Shown here: positions 1-64,000 of the stretch, piece by piece | How the letters are laid out: each line of letters opens with the position of its first letter | Position numbering within the stretch: the first letter of the stretch is position 1 | DNA from: Morchella semilibera | Lineage: Eukaryota > Ascomycota > Pezizomycetes > Pezizales > Morchellaceae | Direction of reading: 5' to 3' | Length of the DNA stretch: 64,000 nt | Assembly (NCBI GenBank): GCA_009192285.1 | Contig: CM018604.1 | Coordinates: 1,736,001 to 1,800,000, forward strand | Notes under the pieces: generated by a model | Databases searched by the model: none | The model's input: the letters and a program-made list of their open reading frames with translations, nothing else | Told to the model about the DNA's origin: nothing | Translations under genes and position numbers: made by a program

Positions 1-89
1 AATTAATCATTTAGTAAGTTTTCTTGGCATTGATTCGCCACTGGTAGTAAATTAATGACCGCTAGTGGTGAATTGACAGCCTGTCCTAG
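1..89. other. Left-edge fragment, possibly leader of a minus-strand Gyp1 element
   Basis: No gene is visible. Read on the minus strand, the bases next to the LTR at 90 (CTAGGACAGGCTGTC) resemble the first bases after the 5' LTRs of Gyp1 elements elsewhere in this window (CTAAGACGAGACC). This may be the start of the internal region of a Gyp1 element that runs out of the window. The match is short. Confidence 0.3.
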
Positions 90-375
90 TGTGACGGAGT
101 AACCCGACGCAAAGAAGAAGATGACAATGATGACGCAGAAGAACTCGAGGGGCACACCGAGCGACGAGGAGACTGACGAAAACAAGGGCGACACCGGGCA
201 GGTACAAGCACAGGTACCGGCGAGGGCAAAGGCAAGGGCAAAGGCACATGGGCACAGGACAGAGAGAGTGAGGACCAGATGGACCTCAACGAGAACGATG
301 AGAGATACTATGAGTTTCCTCTGGTCAGAGGAGCGAGTATTTGGTACGAAAGGCTATGGCTTAGAAATAGGAGTA

Positions 376-385
376 CATCAGCAAG
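376..385 (+). repeat. Left terminal inverted repeat of the Plavaka element
   Basis: CATCAGCAAG, preceded by target base pair TA. It matches the reverse complement of 12068-12077. The first nine bases are also the ends of the seven 137-bp MITEs in this window. Confidence 0.9.
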
Positions 386-689
386 CCTATTCAACCCTAC
401 CGGAGGCCCGGGAGGTGTGGGAGACGTTCGGAGACACCCGTCAAACTTTCGATCTCCAGGGGCTTACCCGCCCGTACGAGGGCCTCCTGAGCCTTTGCAG
501 GAGCCTCCCGAGCCTTCAAGAAGGCTTAGCGGGCTCTCCTGATGCTAAGCGGCGCTCTCCTGGCGCCATCTGGAGGCTTTGTAATATTCTCTCCCAAGAG
601 GCTGCGAGATATCGTAGACCTCCACACTAGTAGGAGGTTTTCGTTTAGAGAGGCTTCAGAGACGCTCTGTTATAAGCCCAAGGATGAGT
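386..689. other. Left subterminal region of the Plavaka element
   Basis: No gene is supported; the reading frame crossing this stretch starts in the outer LTR and is a shadow. It holds several copies of the GGCTT/GGCTC...GAGCC motif, for example GAGGGCCTCCTGAGCC near 478 and GAGCCTCCCGAGCCTTC near 500. These are likely transposase-binding or structural repeats. Confidence 0.5.
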
Positions 690-1718
690 AGGGCGTTCTC
701 GTGAGGGCTCCCCAAGCCCTCCTGCTATCTCCGGAGGATTAAGCGAGATCTCCCAAGCTCTCCTGTAATCCCTGCCAATCTCCTGGGCTCTCCTGAGGGC
801 TCGCCAAGCCCTCCTGATATCTCCGGAGACTGCTGATGATTAAGCGAAACCTCCCAAGCTCTCCTGTGATCCCTGCCAATCTCCTGGGCTCTCCTGAGGG
901 CTCGCCAAGCCCTCCTGATATCTCCGGAGACTGCTGATGATTAAGCGAAACCTCCCAAGCTCTCCTGTAATCCCTGCCAATCTCCTGGGCTCTCCTGAGG
1001 GCTCGCCAAGCCCTCCTGATATCTCCGGAGACTACTGATGATTAAGCGAAACCTCCCAAGCTCTCCTGTAATCCCTGTCAATCTCCTGGGCTCTCCTGAG
1101 GGCTCGCCAAGCCCTCCTGATATCTCCGGAGACTACTGATGATTAAGCGAAACCTCCCAAGCTCTCCCGTAATCCCTGTCAATCTCCTGGGCTCTCCTGA
1201 GGGCTCGCCAAGCCCTCCTGATATCTCCGGAGACTACTGATGATTAAGCGAAACCTCCCAAGCTCTTCCGTAATCCCTGCCAATCTCCTGGGCTCTCCTG
1301 AGGGCTCGCCAAGCCCTCCTGATATCTCCGGAGACTACTGATGATTAAGCGAAACCTCCCAAGCTCTCCCGTAATCCCTGCCAATCTCCTGGGCTCTCCT
1401 GAGGGCTCGCCAAGCCCTCCTGATATCTCCGGAGACTACTGATGATTAAGCGAAACCTCCCAAGCTCTCCTGTAATCCCTGTCAATCTCCTGGGCTCTCC
1501 TGAGGGCTCGCCAAGCCCTCCTGATATCTCCGGAGACTACTGATGATTAAGCGAAACCTCCCAAGCTCTCCCGTAATCCCTGCCAATCTCCTGGGCTCTC
1601 CTGAGGGCTCGCCAAGCCCTCCTGATATCTCCGGAGACTCTTGAAGATTAAGCCAGATCTCCCATGCTCTCCTGTAATCCCTGCCTATCTCCTGGGCTCT
1701 CCCAATATCTCCGAGGAC
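690..1718 (+). repeat. Tandem array, ten 101-bp units
   Basis: The anchor TAAG occurs at 740, 841, 942, 1043, 1144, 1245, 1346, 1447, 1548 and 1649, a period of exactly 101 bp. The eight units from the second to the ninth are nearly identical; the first and last have diverged. Each unit holds two short palindromes, GAGGGCTCGCCAAGCCCTC and TCTCCGGAGA. Plavaka and CACTA ends commonly carry subterminal repeats bound by the transposase, and that is the likely role. The same unit recurs inverted at 5866-6447. Confidence 0.92.
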
Positions 1719-1880
1719 TTTCAAACTATTACTAATCTACTGATACCTCAAAATCCACTTTGATTATTCATACCATACATAAAAATAGGAGTCCTCCCCC
1801 AAAATCACATATCCACCGTCGAGGCGGGAGGAGGCTCTTGAAATGCCTCTCCCGCCTTCGCCATGCCCACGTCCCCCAAA
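1719..1880. other. Spacer between the array and the DUF6532-like gene
   Basis: About 160 bp. It holds the 3' flank of the minus-strand gene ending at 1881. No other gene or repeat is recognised. Confidence 0.4.
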
Positions 1881-3880
1881 TCACTCAATCGCTGCTGGTG
1901 CCTTCCCTTTCTTCCCGCGCGCCTTTGCAGCTCTCCATGCGGCTATATCCGCAGCTAATTGAACATCATCCTCCTCCAGGCCGACTCTGGATATAACCTC
2001 TTTAGGCCCTCTTAACTCATCGACCTAAAAGGCTTGTTAGTATATAGATAAGGCTCTTTGAGACTTTTTTATTTACCTTCTCGCGAATTGATTCTCGTAT
2101 TACTTCCAGTGTGCCCTCCTGGTTCTCCTTGCTTCTCTTCCCCCATGTGCTTAACATCCTGTTATAGGTAGCTGGAGGTATCCCGAAGTCAGAAGGAGCC
2201 TTTTAGAGGGCTTGGTGCGCCTTACTCATGATATCCGGATTCTGATGAGGATTGAAGTTCAACCCTTCGACGTATATGCCTGTTTTCCAAGATCGTAAGA
2301 TAAACCAGATTGCGGTGCAAACTAGGCTAATAAACGCCTGAGATATATCATCAATGAAACCAGGATCCCTGGCCCCACGCATTTTATCACCTTTGTAATA
2401 TTTTAGAAATATTACTTCTACGATTTCCGGGGCCCAAAAGTGAAGCCGGCCTGTCTAGTGGCTGTCAGCACCTTGCCAAAGGCTCATAGAACGGTGGAGA
2501 GAGCTCTTACAGTATAATTATCAGGATCGCTTATAAAACGGTCATTCTCGAGGAGAAAGGACACCTTCTTACCCTTTGCCTCTGGCGTTTTCTCCTCGCT
2601 CAAGCCATACAAAAGATCCTTCGACATGCAGTCCTTCACTGTAAAAACAAGGTGCGATCTCACCCGCGAACAATTGATTTGAACCTAATGGAAGCAGTTA
2701 GCGAAGGCTCACTAAGCCCTCCGAAAGGCGCGCGAGGCACTCACGTCGCTCCTAGCTAACTTAGTCATTGGTAGACTTGTATTAAAATGGTCGTTTGCCT
2801 CACTCCAAAACCGACGGACGTTAATACTAAGAGAATCAGCTTGAGGCCAAGGCTCCTCGAGCAATGTATAACGTCCGAGAAGGTATCCCGCATGCTTGAT
2901 TACGGACTTGGCCTCTGCTGCGTTTTCATTAATGGAGTCAGGCTCTGGTGCTCCATACTGCGAAGGCGTTGGCGTTCCATACTGCGAAGGCGTTGGCGTT
3001 CTATATGGAGATAGGGCTCTACGATATTGCTGTGGAGAGCTAGGCATGCGAAAGGGTTGTGAATTTGAAGGGGTTGTCTCGTTCTCGCGGTCGAGCTCTT
3101 GTCGCAAGGTGCTGCTGGTCGAGCGAAATGAGGAACTTGTGGAGGCGATGCTAGCCCTTTCGGAGGCTGCTCCAGCCTTCCGTGGAGTTTCCAGCCTTCG
3201 TGAATTCACGACATGACGGTTTCCGTGCTCCGTTATATCAGCGGTTTGACTGAGACGAGGGGGATTTAAATATCACATACCTGCATCATATTTACTGCAA
3301 AAGAAGAAGAAGCAATTGCTTCTGCCGCCAGTCCACTAGGTCTCCTTCGAGTGGCTGCAAGAGCCCTGGCGGAGGCCACAGGGGCCTCCCTTGGTGTTTT
3401 TCCAGCTCGCGACCCCCGGTTTGATGGTGGTCGTGGCAGTGGTCGTGATGGTGGTGGTAGTTGTGGTGGTTGTGGTGGGGATGGTGGGACTGGGGATATA
3501 CTCCGTTCTGATAAAGGCATACGCTGGGGCGGTGGTGCATTCTCATCTCCCGGCTCCTCGTCCTCATAGTCATCCTCATGGATTTGAACGTAGTCTTCCT
3601 CCTCTGGATGATCATCAAAATCACTCCAGGTTTTTGGTGGGCCCTGCAACGCTCCGTTTACCAATATTGCCCCGTCCGGAAACCTTTCTGGAGGGTTCGG
3701 GGAGCCATAGTAATCGGGGTCAGTATCTGGTTCTGTAGTACCGGAATTCCTACTGCTCGCAGCACTCGAAATACTCATCGCCCCCCTTAGACGTTTATTA
3801 ATGGAGGAGGAGATCGGGGCTTGCATGCCATGTCCTTCCTCAACGCCACGCTTGTTGATTTTTGCTCTCTGCGAAGCCAT
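1881..3880 (-). CDS. Accessory protein resembling DUF6532 family, five exons, one internal stop
   Basis: Exons read on the minus strand: 3880-3281, 3227-2745, 2684-2511, 2454-2077, 2024-1881. The four introns are 52-60 bp with GT...AG ends and branch-like CTGAT, CTAAC, CTGAC and CTAAC, and every junction keeps the frame, giving 592 codons. I chose the ATG at 3880 (MASQRAK); an earlier in-frame GTG is less likely. The first 280 residues are low-complexity, acidic and proline-rich. The region at about residues 290-500 (GYLLGRYTLLEEPWPQ, LHFWAPEIVEVIF, VCTAIWFIL) recalls DUF6532 domains of fungal proteins, many found in repeat-rich regions; that is a recollection, not a search. The tail is basic. 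One TAA lies in exon 4 at 2205-2203 (codon 503) while the frame and the next intron beyond it are intact, so it could be a recent nonsense change or the true end. The role in transposition is unknown. Confidence 0.6.
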
Positions 3881-4242
3881 GATGGTGGTTTGTAAGGCTG
3901 GAAGAGCCTTCATGAAGGCTCTCACCTCCACTATATATGGTTCGATTCACACCATATCACCTTTGCTTTTTCTCGGCAATTAGAGGTTTTTGGCGAGAAG
4001 CCTTCCGGACGGCTCGCTAAGACAGAATCAATTCTATAACTAACCTAAATAAGATAACACGATACCCAAATAGGCAACCATATATTCCCAAACAGGCAAA
4101 ATTGCAACTGCATCTCCAAAAAACAAAAAACAACTGCAGTCAACATCAAACCGCTTATCAGGCCTTCTAAGCTCTAATCAAGCCTTCTAAGCTCTAATCA
4201 AGCCTTCTAAGCTCCAATCAACGCCCCTCGGGCCTTCTAAAC
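3881..4242. other. Spacer between the DUF6532-like gene and U1
   Basis: It contains three direct copies of a short AAGCCTTCTAAGCTC-type repeat (about 4160-4215), part of the element-wide GCCTT motif. The stretch near 4095-4125 (GCAACTGCATCTCC then A-rich) resembles the 3' flank of U2 near 6507-6530, consistent with duplication of U1 and U2 with their flanks. Confidence 0.4.
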
Positions 4243-5484
4243 TCACACTAGGTCGCTAGAGTCCTCGGAGACACGGTCATTGGCATCTCCGCCTTCACCA
4301 TTGGTGTGCCTAAACAGGTGATTTCTCTCGGCCTGGGTCCAAATACGTTCACGATCATAGTGACAAGACTCAAAGGTAATGGCATTTGGGTAGAGCCTTC
4401 TATAATGCTCACCGAGCCTTCTTCCAATCGCCGCGTACCTCTCGGAACGCTCATGCACCACCGCCTGGAGCATCTGGCACCCCTCATCAGTACGGGGCAT
4501 GGAGATATTCAAACCTGTTTGATCAACCTTATTCCTAAACGTTAGCATTTCCTCCTCAACATCAAGCTCTATTCCATCAATGTCGCCTCTAGTAAGGTGC
4601 TGATATCCTTCTAGTGAAGGTGTTTGAGGCATTTGGGTAGGCCCAGTAACGATTGCCGAAGGCCTGTGAAGCACCGCACAGAGCCTTAAGGGTTTTGCCT
4701 CTGTGGTTTTGAGCCAACCTTCCAGCTCTTCAGAATCTCCGATCTGCACATATTCCGGATTTGGGGGATAGGGTGCCTGCCCCCGGGGGGCCGAATTGGA
4801 CAACGCCCCGTAGAAGGCTCGGAAAGCCCTCGCGGGGCTCCCTGGAGCCGCTGGTGGGGCTCGCTTTATTGCAAGTCTTTCTAAATCTTGCATAGACAAC
4901 CCCTGAAGGATGTTAATAAAGGGGATAAGCGATCCGGGCCCGTACCAATCATAGTGGCGGTATATATCGCTGGGGATGCCTGTAACCCTTTCTGGGTCAA
5001 TAATATGTATGGTTATTGCCGGCCTGTAGGGTATTCCCAAGGCCTGCCAGAACTCCGGTGTGGTCTGCAGTTCGTTTGTGCGGGCAGGAGGTGCCCCGGA
5101 GGTGGGTGTATCTTTAACTTCATCATCTGCGCCCCCCAAAGCCCCACCGTGGCGTTGGGCTGTCCTGTTTCTCTTCTGGGATAGATCGATAATGAGGCGG
5201 AGGAGGGCTGCTTGGATCTTTATAGAGTCCTCTGAAGCCTTTGCTGACCATGTGGTCTTTAGCGCCTTGATGGCCCTGTGGTCCATGCAAAATTGACACA
5301 GATTGTTGAATAATTGTTCGCCCGAGGTGACCTTATTAACCCACCCTATTCTTACCATCTCGTCCGCGAGGTCGCTACGGAGAGCCTTATAGATAGCATC
5401 TTTTCCAGTCAATTGTAGGATTCTTCGGCAGTCGTGGATTGTCGTGCACTTGTACGTAGCAGCTGGTCTCCCGCGTGGTGGCAT
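4243..5484 (-). CDS. Unknown accessory protein U1 (413 aa)
   Basis: I do not recognise the family. It is one open frame of 413 residues starting MPPRGRPAATYKC, with no signal peptide or membrane segment visible. Residues 10-305 align by eye with U2 (6741-8192), with shared blocks DCRRIL, ADEM..GWVNK, KASEDSIKIQAAL, DLSQKR, PAITIHIIDPE, YDWYG and LRLCAVLHRPSAIV. A short proline and threonine-rich insert at about residues 125-145 is absent from U2. The C-terminal 100 residues are mostly charged, predicted helical (ERSERYAAIGRRLGEHYRRL), and missing from the U2 frame. The gene lies between the DUF6532-like gene and a promoter resembling that of U2. Conservation of two copies within one transposon suggests a role for the element, such as DNA binding or counter-silencing, but nothing in the sequence shows it. 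Confidence 0.7.
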   Translation of the reverse strand: MPPRGRPAATYKCTTIHDCRRILQLTGKDAIYKALRSDLADEMVRIGWVNKVTSGEQLFNNLCQFCMDHRAIKALKTTWSAKASEDSIKIQAALLRLIIDLSQKRNRTAQRHGGALGGADDEVKDTPTSGAPPARTNELQTTPEFWQALGIPYRPAITIHIIDPERVTGIPSDIYRHYDWYGPGSLIPFINILQGLSMQDLERLAIKRAPPAAPGSPARAFRAFYGALSNSAPRGQAPYPPNPEYVQIGDSEELEGWLKTTEAKPLRLCAVLHRPSAIVTGPTQMPQTPSLEGYQHLTRGDIDGIELDVEEEMLTFRNKVDQTGLNISMPRTDEGCQMLQAVVHERSERYAAIGRRLGEHYRRLYPNAITFESCHYDRERIWTQAERNHLFRHTNGEGGDANDRVSEDSSDLV

Positions 5485-5865
5485 GGTTGGAGCCTTTTCC
5501 GGGTTTGTGGGGCCTTTTTGGAGGTTTGGGGTAGGTGTTAAGATTTGAAGGGACGTTTAAAGACGCGGCTGTCAATGGCTTGAATATAGAGCTTTAGAGT
5601 GGATACTGTACCATCTTAAATACTGTATAGTAATTCAAGATCGAAGCCTTGAAAGGCCTCGAGTGGCCTGAAGAACCGTATGTTTGAAAGTGGCAGGTTT
5701 GAAAGTGGTAGGTTTGAAGACATGAAAACGGGTGAGCGGTGTTTATCTATGATCAAACCTCACTACATAGCGAATATCGTATCACATGATATCACTCGAA
5801 TCAGGAGAGCAGAGGCACCAAGCGCACTAATTAGGGCTTTTGAAGCCATCTGAAGGCTCGAGGAG
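5485..5865 (-). promoter_or_regulatory. U1 upstream region, duplicated promoter copy 1
   Basis: Two blocks are shared with the U2/transposase intergenic region. One is near 5575-5660 (GGCTTGAATATAGAGC, then ACCATCTTA). The other is near 5748-5805 (GATCAAACCTCACTAC, then ATGATATCACTCGAAT). In copy 2 the right-hand side drives the transposase; here it runs into the inverted 101-bp array instead. No core promoter element is certain. Confidence 0.5.
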
Positions 5866-6447
5866 CCTCCTGCCCAGGAGAGCTTGGGAGGTTTCGCTTA
5901 ATCATCAGTTGTCTCCGGAGATTGGCAGGGATCACAGGAGAGCTTGGGAGGTTTCGCTTAATCATCAGCAGTCTCCGGAGATATCAGGAGGGCTTGGCGA
6001 GCCCTCAGGAGAGCCCAGGAGATTGACAGGGATTACAGGAGAGCTTGGGAGGTTTCGCTTAATCATCAGTAGTCTCCGGAGATATCAGGAGGGCTTGGCG
6101 AGCCCTCAGGAGAGCCCAGGAGATTGACAGGGATTACAGGAGAGCTTGGGAGGTTTCGCTTAATCATCAGTAGTCTCCGGAGATATCAGGAGGGCTTGGC
6201 GAGCCCTCAGGAGAGCCCAGGAGATTGACAGGGATTACAGGAGAGCTTGGGAGGTTTCGCTTAATCATCAGTAGTCTCCGGAGATATCAGGAGGGCTTGG
6301 CGAGCCCTCAGGAGAGCCCAGGAGATTGACAGGGATTACAGGAGAGCTTGGGAGGTTTCGCTTAATCATCAGTAGTCTCCGGAGATATCAGGAGGGCTTG
6401 GCGAGCCCTCAGGAGAGCCCAGGAGATTGACAGGGATCACAGGAGAC
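5866..6447 (-). repeat. Inverted tandem array, six 101-bp-type units
   Basis: This is the same unit as 690-1718 but reverse-complemented. The anchor CTTA ends at 5900, 5960, 6061, 6162, 6263 and 6364. The first step is only 60 bp (one shortened unit) and the rest are exactly 101 bp. Units here are more uniform than in the left array. With the left array it brackets the DUF6532-like gene and U1. Confidence 0.9.
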
Positions 6448-6740
6448 AAAAGATAAATCATATAATTATTGCTAAGACCTAAAGAGGTAACCGGGGTAAA
6501 ATTAAGAACTGCATGTGCAAAAACAAAAAACTCCAATTCCCAAATGAAGGCTCCTCAAGCCTTCTAAACTGCCTACAGAGGTTTGGGAGCCTATCACCGT
6601 CGTCGCTGGTTTTATCCTCTGCACCTACAGGTGGTTTCAGTCAGAATAATAAGATTCATATAAATGCCATTCAGGAAGAGCATTCTATAATGCCCACCCC
6701 GATAAGTTCATGGATAGGGTATATTCAGACCTTCAAGTTC
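6448..6740. other. 3' flank of U2
   Basis: Minus-strand reading past the U2 stop still shows weak traces of the U1 C-terminal part (LNIPYP compared with LNISMP), with deletions and stops. This is probably a decayed end of U2. There is no other gene. Confidence 0.45.
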
Positions 6741-8192
6741 CTAATCCAAAAGCTCTATATCATTAATATCGTCCTCAGTCAGGTAATCCCATCCCTCTGG
6801 TGAAGGCGTTTGGGGCCTTTGGGTAGGCCCAGCTACGATTGCCGAAGGCCTATGAAGCACCGCACAAAGCCTTAAGGGTTTTGCCTCTGTGGCCCTGAGC
6901 CAACCTTCCAGCTCTTGATCGTCTCCGATCGGCACATATTCCGGATCTGGGGGATAAGCTGCCTGCCCCCGGGGTGCCGAATTGGACATCGCCCCGTAGA
7001 AGGCTCGAACAGCCCTATTAGGGCCCCCTGGAGCGGCCGGTGGGACTCGCTTCAGCGCGAGGGCTGCTAAATCATACATAGACATCACTTCGAGAATGCC
7101 GGTAAATGGCGTAAGCGACGCAATCCCATACCAGTCGTATGGACGGTACGTATCGCTTGGGATGGCAGTAGCCTTCTCTGGGTCAATAACATGTACGGTT
7201 ATTGCGGGCCTGGGAGGTATTCCTAAAATCTCCCAGGACTTGAGTACCATCTTGTAATATCTCTCGTTATCCACCGCACTTTCCAAAGCTTCGTCATGTC
7301 GTTTGTCTATCCTTTTCCTCTTCTGTGATAGATCTACAATGAGATGGGCTAGGGCTGCTTGGATCTTTATAGAGTCCTCTGAAGCCTTTTCTAACCACTT
7401 GGGCTTCAAATTCGTGAGGGCCTTGTGATCCATGGCATATTCGCACAAATGATTGAATGAAGAATCGCCCGAGCTGGATTTATTCACCCACCCTGTCCTT
7501 GTCATCTCATCGGCGAGCTCTTTGCGTAGAGCCTTATAGATACCATCTTTATCTAAGTGCAAGATTCTCCGGCAGTCGTATGTGGTCTGGCAAATGTACT
7601 TGGCGGGCTGTTTGTATCGTGGTGCCATTTCAGGGGCCTCCTTGGTCTTTTGGACCCGCTTCCTGACTTGTGGGTCTAACCTGGGGGGTAGGGAACGTCG
7701 AGTCTTATGGGTAGGTGTCGTTGGGGGGGCGCCAGGGGCCACCGATAAGCCCTTGGGAGCCCTGGATCCTGAAGGCCCGGATCCTGAAGGCTCGGATCCT
7801 GGAGGGCGTAGAACGGGGCTTTTCGGAGGCTCCTCAGACGTTTTCGACTTTCCCTTCTGGGTGCTCCGGGGTATCTCTTCCTCTGACTCGATCTCTATGT
7901 AGGATGCAACACTACTGCTAGAGGCTGAACTAAGGCTGGAGCCCGAGCTCTCACTATCAATGTACTGCCCGGGGATTAATGGTCCGACCTCCTGTTTTTT
8001 GGATGCGTTTTTATCACTATGGGAGGATATGCGGCTTCGTTTTTGGCCTTGTTTAGGGCTTGCCGGGGTGTTGTCGGGGGTGTTTGGTGAGGGGTGCGGT
8101 TTGGATGCCGACTTATAGAAAGAGGAAAAAAAAGCCTCCTGTATATATGTCAATTGCTTGAATATAGAGCAATAGAGAGGATAAGATACCAT
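6741..8192 (-). CDS. Unknown accessory protein U2, paralogue of U1 (up to 483 aa)
   Basis: Residues from about 189 onward (MAPRYKQPAKYIC, ATG at 7628) align with the whole start of U1, so the ATG at 7628 may be the true start (about 295 residues). If the long frame from 8192 is used, it adds 188 residues that are serine, proline and lysine-rich (SSGSSLSSASSSSVASY, repeated GPSGSEPSGSG-like units), disordered in look, perhaps a nuclear tether. The conserved core matches U1 block for block; the protein stops shortly after the LCAVLHRPSAIV block, whereas U1 continues for about 100 residues. It is divergent from the transposase gene and shares a 380-bp intergenic region with it, so the two are probably co-regulated. 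The function is unknown. Confidence 0.65.
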   Translation of the reverse strand: MVSYPLYCSIFKQLTYIQEAFFSSFYKSASKPHPSPNTPDNTPASPKQGQKRSRISSHSDKNASKKQEVGPLIPGQYIDSESSGSSLSSASSSSVASYIEIESEEEIPRSTQKGKSKTSEEPPKSPVLRPPGSEPSGSGPSGSRAPKGLSVAPGAPPTTPTHKTRRSLPPRLDPQVRKRVQKTKEAPEMAPRYKQPAKYICQTTYDCRRILHLDKDGIYKALRKELADEMTRTGWVNKSSSGDSSFNHLCEYAMDHKALTNLKPKWLEKASEDSIKIQAALAHLIVDLSQKRKRIDKRHDEALESAVDNERYYKMVLKSWEILGIPPRPAITVHVIDPEKATAIPSDTYRPYDWYGIASLTPFTGILEVMSMYDLAALALKRVPPAAPGGPNRAVRAFYGAMSNSAPRGQAAYPPDPEYVPIGDDQELEGWLRATEAKPLRLCAVLHRPSAIVAGPTQRPQTPSPEGWDYLTEDDINDIELLD

Positions 8193-8573
8193 CTTATATC
8201 GTGTATTATAAACTCTTGAAGGCTTCCAGAGACTTGGAGATAGTGTAGTAAGCTTGAGCCAGTGTATCGATCCTAGGGATGGATAGGGATAGAAGTAGGA
8301 GAATAGGAGAACGCGGGGTATCTTCGATCAAACTTCACTACGTCATATATTGGAGTAACAATTGAACATCATATTGAATCATATGATGTCACTCGAATAT
8401 TGTGATCAGAACGTTAGTGCGATAAGATATGATCTATCGGTGCACGGGCCCATTTAGAGTGCCAACCTCCCCGAAGCCTCCCAAGCCTAGGAAGCTTAGG
8501 AAGCCCCCAGGGGCTCCAGAGTCTCCAAAGCCTCCAGAGCCTCCGAAGCCTCCACCAATATTGACTATCAGCA
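8193..8573. promoter_or_regulatory. Divergent promoter between U2 and the transposase
   Basis: A 381-bp head-to-head spacer. It carries the blocks shared with the U1 upstream region: GCTTGAATATAGAGC near 8155-8170 (just inside the long U2 frame), ACCATCTTA near 8190, GATCAAACTTCACTAC near 8326, and ATGATGTCACTCGAAT near 8383. Next to the transposase start are short direct repeats of a CCTCCNAAGCC motif (8465-8555). Confidence 0.5.
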
Positions 8574-11472
8574 ATGAGATCACGATGTCCATTTTGCATA
8601 CGGAGCTACGCCAATGCTGGTAGTTTCGATCGACATCTCTCAAAAGTCCACCCATCGCGGACCCGCGGGTGGTACGACAGGCAGCTTTCAGGGACTCCCG
8701 TTGAGGGCTCGCGGAGCCTTCCCGAAGGCTCAGGAGGTCCCCACGAGGGTGGATATTTGAACATACCAGACGAAAGCGAATCCGATACTGAATCGAATGA
8801 TGATCATACTTTGGGATCCACGCGGTTCAATCTAGCAACTACCATATACGAGGGTGCAGGGGAGCCTCTTTTCACCGCAACGGGATATGATGAAGGCTCG
8901 GAAAGCCTTTTGATCAACCCATGGCAGCCTTTCGAATCAGCAGAGGAATTTCGGTTATCGCGCTGGTTCCTACAATCGAATGTATCTCAGGGTCAAATAG
9001 ACGATTTCTTCCGCACCGTACGCCCTCTACAAGGCTCCTACAGCACTGGTAGAGGCTTCGCACGCCTCCTCGACGAGATGTCGTCTATGGGGGGGTTAGG
9101 AAAAGAGAGTTGGATACACTCAGAGGTCGAAATGGGCGGGCAGAAAATTCCTTACTACTACAGGGACCCTATGAATATAGTGCGTTTTCTTCTGGGACAA
9201 CGTGCATTTAGGGAGTCCTTGGTGTATTCACCTATTATGGAATACAATGAAATGGGGGAGCGGATGTATGGGGAGATGCACACGGCAGACTGGTGGTGGG
9301 AGATGCAGGTTCGCAACACTTACTTAGAAGGCTCAGGGAGCCTCCGCTAACCCCTCACAAATGTTATAGAATACCCTTCCAGAAGGATCAACGGTGGTGC
9401 CAGTAATATGTGCATCAGACGGAACACACCTCACTAATTTCAGTGGTGACAAGAAGGCTTGGCCAGTATACCTAACGATTGGCAATATCACCTCGGACAC
9501 ACGAAATAAACCCTCTAATTACGCGATCATACTCCTAGCTCTACTGCCAGTGCCACCAAAGGTTGGAGTGCGTACGAACGAACGCCGTTGGGAGAGCCAG
9601 ATGGTCCTTCACCAGGTCCTCTCTGAGGTTCTCGAAGGCCTTCAGGGCCCTGCGGAAAGGGGTGAGCTTATAACATGCGCTGATGGCTATGTGCGCCTAT
9701 GTTATCCGATACTATGTGCATGGATTGCGGATCAACCAGAACACGCCTCGCTGCTAAACCTCAACAATCAGGCCTGCCCTAGGTGCGAAGTTGATTTCAA
9801 GGGCCTAGGGAGCCTTCAAGAAAACCCGCCACGCATTCAGGAGCGATATATCGAAATGGTAGAGCGTTATAAGGAGGATACGTCAGATACAGCACCCGTT
9901 GAATACCTAGTGTCGAAATCCTTCAAAACTCTGTACAATGCTTTGTGGGCCTTGCCGAAGGCTCAGGTGTATGATCTTCACAAGCCAGATATGTTGCATA
10001 ATATTTATCTCGGCCTATTGAAACATATGATGGAATGGATTCAATCGTTTTTGAAAAAACACAATCGGCTAGAGAATTTTGATCGGGCTTGGGCGTCCAT
10101 TAAGCCTTACCCAGGGCTTGCTGTACCAAATAAGGCTTATCGGGCAACTACTCAATGGCAAGGTAAAGAAATGCGTCATCTCGGCCGGATAGTTCTAGGA
10201 GCCTTTGCAGTGGCTCTTTGGAACCCCCCAAAAGCTTCGCAGAGCGACTTCGGGAGATCCTTGAGGTGTGTTCGGTCACTAATCGATTTCCACTTGATGG
10301 CACAGTACACTACGCATACAAAAGAAACACTAGACTATCTTCAAGGGTATCTCGAAGATTTCCACAAGTATAAGGATGTGTTTCTGGAATTTAGAGCCGA
10401 TAAACGAACAAGGAAAGAGGCAAAGGATCGAACAAAGGCGCTGCAAGGCTCGGGAAGCATTGACAGAGGCCTGGCGGAGCTTGAGGAAATTCGCGAGGCT
10501 TCTCATTTCAACTTCATTAAAATGCATCTTCTTTCACACTTCCGGGGGCATGTAGAGCGATTTGGTAATATTCCAATGTTTTCAACCGATGTGAGCGAGT
10601 TAGCTCATAGGCAACAAATTAAGATGGCTTATGCAGCCTCCAATAAGGTCGACGCAACAGTTCAGATTCTCGGTTACCACTCAAGGCGTATGGCTATAGA
10701 GATACGGGTCTTAAATCTAAAAGATATCGTTGTCAGTCTTCCAGAACATTACGAGGGCCTCCCAAGCCATCGAGAGAGCCTCCGGGGCATGTTGGAAGTA
10801 TTCAAAAACGAGGACCCACAAAGGACAAACGAAAGATTCCTAGACGATGATAAACACCCGGAACCTAGGATGTCGACCCCCGACGGTGGACCCCACATAT
10901 TATCTGATATCGCCGATATGATTAAAATCAATAGAAGAACACTAGCAAGAGCGGTGTCGGAATATGGTCAGGGCCTGAGCCGGGGAGAACAAGGCTTATT
11001 GAGCCTTCTGGAGTGCCCAGTGGGGTGCTTTAAGTGCCTACAGGTGCCAGTATCAATTTTTCAGAAGCCTGACAGTTACGAGATACACAATATACGGTGT
11101 ACGGGAGAGGCATTATTTAGGAAAAGGTCGACTCGAAATGATTGGGCATGGATTAAGGTGGCCACAACGGAGCCGTGGGGAGCCTTTCAGGGACGCCTAC
11201 CAGGGCTTGTACGAGCAATATTCAAGATACGTGACAGTATATCGACGAAAACATATCAGCTTTGTCTTGTAGAGCTACTGGAAGCCAAGGATAGGGGTCT
11301 TCCAGACGGCTCACACGGTCTTCTTAGAGTTGCGAGGCGCTCTCGGCAAAGGTTTTGGGTAGTTAATATCAGTAGTGTTTTGGGAATGGCTCATTTGTTC
11401 GAGCTGGGACAGGGTCAATGGCTTGTGAACACGAGGATAGATTTGAGAACGTGGAATGAATTCGATATATAG
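8574..11472 (+). CDS. Plavaka-family transposase (945 aa, one intron)
   Basis: Exons 8574-9308 and 9370-11472; the 61-bp intron has a branch-like CTAAC and ends GTTATAG. Joining gives WWWEMQ-NTLPEGSTVVPV, the run expected in Plavaka proteins. The N-terminus holds a C2H2 finger (C5, C8, H21, H26). Candidate catalytic acidic residues of the DDE core are D262 (ASDGTHLT), D452 (PDMLHNIYLGLLKH) and E655 (SELAHRQQIK). A CPRC pair at about 381-384 follows ADQPEHASLLNL. Length fits the family (about 900-1100). The enzyme should cut and join the CATCAGCAAG ends with 2-bp duplications. Coding sequence repeatedly contains the element's GGCTC...GAGCC motif, seen as GSGSL- or EGSESL-like peptides. The frame is open throughout, so it may be active; the start could be further upstream if a 5' exon was missed. 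Confidence 0.88.
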
Positions 11473-12067
11473 TGACAATGTCTCTGGTGGCCTGGGGAAA
11501 GGTACAAGAGGCCTTCATAAAGGCTCGAGTGACTTCAGCTGGCATAGAATGTATTTAGAATAAAATTAACATGATAGTAAACGAAACAATATGATCTAGA
11601 TCGGGGACTCATGAGGGCTCCAGAACCCCTTATAAAGGCGCAGAGGGCCAGAAGCTCCCGGGCGGCGGGGTAGCCATAAAGAGCTGTATATGTTTTTTGC
11701 GTGAAAATAGGTTGTTGGTGGCCTCCGAAACTTACTAATCAAAGCTCGGAAGCCCTCTGGAAGGCTCAGGAAGCCCTCTGGAAGGCTCGGGAGGCGAGAA
11801 ACAATTAGCGAGGTGTCAGGAGAGGAGGGTAACAGAAGGCTCAGGGAGCCCTCTAGAAGGCTCAGGAGGCTACATACAATTAGCGAGGTGTCAGGAGAGG
11901 TAAGGAGGGTAACAGAAGGCTCAGGAGACTCTCTAGAAGGCTCGGGAGGCCATCGGGAGGCTCGGGAGGCAACAAATGGTTAGCGAGGTTATTAGGAGAG
12001 ACGGGAGGGTAATTGCCTTGGCAACGGCCTCCGGAGACCCAGTCAAGCCTCTGGAGAGAGTTTGAAT
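11473..12067. repeat. Right subterminal repeats of the Plavaka element
   Basis: Three to four imperfect 60-80-bp repeats (about 11740-12010). They are built from GAAGGCTCAGGAGGC-type blocks followed by ATTAGCGAGGT and GTCAGGAGAGG. They differ from the 101-bp unit of the left arrays, so the two ends have unlike subterminal repeats. Confidence 0.75.
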
Positions 12068-12077
12068 CTTGCTGATG
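12068..12077 (-). repeat. Right terminal inverted repeat of the Plavaka element
   Basis: CTTGCTGATG followed by TA. It is the perfect inverted partner of 376-385, and the LTR sequence GATTCCTATGTACC resumes directly after the TA. Confidence 0.9.
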
Positions 12078-12424
12078 TAGATTCCTATGTACCGAGATAA
12101 CAGGAAGACGAGACGAAGAGAAAAGAAAGAAAGAACTAAGGAAAACATCTATCCCCGCTATTTAACACACCTCCTCCACTAGTCCGCTATGACTCACACC
12201 TTTGCTCATAGAACCTCATAGAAACCCATCGCTACCATACCCCATAATCCTCCCCACCATCTCCGCTATTCTACATTACCAATCCATCACGCCATCGAAC
12301 CTCCCAGAACCTAATGACGACAGCCTCCACCTCGCACTCCCCGCTCTCGCTTAGCATTACCCTAACAACCACAACCGTACATCGCCTACCGAACTGTCGG
12401 GACAAATGCCAAGACGCCGGGACA

Positions 12425-12936
12425 CACAGGCACCGATGAAGGCAAAGGCAAGGGCGAGGGCACAAGGACACAGAGCAGGGAAAGCGAGGACCAGATGGAC
12501 CTCAACGAGAACGATGAGAGATGCTATGAGTTTCCCCTCGTCAGAGAATCAAGTATTGGGTACGAGAGGCTATGGCTTGGAAATAGGAGTAGATTCCTAT
12601 GTACTGAAATAACAGGAAGAAGAGACAGAGAGAAAAGAAAGAAAGAACTAAGGAAAACATCTATCCCCGCTATTTAACACACCTCCTCCACTAGTCCGTT
12701 ATGACTCACACTTTCACTTGTAGAACCTCATAGAAATCCGTCGCTACCACACCTCGTAATCCTCCCCACCATCTCCACTATTCTACATTACCAATCCATC
12801 ACGTCATCGAACCTCCCAGAACCCAATGACGACAACCTCCACCTCGCGCTCTCCTCCCTCGCTTAACATTACCCTAACAACCACAACCATGTATCACCTA
12901 CCGAACTGTCGGGATAGATGCCAAGACGCCGGGACA
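12425..12936 (-). repeat. Gyp1 LTR fragment, minus orientation
   Basis: It ends CGCCGGGACA at 12936 and matches the Gyp1 LTR, but lacks roughly the first 110 bp in this orientation. It abuts the LTR ending at 12424 on one side and Gypsy RNase H sequence on the other. Confidence 0.75.
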
Positions 12937-12979
12937 TTTTTGGAGAAGAACGCCACAGGGTGTAGTACTCCTTCGTCAT

Positions 12980-13557
12980 TGTTACGGAGCAACACGGAGA
13001 CAACAGACAAGAGGGCCGAGGTACACAACCGAGGCAGGAACGAGGACGAGGACGAGAGACGAGAACGAGAGAACCTAACCGAGGAGCAGAGTTGTGGGGC
13101 AGAGGGTCCAGATGACCTCTCTGACGAAGACGTGAAGACGAAGGTACCAGTAGACGACACGGACTACGGTCATGGACTATGGACGAAGCGAGACGGGGCG
13201 AGGCGAGACTAAAGCGGGACGAGGACGAGACGAGATACTATGGAAGGCCCGCTAGGGTCTTGGCGAAGACTATGGTTATGACGTAATATATTCAGAACTA
13301 AAGACACGAGACGAAGCGAAACTAAACTGTAGGGTTCACAACAGGAAGAACACGTAAGGAAAGAAAGAGAAAGAAAAGGACAAAGGAAAAGTCCGTAGCA
13401 ACGTATATATACCCCTCCTAATCCCTGTACAATCATGACTCATAACATCGTGTAACGGAAACCCATAGAAACTCCAAGAACCCAAAAGAAACCTTATACC
13501 CGAAAACCCAGTCTCCAATATCCTTCCCCTCTGCGAAGTCCGTAGTACGCCGTGATA
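12980..13557 (-). repeat. Solo LTR, Gyp2-related, inside the RNase H of element E
   Basis: Begins TGTTACGG and ends CCGTGATA, the inverted ends typical of the Gyp2 group. RNase H sequence is on both sides. Flanking 5-mers are GTCAT and ATCAT, a target duplication with one mismatch. No internal genes, so it is a solo LTR. Confidence 0.7.
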
Positions 13558-14493
13558 ATCATCTCTTTGGGACATAATAGCGGCGGAGACGTAATCAGAA
13601 GCATCCGTTTCCACAATAATTTCTCGGTCAGGATCAAAATGCCTGAGTATCGGAGCGGATGTGAATGCATTTTTAAGGTCTTGGAAGGCTTTTTCGGTTT
13701 TATCTGTCTATTTAAAAACCACTCCAGATTTCGTCAAAGCGGCTAGAGGAGAAACCACTCGGGAATATGCATAAATAAAGCGTCGATAAAAATTCGCAAA
13801 TCCTAGAAATTCCTGCATGTCCTTCAAGCAGGTTGGAGTATCCCAATTCTTAATCGTAGCAACCTTTGATTCATCCATCTTAATCCCTTCTGGTGTAAGA
13901 ACGAAGCTGAGGTACATAGTCTCTTTAACATGCCATTCGCATTGCTCGGGTTTAAGATGCACCTGATTCTTTTCAAGTATCTTGAGAACTTTGTCGACAT
14001 GGGCCTTATGTTCTTCGAGTGTGGCGGAATAAATCAAAATATCATCTAGATACGCGGTGGCAAAAGAGTCCAAATAGGGGCGTAGCATATCGTTAACCCA
14101 ATGTTGGAAAGCAGCTGGCGCATTAGTGAGGCCAAAGGGCATAACCGTATACTCAAAGTGCCCATATCGGGTCCTAAACGCTGTTTTCCACTCATCCCCT
14201 TCCCGGATCCTCAACTGGTGATATCCATTACGGAGATCCAACTTGGTAAAATACTTGGCAGAGGAGATACCCATAAAAGTCTCTGTAGTCAGGGGTAAGG
14301 GATGTCGATTCTTAACCGTTACCGCATTTAACTTTCTATAGTCAACACAGAGTCGGAGGGAGCCATCCGCCTTCTTGACAAACAATACGGGAGAGCCTAC
14401 TGGTGACGTGCTGTGCCTAATCTTCCCACTGGATAAATATTCTGTGAGGTAGTCCCGAAGTGCTTGTAGTTCTAATCGGGTCATTCCATACAT
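13558..14493 (-). pseudogene. Element E reverse transcriptase and RNase H region
   Basis: Shows reverse transcriptase landmarks ([38 protein letters not shown]) and the start of RNase H ([15 protein letters not shown]). This is the pol core of a Ty3/Gypsy fossil. It is truncated by later insertions. Confidence 0.8.
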
Positions 14494-14901
14494 GGGTCCA
14501 AATGGTACGGTCTTTCCATCTTGAATATCAATGGACAGGTCGTATTAGGGTCGATAAGGGGGTAATTCGGACGCTTCAGGTTCATTAAGAAGATGCAGAT
14601 ACTGATGGTGTTCCTTAGGTACTAGTGCGCGGGGGTCCTTTGGTGCTTGTGCCAAAAGATCATCAAGAGCCTTGAGGGTAGTTGAATATAATCGCATTCC
14701 CTTTTTTTTTTTGTGGATTAAACAATGAAAGGCATAAGATTCAATGGCCAAAATCTTGGTAACAGGTTTAGCTGGTAGTTCGATAGAAATCCCCCTTGCA
14801 ATAACTTTTGTGTGGTTAACCGAGCAATGTGTAGTACAAGTAGGGGAGTCGAAATATATTTCGTTGGCGGCAGGAAGAATCGTTATTGCATGTCTGCGCA
14901 T

Positions 14902-15216
14902 TCAGGGAAGACCCATGACAAGGGGGTAATGTCCGAGTTGTGTTACAAAAAAGGGGGCATCCTCTCGGTGACCATTAATATCGAGACGGAGGATGACCTT
15001 ATGTGTAACTTTTCCTGATTCGATAGGTTGGCCATCTATTACATCTATTTGGCGAGGAACTTGAAGAGGAATAGTAGCAAGATTACGGTGGCATATGAAG
15101 TCTTGGTCTATGAAAGCGTATCCTGAGGGGCCAGTATCAATGAGGGCATATGATGGGATAAAGGAATCTTTATTTTGAGGAATTGAACACGTTACAACTA
15201 ATTGATTCCCATCCAT
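14902..15216 (-). pseudogene. Element E protease region
   Basis: A retroviral-type aspartic protease remnant (ALIDTGPSGYAFID, then LGHYPLVMGLP), lying between gag and reverse transcriptase as expected for Ty3/Gypsy. Confidence 0.75.
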
Positions 15217-15290
15217 ATCCTTCTCCGAAACTGAAAACCCAGAAAGTGAAAGCTTAAACCAATCCTTAAATCGCCCCTGGAGTGAGCCAC

Positions 15291-16877
15291 TCAGTCCAGG
15301 GTAAAATCTTTTAATGCCTCATCGCCGGAGGCTTTTCCTTCTTCTTCTTCCCTGACTTCTATCCTAGCTCCCCTTATCCTGGGGGCTGGGTCCCTGAGGG
15401 CTGGCGCCTGCGGGCAATCCCTAATGAGGTGACCTACACCTCCACAATAAAAACATCTATTCTCCGTACGGCGGGCCTCTCTCTCCTGAGGGTCCGGGCG
15501 GCCACGGCCTTGCGACAAATCCATAGGGGCCATCCCTCCAGGCGTATGGGACGGATGGGCTACAGCAGGAGGATTAGGGCGAGCTAGAGCTTGGTAACAA
15601 GGGACAAGTGGGGCAGGAGCCTGATAGCGGGGTGCGGGGCAGCCGGGGCCTGGTAACGGGGAGCGGACGGTCCTGGGCCCACATAGCAAGGTACAGGGCA
15701 AAGAGGGGCGGCAGGAGGCTGATAGCGAGGGCGGTAGCGAGCAGTGAGCATCTGCTGCTTGTTGTCCAAGCGTTGGAGAATAGTGGCGAGTTCATGTACC
15801 GTGGCGGGGGTTTCTTCATGGACCATAAGTTTGGTGAGTTCCTCGTTTAGTCCTTCCATAAGGGCCTCCACATTGGCCGTTTCTCCCATTCCGGCCTCAG
15901 CAGCATAACGTTGGAACTCGGCAAAGTATTCCGAAAAAGGGCGGCTGAGTTGTCTAATTCTTCTGAGGGCGCGACGAGCAGTACCTACTTGGTCTGGGTC
16001 TCCAAAAGCCGTATTTAAAATTTCAAAGAACCTCTCCATAGACGGGAGGTTGATTCCAGTGGTGGTAATGTAGGGCATAAACTGGTTGGCAGCGGGGCCT
16101 TCCAAGTGGGAAATGGCGTAGGTCAACTGATTTTGTAGGGTGGGGTATCTGTCGGCATTGCCCAGGAGCTTGAGTTTCAACATGTTTTGAAACTGAGGAA
16201 GTCCCTTTCGGTTACCTCGGTATTTCTCCGGGTCCGGGAGCTTCTCTGATCTTTCAACTCTTGGTTCCTGTGTCAGAGTAAGGCCTTCTAGGAGGCAGTT
16301 GCGACGACGAGGGGGAGGTGGTAGAATGGGGTCTGCTGCTGGAGGTGGGGGAGGGGGCGGAAGTGCGGTCTGGGCTGAAAGCGCGGCCTCCATCAGCAAG
16401 ACTTCATTTGTCTCCTGATGTCTCCTGAGCCTCAGGAGACTCAAAAAATATCCGGGAGTCTCAGGAGACTCTCAGGAGACCCGGGAGACTGTTGGGAGAC
16501 TCCAGTCACAAGTTGAGTTTGCTGATGTCGGCGGATTGCGTTGTTTGATTTGCTGTACGTACTTGGACTTGGAGGGTTGTTACCAGAATTTCCAGGACGG
16601 TTATCTGTCTGTCCAGATCCTAGTTCTCCCTTCCCAACTCCGTAAGCTTCTTTGTCCATTCTGTTTGAGCCTCATCTCCGTCTTCTTGTTCGCCTTGCCA
16701 TTTCATTATGAGTTGTTTAACGGCTTGTTGAGCACGAAACATGAGATCATGAATCTTTTTGGCTTCCTCGCTGGCATCTTCGGCGTCGGTGGGGTGGGCG
16801 GCTATGAACGTATCAAGATCCCTTTGGAGGATCTCGTAGAGTCCTTCTGATTCTTCCATAGGGTCTGCATGCGACAT
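15291..16877 (-). pseudogene. Element E gag region, with MITE insertion
   Basis: Gag-like capsid region (SEKLPDPEKYRGNRKGLPQF, ending in a CCHC knuckle CFYCGGVGHLIRDC). The N-terminal part (16525-16877) is separated from the rest by a 137-bp MITE. Confidence 0.75.
16391..16527 (+). mobile_element. CATCAGCAA MITE, copy 1 (137 bp)
   Basis: Starts CATCAGCAAGAC and ends TTTGCTGATG, flanked by TC on both sides (2-bp duplication). It is packed with TCTCCTGA and TCAGGAGA motifs in both orientations and has no coding capacity. It lies in the gag of element E. Confidence 0.9.
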
Positions 16878-16951
16878 GGTACTAGTGACTTGGTAGTGGA
16901 ATACTTAGGTGGGGTTTGTTGTGTAGGTCGGCGTTGGAGACGCAATCTTAG

Positions 16952-17452
16952 TATCACGGAGCGAAGCGAGAGTGAGAACAGGAAGTGCCAAGGTACACAA
17001 CCAAGGCGGGACGAGGCAAGGCTAATAGATAAGAGGCTTAGGCAGAGTAAAGAGCGGGATTTGGGGACGAGGGACGGAACGAGGCGGGAGTCACGCGGCA
17101 AGGACTATAGGATTTTCTCCTACCTTCGGAAGGCTAGGAGCGGGGACACTTCAGAGTAACTAGAGATCCTAAAGCTCTGTATTGGCTAAAGGATAGGAAG
17201 ATTGCGTGAAGAAGAAAGGAAAGAAAGAGAATTCCTACAAGCGAGGGAGAGAGCTCCCTATATATAGCCCCAAAATCCCTTCGCTGACTCATACCATAGA
17301 ACCTTATAGAACACAAAGAAATCCCGTCTATTAGAAATACAGGCACAGCGTTGACTCATATAATCCCTGCTCAGAAACTCATAGAACACCATAGAAACTC
17401 CTGACTAATCCTTCTTCCCGCAACATCGTTCCGTACGCTCCACACCGTGATA
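16952..17452 (-). repeat. 5' LTR of element E (Gyp2 type, 501 bp)
   Basis: Perfect 8-bp inverted ends TATCACGG...CCGTGATA. A TATA-like CTATATATAG lies near 17260. Closely related in sequence to the solo LTR at 49561-50082. Confidence 0.8.
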
Positions 17453-17963
17453 CGTAGGCACCGGCAAAGGCAAAGGCAAGGGCAAATACACAAGGGCACA
17501 GAGCAAGGGAAGTGAGGACCAGATGGACCTCAACGAGAACGATAAGAGGTACTATGAGTTTCCTCTTCGTCGGAGGATCGAGTATTTGGTACGAGAGGCT
17601 ATAGCTTAGAAATAGGAGTAGATTCCTATGTACCGAGGTTACAGGAAGACGAGACGAAGAGAAAAGAAAGAAAGAACTAAAGGAAACATCTAACCCCGCT
17701 ATTTAACACTTTTCCTCCTCCAGTCCGCTATGACTCATACATCAATTCATAGAAACCCACAGAAACCCGTCGCATCCACACCTCACATTCCTCCCCACCA
17801 TCTTCGCTATTTCCATTACAAATCCATCACGCCATCGAACCTCCCAGAACCAAATGACGACAACCTCCTTTAGCACGCCCCTTCCTTACTTAACTATTCC
17901 TATACAATCACAACAGCGCTTCGACTACCGGACCCCCGGGACCGATGCCAAGACGCCGGGACA
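17453..17963 (-). repeat. Gyp1 LTR fragment, minus orientation
   Basis: Ends CGCCGGGACA and lacks about the first 110 bp in this orientation. It lies between element E and the internal part of element G. It is more diverged than the young LTRs of B and C. Confidence 0.7.
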
Positions 17964-18012
17964 GTGGTGGTGTTGAAATTCCTCGCGCCACAATAGGTTT
18001 GCGGTTGGCTAT

Positions 18013-18441
18013 TCAATGTTCAAGGCGTACCGATAATTGAAAATGAACCTCGTTCTTCCCACTATCGATTAAAACAACATATCTCCTCATCCAAGGTATC
18101 CCCATCACAATAGGATAATGTCCAAGCTTTGTAACAAAGAAGGGGTACTCCTCCACGTGCCCATTAATCTGCAACTCCAACGTCACCTTTCTAGTCACTT
18201 TCGCTGACTCAATTGGCCTTATATCAATCACATCAATCTCCCTCTCAGTCCTTAAATTCTTCATTTTTAATTCATGTCGGCGCATAAAGTCTTTGTCTAT
18301 GAATGCATATCCCGACGCTCCAGTATCAATCAAGGCATAGGTGGATACAATAGATTTTTTATTTTGCGAAATGAAACAAACTACAATCAATTGATTCCCA
18401 TCCATCTCCCCCTCTAATACTGAAAACGTGGAAATAGACAC
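18013..18441 (-). pseudogene. Element G protease region
   Basis: An aspartic protease remnant (YALIDTGASGYAFID, LGHYPIVMGIPW), close to the protease of elements B and C. Part of a broken Gyp1 fossil. Confidence 0.8.
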
Positions 18442-18479
18442 TTTAGAAAAAACCTTAGGAGGTCCCTGGGCTATGCCGC

Positions 18480-19052
18480 TTAGGCCAGGGACGAATCTTT
18501 TAACTCCTCCTCCTCCGACAATATTTCATCCTCCGTTTCCTTTTTTTCCTTCTTTGCTTCCAACAACGCTCCCCTCATTCTGAGTGCTGCCCTCCCCGAG
18601 GGCGAAAGCGTACAATCTCTAACCAAATGTCCTACTCCCCCACAGTAATAACAACGATTCTCAATCCGGCGTTATTTCCTCTCCCTTGGATCCGGACGAC
18701 GATGACTATTAAACAAGTCCATAGGGACAGCTCCTCTTAGGGTATAGGAAGGATGGGCCGCTGGCGCAGCGCTCTTCGGTGATAGTTGGGGTGGTCCTCG
18801 TATGACTGGGGTTGTTGCTGATGCAACAGGTGGGCGAGGGACGAAAGGACGAGGAGCGGGAGCACTGGGAATCTGAAATCTAAACCTCCCCATCCTAGCC
18901 TGCAAGGCTCGTTGTTTGTTGTCAAGGCGTTGGAGAAGCAGCCCACAATCTTTAATAGTCGTTGGGGTTTCATTCTGAATCATTAGGGCCATTAGGTCTT
19001 GGTTAAGGCCTTCCAAAAGGCATTCAATCTTAGCCACCTCGTTGAACTCAGA
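18480..19052 (-). pseudogene. Element G gag C-terminal part
   Basis: Matches the Gyp1 gag downstream half (ECLLEGLNQDLMALMIQNET, PTTIKDCGLLLQRLDNKQR) and a CCHC-knuckle region. It is separated from the gag N-terminal part at 25812-26485 by the solo LTR insertion. Confidence 0.8.
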
Positions 19053-19452
19053 TGTCCCGGCGTCTTGGCATCTGTCCCGACAGTTCGGTGGGCAGTGTAC
19101 GGTTGTGGTTGTTGGGGAAATGTTAAGCGAGAGCGGGGAATGCGAGGTGGAGGGTGTCGTCATAGGTTTCTAGGAGGTTCGATGGCGTGATGGATTGGTA
19201 ATGTAAATAGCGGAGATGGTGGGGAGGATTACGAGGTGTGGAAGCGACGGGTTTCTATGGGATTCTGTGGATGATGATATGTAGTCTTGGCGGACTGGTG
19301 GAGGAGGTATGTTAAATAGCGGGGATAGATGTTTCCCTTAGTTCTTTCTTTCTTTTCTCTCTGTCTCGTCTTCCTGTTATCTCGGTACATAGGAATCTAC
19401 TCCTATTTCTAAAGCCATAGTCTCTCGTACCAAAGACTCGATCCTCTGACAA

Positions 19453-19941
19453 TATCACGGCTCCGCCTCCTGTACCCCGCCTTCCGTCAAGACGTCTCCG
19501 GAACAGGGTTGTTGGATAGTATCGGTCGATGTCGGAGGTAGAATGATGGATTGGGAAGGAGCTCGGGTGATGGAATGTAAGCGCTAGGAAGGATGGGGTA
19601 GTATCGGGCTGGAAGCATGGGTATTGGGAATAGTATGGGTGGTACGGGAGTGGGGTAGATTCTATGGGATTCTATGGTGATGAGTCAGCGGTGTGACGGG
19701 GAAGTTGTATATATAGCGTGTATTCTTTCCTATGTTTCTGCCTCTCTAGGCAACGTCTTCTTTCTGTTAGCAATATATTACTTTGGCTTCGGCCCTTCTG
19801 TTCCTGCCTCGTCCCCGAACCTGAACCTGAACCTGAATCTGAACCTGTCCCGCCTCGGGTATCTCCTGAGCCGACCCTGTCTCCGCCCTCGTTCCTGGAT
19901 TTACTTCGTCTGAGTCCCTGACCCGACTCCGCCCCGTTAGA
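19453..19941 (+). repeat. 5' LTR of element F (489 bp)
   Basis: Includes a TATA-like TATATATAG at 19708-19716 and a short run of CTGAAC hexamers near 19816-19845. Nearly identical to 25079-25566. Confidence 0.9.
19708..19716 (+). promoter_or_regulatory. TATA-like box in the 5' LTR of element F
   Basis: TATATATAG within the LTR, upstream of gag. It is repeated at 25334-25342 in the 3' LTR. The position fits an LTR promoter; the transcription start is not visible. Confidence 0.45.
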
Positions 19942-19976
19942 CTACGTTGCCTCTCATTGGCTCCGGAGATACTACT

Positions 19977-21464
19977 ATGGCAGCCTCCGGATCTTCATTT
20001 ACTATTGCTCCTCCACCTGTTATTACCGAACGCATCGCTAACAGCGATGTGGTTCCTGCCACTTGGGCTGCTCCGGAGGATGTTCGAGCTTTTTCCCAGC
20101 AATACGACCATGATAAGGCTCTTCTCTTTGATCTTCTGGGGTATAATATCTCTCGCATTAGACATGAGAGAGACTTGGCCCGTCTCGAGAGAGACACGGC
20201 CTTGAATACTGCCTCTGTTATCCCTGATCTTGAACAGCAAATTATGAACCTAGAGAACCAACTTGCGGAGGTCCGCCAGCTTAATACTTTGCTGTCTGCC
20301 CAGGCTCCTGCTCCTCCCGCTGTTCCTCCTGCTCCTCCCGCTGTTCCTCCTGCTCCTCACGCTGTTCCTCCACCTCCGGCCGCGCCTCCTGTTGTTCCCC
20401 CAGTCGTTCCTCCTCCGTCCGCTGCTGCTCCTCGCTCCGAGAAGGTCCCTGACCCACCTAAGTTTGATGGCAAACGGGAGGAACTTCGCCCCTTTGTCAC
20501 TCAACTCCGCCTTAAGATGCTCGCCAACCATGATCGCTTTCCCGCTGCTCAAGCCCGCCTTGCCTATGCTATTAATCTTCTCTCTGGGCGTGCCCTTGCC
20601 CAGGTAATGCCCCTCGTTGTCGGAGGATGCATCGATCTGGAAGATATCGAAGCCCTGATTACTATTCTGGAAACTGCCTTCGGAGATCCAGATCGTATTG
20701 CCACTGCCGAACGAGAACTCGAACGTCTTACCCAAGGCAGCCGAGATTTTGCTAATTATTTCGCTGAGTTTCAACGCTTGGCTGCGGAGGTCAGATGGAA
20801 CGATGAGGCTAAGAAACATGCACTTACTCAAGGACTCTCCCGCGAACTCCGCTCCGCCATGATCCACCACGATGTCCCTGCCGCCACCTCTGAATATGTG
20901 CTCTTGCTTCAAAAGTTGGATAATAGACTCAGGGATGCTCGTGCCAGAGACCGCCCCTCTCCCTTTGCTACCCGTCAGCCCTTTGCTTCCTCTACTCCTG
21001 CTCGTGTTCCCGCTTCCGCTTCTGCTGCTCCCGCTCCTCACCCCTCTTATTCTCCAGGTGGTGCGGTGCCAATGGACCTCTCTGGTGCCCGCCGTCCTCA
21101 ACGACGTGGCCCTATTACCCCCGCTGAACGCGCCCGTCGTGCCGCCCAAGGACTCTGCATGTATTGTGGAGGTCCGGGGCACTTTGCTGCTGAATGTCCT
21201 GCTCGTCCTGTTGCTCGTCCTGCTCGTGTTGCTGCTACTTCTGAGGTCGGTGTACCTCCTGTTATGTCTGGGGCCGGCGCGCCTCCTGTTGTTAATCAAG
21301 CCCCTCGTTCTTCTTCTTCTTCTTCTTCTTCTTCGGGTTATGTTTTTGGGTTTCCTTTTGGTGCTTCCTCCTCTTCGGGCTCTGGGTCTGTGGGTTTGGG
21401 TTCTCCTGGTTCGATGTTGGCAACCGCCCCGGATCAGTCGGGTTTTCACGAGGACCTGTCTTAG
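19977..21464 (+). CDS. Element F gag region
   Basis: Gag of a Ty3/Gypsy element. The ATG at 19977 (MAASGSSFTI) is the first good start after the leader. An alanine and proline-rich stretch is followed by a capsid region (SEKVPDPPKFDGKREEL, YFAEFQRLAAEV) and a CCHC zinc knuckle CMYCGGPGHFAAEC. The end is serine-rich. Confidence 0.85.
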   Translation: MAASGSSFTIAPPPVITERIANSDVVPATWAAPEDVRAFSQQYDHDKALLFDLLGYNISRIRHERDLARLERDTALNTASVIPDLEQQIMNLENQLAEVRQLNTLLSAQAPAPPAVPPAPPAVPPAPHAVPPPPAAPPVVPPVVPPPSAAAPRSEKVPDPPKFDGKREELRPFVTQLRLKMLANHDRFPAAQARLAYAINLLSGRALAQVMPLVVGGCIDLEDIEALITILETAFGDPDRIATAERELERLTQGSRDFANYFAEFQRLAAEVRWNDEAKKHALTQGLSRELRSAMIHHDVPAATSEYVLLLQKLDNRLRDARARDRPSPFATRQPFASSTPARVPASASAAPAPHPSYSPGGAVPMDLSGARRPQRRGPITPAERARRAAQGLCMYCGGPGHFAAECPARPVARPARVAATSEVGVPPVMSGAGAPPVVNQAPRSSSSSSSSSGYVFGFPFGASSSSGSGSVGLGSPGSMLATAPDQSGFHEDLS

Positions 21465-21493
21465 GTGGCTTAGGCCAGGTCCCTCCTCTTTCT

Positions 21494-24400
21494 TTGTCTG
21501 CTTCTGCTGCTTCTGGTGTCCCTGGTGAGAAGGTTTCGGATAACGATCATCTTGTTGTTTCATGTATCGTATCTGATAAAGATAAAACTGTTAAAACCTA
21601 CTCACTTGTTGACACCGGAGCTTCCGGATTCGCATTCATTGATGAATCGTTTGTACGCCACAAGGAAATCCTTACTACTCTTCTTCCCAATCCTCGCGCC
21701 CTTCATGTTATCGATGGAAGAGAAATCCCCTCCGGTAACATTACTCATATTGCCCATTTTTCTCTTCGTATTCAAGGTCATGTTGAAAGGATTTCCGCCT
21801 ATGTTACCCGCCTAGGACATTATCCGTTGGTGCTAGGAATCCCTTGGCTGCGCCGACACAATGTGGCTATTAACTTCGCCGATAACTCGTTGACCTTTGG
21901 GTCCCCTCGCTGTCTTCAACGTTGCAATGATGGACAAGTCTCTGTTTATGTTAAGGGAATTACCTCACCGCTTCCCGCTAATCACGATTTTGAGATTGTT
22001 AGCGCCGCTACCTTTGCCAAAACCACCCAGGGATTAATGGTATATGCCCTATTTCTTGGTGGTTCTACGGAGTCGATACCGTCGGAAATTGCTGCGTTGG
22101 TCCCTCCGGAACATCATCATTTTTGGCAACGGTTTGGCCAGGAAGGTCCTCAGAAATTGCCTCCGCACCGTCCTTATGATATTCGGATTAATCTTCATGA
22201 GGGAAAAGAACCTCCCTTCGGTCCTCTATACAGTATGTCTCGAGATGAATTGGCCGCATTGATTGAATACATCGACGACATGTTAAAAAAAGGATTCATT
22301 GAATCTAGCTCCTCCCCCGCCGGATCCCCCGTCTTGTTTGTGAAAAAGCCTGGTGGTGGACTTCGATTTTGTGTGGACTACCGAGGCCTAAACGCGATTA
22401 CTGTTAAGAATCGCTATCCCTTGCCGCTGCCAAAGGAAACGTTTAATCAACTCTGCAAGGCCAAATGGTATACCAAGTTGGATTTGAAGAATGCCTATAA
22501 TCTGGTCCGAGTTGCCGCTGGGGATGAATGGAAAACTGCATTCCGCACCAGGGTTGGTCATTTTCAGTATAAAGTGATGCCCTTTGGATTGACCAATGCT
22601 CCTGCCGTCTTTCAGCATTTTATCAATGATACTCTTCGCCCTTTTTTGGATCGCTTTTGCACGGCTTATCTTGACGACATCCTTATTTACAGTGAGGATT
22701 TGGAGTCACACCGCAAGCACGTTGACCAGGTTTTGCAAGCCCTTACCGATGCCGATCTTTACTGTTCCCCCGAGAAGTGTGAATTCCAGGTTAAGGAAGT
22801 AAAGTATTTGGGAATGATTGTCACCACCGAAGGCCTGAAGCTCGACCCCAAAAGATTGAAACTATTGTTAAGTGGGCCCGTCCCCTAAACGTTAGGGACA
22901 TACAGGTGTTTAATGGCTGGGCAAATTTTTATCGGCGTTTTATCAAGAATTATTCAGGAATTGTTCGTCCTCTTACTACGCTGACCAAAGGGAATGTTGT
23001 GTTTGTTTGGTCCCCTGCCTGCGAAGAAGCCTTTGAAGGACTTAAAACCGCATTTACTACGGCTCCGATCCTTCGGCATTTTGATTTTGATCGTCGAGCT
23101 ATTGTGGAAACGGACGCATCAGATTACGTTTCGGGCGGTACACTCTCTCAGTATAGCGATGAGAATATTTTGCATCCCGTTGCTTTTTTCTCTGGAACCC
23201 ACTCCCCCGCCGAATGCAATTACGAGATTTACGATAAGGAATTATTGGCTATTATCAAGTGTTTCGAAGAATGGAGAGCTGAACTGATGGGTGTCGCCGA
23301 ACCTATTGAAGTTCTGAGCGACCACCGGAACCTGGAATATTTTATGACCAAAAGGGATTTGAATCGCCGACAGGCACGCTGGTCAGAGTTTCTTTCTCGT
23401 TTTAATTATGTGATTAAGTATCGACCGGGGAAGCAAGGAGGAAAACCGGATGCATTGACTAGGAGATCAGGAGATCTGCCTAAAGAGGGGGATGAACGCC
23501 TGACGCAGCAAAGTCAGACAGTGTTGAAGTCCCATAATTTGGGTTTGTTGGCAGCCATTCCGGCTGTCCGAGGACAGTCACCCCTAGAAAAATTCTTTGA
23601 ACAGGCTTATATCACTGACCCATTTCCGAATAAAATCTTAGGACTTCTCCGAGACGGCGTTAGGCATTCCCGAGAAATTACTCTGGCAGAATGTTCGACC
23701 AGGAAAGGCCTTTTAACCTACCGCGGGAAGCTCTTTGTGCCAGATGATGCGTCTTTGCACTTGCACCTGTTGAAAGAACACCATGATGCTCCGTCTGCAG
23801 GCCACCCTGGGAAAGCAAAAACCTTTCAGCTTCTTGCCCGTTCTTATTATTGGCCAGGGATGCGCAACACAGTGGATCGTTATGTTAGGAATTGCCATAC
23901 CTGCAGCCGTAGCAAGACGTCTCGCCATGCTCCTTATGGTGTTCTTCGACCGTTACCAATCCCGCAGAGGCCCTGGACTCATATTTCTATGGATTTTGTT
24001 ACTGGACTGCCCGAGAGTAAAGGAAAGGATGCGATTCTAGTTGTGGTTGACCGTCTCTCCAAGATGAGACACTATATCCCCTGCCATACTACCACTGGAT
24101 CGAGGACCTAGCTCGTCTTTTTATTGATTATGTGTGGAAACTTCACGGTCTCCCCACCAGTATTGTTTCGGATCGGGGTACTCAATTCACATCTCGGTTT
24201 TGGCAATCCCTATGCAAGGCACTGGGAATTAACGTAGCTATGTCATCGGCTTTCCACCCAGAAACTGATGGCCAGACGGAACGAGTTAATGCGATTATGG
24301 AACAGTATTTTCGGAGTTATGTTTCCTATCAACAGGATGATTGGGTCGACTGGCTCCCTCTTGCCGAGTTTGCGTCAAATAATCACCCCTCGGAAACTAC

Positions 24401-25166
24401 GCAGGTATCTCCTTTTATGGCTAATCACGGGTTTGACCCTCGCTTTACGGAAAATCTCGCCCTGCCCCCGTTTATTAATGGCCCTCAAGATACGAATGCT
24501 CTTGCCGATAAAATGGCTGAGATATATGATCAATTGCAAGCAGAGATGCGTTACGCACAGGACCGACAGGAAACCAATGCTAATGCCCACCGAGTCCCCG
24601 CACCCGTCTACCATGTGGGTGATGAGGTATGGCTAAATGCCAGGAATATTCAGACCACTAGGCCCTCTCGGAAGCTTGATTGGAAACGCCTCGGCAGATT
24701 TAAGATTAAGTCTGTTATTAGTCCCTATGCCTACGAACTTGACCTGCCCTCTACGATGAAGATACATCCTGTCTTTCATGTTTCGAAATTGGAACCTTGC
24801 GCTATTGATTCTCTACCAGGACATATTCCTCCCCCCGCACCTCCGGTAATTGTTGACGGCGATGAAGAATGGGAAGTTGATGAGTTGTTGGACTCCCGTC
24901 TTCGTTATTCACGTTTGCAGTATTTGGTTAAGTGGAAGGGTTATGATGCACCAACCTGGGAGTATGCGGAGAATCTTACCAACGTCCCCCGCCTGTTGAT
25001 TCGTTTTCATATGGCATATCCTACCAAGCCGAGACCTGACGGAGTTCTCGCGGAGCTCGAACCTAATGAGAGGGCAACTATCACGGCTCCGCCTCCTGTA
25101 CCCGCCTTCCGTCAAGACGTCTCCGGAACAGGGTTGTTGGATAGTATCGGTCGATGTCGGAGGTAG
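21494..25166 (+). pseudogene. Element F pol region
   Basis: Domain order is protease (VDTGASGFAFID), reverse transcriptase ([38 protein letters not shown]), RNase H ([15 protein letters not shown]), integrase (zinc H-H-C-C site, MDFVTGLPESKG, SDRGTQF) and a C-terminal chromodomain (EEWEVDELLDSR, VKWKGYDAPTWE). This order is that of chromoviruses. The region looks broken at about two points. Confidence 0.88.
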
Positions 25167-25566
25167 AATGATGGATTGGGAAGGAGCTCGGGTGATGGAA
25201 TGTAAGCGCTAGGAAGGATGGGGTAGTATCGGGCTGGAAGCATGGGTATTGGGAATAGTATGGGTGGTACGGGAGTGGGGTAGATTCTATGGGATTCTAT
25301 GTTGATGAGTCAGCGGTGTGACGGGGAAGTTGTATATATAGCGTGTATTCTTTCCTATGTTTCTGCCTCTCTAGGCAACGTCTTCTTTCTGTTAGCAATA
25401 TATTACTTTGGCTTCGGCCCTTCTGTTCCTGCCTCGTCCCCGAACCTGAACCTGAACCTGAATCTGAACCTGTCCCGCCTCGGGTATCTCCTGAGCCGAC
25501 CCTGTCTCCGCCCTCGTTCCTGGATTTACTTCGTCTGAGTCCCTGACCCGACTCCGCCCCGTTAGA
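25079..25566 (+). repeat. 3' LTR of element F (488 bp)
   Basis: A near-identical partner of 19453-19941, followed by the duplication GACAA. The pol frame runs into its start. Confidence 0.9.
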
Positions 25567-25811
25567 GACAAGAGGAAACTCATAGTATCCCTCATCGTTC
25601 TCGTTGAGGTCCCTTCGGTCCTCACTCTCTCTGCTCTGTGCTCTCGTGCCCTTGCCCTTGCCATTGCCTTTGCCTTCGCCGGTGCCTGTGCCTGTGCCTG
25701 CCTGGCGTTGTCCCTGTCTTCATCGGCCCCCTCGTCGAGTACACTGTGCTCCTCGAGTCCCTTTGCGTTATCATTGTCATCTTCTTCTTTGCGTCGGGTT
25801 ATTCCGTCACA

Positions 25812-26485
25812 TCAGAGTCGGCAGCATACCGCTGAAACTCTGCAAAGTACTCAGAAAAACTGCGTTGGCGTTGCCTGATCTCCCTCAAGTTGCGAGCAGC
25901 AGTGGCAGCGCGATCCGGATCCCCAAAGGCATTATTCAAAATTTCAAAAAACTCCGCCATGGAATCAAGAGCGATTCCTTCATCCGTAATATAAAGAAGA
26001 AATTGATCCGCCGCCGGCCCCTCCAATCGAGAAATCGAATACGCAAGTTGTTGGGCCGAAGTAGGAAAGAAATCAAGATTCGCTGTAAGTTTAATTTGTA
26101 AGTGTCTCTGAAAGGTCCTAAGGGTTTTGCGATCGACCCGGTATTTCTCCAGGTCGGGGAGTTTCTCTGATTTGAATGGCTTGGTTAAGTCGTCATGGAG
26201 CTCCTCTAAACCCCCTTTGACTCCTTCTTGCAACTTCTTAATCTTAGCCCGTAGTCCCTGGATTTCTTTGTGGAACTCAGCCCGGCCTTGTTCTGTTTCA
26301 GAATGATGGGTGGTGATGTCGACCGCATATTGCTGGACCCCTCTGTACGCTCTTTGAAGGAGGGCATACGCTTGTTTCGCTTCTTCCGTTGCGGCGGGGT
26401 CTGCTTCAGGGTGAGCGACAAAGAACCCTTTGAGATCCGTATGGAGCTTTTGATAATCAAATGCATCGGTAGCTGGAGAGGTCAT
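25812..26485 (-). pseudogene. Element G gag N-terminal part
   Basis: Matches Gyp1 gag of B and C (start MTSPATDAFDYQKLHTDLKG; capsid region YRVDRKTLRTFQRHLQIKL). It ends where the solo LTR was inserted. Confidence 0.85.
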
Positions 26486-26970
26486 AGTGAACTATGGTGT
26501 GAGAAACTCGAACTGTGCCAGTCAAGTAAGGGTAGTCTCGTTTTAGTGTGACGGAGTAGCCCGACGCAAAGAAAAAGATGACAATGATGACGCAGAAGGA
26601 CCCGAGAAGCACAGCCTAAGCGACGAGGAGACCGACGAAGACAAAGGCAACACCGGGCAGGCACAAGCACAGGCACCGATGAAGGCAAGGGCAAGGGCAA
26701 AGGCACAAGAGCACAGGGCAGAGAGAGTGAGGACCAGATGGACCTCAACGAGAACGATGAGAGGTACTATGGTTTTCCTCTTTAGAGGACAGGTTTCATG
26801 GATATGTTAGGTTCGGAGGACTGGAAGGATTGGCGGGGATGGGATTACTGTAAGCTCGGAGGTGGGGATGAGTCAGAGTAGGTTCTATGGGTTTCTGTTA
26901 CGCAGGAATGTGAGTCATGTTTGGGGTTACGCGAGGGTATGAGTCAGGCTTGGCTCCGGAAATATTGGCT

Positions 26971-26978
26971 ATATAAGG
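26971..26978 (+). promoter_or_regulatory. TATA-like box in the 5' LTR of element D
   Basis: TATATAAG, 390 bp upstream of gag. The equivalent box in the 3' LTR is split by a MITE at 45156-45292. Confidence 0.5.
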
Positions 26979-27059
26979 GAGGCAACGGTGCCTACTCCTG
27001 TAGTTTCTTTCTTCTTCTTTTCTCTTCACGCAACGTCTTCTGTATCTATCTACAATATA

Positions 27060-27196
27060 CATCAGCAAGACCTGATTTGTCTCCTGATGTCTCCTGAGCC
27101 TCAGGAGACTCAAAAAATGTCCAGGAATCTCAGGAGAGTCTCAGGAGACCCAGGAGACTGTTGGGAGACTCCAGTCACAAGTTGAGCTTGCTGATG
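27060..27196 (+). mobile_element. CATCAGCAA MITE, copy 2 (137 bp)
   Basis: CATCAGCAAGAC...CTTGCTGATG with a TA duplication. The empty site is preserved in the 3' LTR of the same element (CTACAATATATCATAG near 45370), which shows the exact ends. Confidence 0.95.
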
Positions 27197-27368
27197 TATC
27201 ATAGTCTCTACTCTTCACTAGTGACTATCGCTGCTCCTTGCATTTCTCGTTCATACTCCCCCTTCTTGGGAAGTATCGCTGTTATTACCCCGCACCTTGC
27301 GGAACGAAGCTATATCCCCGACACCTCCACGAGATTACGTTGCGTCGTCATCCGCACCGTACACAACC

Positions 27369-28750
27369 ATGTCCACTTCTGCTCCTCCACCCCCTCCCAC
27401 AGCCCGCATCCTAGATGGGGTCACCATCGATGGTAATTACCAAATCCCTCAAACCTTTGAGGAGTTTGACGCAGTCGAAGATAAACACTATCACTATGTA
27501 CATCTCCTCGCTCTTGTACGCGAAGGAGATCGGTAGAAGGCGGAACGGGACGCTAGCCGAGCCCTACATCTTCAAACCAGACAAGAGTTGACTGAAGCCA
27601 GGGACCAACTGACCGCCTCCAATAATCATACCGATGCTCTAGAAACCCAAGTCCAAACCCTGGAATTTCAACTCGCTGCAGCTCGTGCACCACCACCACC
27701 ACCACCACCACCACCCCCACCCCCACCAATAGTTCCTCCCCCACCTGCCAATAACCCACCTCCAGCTTTCCGATCAGAGAAGTTCCCAGACCCGCCTAAG
27801 TTTAATGGGACTCGCAAGGAGCTACCCGGGTTCCTTAACCTCCTCCGCACCAAACTCAGGGTTAACCATGACAGGTTCCTGAATGAAGAGGCCAAGGTGT
27901 TTTATGCAGTCTCCCGGTTAGAAGGAAAGGCCTTAGATCAGGTTATCCCAATGGCCACTGGGGATACCGCCCCATTTGTTTCTGTTGCTACCTTTGTTGC
28001 ATTTTTGGAAGCATCGTTCGGAGATCCAGACCCCCGAGGTACAGCCAGAAGAGAGCTCCAGGGCCTTCGTCAAGGCAAAGGTGACTTTGCGACCTACCTT
28101 ACCCAATTTTTACGTATTATGGGTCAACTTGACTACAATGAGGAAGCCAAGAAGGACGCCCTGGAAACTGGGCTATCCGATGACCTCAAGGATGCTATGA
28201 TTTATCAAGATACCACTTTGGAAGGCTTCGATGCCTATGTGAGGAGACTTATGGCTATGGATAACAGGATTAGGGCCAGGAAGAATGCCCATAAAACCAA
28301 CAGGAATCCAATGGGGCAATTCGCCTCCCAACCCGCTTCTCCACACCCGTCGTATACACCAGGAGGCCTGGCCCCTATGGATCTTTCCGCTCTTCAGGCT
28401 CGCCCCGCTATACGCCCTCCACCAGAAGGGAGATATACATTCTCCCATGGCCGCCGACAGACTACTGCTGCGGAAAAGAAATAGAGAATGGAGAATAGCC
28501 GCTGCGCCTACTGTGCCGCTCCGGATCATGTCTTCGCCAACTGCCCTCAAGGCAATCGCCCGCGTGCTCCCCCCCAGTTATGAGGGGTGCCGCCCTATCT
28601 GCTTCCCCTGCCGCCCCTATCGAAGCTCCTATTTCTTCTTCCTCTTCTTTATCTACGGATGTTGTGTTGTCTTCTGGTAATTCGGGTTTTCAGTAGTCCC
28701 TGGCCAGTATTATGGCCCTCGCCAGGGACCTTCAAAGGAATTTTCTTTAT
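27369..28750 (+). pseudogene. Element D gag region
   Basis: Start ATG at 27369 (MSTSAPPPPPTARILDG). It has a poly-proline run encoded by CCACCACC repeats near 27688-27730, a capsid region (SEKFPDPPKFNGTRKELPGF) and a CCHC knuckle CAYCAAPDHVFANC near 28510. It looks broken at a small number of points. Confidence 0.8.
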
Positions 28751-28785
28751 CTGCGTTTTCTATTTCTGGTTTTTCAGTTTCGGCT

Positions 28786-29683
28786 ATGGCAGAGGAGGAG
28801 TTAAATGGAGACCACTTAGTTGTAGCTTGTAACATCGCTTACAATAAGAACTCTATTTCCACCTATGCTATGATCGATACTGGAGCCTCGGGAGTCGCAT
28901 TTATTGATGAAGACTTTGCGCGCCATCACCAACTCCCCCAATTTTCTCTTAAAACCCCTCGAATGCTCGAAGTTATCGATGGAAGGCCTATAGCTTCGGG
29001 TCAAATTACTTCGATTTGCCGCGTTCCTTTACTTATTGGCTCCCACCAAGAACAAATTCCTCTTTTTGTTACCAAACTAGGACAGTACCCCCTGGTTCTT
29101 GGTATTCCTTGGCTACAACATCACGATGCCACCCTTAGGTTTAAAGATAATACAGTAGCCTTTGACTCAGAATTCTGTAAAAAGAATTGTAACGGGGCTA
29201 CTACTACTGTCGACCCTATCCCAGGTCTTAAGCCTCCGACCTATATGATAGGCCCTGTCCCCTTCAGCCGTCTCGCCTGTCGCAACAACTACAAATTTGT
29301 AGTATAACCCTCTACGGGATCGAGAAGGCCCTCCAGGATGCCCCAAATAATGAATGGAAACAAAGGATCCCTGAGCGATATCACAGCCGCCTAAATATGT
29401 TTGACGAGGCATTCGCCCATGACTTACCACCTCGACGCCCCTACGATCATAAGATTCCCTTGAAGGAAGGGAAGGAACCACCATTTGGGCCTCTGTACGG
29501 TATGTCCCAGGATGAGCTGCTCGCACTCAAGGACTACATTCGAGAGAATCTCTCGAAGGGTTTTATTCGCGCTAGCTCGTCTCCCGCTGGAGCCCCGGTA
29601 CTATTTGTTAAAAAGGCAGATGGTTCCCTTCGCCTTTGTGTGGATTACCGAGGGTTGAATGAATTAACAGTTAAGAACCGATA
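28786..29683 (+). pseudogene. Element D pol, protease and start of reverse transcriptase
   Basis: Protease (MIDTGASGVAFIDEDF) and the start of reverse transcriptase ([20 protein letters not shown]). It is interrupted by insertion of element B; pol resumes at 42291. Confidence 0.85.
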
Positions 29684-30317
29684 TGTCCCGGCGTCTTGGC
29701 ATCTGTCCCGACAGTTCGGTGGGCAGTGTATGGTTGTGGCTGTTGGGGAAATGTTAAGCGAGAGCAGGGAATGCGAGGTGGAGGGTGTCGTCATAGGTTT
29801 CTAGGAGGTTCGATGGCGTGATGGATTGGTAATGTAAATAGCGGAGATGGTGGGGAGGATTACGAGGTGTGGTAGCGACGGGTTTCTATGGGATTCTGTG
29901 GATGATGATATGTAGTCTTGGCGGACTGGTGGAGGAGGTATGTTAAATAGCGGGGATAGATGTTTTTCTTAGTTCTTTCTTTCTTTTCTCTCTGTCTCGT
30001 CTTCCTGTTATCTCGGTACATAGGAATCTACTCCTATTTCTAAAGCCATAGCCTCTCGTACCAAAGACTCGGTCCTCTCACAAGAGGAAACTCATAGTAC
30101 CTATCATCGTTCACGTTGAGGTCCATCTGGTCCTCACCTTCCCTGCTCTGCGCTCTTGTGCCCTTGCTCTTGCCCCTGTCTTTGCCTGTGCCTGTGCTTG
30201 TCTCTGGCCGGTGTCGCCTCTGTCTTCGTCAGTCCCCTCGTTACGTAAACTGTGCTCCTCGGGTCCTTCTGCGTCATCATTGTCATCTTCTTCTTTGCGT
30301 CGGGTTACTCCGTCACA
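29684..30317 (+). repeat. 5' LTR of element B (634 bp)
   Basis: TGTCCCGG...CGTCACA. The 3' part holds a run of CCTTGCCC and CTTTGCCT-like hexamers that give leucine and proline-rich shadow frames. Confidence 0.92.
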
Positions 30318-30378
30318 CTAAGACGAGACCATCCTCACTCGACTGGCACAGTTCGAGTTCCTCGCACTATAGTTCACC

Positions 30379-31620
30379 ATGACCTCTCCAGCTACCAATG
30401 CATTTGATTATCAAAAGCTCCATACGGATCTCGAAGGGTTCTTTGTCGCTCACCCTGAAGTGGACCCCGCCGCAACGGAAGGAGCGAAGCAAGCGTATGC
30501 CCTCCTCCAAAGAGCGCACGGAGGGGTCCAGCAATATGCGGTTGACATCACCACCCATCACTCCGAAACCAAACAAGGCCGGGCCGAGTTCCATAAAGAA
30601 ATCCAGGGACTACGGGCCAAGATTAAGAAGTTGCAAGAAGGAGTCAAGGGAGGTCTAGAGGAGCTCCACGACGACTTAACCAAGCCGTCTAAATCAGAGA
30701 AGCTTCCTGACCCGGAGAAATACCGGGGCGACCGCAAGACTCTCAGGACTTTTCAGAGGCAACTACAGATTAAGCTTACAGCTAATTTCGATCGTTTTCC
30801 TACCTCGGCCCAACAATTGGCATACTCTATTTCTCGACTGGAGGGACCGGCGGCGGATCAATTTTTAGTTTATATTATGGATGAAGGAATCGCTCTTGAT
30901 TCCATGGCAGAATTTTTTGAGATTTTGGACAATGCTTTTGGAGACCCAGACCGCGCCGCCACCGCCGCTCGTAATTTGAGGGAAATTAGGCAGCGCCAAC
31001 GCACCTTTTCCGAGTATTTTGCAGAGTTTCAGCGATATGCTGCCGACTCTGAGTTCAACGAGGCGGCCAAGATCGAATGTTTGCTGGAGGGACTTAACCA
31101 GGACCTAATGGCCCTGATGATTCAAAATGAAACACCAACCACGATTAAGGACTGCGGGCTGCTCCTTCAACGTCTTGATAATAAGCAACGGGCGCTACAG
31201 GCCAGGATGGGGAGATTTCGTTTTCAGATTCCAAGTGCCCCGGCCCCACGCTCCTTTGCTTCCAGTCCCCCCGTTGCACCAGCAACATCCCCAGTCGTAC
31301 GGGGGCCACCTCAATTACCACCGAAGAATGCTGCGCCAGCGGCCCATCCTTCCTATACTCCAGGGGGAGCTGTCCCTATGGATTTGTCTAATAGTTATCG
31401 TCGCCCGGACCCCAGGGAGAGAGAGGCACGCCGTGTGGAGAATCGTTGTTACTACTGTGGGGGGGTTGGACATTTGGTTAGGGACTGTAAGCTTTCGCCC
31501 TCGGGGAGGGCAGCACCTAGGATGAGGGGAGCATTGCTGGAAGCCAGGAAGGAAAAGAAGGAAAAGGAGGAGGAGTTGTTGTCGGATGAGGAGGAGTTAA
31601 AAGATTCGTCCCTGGCCTAG
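30379..31620 (+). CDS. Element B gag (413 aa)
   Basis: Gag of Gyp1: start MTSPATNAFDYQKL, a helical N-terminal part, capsid core (PEKYRGDRKTLRTFQRQLQ, AEFQRYAADSEFNEAAKIE), a CCHC zinc knuckle CYYCGGVGHLVRDC at about residue 355, and an acidic and lysine-rich tail. Confidence 0.9.
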   Translation: MTSPATNAFDYQKLHTDLEGFFVAHPEVDPAATEGAKQAYALLQRAHGGVQQYAVDITTHHSETKQGRAEFHKEIQGLRAKIKKLQEGVKGGLEELHDDLTKPSKSEKLPDPEKYRGDRKTLRTFQRQLQIKLTANFDRFPTSAQQLAYSISRLEGPAADQFLVYIMDEGIALDSMAEFFEILDNAFGDPDRAATAARNLREIRQRQRTFSEYFAEFQRYAADSEFNEAAKIECLLEGLNQDLMALMIQNETPTTIKDCGLLLQRLDNKQRALQARMGRFRFQIPSAPAPRSFASSPPVAPATSPVVRGPPQLPPKNAAPAAHPSYTPGGAVPMDLSNSYRRPDPREREARRVENRCYYCGGVGHLVRDCKLSPSGRAAPRMRGALLEARKEKKEKEEELLSDEEELKDSSLA

Positions 31621-31658
31621 GCGGCATAGCCCAGGGACCTCCAAAGGTTTTCTCTCAG

Positions 31659-34600
31659 GTGTCTATTTCAACGTTTTCAGTATCAGAAGGGGAGATGGAT
31701 GGGAATCAATTGATTGTAGTATGCTCTATTTCACAAAATAAAAAATCCATTGTACCCACTTATGCCTTGATTGATACTGGAGCGTCGGGGTATGCATTTA
31801 TTGATGAAGACTTTGTGCGCCGCCATGAGTTAAAGATGAAAAATCTGAGGACAGAGAGGGAGATTGATGTGATTGATGGAAGGCCTATTGAGTCTGGGAA
31901 GGTGACCAGGAAGGTGACGTTGGAATTGGAAATTAATGGACATGTGGAGGAGTGTCCTTTCTTTGTTACAAAGTTGGGACACTATCCGATTGTGATGGGA
32001 ATACCTTGGCTGAGGAAGCATGGAGTTTTGATTGATAGTGGAAGGAATGAGATTCGCTTTTAATCATCAGTATGTCTTGAACACTGCATAGCTAACCGCA
32101 AACCTATTGTTGCTCGAGGAATTTCAACTTCACCGCCAGAAAGGCCTGTTACCAATATCTCAGCAATTACTCCTCGATCGTTTAAGAAACTTTCGCAAGA
32201 TCCTACTGTGCAAATTTATTCGACCACCCTCTATGCTGTTAATAAAATATTGGAAATGCCTGCCAACCCTGATGGAACGATCCCAATTGACTATCAGCGG
32301 TTTCGACAGCTGTTTGATGAGACCAATGCCTCTAGACTACCGCCACATCGTCCTTATGACCATGAGATCAAACTCCAGGAAGGGACAGTACCACCCTTTG
32401 GTCCCATGTATAGTATGTCACGGGAAGAACTGAAGGCGTTGAGAGATTATTTGGCCGATAATTTGCAGAAAGGATTTCTTAGATCCAGCAACTCTCCAGC
32501 TGGTGCTCCGGTACTATTTGTTAAGAAAGCTGATGGTTCCTTGCGCTTGTGCGTTGATTATCGGAAGTTGAATGCCATTACGGTTAAGGATCGATATCCC
32601 CTTCCCCTTACACCAGAAACTATGGCCAACCTAGCACGGGCGAATTATTTTACCAAGCTGGATTTACGTTGGGGCTACAACCAGATTAGGATTAAAGAGG
32701 GGGATGAGTGGAAGACGGCTTTTAGAACTCGCTATGGACACTGGGAATATTTGGTGATGCCCTTTGGTTTAACTAATGCCCCTGCTACTTTTCAACGCTG
32801 GATTAACGATATCCTCCGGCCCTTTTTGGACCGTTGTGCTACTGCCTATCTTGACGATATTCTTATTTATTCGGAGACCCTGGAGCAACATCAACAGGAT
32901 GTGCAGCAAGTATTGGAAGCCCTGGAGGCCAATGAGGTGCATCTGAAACCCGAGAAGTGTGAATTCAGCGTACAGGAAACAAAATATTTGGGCATGATTT
33001 TAACTCCTGGAGGAATGAAGATGGACCCTGCTAAGGTACAAACGATTGTGGATTGGGAAGCGCCAAAGACAGTGAAGGAGGTTCAGGAATTTCTTGGGTT
33101 TGCCAATTTTTATCGACGTTTTATCTACGCTTACTCCCGAGTGGCTCGGCCATTGACTGCTCTGACAAAAAAGCACGTACGATTTGAGTGGACCCAAAAA
33201 GTTGAACAAGCTTTTCAGAAACTCAAGACGGCTTTTACCACTGCTCCTATTTTGATGCATCCTGACCCCGAAAAGGAATTTATTGTGGAAACCGACGCGT
33301 CGGACTATGTGTCGGCAGGGATATTATCACAACGGGACGACGAAGGAATACTTCATCCAGTCGCTTTCTTCTCTAAGACACACTCACCAGCAGAATGCAA
33401 TTATGAGATTTACGACAAGGAGTTGTTGGCTGTTATTCGTTGCTTCGAGGAATGGAGACCTCATTTGGAGACAGCTCAATTTCAAGTTAAAGTACTTACA
33501 GATCATCGCAATCTTGAGTATTTTATGTCGACTAAACTATTGAATCGGCGTCAAACCCGGTGGGCGGAATTCTTGTCCCGATTTAATTTTATTATTCAAT
33601 ACCGGCCAGGGAAGCAGGGGAGGAAGGTAGATATCTTGACCAGGAGGCCGACAGATTTACCGAAGGAAGGAGACGAGAGGTTGGAACAACAAAGTCGGGT
33701 GGTTTTGAAGAAAGAGAATTTGGATGCAAAGATAAGTTTGTTAGCGGGCTCTTTGTCAAATGAACCCGCTGAAGGATCGTCTCCCGTACTTGATTTATTT
33801 AATAAAGCTTACCAGTGTGATAGCTTTCCGAGTAAAGTTCTATCTATGCTTCGGGATGGCGTTCGACAATCGAAAGAGATTTCGTTGGGCGAGTGCAAGG
33901 AAAGCGAGGAAGGGTTACTGCTTTATCGGAATACCCTTTATGTCCCTGACTTTGACGAACTCAAACTCCATTTGCTAAAAGAGTATCACGATAAACCTTC
34001 GGCTGGACATCCTGGAAGATCAAAGACTCTGGAACTTCTCAGCCGGGAGTATTATTGGCCGACCATGCGGAAATATACAGACCGCTATGTTCAGAATTGC
34101 CATACCTGTCGACGAAGTAAGACGAACCATAATCCCCTACAAGGAGTTCTGCGCCCCTGTCGGTACCCAAAGGACCTTGGACAGATGTCACGATGGACTT
34201 TGTAACGGGACTTCCGGAAAGTCGTGGGTTTAATGCCATCCTAGTAGTGGTGGATCGGTTGACAAAAATGAAGCATTTGATTCCCACGACGGAGAATGTT
34301 AACGCCAGGGATCTGTCTCGTCTATACCTGGAGCAGGTATGGAAGTTACATGGGTTGCCCGAGACTATTGTTTCCGATCGAGGGACACAGTTCACTGCTG
34401 AATTTTGGAAAGTTCTCTGCGAACGGCTGGAGATTGCCCCTCGTTATTCCACAGCATTTCATCCTCAAACTGATGGACAAACAGAAAGGACCAATGCGAT
34501 TATGGAACAGTACCTCCGCAGTTATGTATCATATCAACAGGATAACTGGGTGGATTTTTTACCTCTGGCTGAATTTGCTACCAATAATCACATTTCCGAA

Positions 34601-35253
34601 ACTACTAATATGTCCCCCTTTCAGGCTAACTATGGGAGACACCCGAGGATGACCTTCGGACCCTTACAGCACGGGCAGACAGTGAATGCCGACCAGGCTA
34701 ATGGGTTGGCACGAGAGATGTTTCAAGTGTTTGACTTTCTGAAAAGCGAGATGTTTAGGGCACAGAAGATACAGGAGGAAATGGCCAACTTACATCGCAC
34801 CCCAGCACCTCGATATACAGTTGGCGATTCTGTCTGGCTTTCCACCAAGAATATCGAAACCAAGCGACCGTCGAAGAAACTCGATTGGAAACAAATCGGT
34901 CCCTACCCGGTTAAACGAATCGTGAGTCCTTATGCCTATGAACTGGAACTACCAGTCTCTATGAAGATACACCCGGTATTCCATGTTTCATTACTATCGC
35001 CTACAGTCGGAGATCCGGTCCCTGGACAAATTGTTGAACCGCCTCCACCGGTGGAAGTTGAAGGAGAGACCGAATGGGAGGTAGCGGAAATATTGGATTC
35101 GCGGAAGAGGGGCGACGGGTGGAGTACTTGGTTAGATATGCTGGATATGAAGAACCGTCCTGGCAACCTTCGAGCGATTTAGAGCATAGTCCTGATATTA
35201 GAAAAGCATTTCACAACCAATATCCTTCGAAAATTCGGCCTATCAGGAGCTAG
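31659..35253 (+). pseudogene. Element B pol region
   Basis: Protease (IDTGASGYAFIDEDF), reverse transcriptase ([30 protein letters not shown]), RNase H ([20 protein letters not shown]), integrase ([28 protein letters not shown]) and a chromodomain (TEWEVAEILDSRKR). Nearly whole; a few breaks. Confidence 0.88.
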
Positions 35254-35274
35254 GCCCTTGGAGGGGACCTGATC

Positions 35275-35908
35275 TGTCCCGGCGTCTTGGCATCTGTCCC
35301 GACAGTTCGGTGGGCAGTGTATGGTTGTGGCTGTTGGGGAAATGTTAAGCGAGAGCAGGGAATGCGAGGTGGAGGGTGTCGTCATAGGTTTCTAGGAGGT
35401 TCGATGGCGTGATGGATTGGTAATGTAAATAGCGGAGATGGTGGGGAGGATTACGAGGTGTGGTAGCGACGGGTTTCTATGGGATTCTGTGGATGATGAT
35501 ATGTAGTCTTGGCGGACTGGTGGAGGAGGTATGTTAAATAGCGGGGATAGATGTTTTTCTTAGTTCTTTCTTTCTTTTCTCTCTGTCTCGTCTTCCTGTT
35601 ATCTCGGTACATAGGAATCTACTCCTATTTCTAAAGCCATAGCCTCTCGTACCAAAGACTCGGTCCTCTCACAAGAGGAAACTCATAGTACCTATCATCG
35701 TTCACGTTGAGGTCCATCTGGTCCTCACCTTCCCTGCTCTGCGCTCTTGTGCCCTTGCTCTTGCCCCTGTCTTTGCCTGTGCCTGTGCTTGTCTCTGGCC
35801 GGTGTCGCCTCTGTCTTCGTCAGTCCCCTCGTTACGTAAACTGTGCTCCTCGGGTCCTTCTGCGTCATCATTGTCATCTTCTTCTTTGCGTCGGGTTACT
35901 CCGTCACA
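35275..35908 (+). repeat. 3' LTR of element B (634 bp)
   Basis: The same sequence as 29684-30317 as far as I could compare by eye, followed by CGATA. Confidence 0.92.
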
Positions 35909-35924
35909 CGATACCCCCTACCAC
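35909..35924 (+). other. 16-bp remnant of element D between B and C
   Basis: CGATACCCCCTACCAC: the piece of the D reverse transcriptase left between the two Gyp1 insertions, including the right copy of the B duplication and the left copy of the C duplication. Confidence 0.9.
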
Positions 35925-36558
35925 TGTCCCGGCGTCTTGGCATTTGTCCCGACAGTTCGGTAGGCGATGTACGGTTGTGGTTGTTAGGCAAATGTTAAGC
36001 GAGAGCGGGGAGTGCGAGGTGGAGGCTGTCGTCATTAGATTCTGGGAGGTTCGATGGCGTGATGGATTGGTAATGTAGAATAGCGGAGATGGTGGGGAGG
36101 ATTACGGGGTGTGGTAGTAACAGGTTTCTATGAGGTTCTATGAGCGGAGGTGTGAGTCATATTGGACTAGTGGAGGAGGTGTGTTAAATAGTCGAGATAG
36201 ATGTTTTCCTTAGTTCTTTCTTTCTTTTCTCTCTGTCTCGTCTTCCTGTTATCTCGGTACATAGGAATCTACTCCTATTTCTAAAGCCATAGCCTCTCGT
36301 ACCAAAGACTCGATCCTCTGACAAGAGGAAACTCATAGTATCCCTCATCGTTCTCGTTGAGGTCCCTTCGGTCCTCACTCTCCCTGCTCTGTGCTCTTGT
36401 GCCCTTGCTCTTGCCTTTGTCTTCGCCGGTGCCTGTGCTTGTGCCTGCCTGGCGTTGTCCCTGTCTTCATCGGCCCCCTCGTCGAGTACACTGTGCTCCT
36501 CGAGTCCCTCTGCGTCATCATTGTCATCTTCTTCTTTGCGTCGGGTTACTCCGTCACA
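35925..36558 (+). repeat. 5' LTR of element C (634 bp)
   Basis: TGTCCCGG...CGTCACA. Closer to the LTR variant of fragments at 12425 and 17453 in some segments than to the LTR of B, so Gyp1 has at least two LTR sublineages here. Confidence 0.9.
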
Positions 36559-36619
36559 CTAAGACGAGACCATCCTCACTCGACTAGCACAGTCCGAGTT
36601 CCTCGCACCACAGTTCACC

Positions 36620-37861
36620 ATGACCGCCCCTGCTACCAATGCATTTGATTATCAAAAGCTCCATACGGATCTCGAAGGGTTCTTTGTCGCTCACCCTGAA
36701 GTGGACCCCGCCGCAACGGAAGAAGCGAAGCAAGCGTATGCCCTCCTCCAAAGAGCGCACGGAGGGGTCCAGCAATATGCGGTCGACATCACCACCCATC
36801 ACTCCGAAACCGAACAAGGCCGGGCCGAGTTCCACAAAGAAATCCAGGGACTACGGGCTAAGATCAAAAAGCTGCAAGAAGGAGTCAAAGGAGGTTTAGA
36901 GGAGCTCCACGACGACTTAACCAAGCCATCCAAATCCGAGAAGCTACCCGACCCGGAGAAATACCGGGGCGATCGCAAGACTCTCAGGACTTTCCAGAGA
37001 CAACTTCAGATTAAGCTCACGGCTAATTTGGATCGCTTTCCTACCGCGGCTCAACAACTTGCGTATTTTATTTCTCGATTGGAAGGACCGGCGGCGGATC
37101 AATTTTTAGTTTATATTACAGATGAAGGAATCGCTCTCGATTCCATGGCGGAGTTTTTTGAAATTTTGGATAATGCTTTTGGGGATCCAGACCGCCGCCG
37201 CCACTGCTGCTCGAAATCTGAGGGAGATCAGGCAGCGCCAACGCACCTTTTCTGAATACTTTGCAGAGTTTCAGCGATACGCTGCCGACTCTGAGTTCAA
37301 CGAAGCGGCTAAGATTGAATGTTTGTTGGAAGGACTTAACCAGGACCTAATGGCTCTGATGATTCAGAATGAAACACCAACTACCATTAAGGACTGCGGG
37401 CTGCTTCTTCAACGTCTTGATAATAAGCAACGGGCGTTACAGGCCAGAATGGGGAGATTTCGTTTTCAGATTCCAAGTGCTCCTGCCCCGCGTCCCTTTG
37501 CTCCTCGTCCCCCCCGTTGCACCAGCAACATCCCCAGTCGTACGAGGACCGCCCCAACCACCACCGAAGAATCCTGCGCCAGCGGCCCACCCTTCCTATA
37601 CTCCTGGGGGAGCTGTTCCTATGGATTTGTCTAATAGTTACCGTCGCCCGGATCCCAGAGAAAGGGAGGCACGTCGTGTAGAGAATCGTTGCTATTACTG
37701 CGGGGGGTTGGACATTTGGTTAGAGATTGTAAGCTTTCGCCCTCGGGAAGGGCAGCACCTAGGATGAGGGGAGCGTTGTTGGAAGCAAGAAAGGAAAAGA
37801 AGGAAAAGGAAGAGGAGGTATTGTCGGATGAGGAGGAGTTAAAAGATTCGTCCCTGGCCTA
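36620..37861 (+). pseudogene. Element C gag region
   Basis: Matches the gag of B almost throughout (start MTAPATNAFDYQKL), ending near the common AAAGATTCGTCCCTGGCC tail. One or two breaks. Confidence 0.85.
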
Positions 37862-37899
37862 GGTGGCATAGCCCAGGGACCTCCAAAGGTTTTCTCTCA

Positions 37900-38036
37900 C
37901 ATCAGCAAACTCAACTTATGACTGTAGTCTCCCAACAGTCTCCTGGGTCTCCTGAGAGTCTCCTGAGACTCCTGGAGATTTTTTAACTCTCCTGAGGCTC
38001 AGGAGACCTCAGGAGATAAATGAAGTCTTGCTGATG
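37900..38036 (-). mobile_element. CATCAGCAA MITE, copy 3 (137 bp)
   Basis: CATCAGCAAACTCAAC...GTCTTGCTGATG, in the opposite orientation to copies 1 and 2, with a CA duplication. Element B, uninterrupted here (TTCTCTCAGGTGTCTATT), gives the empty site. It lies between gag and pol of the young element C, so this MITE moved recently. Confidence 0.95.
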
Positions 38037-38074
38037 CAGGTGTCTATTTCGACGTTTTCAGTATCAGAAGGGGA

Positions 38075-41000
38075 GATGGATGGGAATCAACTGATTGTAG
38101 TGTGTTCTATTTCACAAAATAAAAATCTATTGTACCCACTTATGCCTTGATTGATACTGGAGCGTTGGGATATGCATTTATTGATGAAGACTTTGTGCGC
38201 CGCCATGAATTAAAGATGAAAAATTTACGGACTGAGAGGGAGATTGATGTGATTGATGGAAGGCCTATCGAGTCTGGGAAGGTGACCAGGAAGGTGACGT
38301 TGGAATTGGAAATTAATGGACATGTGGAGGAGTGTCCTTTCTTTGTTACAAAGTTGGGACATTACCCGATTGTGATGGGAATCCCTTGGCTGAGGAAGCG
38401 TGGAGTTTTGATTGATAGTGGAAGGAATGAGATTCGCTTCCAGTCATCAGTGTGTCTTGAACATTGCATAGCCAACCACAAACCTATTGTTGCTCGAGGA
38501 ATTTCAACTTCACCACCCGAAAGGCCTGTTACAAATATTTCGGCAATTACTTCTCGATCGTTTAAGAAACTTTCGCAAGACCCTACTGTGCAAATTTATT
38601 CGACTACCCTCTATGCTATCAACAAAGTATTGGAGATGCCTGCCAACCCTGATGGAATGATTCCAATTGATTATCAGCGGTTCCGACAGCTGTTCGATGA
38701 GACCAATGCTTCTAGACTACCACCACATCGTCCCTATGACCATGAGATCAAACTTCAGGAAGGAACAGTACCACCCTTTGGTCCCATGTATAGTATGTCA
38801 CGGGAAGAGCTGAAGGCGTTGAGGGACTATTTGGCCGATAATTTGCAGAAAGGATTTCTTAGATCTAGTAATTCTCCAGCCGGCGCCCCGGTGCTATTTG
38901 TTAAAAAGGCTGATGGTTCCTTACGCTTGTGTGTTGATTATCGAAAGCTAAATGCTATTACGGTCAAGGATCGATACCCTCTTCCCCTTACACCAGAGAC
39001 GATGGCCAATTTAGCCCGTGCTAATTATTTTACCAAGCTGGACCTACGATGGGGATATAATCAGATTAGGATTAAAGAAGGGGACGAGTGGAAAACGGCT
39101 TTTCGAACACGCTATGGACATTGGGAATATTTGGTGATGCCTTTTGGTCTAACTAATGCTCCTGCTACCTTTCAACGTTGGATTAATGATATTCTTCGCC
39201 CCTTTCTGGATCGTTGCGCTACTGCTTATCTGGATGATATTCTTATTTATTCAGAAACCTTGGAACAACACCAACAGGATGTGCAACAAGTACTGGAAGC
39301 CTTGGAAGCTAATGAGGTCCATTTAAAACCAGAGAAATGCGAATTCAGCGTACAAGAGACAAAATATTTGGGCATGATCTTGACCCCTGGAGGAATGAAG
39401 ATGGATCCTGCTAAGGTACAGACAATTATGGACTGGGAAGCGCCCAAGACAGTGAAGGAGGTTCAGGAATTTCTTGGGTTTGCCAATTTCTATCGACGTT
39501 TTATCTATGCTTATTCCCGAGTGGCTCGGCCATTGACTACTCTGACAAAAAAGCATGTACGATTTGAGTGGACCCAAAAAGTTGAACAAGCCTTTCAGAA
39601 ACTCAAGACTGCTTTTACCACCGCTCCCATATTGATGCACCCTGATCCCGAGAAAGAATTTATTGTGGAAACCGATGCGTCAGATTATGTGTCGGCAGGG
39701 ATATTATCACAACGAGATGATGAAGGAGTTCTGCACCCGGTCGCTTTTTTCTCCAAGACACACTCGCCAGCAGAATGCAATTACGAAATTTATGATAAGG
39801 AGTTGTTAGCCATTATTCGTTGCTTCGAGGAATGGAGACCTCATTTGGAGACAGCTCAATTTCAAGTCAAAGTACTTACAGATCATCGCAATCTTGAGTA
39901 CTTTATGTCGACTAAATTGCTGAATAGACGTCAAACCCGTTGGGCGGAGTTTTTGTCTCGGTTTAATTTCGTTATTCAATATAGGCCCGGGAAGCAGGGA
40001 AGGAAGGTTGATATTCTGACCAGGAGGCCTAAGGATTTACCAAAGGAAGGGGATGAGAGATTGGAACAACAAAGTCGAGTGGTTTTAAAGAGGGAGAATT
40101 TAGATGCAAAGATAAGTTTGTTAGCGGGCTCTTTGTCAAATGAACCCGCTGAAGGATCGTCTCCCGTACTTGATTTGTTTAACAAAGCTTACCAGAGTGA
40201 TAGCTTTCCAAACAAAATTTTATCCATGCTCCGAAATGGCGTTCAACAATCGAAAGAGATCTCGTTGGCTGAGTGCAAGGAGAGCGAGGAGGGGCTATTG
40301 CTTTACCGGAATACTCTTTATGTCCCTGATTTTGATGAACTTGAGCTCTACCTGCTACGGGAGTATCATGATAAACCCTCTGCTGGACATCCTGGACGAT
40401 CAAAGACTTTGGAACTTCTCAGCCGGGAATATTATTGGCCGACCATGCGGAAATATACAGACCGCTATGTTCAGAATTGCCATACCTGTCGGCAAAGCAA
40501 GACGAATCATAATCCCCTACAAGGAGTTCTGCGCCCCCTATCGGTGCCCAAAGGACCCTGGACGGATGTCACGATGGATTTTGTAACGGGACTTCCGGAG
40601 AGTCATGGATTTAATGCCATTCTCGTAGTGGTGGATCGGTTGACAAAGATGAAGCATTTGATTCCTACGACGGAGAATGTTAACGCCAGGGATCTGTCTC
40701 GTCTATACCTTGAACAGGTATGGAAGTTACATGGGCTACCAGAGACTATTGTTTCCGATCGAGGGACACAGTTTACTGCTGAATTTTGGAAAGTTCTCTG
40801 TGAACGGCTGGAAATTGCCCCTCGTTATTCCACAGCATTTCATCCTCAGACCGATGGACAAACAGAAAGGACCAATGCGATTATGGAACAGTACCTCCGA
40901 AGTTATGTATCATATCAACAGGATAACTGGGTGGATTTTTTACCTCTGGCTGAATTTGCTACCAATAATCACATCTCCGAAACTACTAATATGTCCCCCT

Positions 41001-41635
41001 TTCAGGCTAACTATGGGAGACACCCGAGGATGACATTCGGACCTTTACAGCACGGACAGACGGTAAACGAGGACCAGGCTAATGGGTTGGCACGGGAGAT
41101 GTCACAGGTGTTTGATTTCCTGAAAAGTGAAATGTTCAGGGCGCAGAAGATACAGGAGGAGATGGCCAACTTACACCGGACTCCGGCACCTCGATATGCG
41201 GTTGGCGATTTTGTCTGGCTCTCGACTCGAAATATTGAGACAAAACGACCCTCGAAAAAACTTGACTGGAAACAAATTGGTCCCTACCCGGTCAAACGAA
41301 TTGTGAGCCCTTATGCCTACGAGGTGGAGTTTCCTGCCTCTATGAAAGTACATCCGGTATTTCATGTTTCATTATTATCGCCGACAGTTGGAGATCCTGT
41401 TCCCGGACAAATTGTTGAACCACCCCCACCGGTGAAAGTTGAAGGAGAGACTGAATGGGAAGTAGCGGAGATATTGGATTCGCGGAAGAGAGGGCGAAGG
41501 GTGGAGTACTTGGTTAGATATGTTGGATATGAAGAACCATCCTGGCAATCTTCGGGTGATTTGGAGCATAGTCCTGATATCAGGAAAGCATTCCACGACC
41601 AATATCCTTCGAAACCTCGGCCTATCAGGAGCTAG
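38075..41635 (+). CDS. Element C pol polyprotein
   Basis: Domain order is protease (MIDTGALGYAFIDEDF), reverse transcriptase ([32 protein letters not shown]), RNase H ([15 protein letters not shown]), integrase zinc site and core ([25 protein letters not shown]), and a C-terminal chromodomain (EWEVAEILDSRKRGRRVEY, YEEPSWQ). The frame is open over more than 1,100 residues; the very N-terminal end is uncertain. Confidence 0.9.
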
Positions 41636-41656
41636 GCCCTTGGAGGGGACCTGATC

Positions 41657-42290
41657 TGTCCCGGCGTCTTGGCATTTGTCCCGACAGTTCGGTAGGCGAT
41701 GTACGGTTGTGGTTGTTAGGGAAATGTTAAGCGAGAGCGGGGAGTGCGAGGTGGAGGCTGTCGTCATTAGATTCTGGGAGGTTCGATGGCGTGATGGATT
41801 GGTAATGTAGAATAGCGGAGATGGTGGGGAGGATTACGGGGTGTGGTAGTAACAGGTTTCTATGAGGTTCTATGAGCGGAGGTGTGAGTCATATTGGACT
41901 AGTGGAGGAGGTGTGTTAAATAGTCGAGATAGATGTTTTCCTTAGTTCTTTCTTTCTTTTCTCTCTGTCTCGTCTTCCTGTTATCTCGGTACATAGGAAT
42001 CTACTCCTATTTCTAAAGCCATAGCCTCTCGTACCAAAGACTCGATCCTCTGACAAGAGGAAACTCATAGTATCCCTCATCGTTCTCGTTGAGGTCCCTT
42101 CGGTCCTCACTCTCCCTGCTCTGTGCTCTTGTGCCCTTGCTCTTGCCTTTGTCTTCGCCGGTGCCTGTACTTGTGCCTGCCTGGCGTTGTCCCTGTCTTC
42201 ATCGGCCCCCTCGTCGAGTACACTGTGCTCCTCGAGTCCCTCTGCGTCATCATTGTCATCTTCTTCTTTGCGTCGGGTTACTCCGTCACA
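41657..42290 (+). repeat. 3' LTR of element C (634 bp)
   Basis: Partner of 35925-36558, followed by ACCAC and the resumed pol of element D. Confidence 0.92.
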
Positions 42291-45063
42291 ACCACTTATT
42301 CGAGAAACTCTGGATCGACTTTCAAAAGCCAAGTGGTACACCAAGCTAGATTTGAGACAGGGGTACAATCAAATTCGCATGGCCGAAGGGGAGGAGTGGA
42401 AGACGGCGTTCAGGACCCGCTATGGTTACTTTGAGTACACCGTGATGCCATTTGGTCTCACCAATGCCCCCGCTACATTTCAACATTTTATTAATGATTG
42501 CCTCCGAGAACATTTGGATCAATTTTGTACGGCATATCTGGACGATATTCTTATATGCAGCGATTCCCTCGAGGAACATGAACAACATGTCGAGATAATA
42601 TTGGAAGTATTACAGAAGAACGGAATTCTGCTGAAACCGGAGAAATGCGAGTTTCATACGCAAAGTACCACCTACCTCGGATTGATTATCGAACCCAATG
42701 GTATCCGTATGGACCCCCATAAAGTATCGGCAGTACAAGAATGGACCACCCCTAAGTCAGTTAAGGACGTGCAGGCCTTCCTGGGCTTTGCCAATTTCTA
42801 CCGTCGCTTTATTTTTGGGTTTTCCAAACTAGCAGCCCCTCTTACTAAACTCACTAAGAAGAATGTGGTCTTTGTGTGGACCTCGGAGGCCGAAGTGGCG
42901 TTTCAATTGTTAAAAGAAGCCTTTACGACCGCCCCTATTTTAATCCACTTCGATCCTGAAAAGCGAATCACGGTGGAAACAGATGCGTCGGATTATGTGG
43001 CCGGTGGTATACTCTCTCAACAGGATGAACAAGGGAAATTACATCCTGTGGCATTCTTCTCCAAGAAACATACGCCTGCAGAATGCAATTATGAGATTTA
43101 TAATAAAGAGCTACTGGCGATAATTAGATGCTTCGAGGAGTGGAGGCCGGAGTTGGAAGGAGCTAAACACCCTATTGAGGTTATTTCCGACCACAAAAAT
43201 CTTGAGTATTTTATGTCTACCAAGCAACTTAATAGGAGACAAGTACGATAGGCTGAATATCTATCGCGATTCGATTTTATTATTAAATATAGACCGGGAA
43301 GGCAGAGTGGGAAGCCGGATGCGTTGACTAGGAGATCAGGAGATCTCCCTGAGGAAGGGGATGAAAGATTGTTGCATCAGAGTCAGACGGTTTTGAAGAA
43401 GGAAAATTTGGATCCCAAGCTAAATTTGTTAGCGGGTTCTTTGGCAAATGAACCCGTTGAAAAGAACGCCTCTCTACAGAAATTATTTGATAAAGGATAC
43501 TTAGCTGACCCATTCCCACAAAAGATCTTGGACCTACGGCAGACGGATACAAAATACTGCAAGGAGATATCCCTAGCGGAATGCACCGAAGTGGATGGTC
43601 GTTTACTCTATCGCGGGAATATTTACGTTCCCGATTATGCACCCCTGAGGCTGGAGATTTTAAGACAATATCACGATGCCCCCTCGACAGGACACCCCGG
43701 CAGAGAAAAAACCTTCGAATTGGTCAGCAGGGATTATTATTGGCCAAATATGCGCGATTATATCGGTCAATATATTCGGAATTGCTACACTTGCCAGCGA
43801 AGTAAGCCAACGACACATGGGAAGTTAGGAGTACTCCGACCGCTACCTATACCTGAACAGCCCTGGAAAGAGATTTCTATGGACTTTGTTACGGGTCTAC
43901 CAGAGAGTGAGGGGTACGATGCTATATTGGTGGTGGTGGACCGACTAACGAAGATGCGTCACCTTCTACCCTGTAATACTACGGTCAATGCGGAAGATTT
44001 AGCCAACCTATATTTGCAACATGTTTGGAAGCTGCACGGCCTGCCTACACATATTACGTCCGATAGGGGAACCCAATTTACTGCGAAGTTCTGGAAATCC
44101 TTGTGTAAGCAATTGAAAATCGAAGCTAGAATGTCGACAGCCTTCCACCCAGAGACGGACGGTCAAACAGAGAGACTTAATGCAGTGATGGAGCAATACC
44201 TCCGAGGGTATGTGTCATATCAACAGGATGATTGGGTGAAGTGGCTGCCGATGGCAGAATTCGCAGCAAATAACCAAGTATCAGCCTCTACCAAAGCTAC
44301 TCCATTCTTTGCCAATTATGGCTACCACCCTCGATTTACGATGGACCTACGGAAATTGGAAAAGACCCCACCGAGTCTCGATGCCTATGATTTCGCAGGG
44401 AGAATGAAGGAGCTACATGATTATTTACGAACCCAACTTAGGACCGCTCAAGATCAACAAGAGAAGTCAGTTAACATGAAGCGTACTCCCGCCCCACGTT
44501 ACGAAGTTGGTGATATGGTGTTTGTTTCAGCAAAGAATATTCGAACTTCGCGGAATTCTAGGAAGCTCGATTGGAAAAGATTGGGACCCTTTCCCGTCCA
44601 AGAGGTTGTCTCGCCCTATGCTTATCGATTGAATTTACCCCGTTCGATGAAGATGCACCCCGTTTTCCATGTTTCCTTGTTGGACCTTGCCGCCACCGAC
44701 CCTGTACCAGGGCAGATACAACCACCACCCCCGCCTGTTATTGTCGATCAGGAGGAGGAATACGAAGTCGAAGAAGTCTTGGATTCGAGATATTATGGGA
44801 AGCAGGGACTTCAGTATTATGTGAAATGGACGGGGTATGCGGATCCTACGTGGGAACCTGCCGAGTATCATCAACAGACTGCCGCTGTCGATAATTTTCA
44901 TGCACGCTATCCTGTTAAACCAGGACCGGGGGAAAACAAGGCTCGCAGGAGCTCGCGCTTGAAGGGAGGGGCTACTTTCATGGATATGTTAGGTTCGGAG
45001 GACTGGAAGGATTGGCGGGGATGGGATTACTGTAAGCTCGGAGGTGGGGATGAGTCAGAGTAG
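42291..45063 (+). pseudogene. Element D pol, reverse transcriptase to chromodomain
   Basis: Rest of reverse transcriptase ([29 protein letters not shown]), RNase H ([20 protein letters not shown]), integrase ([25 protein letters not shown]) and a chromodomain (EEYEVEEVLDSRYYG, VKWTGYADPTWEP). The frame runs into the 3' LTR. Few breaks. Confidence 0.88.
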
Positions 45064-45517
45064 GTTCTATGGGTTTCTGTTACGCAGGAATGTGAGTCAT
45101 GTTTGGGGTTACGCGAGGGTATGAGTCAGGCTTGGCTCCGGAAATATTGGCTATACATCAGCAAGACTTCATTTGTCTCCTGATATCTCCTGAGCCTCAG
45201 GAGACTCAAAAAATATCTGGAAGGCTCAGGAGAGTCTCAGGAGACCTGGGAGACTGTTGGGAGACTACAGTCACAAGTTGAGTTTGCTGATGTATAAGGG
45301 AGGCAACGGTGCCTACTCCTGTAGTTTCTTTCTTCTTCTTTTCTCTTCACGCAACGTCTTCTGTATCTATCTACAATATATCATAGTCTCTACTCTTCAC
45401 TAGTGACTATCGCTGCTCCTTGCATTTCTCGTTCATACTTCCCCCTTCTTGGGAAGTATCGCTGTTATTACCCCGCACCTTGCGGAACGAAGCTATATCC
45501 CCGACACCTCCACGAGA
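44976..45517 (+). repeat. 3' LTR of element D (Gyp3), with MITE
   Basis: Preceded by the purine tract AAGGGAGGGG. A MITE at 45156-45292 splits its TATA-like box. Followed by ACAGG. Confidence 0.88.
45156..45292 (+). mobile_element. CATCAGCAA MITE, copy 4 (137 bp)
   Basis: CATCAGCAAGAC...TTTGCTGATG with a TA duplication, inserted in the TATA-like box of the LTR. The 5' LTR of the same element (26971) gives the empty site. Confidence 0.95.
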
Positions 45518-45816
45518 ACAGGATCTTGGGTACGAGAAGCTATGGCTTAAGAATAGGAGTAGATTCCTATGTACCGAGATAACACGAAGACAAGACAGAG
45601 AGAAAAGAAAGAAAGAACTAAGGAAAACTTCTATCTTCGCTATTTAACACACCTCCTCCACCAGTCCGCTATGACTCATACCTTCACTCCTAGAATCCCA
45701 TAGAAACCCATGGCTACCACACCTCATATTCATCCCCACCATCTTCGCTATTTACATTACCAATCCATCACGCCATCGAACCTCCTAGAACTTAATGACG
45801 ACACCCCCTCCTCAGC

Positions 45817-45953
45817 CATCAGCAAACTCAACTTGTGACTGGAGTCTCCCAGTAGTCTCTCGGGTCTCCTGAGAGTCTCCTGAGACACCTCGATATTTTT
45901 TGAGTCTCCTGAGGCTCAGGAGACATCAGGAGACAAATGAAGTCTTGCTGATG
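45817..45953 (-). mobile_element. CATCAGCAA MITE, copy 5 (137 bp)
   Basis: CATCAGCAAACTCAAC...GTCTTGCTGATG with a GC duplication, in the 5' LTR of element G. Opposite orientation to copies 2 and 4. Confidence 0.9.
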
Positions 45954-46044
45954 GCATACCTCCTCCTCGCTTAACATTACCCCAACAACCATGACAGCGC
46001 TTTGACTACTGAACTCTCGGGACCTGTGCCAAGACGCCGGGACA

Positions 46045-49000
46045 CCGCAAACCTATTGTTGCTCGGGGAATTTCAACTCCACCACCGGAAAAGCCAGTTA
46101 CTCATATTTCAGCAGTTACCCCTCGATCGTTTAAGAAGTTAGCTCAGGATCCTACCATTCAAGTTTGTTCAACCAACCTATATGCTGTCAACAACATATT
46201 GGAAATGCCTGCCAACCCTGATGGAAAGATTCCGATAGATTATCAACGCTTCCGACAATTATTTGATGAAACCAATGCATCTAGGCTACCACCACATCGT
46301 TCCTATGATCACAAGATAAAGCTACAAGAGGGAACAGCATCACCCTTTGGTCCCATGTATAGTATGTCACGGGAAGAGTTGAAGGCGTTGAGGGATTATT
46401 TGGCCGATAATTTGAAGAAAGAGTTTCTTAGGTTTCGCAATTCCCCAGCTGGCGCCCCGGTGCTATTTGTTAAAAAGGCTGATGGTTCCCTACGCTTGTG
46501 CGTTGATTATCGGAAGCTAAATGCCATAACGGTTAAGGATCGATACCCTCTTCCCCTTACATCAGAAACTATGGCCAACCTAGCACGGGCGAACTATTTT
46601 ACCAAGTTAGACCTACGATGGAGTTATAATCAGATCAGGATTAAAGAAGGGGATGAGTAGAAAACAGCCTTTAGAATACGCTATGGCCATTGGGAATATC
46701 TGGTGATGCCTTTTGGTCTAACCAATGCGCCCGCTACTTTTCAACGATGGATTAACGATATTCTCCGGCCCTTTTTGGATTGCTGTGCTACTGCTTACCT
46801 TGATACTATTCTTATTTACTCGGAGACCCTGGAGCAATACTAGCAGGATGTGCAACAGGCACTGGAAGCCCTGGAGGCCAATGAGGTTCACTTGAAGCCC
46901 GAGAAGTGCGAATTCAGTGTACAGGAAATTAAATATTTGGGCATGATCTTAACTCCCAGAGGAATGAAAATGGATCCTGCTAAGGTACAGACGATTGTGT
47001 ATTGGGAGGCGCCGAAGACAGTGAAAGAAGTTCAGGAATTTCTTGAATTTGCTAATTTTTATCGACGCTTTATTTACGCTTACTCCCGAGTGGCTCAGCC
47101 ATTAACTGCTCTGACGAAAAAGCATGTACGGTTCGAGTGGATCCAAAAGGTTGAACAAGCCTTTCAGAAAATAAGACTGCCTTTACCACTACTCCCGTAT
47201 TGATGCCACCTAACCCTGAGAAAGAGTTTATCGTGGAAACCGATGCATCGGATTATGTGTCGGCAGGGATACTATCACAACGCGATGAGTACTTCACCTA
47301 GTTGCCTTCTTTTCCAAGACACATTCGCCTGCGGAATGCAACTATGAGATTTATGACAAAAAGTAGCTGGCCATTATTCGTTGTTTTGAGGAATGGAGAC
47401 CTCATCTAAAAACAGCTCAGTTCCAAGTAAAGGTGCTCACAGATCATCGCAGTCTTGAGTATTTCATGTCAACTAAATTGCTGAATCGGCGTCAAACTCG
47501 TTGGGCGGAGTTCTTGTCTCAGTTTAATTTTGTTATTCAGTATAAACCCGGGAAGCAGGGAAGGAAAGTTGATATCTCGACCCGGAGGTCTAAGGATTTA
47601 CCGAAGGAAGGAGATAAGAGATTGGAACAACAAAGTCGAGTGGTCTTGAAGAAGGAGAATTTAGATTCAAAAATAGGTTTGTTAGCGGGCTCTTTGTCAA
47701 ATGAACCCGCTGAAGGATCGTCTCTCGTACTTGACTTATTTAATAAAGCTTACCAGTATGATAGCTTCTTCAGCAAAGTTCTATTCATGCTTCGAGACGG
47801 CGTCCGTCAATCGAAAGAGATTTCGTTGGCTGAGTGTAAGGAAAGCGAGGAAGAGTTACTGCTTTATCAGAATACACTTTATGTCCCCGACTACGATGAA
47901 CTCAAGCTTTATCTGCTACGGAAATACCACAACAAACCCTTTGCTGGACACCCTGGACGATCAAAGACATTAGAACTCCTGAGTCGGAATTATTATTGGC
48001 CGACTATGCGGAAATATACAGCTCGCTATGTCCAGAATTGCCATACTTGCCAGCGGAGCAAAACGAGTCATAATCTTCTTCAAGGAGTCTTGCGACCGCT
48101 ATCAGTACCCAAGGGACCTTGGTCGGATATTACCATGAATTTTGTGACCGGACTCCCGGAGAGTAATGGATTTAATGCCATACTTGTGGTAGTGGATCAG
48201 TTGACAAAGATGAAGCATTTAATTCCCACAACAGAAAATGTTAACGGCAGGGATCTGTTTAGTCTATACTTGGAGCAGGTATGGAAGTTACATGCATTGC
48301 CAGAGACTATCATTTCAGATCGAGGGACATAGTTTATGGCAGAGTTCTGGAAAGCTCTTTCTGATCGGTTAGAGATTGCCCCGCGATATTCTACTGCATT
48401 TCATTCTCAGACCGATGGACAAACAGAAAGAACCAATGCGATTACGTAGCAGTATTTGCGCAGCTATATTTCCTATCAACAAGATGATTGGACAAATTTT
48501 CTTCCTCTGGCTGAGTTTGCTACTAATAATCATATTTCCGAAACCACCAATATGTCCCCCTTCCAAGCAAACTATGGAAGGCATTCTCGAATGACTTTTG
48601 GCCCATTACAACATGGAAAGACGGTGAACGAGGATCAGGCTAATAGCATCAGCAAGATTTCATTTGTCTCCTGATATCTCCTGAGCCTCAGGAGACTCAA
48701 AAGATCTCCAGGAGACTCAGGAGACTCTCAGGAGATCCGGGAGACAGTTGGGAGACTGCAGTCATAAGTTGAGTTTGCTGATGAGGTTGGCAAGGGAGAT
48801 GTCCTAGGTTTTCGATTTCCTAAGAGCGAAATGTTTAGGGCTCAAAAGATACAGGAGGAAATGGCAAATTTACACCGGACTCTGGCACCTCGCTATGCTG
48901 TTGGCGATTCCGTCTGCTTTTCTACCCGAAATATTGAAACAAAGCGACCCTCGAAGAAACTCGATTGGAAGCAAATTGGTCCTTACATGGTCAAAAGAAT

Positions 49001-49335
49001 CGTGAGTCCCTATGCATATGAGTTAGAATTACCTACCTCCATGAAAATACATCCGGTATTTCATGTTTCACTGCTATTGCCGGCGATGAACGATCCTGCT
49101 CCAGGACAAATTGTTGAACCACCCCCACCAGTGGAGGTGGAAGGGGAGACTGAATGGGAAGTTGCGGAGATATTCGATTCTAGGAAGAGAGGACGGCGGG
49201 TGGAGTATTTGGTTAAATATGTTGAATACGAGGAACCTTCCTGGCAGCCATCGAATGATCTTGAACATAGTCCTGAACTTCGAAAAGTTTTCCACGATCA
49301 ATATCCCTCAAAACCTCGGCCTATCAGGAGCTAGG
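46045..49335 (+). pseudogene. Element H pol remnant
   Basis: Shows the Gyp1 landmarks [57 protein letters not shown] and a chromodomain (TEWEVAEIFDSRKRG). Degraded with many breaks. Confidence 0.85.
48647..48783 (+). mobile_element. CATCAGCAA MITE, copy 6 (137 bp)
   Basis: CATCAGCAAGAT...TTTGCTGATG with an AG duplication, in the pol of element H. Confidence 0.92.
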
Positions 49336-49355
49336 CCCTAGGAGGGGACCTGATC

Positions 49356-50511
49356 TGTCCCGGCGTCTTAGCATCGGTCCCGGGGGTTCGGTAGTCGAAG
49401 CGATGTTGTGATTGTATAGGAATAGTTAAGCGAGAAAGGGGCGTGCTAAAGGAGGTTGTCGTCATCCGGTTCTAGAAAGTTCGATGGCGTGATGGATTTG
49501 TAATGGAAATAGCGAAGATGGTGGGGAGGAATGTGAGGTGTGGATGCGACGGGTTTCTGTTATCACGGCGTAGAGCTCGGTTGAGTGGTGTTGCGGGAAG
49601 AGGGATTAGTCAGGGATTCTCTTATGTTCTTTGGGTTTCGGTATTAGGGGTTCGGTTCGGCAATAGGGTCTCGGGTATAAGGGATAAGGTCGGGTTCGGA
49701 TATAGGAGTCTTGGGAGGTTCTATGAGGTTCGGTACAGGGATTCTCGGGTTAGTCATCGGGTCAGGTGGTGTGATATATATATGGGCCTTGCCCTCGCTT
49801 GTAGATAGTTTTTCTCTTTCCTCTTCATGCAACCTTCCTATCCTTTAGCCAATCCAAGCTTTAGGATCTCTAAGTCACTCTGAAGTGTCCCCGCTCCTAA
49901 CCTTCTGAAGGTAGGAGGAAATCCTATAGTCCTCGCCTCGTGTCTCCCGCCTCGCCCTGTTCCTTGTTCCCGAACCCTACTCTTCACTCTGCCTAAGTCT
50001 CGTACCGATTAGTCTCGCCTTGTTCTGCCTTGGTTGTGTACCTTGGCACTTCCTGTCCTTGCCCTCGCTTCGCTCCGTGATGTCTGTGGGTTTCTATGAA
50101 TTGATGTATGAGTCATAGCGGACTGGAGGAGAAGTGTTAAATAGCGGGGTTAGATGTTTCCTTTAGTTCTTTCTTTCTTTTCTCTTTGTCTCGTCTTCCT
50201 ATAACCTTGGTACATAGGAATCTACTCCTATTTCTAAGCCATAGCCTCTCATACCAAATACTTGATCCTCCAACGAAGAGGAAACGCATAGTACCTCTTA
50301 TCGTTCTCGTTGAGGTCCATCTGGTCCTCACTTCCCTTGCTCTGTGCCCTTGTGTATTTGCCCTTGTCTTTGCTTTTGCTAGTGCCTGTGCTTGTGCCTG
50401 CCCGGTGTTATCCTTATCTTCGTCGGTCCCCTTGTTGCTTAAGCTGTGCTCCTCGGGTCCTTCTGCGTCATCATTCTCATCTTCTTCTTTGCGTCGGGTT
50501 ACTCCGTCACA
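49356..50511 (+). repeat. 3' LTR of element H (Gyp1), split by a solo Gyp2 LTR
   Basis: Starts TGTCCCGG after the GGAGGGGACC tract and ends CCGTCACA at 50511. About 630 bp without the insertion. Confidence 0.85.
49561..50082 (+). repeat. Solo Gyp2 LTR (522 bp)
   Basis: Ends TATCACGG...CCGTGATG with a perfect TCTGT duplication (49556-49560 and 50083-50087). Contains TATATATATGGG near 49775. Closely related to the 5' LTR of element E. Confidence 0.85.
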
Positions 50512-52161
50512 ACCGGTTAACAAAGATGAAGCATTTGATTCCCACAACAGAGAATGTTAACACCAGGGATCTGTCTCGTCTATATTTGGAGCAGGTGTGG
50601 AAGTTACATGGGTTGCCAGAGACTATTGTTTCAGATCGAGGGACACAGTTTACGGCTGAGTTTTGGAAAGCCCTTTGCGATCGGTTAGAAATTGCCCCAC
50701 GATATTCTACTGCATTTCATTCTCAGACCGATGGACAAACAGAAAGAACCAATGCGATTATGGAGCAATATTTGCGCAGCTATGTTTCCTATCAACAAGA
50801 CGATTGAACTAATTTCCTTCCTCTTGCTGAGTTTGCCACTAATAATCACATTTCCGAAACTACTAATATGTCCCCCTTCCAAGCAAACTATGGAAGACAT
50901 CCTCGAACGACTTTTGGGCCATTACGACATGGACAGACAGTGAATGAGGATCAAGCTAATAGGCTGGCAAGGGAGATGTCTCAGGTTTTTGATTTCCTGA
51001 AGAGCGAAATGTTTAGGGCTCAGAAGATACAGGAGAAAATGGTAAATCTACACCGGACTCCGGCACCTCGTTATGCTGTTGGCGATTCCGTCTGCCTTTC
51101 TACCCGAAATATTGAAACAAAGCGACCCTCCAAGAAACTCGATTGGAAGCAAATCGGTCCCTACTTGGTTAAAAGAATCATAATCCCTTATGCCTATAAG
51201 TTAGAATTACCTACCTCCATGAAAACACATCCGGTATTTCATGTTTCACTAGTATCGCCGGTAATGAGTGATCCTGTTCCAGGACAAATGGTTGAATCAC
51301 CCCCATCAGTGGAAGTTGAAGGGGAGACTGAATGGGAAGTGGCGGAGATATTAGATTCTAGAAGAGAGGATGGCGGGTGGAGTATTTGGTTAAGTATGTT
51401 GGATACGAGGAACCTTCCTGGCAGCCACCGAACGATCTTGAACATAGCCCCGAACTTCGAAAAGTTTTTAATGATCAATATCCATTGAAACCTTGGCCTA
51501 TCAGGAGCTAGGCCCTAGAAGAAGACCTGATCTGTCCCGGCGTCTTGGTATTGGTTCCGAGGTTTGGTAGTCGAAGCGCTGTTGTGATTGTTTAGGAATG
51601 ATTAAGCGAGGAAGGGGTGTGCTGAAGGAGGTTGTCGTCATTTGGTTCTAGGAGGTTCGATGGCATGATGGATTTGTAATGTAAATAGCGGATATGGTGG
51701 GGAGGAATGTGAAGTATGGGTGTGACGGGTTTCTATGTTGTTCTATGAGCGAAAGTGTGAGTCATAGCGGAGGTGGTGGGGAAGGTGTGTTAAATAGCAG
51801 GGATAGAAGTTTTCCTTAGTTCTTTCTTTCTTTTCTCTCTTTCTCGTTTTCCTGTTATCTCAGTATATAGGAATCTACTTCTATCTCCAAGCCAAGGCCT
51901 CTCGTACCCAAGACTCTGTCCTCCAGAAAGAGGAAACCCATAGTATCTCTTACTGCTCTTGTTGAGGTCCATCCGGTCCTCACTTCCCCTGCTTTGTGCC
52001 CTTATGCCCTTGCCCTTGCCTTTGCCTTTGCCGGTGCCTATGCCTGTGCCCGCTGGTATTGCCTTTCTCTTAATCGTTCTCCTCGTCGCTTAGGCTGTGC
52101 CTTCGGGTCCTTCTGCGTCATCATTGTCATCTTCTTCTTTGCATCAGGTTACTCCGTCACA
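50512..52161 (+). mobile_element. Element I: Gyp1 fossil, integrase end plus 3' LTR
   Basis: The integrase and chromodomain part (50512 to about 51511) begins where element H ends, so H was probably inserted in it. The 3' LTR is 51535-52161, ending CCGTCACA. Broken at several points and more diverged than B and C. Confidence 0.8.
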
Positions 52162-52331
52162 TTAGTATATAGGAATCTACTCCTATCCTGCAAAGCCATA
52201 GCTCCTCGTACCTAAGATTCTGTCCTCTTATGAGGAATCCTAAAGTACCTTTCATCGTTCTCGTTGAGGTCTATCCAGTCCTCACTTCCACCGCTCTGTG
52301 GCCTTGTGCCTTTGCCCTTGCCTTTGCCTTC

Positions 52332-53107
52332 CATCAGCAAGACTTCATTTGTCTCCTGATATTTCCTGAGTCTCAGGAGACTCAAAAAATCTCCAGGAGT
52401 CTCATGAGACTCTCAGGAGACTCAGGAGACTGTTGGGAGATGTCCCGGTGTCTTGGCATCTGTCCCGATAGTTCGGTAGACGATGCACGGTTGTAGTTGT
52501 TGGGGGAAGGTTAAGCGAGAGCGGGGAACACGAGGTGGAGGGTGTCGTCATAAGTTTCTAGGAGGTTCGATGGCGTGATGGATTGATAATGAAAATAGCG
52601 GAGATGGTGGGAGGATTACGAGGTGTGCTAGCGACGGGTTTCTATGGGATTCTGTGGATGACGATATGTAGTCTTGGCGGACTGGTGGAGGAGGTATGTT
52701 AAATAGCGGGGATAGATGTTTTTCTTAGTTCTTTCTTTCTTTTCTCTCTGTCTCATCTTCCTGTTATCTTGGTACATAGGAATCTACTCCTATTTCTAAT
52801 CCATAGCCTCTTGTGCCCAAGACTCGTTCCTTTAAAACAAAAAGGAAACCCATAGCACCTCTCATCGTTCTCGTTGAGGTCCATTCGGTCCTCAATCTCC
52901 CTGCTCTGTGCCCTGTGCCTTTGCCCTTGCCTTTGCCCTCGCCGGTGCCTGTACCTGTGCCTGTTCGGTGTTGCCTTTGTCTTCGTCGGTCTCCTCGTCG
53001 CTTCGGCTGTGCTCCTCGGGTTCTTCTGCGTCATCATTGTCATCTTCTCCTTTGCGTCGGGTTACTCCGTCACAGGAAACTCCAGTCATACGTTGAGTTT
53101 GCTGATG
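52332..53107 (+). mobile_element. CATCAGCAA MITE, copy 7, split by a solo Gyp1 LTR
   Basis: MITE halves at 52332-52440 and 53075-53107, with a TC duplication. The solo LTR at 52441-53074 lies in its right part, so here the MITE is older than the LTR insertion. Confidence 0.9.
52441..53074 (+). repeat. Solo Gyp1 LTR (634 bp) inside MITE 7
   Basis: TGTCCCGG...CCGTCACA. Flanking 5-mers are GGAGA and GGAAA, a target duplication with one mismatch. No internal region. Confidence 0.88.
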
Positions 53108-53243
53108 TCACCGGTGCCTATGCTTGTGCCTGCCAGGTGGCATTTCTGTTTTCATCGGTGACCTCGTCGCGTTGGCTGTGCTCCTCGAGTCCTTCTGCGT
53201 CATTATTGTTATCTTCTACTTTGCGTTGGGTTACTCCATCACA

Positions 53244-53633
53244 CGAAGGCGAGTTTGGAGAGGAGAAACTATAGCTATAAATAGGAGTATCTTCCTATGT
53301 ACCGAGATAGCAGGATTATGAAACAGAGAGGAAAGAAAGAAAAGAACTAAAGGAAAAGTTTTCCCACCCTATTTAACACTTCCCTCCGTCAGTCCGCTAT
53401 AACTCACACTTTCATCTATGGAAACATATAGAAATCTATCACAACCACACCTCGTATTCCTCCCCACCACCTTCTCTAATTATATTACAAATCCATCACC
53501 CCATGGAATCTTATAGAACCTAATGACAACACCCCTACCTTGTCGCATTCCCACCTCGCATAATATTCCCTTATTACTTTCATTAGCGCTTTGATGACCG
53601 AACCCTCAGAACTGATGCCAAGACACCGGGACA
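53244..53633 (-). repeat. Gyp1 LTR fragment, minus orientation, diverged
   Basis: Ends ACACCGGGACA. Shares the ATAGGAGTA and CTATGTACCGAGATA blocks of the Gyp1 LTR. The first 200 bp or more are missing. Confidence 0.7.
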
Positions 53634-53649
53634 TTACACTAGGAGGTGA

Positions 53650-53975
53650 AGGTGAGCCAAGACGGCCCCTATGGGTCCCTGTTACACAAAGTTGAGTCAT
53701 GGTTGGGGTTATGTGAGGGTATAAGTCAGGCTTGACAATGGAGTGTTGGATATATAAAGGAGGCAATGGTATCTATTCCTGTATTTTCTTTCTTTCTCTT
53801 TTCTCTTCATGCAATGTCTTCTGTATCTATCTATCAATATATCTCATAGTCTCTAACTCACTAATGACTATCGCTGCCCCTTTATCCCAATACTTCCCTC
53901 ATACTTCCTCCTTCCAGGGAGTATCGTTGTTACTACCCCGAACACTGCGGAACAAAGCCACACCCTAATGCCCCC
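53650..53975 (+). repeat. Diverged Gyp3-type LTR fragment
   Basis: Colinear with the LTRs of element D (GAGTCATG, TGGATATATAAAGGAGGCAA, CATAGTCTCTA, ending CCCCCTTGAGA) but diverged throughout. Probably an old solo or truncated LTR. Confidence 0.7.
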
Positions 53976-54139
53976 TTGAGATCCTAATAGCCTTCTGAGT
54001 TTCTCTACAGTTTCCTTATAGTCTCCTTAGTTTCCTGACAGTCTCCTGAATCTCCTGACAGTCTCCTGAATCTCCTGACAGTCTCCTCAATCTCCTGAAA
54101 CCAGAAAAATATCAGGAGACAGATGCAACCTTGCTGATG
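53976..54139 (-). mobile_element. Diverged MITE or Plavaka-type right end
   Basis: Ends CCTTGCTGATG, the terminal sequence of the Plavaka element, preceded by repeated CAGTCTCCTGAATCTCCTGA units. The left end is unclear. An older relative of the CATCAGCAA family. Confidence 0.55.
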
Positions 54140-56179
54140 TACTTTGCGTTATCCTTTTTCTCTCCGCTCTTGTACAAGCCTTAGCTACCTGGTAATAATA
54201 GGGAAAAGACATTATGGAAAGGCATTACAAAAAAGCATCATGAAAAAGCATCATGATGGAAAGGCATGGACATGGACATGGAAATGAATCCGACTACCCT
54301 TTATACAAGCCTACCCTGTAAGGGAATCCAAAGATTCATTTTCATGGCTAGTAGAGGGAATGGCACAGCACCAACAGGAGATACATCAACTAGATCTGAC
54401 ACTTCGTGCAACTGAACTTCTAATTAATCATGCCTGGGCTTCTGATATCCCAGAACCTATAAAGCCCTCACCCTATATCCTATCTAATAATTCTGTTTCG
54501 GAGCCGCTTTGATATTATGTGGGGTGGGAGTGGTCAGGGGCCATAATAATAAGCAGGCTTGCCCTCCGCTCCTGTACCTTTTATCTTCTCTCAGTGCTAG
54601 CTTTGGTAGTTGCCTGGAACTAGTACTCCAGCCAGGACCATCTCGTCCCCACATCTCTTTAATCATACCTCGCCATAGGCTTCCTCGCCTTAGCTTTCAC
54701 CTTTATCTTTGCCACCGCTCCCATTCATGTTCCAGTTGAGTACATGTACCTATGTAGGCACTCCGATTCAATCTAGTCCTCACCTCGCAGCCTCGACCAC
54801 CCGTAACATAGCGATTGATTTACACGCGTTGGACCCGTTATGTTTACAGGTGCCCATTACATATACAATATACTTACCCCCAATATTTGATACAAATAAG
54901 ATTCATTTACTGATTTATACTTGCCTCATAGAGGTAGCGCCTGCACCCACTGCGCCAGCCATCTCGCCGCATCCAACCACCAAGCCCTCTTAACCATACT
55001 TTGTTATTGCTAAGGTTTCACAAACATATGTAATTCTACAAAATATTAGGACTTTTGACATGCATATCAGTTGGAAGCATATATAGCAGTGTTGGGCGAG
55101 TGTGCATGTATGCCCGCTTTACTGCTAAGTAGCGGGGCCGCCAGCATCGATGGGGCCATGTTCCATAAGTAATATATACACTACAGCAATATGTGGCTTA
55201 ATGCTTCGACAGGTAGGATGTGGATTCAGGTAACGAAATGACAAGCTAGGTATGTTATCTCACTGAATTGCACCTTGACCCAACCAGGGACAAATTCATG
55301 GTCAATTCTGGTTTCACCATTGGGCGGCATTGAAGGGAGATCTCGTCGAAATGAAGACCTCACAGTCTGACCAGAAAAGTCAGATATGTGGTATTTTTCT
55401 AACCTAAATATATTCCTTAAGCTTACCCTTCAATTTTATCCTTGGACCGCCCCGGTTTCCGACGGAGGTAGTCAGTCGTAAGGCCTACCCATTAGTAAAT
55501 GTGTGATATCATCTATTAACACATGCTGCATTTAGATTCTGCGAACCGCAACTTGAAAGCTTCAAGGTAAGATAGCCCTAGAAGGTACGCACATACCTGA
55601 CCCCTATATGTATGTTTATGAACTTACCGTACGTAAGCGTAACTTCCCCTTTTTGAAGCTTAGCTGCCTACTTAACGCTAGGGAACAATGCCCCTCGCCA
55701 TAAAGGAGCAGCTACTGAATCAATACCTAGTATCCGATTTCCCCCAGGTTTTAGAAATCCACCCAGCTCCGAAAACAACGAAAAAAAAAATAACGAACCG
55801 ACAGAACAAGAAGGGGTAAGATATATGTAATGAAAAAGCAGTACCCTCGAGAGGGGCACCAACAATGACGGAAGCTGTACAATCGTCCTACGGTCCAAAT
55901 GAAAGCATAAATAGGAATAATAATGGATATATGATTACAGGTATGTGGATGTGGACCCGGAAGGAGACTGAGCATGGGAGTGTACGCCAGACTAACAAGA
56001 TGATATGTTTACAAAAATCAAAAGAATTGGTTGGGAGGTAGGGAAGCATGGATCGTTCTGAAATTAAGGCTCTGGCGAAACAATCAAGGGAACAGGTAGC
56101 ACGTATACCACCGCAGTAATTATCCAAAACAGTGCAAGGTTTGCGCCGTTTAGACACTGAGAGACTGACTTGGCTGAAA
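54140..56179. other. Intergenic stretch downstream of the SUZ12 gene
   Basis: About 2 kb with no recognisable gene. A short plus-strand frame at 54361-54513 (50 codons, MAQHQQEIHQLDLTLRATEL) and another at 54709-54993 have no recognised relatives and no convincing gene structure. The second, with a start and a proline-rich end, could be a decayed gene. No repeat family is recognised. Confidence 0.4.
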
Positions 56180-58760
56180 CTACTCATTATTATCGTTTAC
56201 CTGGATGCATCTCGGACATTTCCAATCATCCAACTGGCTTTTTAGGTTGAAGCAGGATCTATGGAACCAACGCCTTGCGCAAGTCTAGTTTCAAAGTTAG
56301 CGACCAAGAAAAAAATAAGAAGCAACTATGCGCTTACCGAACCGACACATAGAACCATCTGAGATCTTTCATATGGCTTCCCGCAGGTGCAAAATCCAGA
56401 GTCACGATTTTTCACCTTACGAGTCGTTTCATTTGAAACATGTTTGCCATCATTGTTTTCAGAATCTACGTCCATCGGGTCTACCTTTTCCGGTGGCGAC
56501 CGGCTACATGATGGACTTTCTAGTGAAATAGGGCCAGCAAAACCAAGTCCAACCTTAGATGTACCAGCTGAAGACCAAGGACTCTTGCCTTTCGCGATAG
56601 CCATGCAGGTCTTTAAGCATTCTGCATCAATAACCCGATATTGTACGAGATTCAAACAATGCTTCCAGAACTCGACAAGCAGATTCGAGCTTCTAAGAAC
56701 TTCCCCTCGATCTCTAGCAAAGCGGACTAAGGCTGGTGGGATTTGAATGTTGCCTTTTGGACTATGTTTCAGCGAAGATAGCGAGATCAGCATAAACCAT
56801 TACAATATAAAAAGCATTGGGGGCTCAGTCTTCTTACCGCTCTTTGTAAAGATAGCGATCCCATAAAACCATGAACCTCCGCTCATTTGCCACTACATCA
56901 CTGAAGTCTTCAACCGTCTAAGCCATACGTTAGCAAAATGTTCTCGCTGTAATTCGTGAAAATTACGCCAATGCTTTTAAAGCTTACCTCCCCATGTTTC
57001 ATCTTCAGCCACTCCTCATCCACATCATCATCACTCTCACTGAGCTCCTCGCCCGGATGTACAAAACGTTTACTTTTGTTCCGAACGAATACGAGGCCTT
57101 TTACCCCATTTCTAGCCTCAGGAACAATATATTTCCGTCTTTTCATCTTTGGTAAAGGTTGGACGTCATACAGATTGATTTTTCTCACGGGGGCTTTAAT
57201 TCCATTATTTGGTTGCAGTGGCTCTCGTCGATAATTTCCGATCGAGGCAGCACTCTTCTTCTCATTGAGCCAAGTCCAATCACCCTTTAGCATGGCAGAA
57301 AGATCAAATCTTGTAGTTGGCTTCTGCCACCGAAATATTCTATGATCAGGAACATGGTCACTGGCTCTAGCAGTCAATTGTTCCTTAGAGAGATCCACAT
57401 AAATCTCAATTATGTTGTCCAAACCCTGAGTTTGCTCCCTTGATTTTACCTGGAAATGAAGAAGATCATGGAAAGTAATCAGGTGTAAATGTAAAAAACT
57501 CAAGTTATGAAATTGTCTGTAGATGCAAAGGGGGCAGGTATATCCGGGGACCGGGTACGAATTTCGATCTCTCGGATTTGAAGCCCCATGGTAACCCTGT
57601 AACTCCTTGTCATCTACTGAGGGCCGAAAGTGGTAGATAGTCAAAACATTAAACGTCGGTTTGGAGCACGAAAGCTGCTCTCTATCCAAAGTGGGTGTCG
57701 GAAGCCTAGCCAACTGACGATCGAATCCTTTAAGCTGTGGTTGTAGTAGTGACTTGGCTTGATTCCACCCATAGTTTAGTTCAAGACTTAGGTCCGACTT
57801 CTCGTTGGTAGTAGAACCGAACTGCAGAAACACATCGAACTGTGAAATACCTGAAGTCATTGGTAACGGGGGAAGGTTGCAGTATAAAGTAACGGTTAAT
57901 GGGTCCTGCCACATCTTACTGCCCTGTGACTCCCCATCTGAAAGCAAGGGAGGCCACTTTTCACCAGTGCCTATTGGCTCCAAAGCAATTTGAGCGCTGT
58001 AGCTCTCTGCCATTGCAAAGTTCTTTATAGAACCTCGACTAGTTATTACAAAAAGCTGGCTAGCTTTGATATAAAAATGGTCATCCATATCTATGGTCGC
58101 AGATTCATCAGAATCGTAGGTAACGGTACAAAGTTCGCTTGAGCGATAGAGAGTTGAAGTTGTTAGCTCTGGATTATCCGACTTTTCGCAGATTGTGAGT
58201 TCGCATCTACATCGAACTGGTTTGATATCATCCAGTCTGCTCGGTTGGTGTTGACCCCGACCGCTTGATTTTGAAGTCACCGAAGCTTTATCGTCTGGAA
58301 AAAATAAAAAGGGAGTGATCAGTGAACAAATAAGACAGAGCTATGCAGGGCTTGAGCGCTCACTCGAGTTGCTCGTTCCGTTTGATCCAGGTCTAGATCC
58401 TTGTTTTGACGGAAATTTCCGCCTCAAACTTTTGAGCTCAATTTTCAACTGAGGTTCATCTTTCCCAGTGGAAAGTGAGGGTCGTAACTGCCCGATGATA
58501 TCATCGATCCTCACTTTACGACGCGCTGCAAAACGCTTGCATGCCCGGGCATCCGCGTCTGTGGTCGGTGGTGTTGAGTTGCCTGGTAAGACTAATTTCG
58601 TTCTAGAACTATCGGCGCCGGGAACCCGAGCGACCTCATTCTCGCGTATTACGGTTTCTATGTTACGCCATAGAACAACTCCTTGCCGGTAACGCGCAAT
58701 GTAGGTGTAGAAACAGACGTTGCCTGTATACTTGGACCGAATATTTTCTGAAGCTGGCAT
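56180..58760 (-). CDS. suz12: SUZ12 homologue, PRC2 subunit, with C-terminal PHD finger (about 770 aa, five exons)
   Basis: Exons on the minus strand: 58760-58364, 58294-56988, 56917-56838, 56761-56338, 56284-56180. Introns are 69, 70, 76 and 53 bp, GT...AG, with branch-like CTAAC or CTGAA; all phases agree and the total is 771 codons. A SUZ12-type zinc finger lies at about residues 386-408 (YTCPLCIY, then HLITFH). The VEFS-box spans exons 2-4: SESDDDVDEEWLKMKHGE, then VVANERRFMVLWDRYL, then LLVEFWKHCLNLVQYR. A PHD finger closes the protein: FCTCGKPYERSQMVLCVG, TCARRWFHRSC, WKCPRC (C4HC3 pattern). SUZ12 with EED and EZH2-type subunits makes PRC2, which methylates histone H3 lysine 27 in the nucleus. 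The 58760 start is uncertain: an upstream exon cannot be excluded. VEFS identity is by eye but consistent over three exons. Confidence 0.85.
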
Positions 58761-60098
58761 CTCGAGGGCGGTCGCGGTATATTAAGGCTTCTAAGTGCAG
58801 CCACAAAAGAGAACCTAGAGAATTGGGCACAAAAGTTAGCGAGAAACGTGATAAAGAAGTTAAGGGTGTAGAGTGAGCTCAACTGGTAAATTGTCTAGGA
58901 TGTATGTACGGAGATAGATATCGTGTACCTATCGTATAAACTTAAGGAAGGGGTTCTGATGTGGCGTGACTGTATAAATGAAGGAAGAGTGAACTTCAAA
59001 GAAATACGGGGCTTGGGTGTTTGTGCAAGCTGTCAGGAATGGAGGGTATGTAACCTGAAGAAATTGGAGGGGCGACGTGGGTTAAGTTAAGGTTACTTAA
59101 AGTAAGGGCTCTACCGGGTTTGCATGCCGGGCAGCCAACAGCGTTTTCAACTTCGCCCACAAAAACTCTCGCCCGAGCGGATCGACACAGACTGGCCATA
59201 CTTTCTCACGTTCACATTCATTATGGAACGCGTTAACGGTTGTTCTATGTATACTGTTAAGGTGCATAGTATATGTCCTATGAGAGCGCTAAATGAAAAT
59301 ATATATGTCGGGCGAAGCATGCGTCTCCAGTTCCACGTATGTAATCATATCTTTGCCAGATCCAGTGTACGCACAAGTGCCACCCTCGAGGCAGCTTAGA
59401 GATTGACGAGAAAGCCGGACTGGTGACTTTCTAGCCCAGATCGGACTGTTATTCCTCGGACAGTATCAAGGGTTAGTTGAGTTATATCCATCTTCCATCA
59501 TCTACTGACGAAAGATTTAACTGCCTTAAATCGACTTTTATTCAAGAAAACCACATTATCTACCTATGAAGTGGAGATAGTGTCGATAAGAACTACATGT
59601 ATCCTCTGTTTTCTAATAAATAGAGACCTAACACGAGAAAGGGTAATGGTCTTGGGCTATATCTTTTACCTGATCACCATACTATACATTTTCAGCACAG
59701 GGCTAGAATATCTATAATCTCCTATAAGGTCCTGCTAGAAGGTCCTTAACGTCTTTCAACGTGCCTCTAGTACGGTAGGTCCTCGTTGAAACCGTTTCTG
59801 TCCGTCGTCTGCATGTGTGTGGTTAACTTTCAGCGAGTGGCGCGCATTCCTTCTTTTCATCAACCCATGTTGGCAGCCGCGGAGATCCCTCAACCTGCGA
59901 CATGCAGACTCCTCTAATAAGGGTCCTCATCAGGCTTCGTTGATCTGTTGGCTGTCGCGAGCTGGAGCGCCCAGGGGCTATCTGCCCGCCTTTAAACATA
60001 CACCCGCTACTGTATTCAGATCCGTTGCTTGAGGGCCGAGCTACTTCATAAGCTTGATTTTACAGCTCCATTTCCCCATATCTAGAGTTAGGATCAAT
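58761..60098. other. Intergenic stretch upstream of the SUZ12 gene
   Basis: It presumably contains the SUZ12 promoter (next few hundred bases above 58760), but no TATA or known site is clear. Reading frames of 60-91 codons are not supported by introns, family likeness or codon pattern. Confidence 0.4.
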
Positions 60099-60300
60099 AG
60101 AGAGTTTAAGCCAAACAGAATAAAAAGATCGACATAAAAAAGATCAGCATCTACTAGCTATAGATGATACTTTCAACGCCGCCTACAGACAATATCATAA
60201 GAGCAACCGTGAGAGCACAGCTGTAAACAGTGAGCACGGTGCTGATCCTTTTTGTGTCGATCTTTTCTTTGTTGCAACGGATGGTTGGCTTAAACTCTCT
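60099..60300. mobile_element. Hairpin MITE of 202 bp with long inverted repeats
   Basis: The left arm AGAGAGTTTAAGCCAA continues with AAAAGATCGACATAAA and GATCAGCA. It is matched by the right arm ending TTGGCTTAAACTCTCT with GTGTCGATCTTTT and TGCTGATCC. Arms are about 60 bp, imperfect. Flanks show AAT on both sides, a possible 3-bp duplication. No coding capacity; the superfamily is unknown. Confidence 0.7.
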
Positions 60301-61425
60301 AATTCCTGGCTCCTGGAGTAGTATGAAGTGTGCCTGGCTTCTGCACCGCCACTCGTGGATCTCAAAAGCTCAAAACGACTGTATAGCTCCGTCCATAAAT
60401 TAAACCGCGCTTTGGGGAATTCAAAGACATTTGATGTCCTTTTTTACACTGGGATGATTTTGTGAAAATACAACCTCAAGTCTGGCCCTATTAAGAAGGC
60501 TACTGCGATACGAAAGCTTTCTTGACTAGGGCGAGCATAAGAGTCTCTTATAATGATCAAGCTTAAGCACAATCAAGTACGGAGGCTAAGCTCAGATCAC
60601 GTTGGTGGTATGGACTGTCTTCGCTCTATCGTGCTCTCTGCTAATACTTCGACTAAACTACATGTATATAGCTCTATAGCTATCTTTGGTCGGTATTTGT
60701 CAAAGTTGAAGCTAGGTAGGATCGGCACTTGCCCGACCTTCGGGCCACCATCTTATTTAAAAGGTTATTATCTTTTGGCAGCCGCCCTGCAGGCATTTGT
60801 AGGGTGCAGGCTGACCTGTCATAAGCTGGAAAGTCGGAGCCTTTCTTCATTTGGGGGCTGTACCGCATAATGTAGAACTCACTAACACCCCGCTAAACAC
60901 TTAAGATAACTGCTGCCCAATATCACTAGTAAAATGACCATTGGAGCTAGATTATAGCAACGCCAAACACACCTCTGTAAAAGGAACTTCATACTCCCAC
61001 GCAATGAACATACTGTAGGTGCATGCATGCTTCTTATAGCAGGGGTCAAACCTTACTAATAAACTCAAAATCGTTATTAAAAGTATGTTTGTTAAAAGGT
61101 TATAACGTTAGTACCAACGATACAAAGTCAAGTAGCAGCTGTTAGGGGTAAGTTTGGAAATCTAGGGTGGCCCTATAAACCTGAATATCTTTTTATGTCA
61201 TTTAGGCTCTCCGATTTGTGCAGATCAAAGCTTAGAGCACGACGCAACAATTACAGTATAAATCGCTCATACAGGCCTAGCTACTACATTCATTCATTTA
61301 CTAATAGTTTAAGGAATCTCTTCATTTATCCTCAAGGGAGATAGTGGCGTTATAATATCACAAACAGATATATATCTCTCGAGTATAATGCCTAATATAA
61401 TCGATAATTATATAACTACAATATC
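60301..61425. other. Intergenic, no gene recognised
   Basis: AT-rich. Frames up to 105 codons (60553-60870) have no family likeness. Nothing else is supported. Confidence 0.35.
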
Positions 61426-61658
61426 AAAAAGAGGGGTGGGATCTACGATATTCCTATCAATACACTAGCAATACGGTAAGAATACGGTATTAGTACAGCG
61501 GTGGGTTATAAGTCATCGGACGGAACACCACCAGAATGCGCGTTTGGTGGTTAAGCCATCCAATAACCTATTACCCACCGCTGTACAGTACTCTTCCTCC
61601 AATGTCAGCCTAACCTAGCCCTATATATAGCTATAGTAGTGATCCCACCTTGTTTTTT
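61426..61658. mobile_element. MITE of about 233 bp with internal palindrome
   Basis: The left end AAAAAGAGGGGTGGGATC pairs with the right end GATCCCACCTTGTTTTTT. Inside, TACAGCGGTGGGT (61494-61506) pairs with its complement at 61573-61586, a second hairpin. A relative begins at 63942. No coding capacity. Confidence 0.65.
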
Positions 61659-63941
61659 CATACGGTAATGTTAAGCTATATACCAAACCATGACTTTCAC
61701 CACTAATATATAACTGTTGGCTCTCCAGCTCCATGGGATGAACAAAATATGTCAACCTGATTGTAAGCTAGTCCTATGTATATTTCTCTCTCTGACCTCT
61801 CTACTCAGCGTATCTAGAACAGTGCATGCCGACCTAGGTTTAGGCATCGGGGCATCAAAGAATCGACCACAAGTAAGAGTAAACTAGCTCCTTCCTAATC
61901 CTTGCCGCTTGTTAAGCTGATCTCCACACGACCTATATTTCAGTCGGCGCGGCCAAGGCATCTTAGCCCTTTCTTGACCAATATAATGTGTTTTATACCA
62001 CTCTTATTCATCGATCCATAATTATCTCTATCTGTATCATTGGCTATACCCTGTTCAAGCAGTTTCGCAAGCTTAAGGCTATAAGTAAATGGGCCGAGAG
62101 ACAGATCTTACAAATTCTCACTAGGAGACGTCTGAGATATACCTCTAAGTACCTCGATGATCATTGAAGCACACTCTTCTAAATCAGCAATGGCACCTAC
62201 GGATGAGTATATAATATCCAAAACCCCTCGGTGGCCTATGTTAGGTGCGTTTATACTCGCACGTTAATTAAGTAGTCGGATATCGTTGCAACCAAACCCC
62301 TACTAAAAATCCCGACTTGACAAGTATATATATCTATTACAGCTAAAGAGTCTTAATCTGGGCTACATCTCTCATTAGAAATGCTGTACGTCCTAGTGCG
62401 CGTCAGCTACATATGTAGTTTGTTCAGGAAGATGCCTAGATCTAGATTTATCAACAAGTGCGTAGATATATACATATACATATATATATATACTATATGC
62501 CGAAACGCGTGTACTGTATGTTTTTAAAGGCTTTAATCGTGAGCCACTGGAGATTCTGTTTTTGCTCTTCTGTTAGTATACGTACTTTGAGCTATATATA
62601 TACATTCTTTATATTAGTTTCTATGCTCTCTCCTCCCCCCCCCCCCCCGGGGCGAGGTTGTGGTATATACATAGTTCAGTATCGTATATCACGACTAGTG
62701 TGAGATCAGTTTCTGTTAAACCAGTCCTACATGATCTGTTCTAATACTTTCAGGTTTAAATCTAGATCCGGCTAAATGCCGCAGGAGGCTTGTATTTATC
62801 TGTATATTTGTAGATTATGGTATTCTCGAACGCATATATACGAAACACATGACCTTTGATGAATTAATTCCACGTCATCTCTCAGTTGGATAGCTGCGAA
62901 CTAAGTCGTACCCATTGACCCCGCAGCTGGCAACAAGCTTATAGACCTATATATAGAGCTGGGTTTTAATCCTAGGCTCAGTTATTGCTTAGCTGCCCGA
63001 TTCTAGACGCTCTCGTATACCTAACAACGTCTATGGTAAGAGGTACACATTTTGGCGCCAGTACTTCTATATGTCCCATCTCGACCAGCCTTAAGCGAAG
63101 ATTAACCAGTAAATTAACTAAAGACTTATATAATTATGGAAAAACCGTTTTAAAGAGTGTTTTATTCTTCAAGTCTTTTATTGTGCTATAGCTCTTTTAA
63201 CTAAGGGATAATGTCATATATACAGACTCTTTCAACAAGAAGAGGCTTGGTACGTCGGGCATATATACCTATTTATACTTTCCTCACGATATCACACGTG
63301 CACGGCCCCTATAATTTACATGTAGAGGTCTACAAAGAAGTGTTTCCTAGATGTCTTGGGCCTAGACCTGTCAATATATTGCAACATATGAAACCAGAGA
63401 TATCTCGATTCATCTTCGACCTATGGTGACAAAGAATTTCTATCCGATCGATCACGCATACAGATCAGCAAATATGCGGTCTGAATTATAGCAGGCCCTC
63501 ACGCAAACACGCAAGGCACCCTAGATTCTTAGATTGTAAGCTAACGAACTACATGTGAACCAACATATCACACCATAAATACATATATTGCTTGAGTTTG
63601 CATCTAAGACTTACTATATTGGTATAACCATTTGGACACAATAGCTAGGCTTTTCTACAGTAAAGAATGTACATCTAGTTTCACATTCATCTATCAGCTA
63701 GTGTTTTGCATTCAAGAATCATCTGTACTTCTAGAGGCTGCTGCTTGCAATTGGGGTTTATTCCTCAGACCATACCAGCCGCGTGCCCATCCCCTATTTT
63801 GGTGTGCTTGGTGATATATTGATGTAGTCTTTTATGTACACACCACCTGAAGAAATATCGATTGGGTCTGGGAACGAGACTAGTACTACACATAGCTAGC
63901 CAAGTAGGGTTTTAACTTGAGTAAATAAAAGGTACAGTGTC
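61659..63941. other. Intergenic, AT-rich, no gene recognised
   Basis: Contains a TATACA/TATA microsatellite (about 62465-62497) and a run of 14 C followed by GGGG (62635-62652). Frames of 60-81 codons here look like chance. Confidence 0.35.
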
Positions 63942-64000
63942 AAAAAGGGGGGTGGCCTCACTACTGTACCCCGTCAATACGTTAGCAATGGGGCGAGAAT
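63942..64000. mobile_element. Start of a second AAAAAG-GGGTGG MITE, cut by the window edge
   Basis: AAAAAGGGGGGTGG, then CCCGTCAATACGTTAGCAAT, is parallel to the left 60 bp of the MITE at 61426 (ATCAATACACTAGCAAT). Confidence 0.55.

Follow-up and report, generated by a model that had tools for sequence, protein, structure and literature searches.

Structure of the element and its insertion site

An intact transposon of 11,702 bp with exact boundaries occupies positions 376-12077 of the 64-kb window (the whole stretch of DNA that was analysed). It carries a transposase gene, a DUF6532 gene and two related genes, U1 and U2, together with two arrays of a 101-bp unit and repeat-bearing subterminal regions:

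374-375, no strand: left target-site duplication TA; the 12 other matched copies of the repeat have one TA only
376-385, + strand: left terminal inverted repeat CATCAGCAAG
386-696, no strand: left subterminal region with half-sites (see below), exact at 489 and 510
737-1702, + strand: 101-bp tandem array, 9.6 copies; the unit holds the dyad variant AGGGCTC-N4-AGCCCT
1881-3880, - strand: DUF6532 gene (PF20149), 574 aa, splice model made by eye; six exons, 3880-3281, 3227-2745, 2684-2511, 2454-2226, 2171-2077 and 2024-1881
4243-5484, - strand: U1, 413 aa, no recognised family (Pfam, NCBIfam, PDB); dN/dS computed against U2
5917-6446, - strand: second array of the 101-bp unit, with 5.2 copies and in the opposite orientation to the first
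6741-8192, - strand: U2, a 483-aa paralogue of U1; U1-like part from 7628
8574-11472, + strand: Plavaka transposase (Pfam match), 945 aa, exons 8574-9308 and 9370-11472
9309-9369, + strand: transposase intron, 61 bp, holding one full dyad GAAGGCTCAGGGAGCCTC
11744-11950, + strand: right subterminal 75-bp and 20-21-bp repeats with alternating half-sites, 6 of them exact
12068-12077, - strand: right terminal inverted repeat
12078-12079, no strand: right target-site duplication TA

The termini, CATCAGCAAG and CTTGCTGATG, form a perfect inverted repeat of 10 bp. When the flanks were joined in silico, they matched 12 other sites in the window (blastn, E 1e-3), one of which is the tandem neighbour at 12552-12626. 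One TA is absent from the alignment in all 12 copies, which identifies TA as the target-site duplication; the junction is crossed cleanly in 11 of them, and the copy at 53269-53315 is diverged. The target is a gypsy LTR-type repeat, and it is recognised as an LTR because identical copies at 35924-36223 and 41656-41955 flank an open gypsy pol ORF. Searching with the element itself (blastn, E 1e-3) revealed no second copy in the window, which also contains no tRNA or Rfam match. An earlier reading made from the DNA letters (the sequence-only reading) had claimed a complete element with a 2-bp duplication, and the inverted termini, the TA on both sides and the single TA elsewhere bear this out. 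Judging from the open genes and the exact duplication, the transposon has probably been active recently.

The transposase exons match the Pfam family PF18759 (Plavaka) twice, exon 2 with E=4.7e-54 over profile positions 106-325 and exon 1 with E=1.9e-14 over positions 22-101. The previously proposed spliced, open frame is confirmed; it codes for 945 aa and has one 61-bp intron. A C2H2 zinc finger is matched at the N-terminus, though weakly and below threshold (E 0.018). No KDZ domain was detected on either exon at E up to 0.1, Plavaka alone being above the cutoff. In the excerpt consulted of Kojima 2025 (PMC12730594), Plavaka belongs to the CMCT clade with EnSpm/CACTA and Transib, outside KDZ, and PlavakaB is separated from Plavaka, with ends CATCA..TGATG and a duplication of 2 or 3 bp; PlavakaB can carry an extra gene, TET/JBP, in Agaricus bisporus and Gymnopus confluens. 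The element described here has the PF18759 domain, 5'-CATCA..TGATG-3' termini and a TA duplication (2 or 3 bp by the definition). Judged by its ends, duplication and transposase domain, it is a complete PlavakaB-type cut-and-paste transposon. The label KDZ/Plavaka-like given by the sequence-only reading thus keeps its Plavaka half and loses its KDZ half; similarly, the pick-up of extra genes is indeed known for PlavakaB with TET/JBP, but the grouping of Plavaka with KDZ that accompanied this claim disagrees with the same excerpt. Pfam found no TET/JBP dioxygenase in the 8 ORFs scanned out of 40 listed around the element, nor in the spliced DUF6532 protein.

The accessory genes

The protein spliced by eye from six exons matches PF20149 over positions 8-193 of 194 (E=3.4e-16, Pfam), so that the suggested DUF6532-like gene is upheld. 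DUF6532 is named among the domains encoded by two Ganoderma species in the excerpt consulted of PMC8955403. No similarity was found between U1 and DUF6532 exon 2.

As had been proposed, U1 and U2 are two related genes of no recognised family: they are 65% identical over their alignable part, and neither has a significant match in Pfam, NCBIfam or PDB sequences. U2 is without the last ~105 aa of U1, and its N-terminus is extended, long and of low complexity; a search downstream for the lost C-terminus gave short, insignificant matches only. Both frames are open, and the dN/dS of 0.39 (Fisher p 4e-9) shows constraint at the protein level during the divergence of U1 and U2, a result that applies equally to divergence inside the element and before capture. 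No relatives of U1 or of transposase exon 2 were found among viral contigs, where absence means little in a viral collection, and the U1/U2 alignment found none among genome contigs, a prokaryotic collection of which the same can be said. AlphaFold models of U1 are poor (pLDDT 32; N-terminal part 55), and therefore no DNA-binding fold is supported.

A half-site motif saturates the element

The paired repeat arrays noticed earlier are real: the 9.6 and 5.2 copies of the 101-bp unit are inverted, and their arms are up to 98% complementary. Beyond the arrays, a half-site, AAGGCTC, saturates the element in introns and exons alike, its orientation switching every 10-11 bp. The motif was noticed post hoc, and all motif results come from one copy of the element (n=1); the ranking of 6-mers was done as a split sample, separately on coding and noncoding element DNA. 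AAGGCT/AGCCTT ranked at the top in both, with 32 occurrences in coding DNA against 7.5 in synonymous-codon shuffles (z 9.6), and 22 in the 2,534 bp of noncoding DNA outside the arrays, where 2.2 were expected. The noncoding excess has a p of 7e-19 relative to the remaining 51.4 kb of the window, which contain 29; neither these 51.4 kb nor the gypsy pol ORF, the two controls, showed an excess of AAGGCT.

Exact AAGGCTC occurs 19 times in coding DNA (3.0 expected; none of 2000 shuffles as high), and is found in exons of all four genes. It is also present in five of the six introns of the element (336 bp in total; 0.046 expected at the rest-of-window rate), four of them among the five introns of DUF6532, whose coding sequence taken alone shows no significant excess (1 vs 0.52 expected, synonymous shuffling). 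AAGGCT falls in all three reading frames in both orientations (9/5/5 and 5/4/4), and the repeated unit is therefore a property of the DNA and not of the peptide. Dyads of the form RGGCT-N5-AGCCY number 4 in noncoding and 6 in coding DNA outside the arrays, 17 in the three array regions together and 0 in the other 51.4 kb. When one mismatch is allowed, every 500-bp bin of the element contains 2-12 half-sites (elsewhere mean 1.19, maximum 5). The count peaks in the right subterminal bin (12, 7 exact), and is 9 (1 exact) in the left subterminal bin; another peak, of 10, lies far from the ends at 8501-9000. Extending the half-site by an adjacent TTAGCG gave a wider motif that is not clearly enriched (5 in the element outside the arrays, 12 in 51.4 kb).

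Spacing and phase of the half-sites

With one mismatch allowed, pairs in opposite orientation are in excess at 9-12 bp (17 vs 2.5 expected) and not at 13-18 bp (1 vs 3.7), and pairs in the same orientation are in excess at 20-22 bp (13 vs 1.9). Restricting the count to coding DNA gives 7 pairs with a spacing of exactly +10/-11 where 0.29 are expected, a number reached in none of 1000 synonymous shuffles; the 21-bp same-orientation spacing is weak there (3 vs 0.8, p 0.036). The alternation is not strict, since a weaker same-orientation signal is seen at 9-12 bp around exact half-sites. Chains of three half-sites are found at the following places:

3894-3921, no strand: upstream of the DUF6532 start codon
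4393-4420, no strand: within the U1 coding sequence
8704-8731, no strand: within transposase exon 1

No match to the three-half-site pattern was found in viral contigs, a viral collection in which absence means little.

A putative binding lattice

This lattice, absent from the sequence-only reading, makes the best case for an undescribed system. The half-sites lie about one helical turn apart and would thus present the same face of the helix; they may be bound by a DNA-binding protein that the element encodes and that dimerises or polymerises, the candidates being U1, U2 and the DUF6532 protein. Sites in exons would let such a protein work across gene bodies as well as spacers. In the least certain step of the proposal, binding along the whole element would counteract host silencing or activate the genes of the element in cis, as VANC does. 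According to the excerpts consulted of PMC5735166 and PMC10398659, the short motif to which VANC21 binds occurs in introns, between genes and at the ends, and also within tandem repeats, and demethylation extends along the VANDAL element. A short motif both dispersed and tandemly repeated, a feature of the VANDAL/VANC type, is found here too; the MuDR-type transposase of the VANDAL family is not, Pfam giving Plavaka. The CpG observed/expected ratio, an indirect measure of methylation, is 0.70 in the element and 0.73-0.89 in neighbouring gypsy stretches; as it is not above theirs, it lends no support to methylation escape. Taken together, we tentatively read the locus as a PlavakaB-type element whose lattice may be bound by its own protein in a VANC-like role, a reading to which we give somewhat less than an even chance, both binder and role being inferred.

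TNPA of En/Spm binds subterminal repeats to fold or synapse the transposon ends. The half-sites could serve transposition in the same manner, through a putative N-terminal zinc finger of the transposase or an accessory protein, which we consider rather unlikely. Their density in the right (12) and left (9) subterminal bins, the sub-threshold C2H2 match (E 0.018) and the position of Plavaka in a CACTA-like clade (excerpt of PMC12730594) all speak for such a role, but half-sites fill every 500-bp bin, including the distant peak of 10 at 8501-9000, and exact copies in exons and introns are unneeded for end recognition. An explanation without any binder, which we find unlikely, is that slippage, template switching or conversion spread a 21-bp mini-repeat (7 codons) through the element, whose copies are now decaying. 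The right end is built of the unit in 20-21-bp and 75-bp repeats, and an inserted unit and a selected motif would look alike under synonymous shuffling. All four alignable U1 sites still read AAGGCT in U2; given a baseline of 62% for 6-mers that code for identical peptides, this retention falls short of significance. Insertion of 7-codon units agrees poorly, however, with alignable U1/U2 sites free of indels, with half-sites in all frames, and with the transposase, whose register with the Pfam model is unbroken at the 9810 site (offset 104 on both sides) and whose stretch with a chain at 9947 has a net gain of 3 residues and not 7, in a fragment just under the Pfam cutoff.

We consider it improbable that U1, U2 and DUF6532 were captured from a host and ride along as passengers, contributing nothing to the life cycle of the element. 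The two Ganoderma species encoding DUF6532 (excerpt of PMC8955403) make a host source possible, and the U1/U2 constraint is compatible with divergence before capture. On the other hand, both U genes are open with a dN/dS of 0.39 (Fisher p 4e-9), and exact half-sites in exons of all four genes look as if the genes had co-evolved inside the element.

The binding-lattice reading can be carried further, to a bolder version that we regard as doubtful: a fungal transposon of the CACTA clade may have evolved its own sequence-specific anti-silencing independently of VANC, with a U1/U2 or DUF6532-family protein polymerising on phased palindromes that selection has placed throughout the element, exons included, so that the element would be kept open and host DNA untouched. 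If the lattice is such a self-marking code, sequence-specific anti-silencing of transposons would have arisen twice, the second time in a different kingdom and a different clade of transposases, and DUF6532 would gain a testable function. A motif written into exons in all reading frames would then offer a remarkable example of a protein code overlaid by a code at the DNA level.

Comparison with known systems

The element shares with PlavakaB the Pfam Plavaka transposase, the CATCA..TGATG ends, the 2-bp duplication and the capacity for an extra gene, but has DUF6532, U1 and U2 in place of TET/JBP; inverted 101-bp arrays and a half-site lattice are not among the PlavakaB features described in the excerpt of PMC12730594. 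VANDAL21 with VANC21, from Arabidopsis, is likewise a multi-gene DNA transposon with a short motif along the element, partly in tandem repeats. Its MuDR-type transposase is unrelated to Plavaka and its motif is noncoding, whereas the half-site described here also lies in exons and, unlike the VANDAL motif, is dyad-symmetric and helically phased. In En/Spm (CACTA), too, a short motif is repeated close to the ends in either orientation and is served by an accessory DNA-binding protein, TNPA, but that motif is confined to the ends, while the half-site of the present element runs throughout it.

Boundaries and surroundings of the element

The element is 11,702 bp long (376 to 12077), with a perfect 10-bp inverted repeat, CATCAGCAAG read inward, at both termini and a duplicated TA, one on each side. 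Its left and right flanks are pieces of a single repeat serving as the LTR of gypsy elements within the window, read as an LTR because an open pol ORF lies between two identical copies of it. When the flanks were joined in silico, 12 other matches were found in the window (11 clean, one diverged at 53269-53315), and all 12 lacked one TA, as unfilled targets. Therefore, the complete ends and 2-bp target-site duplication (TSD) proposed in the sequence-only reading are certain. The match at 12552-12626 is a tandem neighbour of the insertion: the flanking repeat is tandemly duplicated at 12077-12888 (512-bp spacing, 92%), which places an unfilled target copy right next to the element.

The region from 12.6 to 53.3 kb (12600-53300) is largely gypsy-derived, densely packed with nested gypsy elements and LTR-type repeats. 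In one gypsy copy a pol frame is open over 1170 codons (38123-41635); it carries reverse transcriptase, RNase H and integrase domains, and its C-terminal part matches a chromodomain below threshold. A 476-aa open frame on the minus strand (56910-58340) scores 19.6 bits (E 7e-4) against the SUZ12 zinc domain, below the cutoff of 28; it may be a host Polycomb-type gene, or the similarity may be due to chance.

Genes and family placement

The following genes are predicted in the element:

1881-3880, minus strand: DUF6532 gene, six exons (positioned by eye), 574 aa, PF20149
4243-5484, minus strand: U1, 413 aa
6741-8192, minus strand: U2, 483 aa counted from the first ATG
8574-11472, plus strand: Plavaka transposase, one 61-bp intron, 945 aa, PF18759

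The spliced open transposase, the spliced DUF6532-like gene and the two copies of an unrecognised gene all held up as first described. Scanned singly, one DUF6532 exon matched PF20149 (E 4.8e-8), while the spliced protein covered profile positions 8-193 of 194 (E 3.4e-16). U1 and U2 are 65% identical in their alignable part, U2 being without the last ~105 residues of U1, and nothing significant was found for either in Pfam, NCBIfam or PDB sequences. Their divergence (pS 0.41, pN 0.20, dN/dS 0.39; 295 codons, Fisher p 4e-9) indicates protein-level constraint as the pair diverged, either inside the element or before capture. A 64-bp stretch containing AAGATGGTA is found upstream of both (5570-5633 for U1, 8148-8211 for U2; 81% alike). 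Its ATG is in frame in U2, adding a Ser/Pro-rich N-terminal extension; the U1 frame soon closes.

Plavaka had been grouped as KDZ-like. Kojima 2025 (PMC12730594) corrects this former placement and assigns Plavaka to the CMCT clade, alongside EnSpm/CACTA and Transib. PlavakaB is defined there by CATCA..TGATG ends and 2-3-bp TSDs; such ends, such a TSD and the transposase domain are found here, and on these features the element is a putative PlavakaB member. Some PlavakaB elements carry TET/JBP (Kojima 2025, PMC12730594); neither the spliced DUF6532 protein nor the 8 ORFs that were scanned, out of 40 listed, gave a recognisable TET/JBP. In the literature searched, DUF6532 is mentioned in one paper, inside a list of domains. 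The titles and abstracts among the matches listed (Plavaka, cargo/accessory genes, subterminal repeats, fungal transposon anti-silencing) describe neither the gene set nor the lattice presented below.

A lattice of alternating half-sites

Words in the element with its arrays masked were compared with the rest of the window (51.4 kb); all lattice figures derive from a single copy of the element. The top three 6-mers, top two 7-mers and top 8-mer are all portions of GAAGGCTC/GAGCCTTC, and GAAGGCTC occurs 17 times in the element against once elsewhere. Coding and noncoding parts, analysed separately, yield the same word: AAGGCT/AGCCTT ranks first among 6-mers in coding DNA (32 vs 7.5 under synonymous-codon shuffles, z 9.6) and, against the rest of the window, in the 2,534 bp of noncoding DNA without arrays (22 vs 2.2 under a first-order Markov model). 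The exact half-site, AAGGCTC, exceeds synonymous shuffles in the transposase (10 vs 1.4), U1 (5 vs 0.6) and U2 (3 vs 0.5, p 0.01), not significantly in the DUF6532 coding sequence (1 vs 0.5), and is present in 5 of 6 introns. No excess was seen in the rest of the window (7 vs 7.9) or a gypsy pol ORF (0 vs 0.4).

Allowing one mismatch gives 110 half-sites in 9,791 bp of element without arrays, and 121 in the 51,400 bp elsewhere. Pairs in opposite orientation are commonest at exactly +10 (9) and -11 (6), with 0.31 expected per offset, and are under expectation at 13-18 bp (1 vs 3.7); those in the same orientation are commonest at 21 (9 vs 0.62 per offset). In coding DNA alone, the +10/-11 spacing (7 vs 0.29) was matched by 0 of 1000 shuffles and the 21-bp spacing is weak (3 vs 0.8, p 0.036); noncoding DNA alone has 10 opposite-orientation pairs at 9-12 bp vs 1.5. 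Same-orientation partners of exact half-sites are also enriched, more weakly, at 9-12 bp, and the 7 exact half-sites outside the element show no spacing peaks. Coding half-sites lie in both orientations and all three frames, encoding unrelated peptides (e.g. KAL, RRL, EGS, SLL, RAF, EPS); thus, what is repeated is the DNA.

The 101-bp array unit contains an A->G variant, AGGGCTC-N4-AGCCCT, of the dyad of two oppositely oriented half-sites (RGGCT-N5-AGCCY), and the three array regions hold 17 dyads. The paired arrays noticed earlier are confirmed: two near-identical 101-bp arrays (737-1702 and 5917-6446) flank the DUF6532-U1 pair in inverted orientation, so recombination between them would flip this cassette. 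Their complementarity, up to 98%, suggests recent duplication or conversion.

Possible origin and function of the lattice

CACTA subterminal repeats act in transposition, and the main alternative is that the half-sites do likewise. Half-sites, counted with one mismatch allowed, are found in all 500-bp bins of the element (2-12 per bin), a distribution that argues against this role, although it may still apply. The same pattern would also result if a 21-bp unit (seven codons) had spread by insertion. Against this, the Pfam-model register is unchanged at site 9810 in the transposase domain, the stretch with the 9947 chain gains net three residues rather than seven (a fragment just below the Pfam cutoff), and AAGGCT is preserved, free of indels, at the U2 counterparts of the four alignable U1 sites, a retention within the identical-peptide baseline. 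These observations argue that, where this was tested, half-sites did not generally arise by simple insertion; elsewhere they may have.

The analysis establishes the anatomy of the element, the motif, its spacing and, within the window, its specificity to the element. Alternating half-sites one helical turn apart, element-wide and regardless of frame, are the arrangement that a DNA-binding protein acting as a dimer or polymer would require. We infer the further steps, namely binding at these predicted sites, the identity of the binder and an anti-silencing purpose. The binder would most likely be encoded by the element itself, since within the window the sites are specific to it. CpG o/e in the element, an indirect measure, is not above that of neighbouring gypsy stretches and so lends the anti-silencing reading no support. 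The closest functional parallel is Arabidopsis VANDAL21: there, the motif YAGTATTAY is bound by the anti-silencing protein VANC21 in introns, between genes and in terminal regions, the targets form tandem repeats, and demethylation spreads over VANDAL21 (PMC5735166, PMC10398659).
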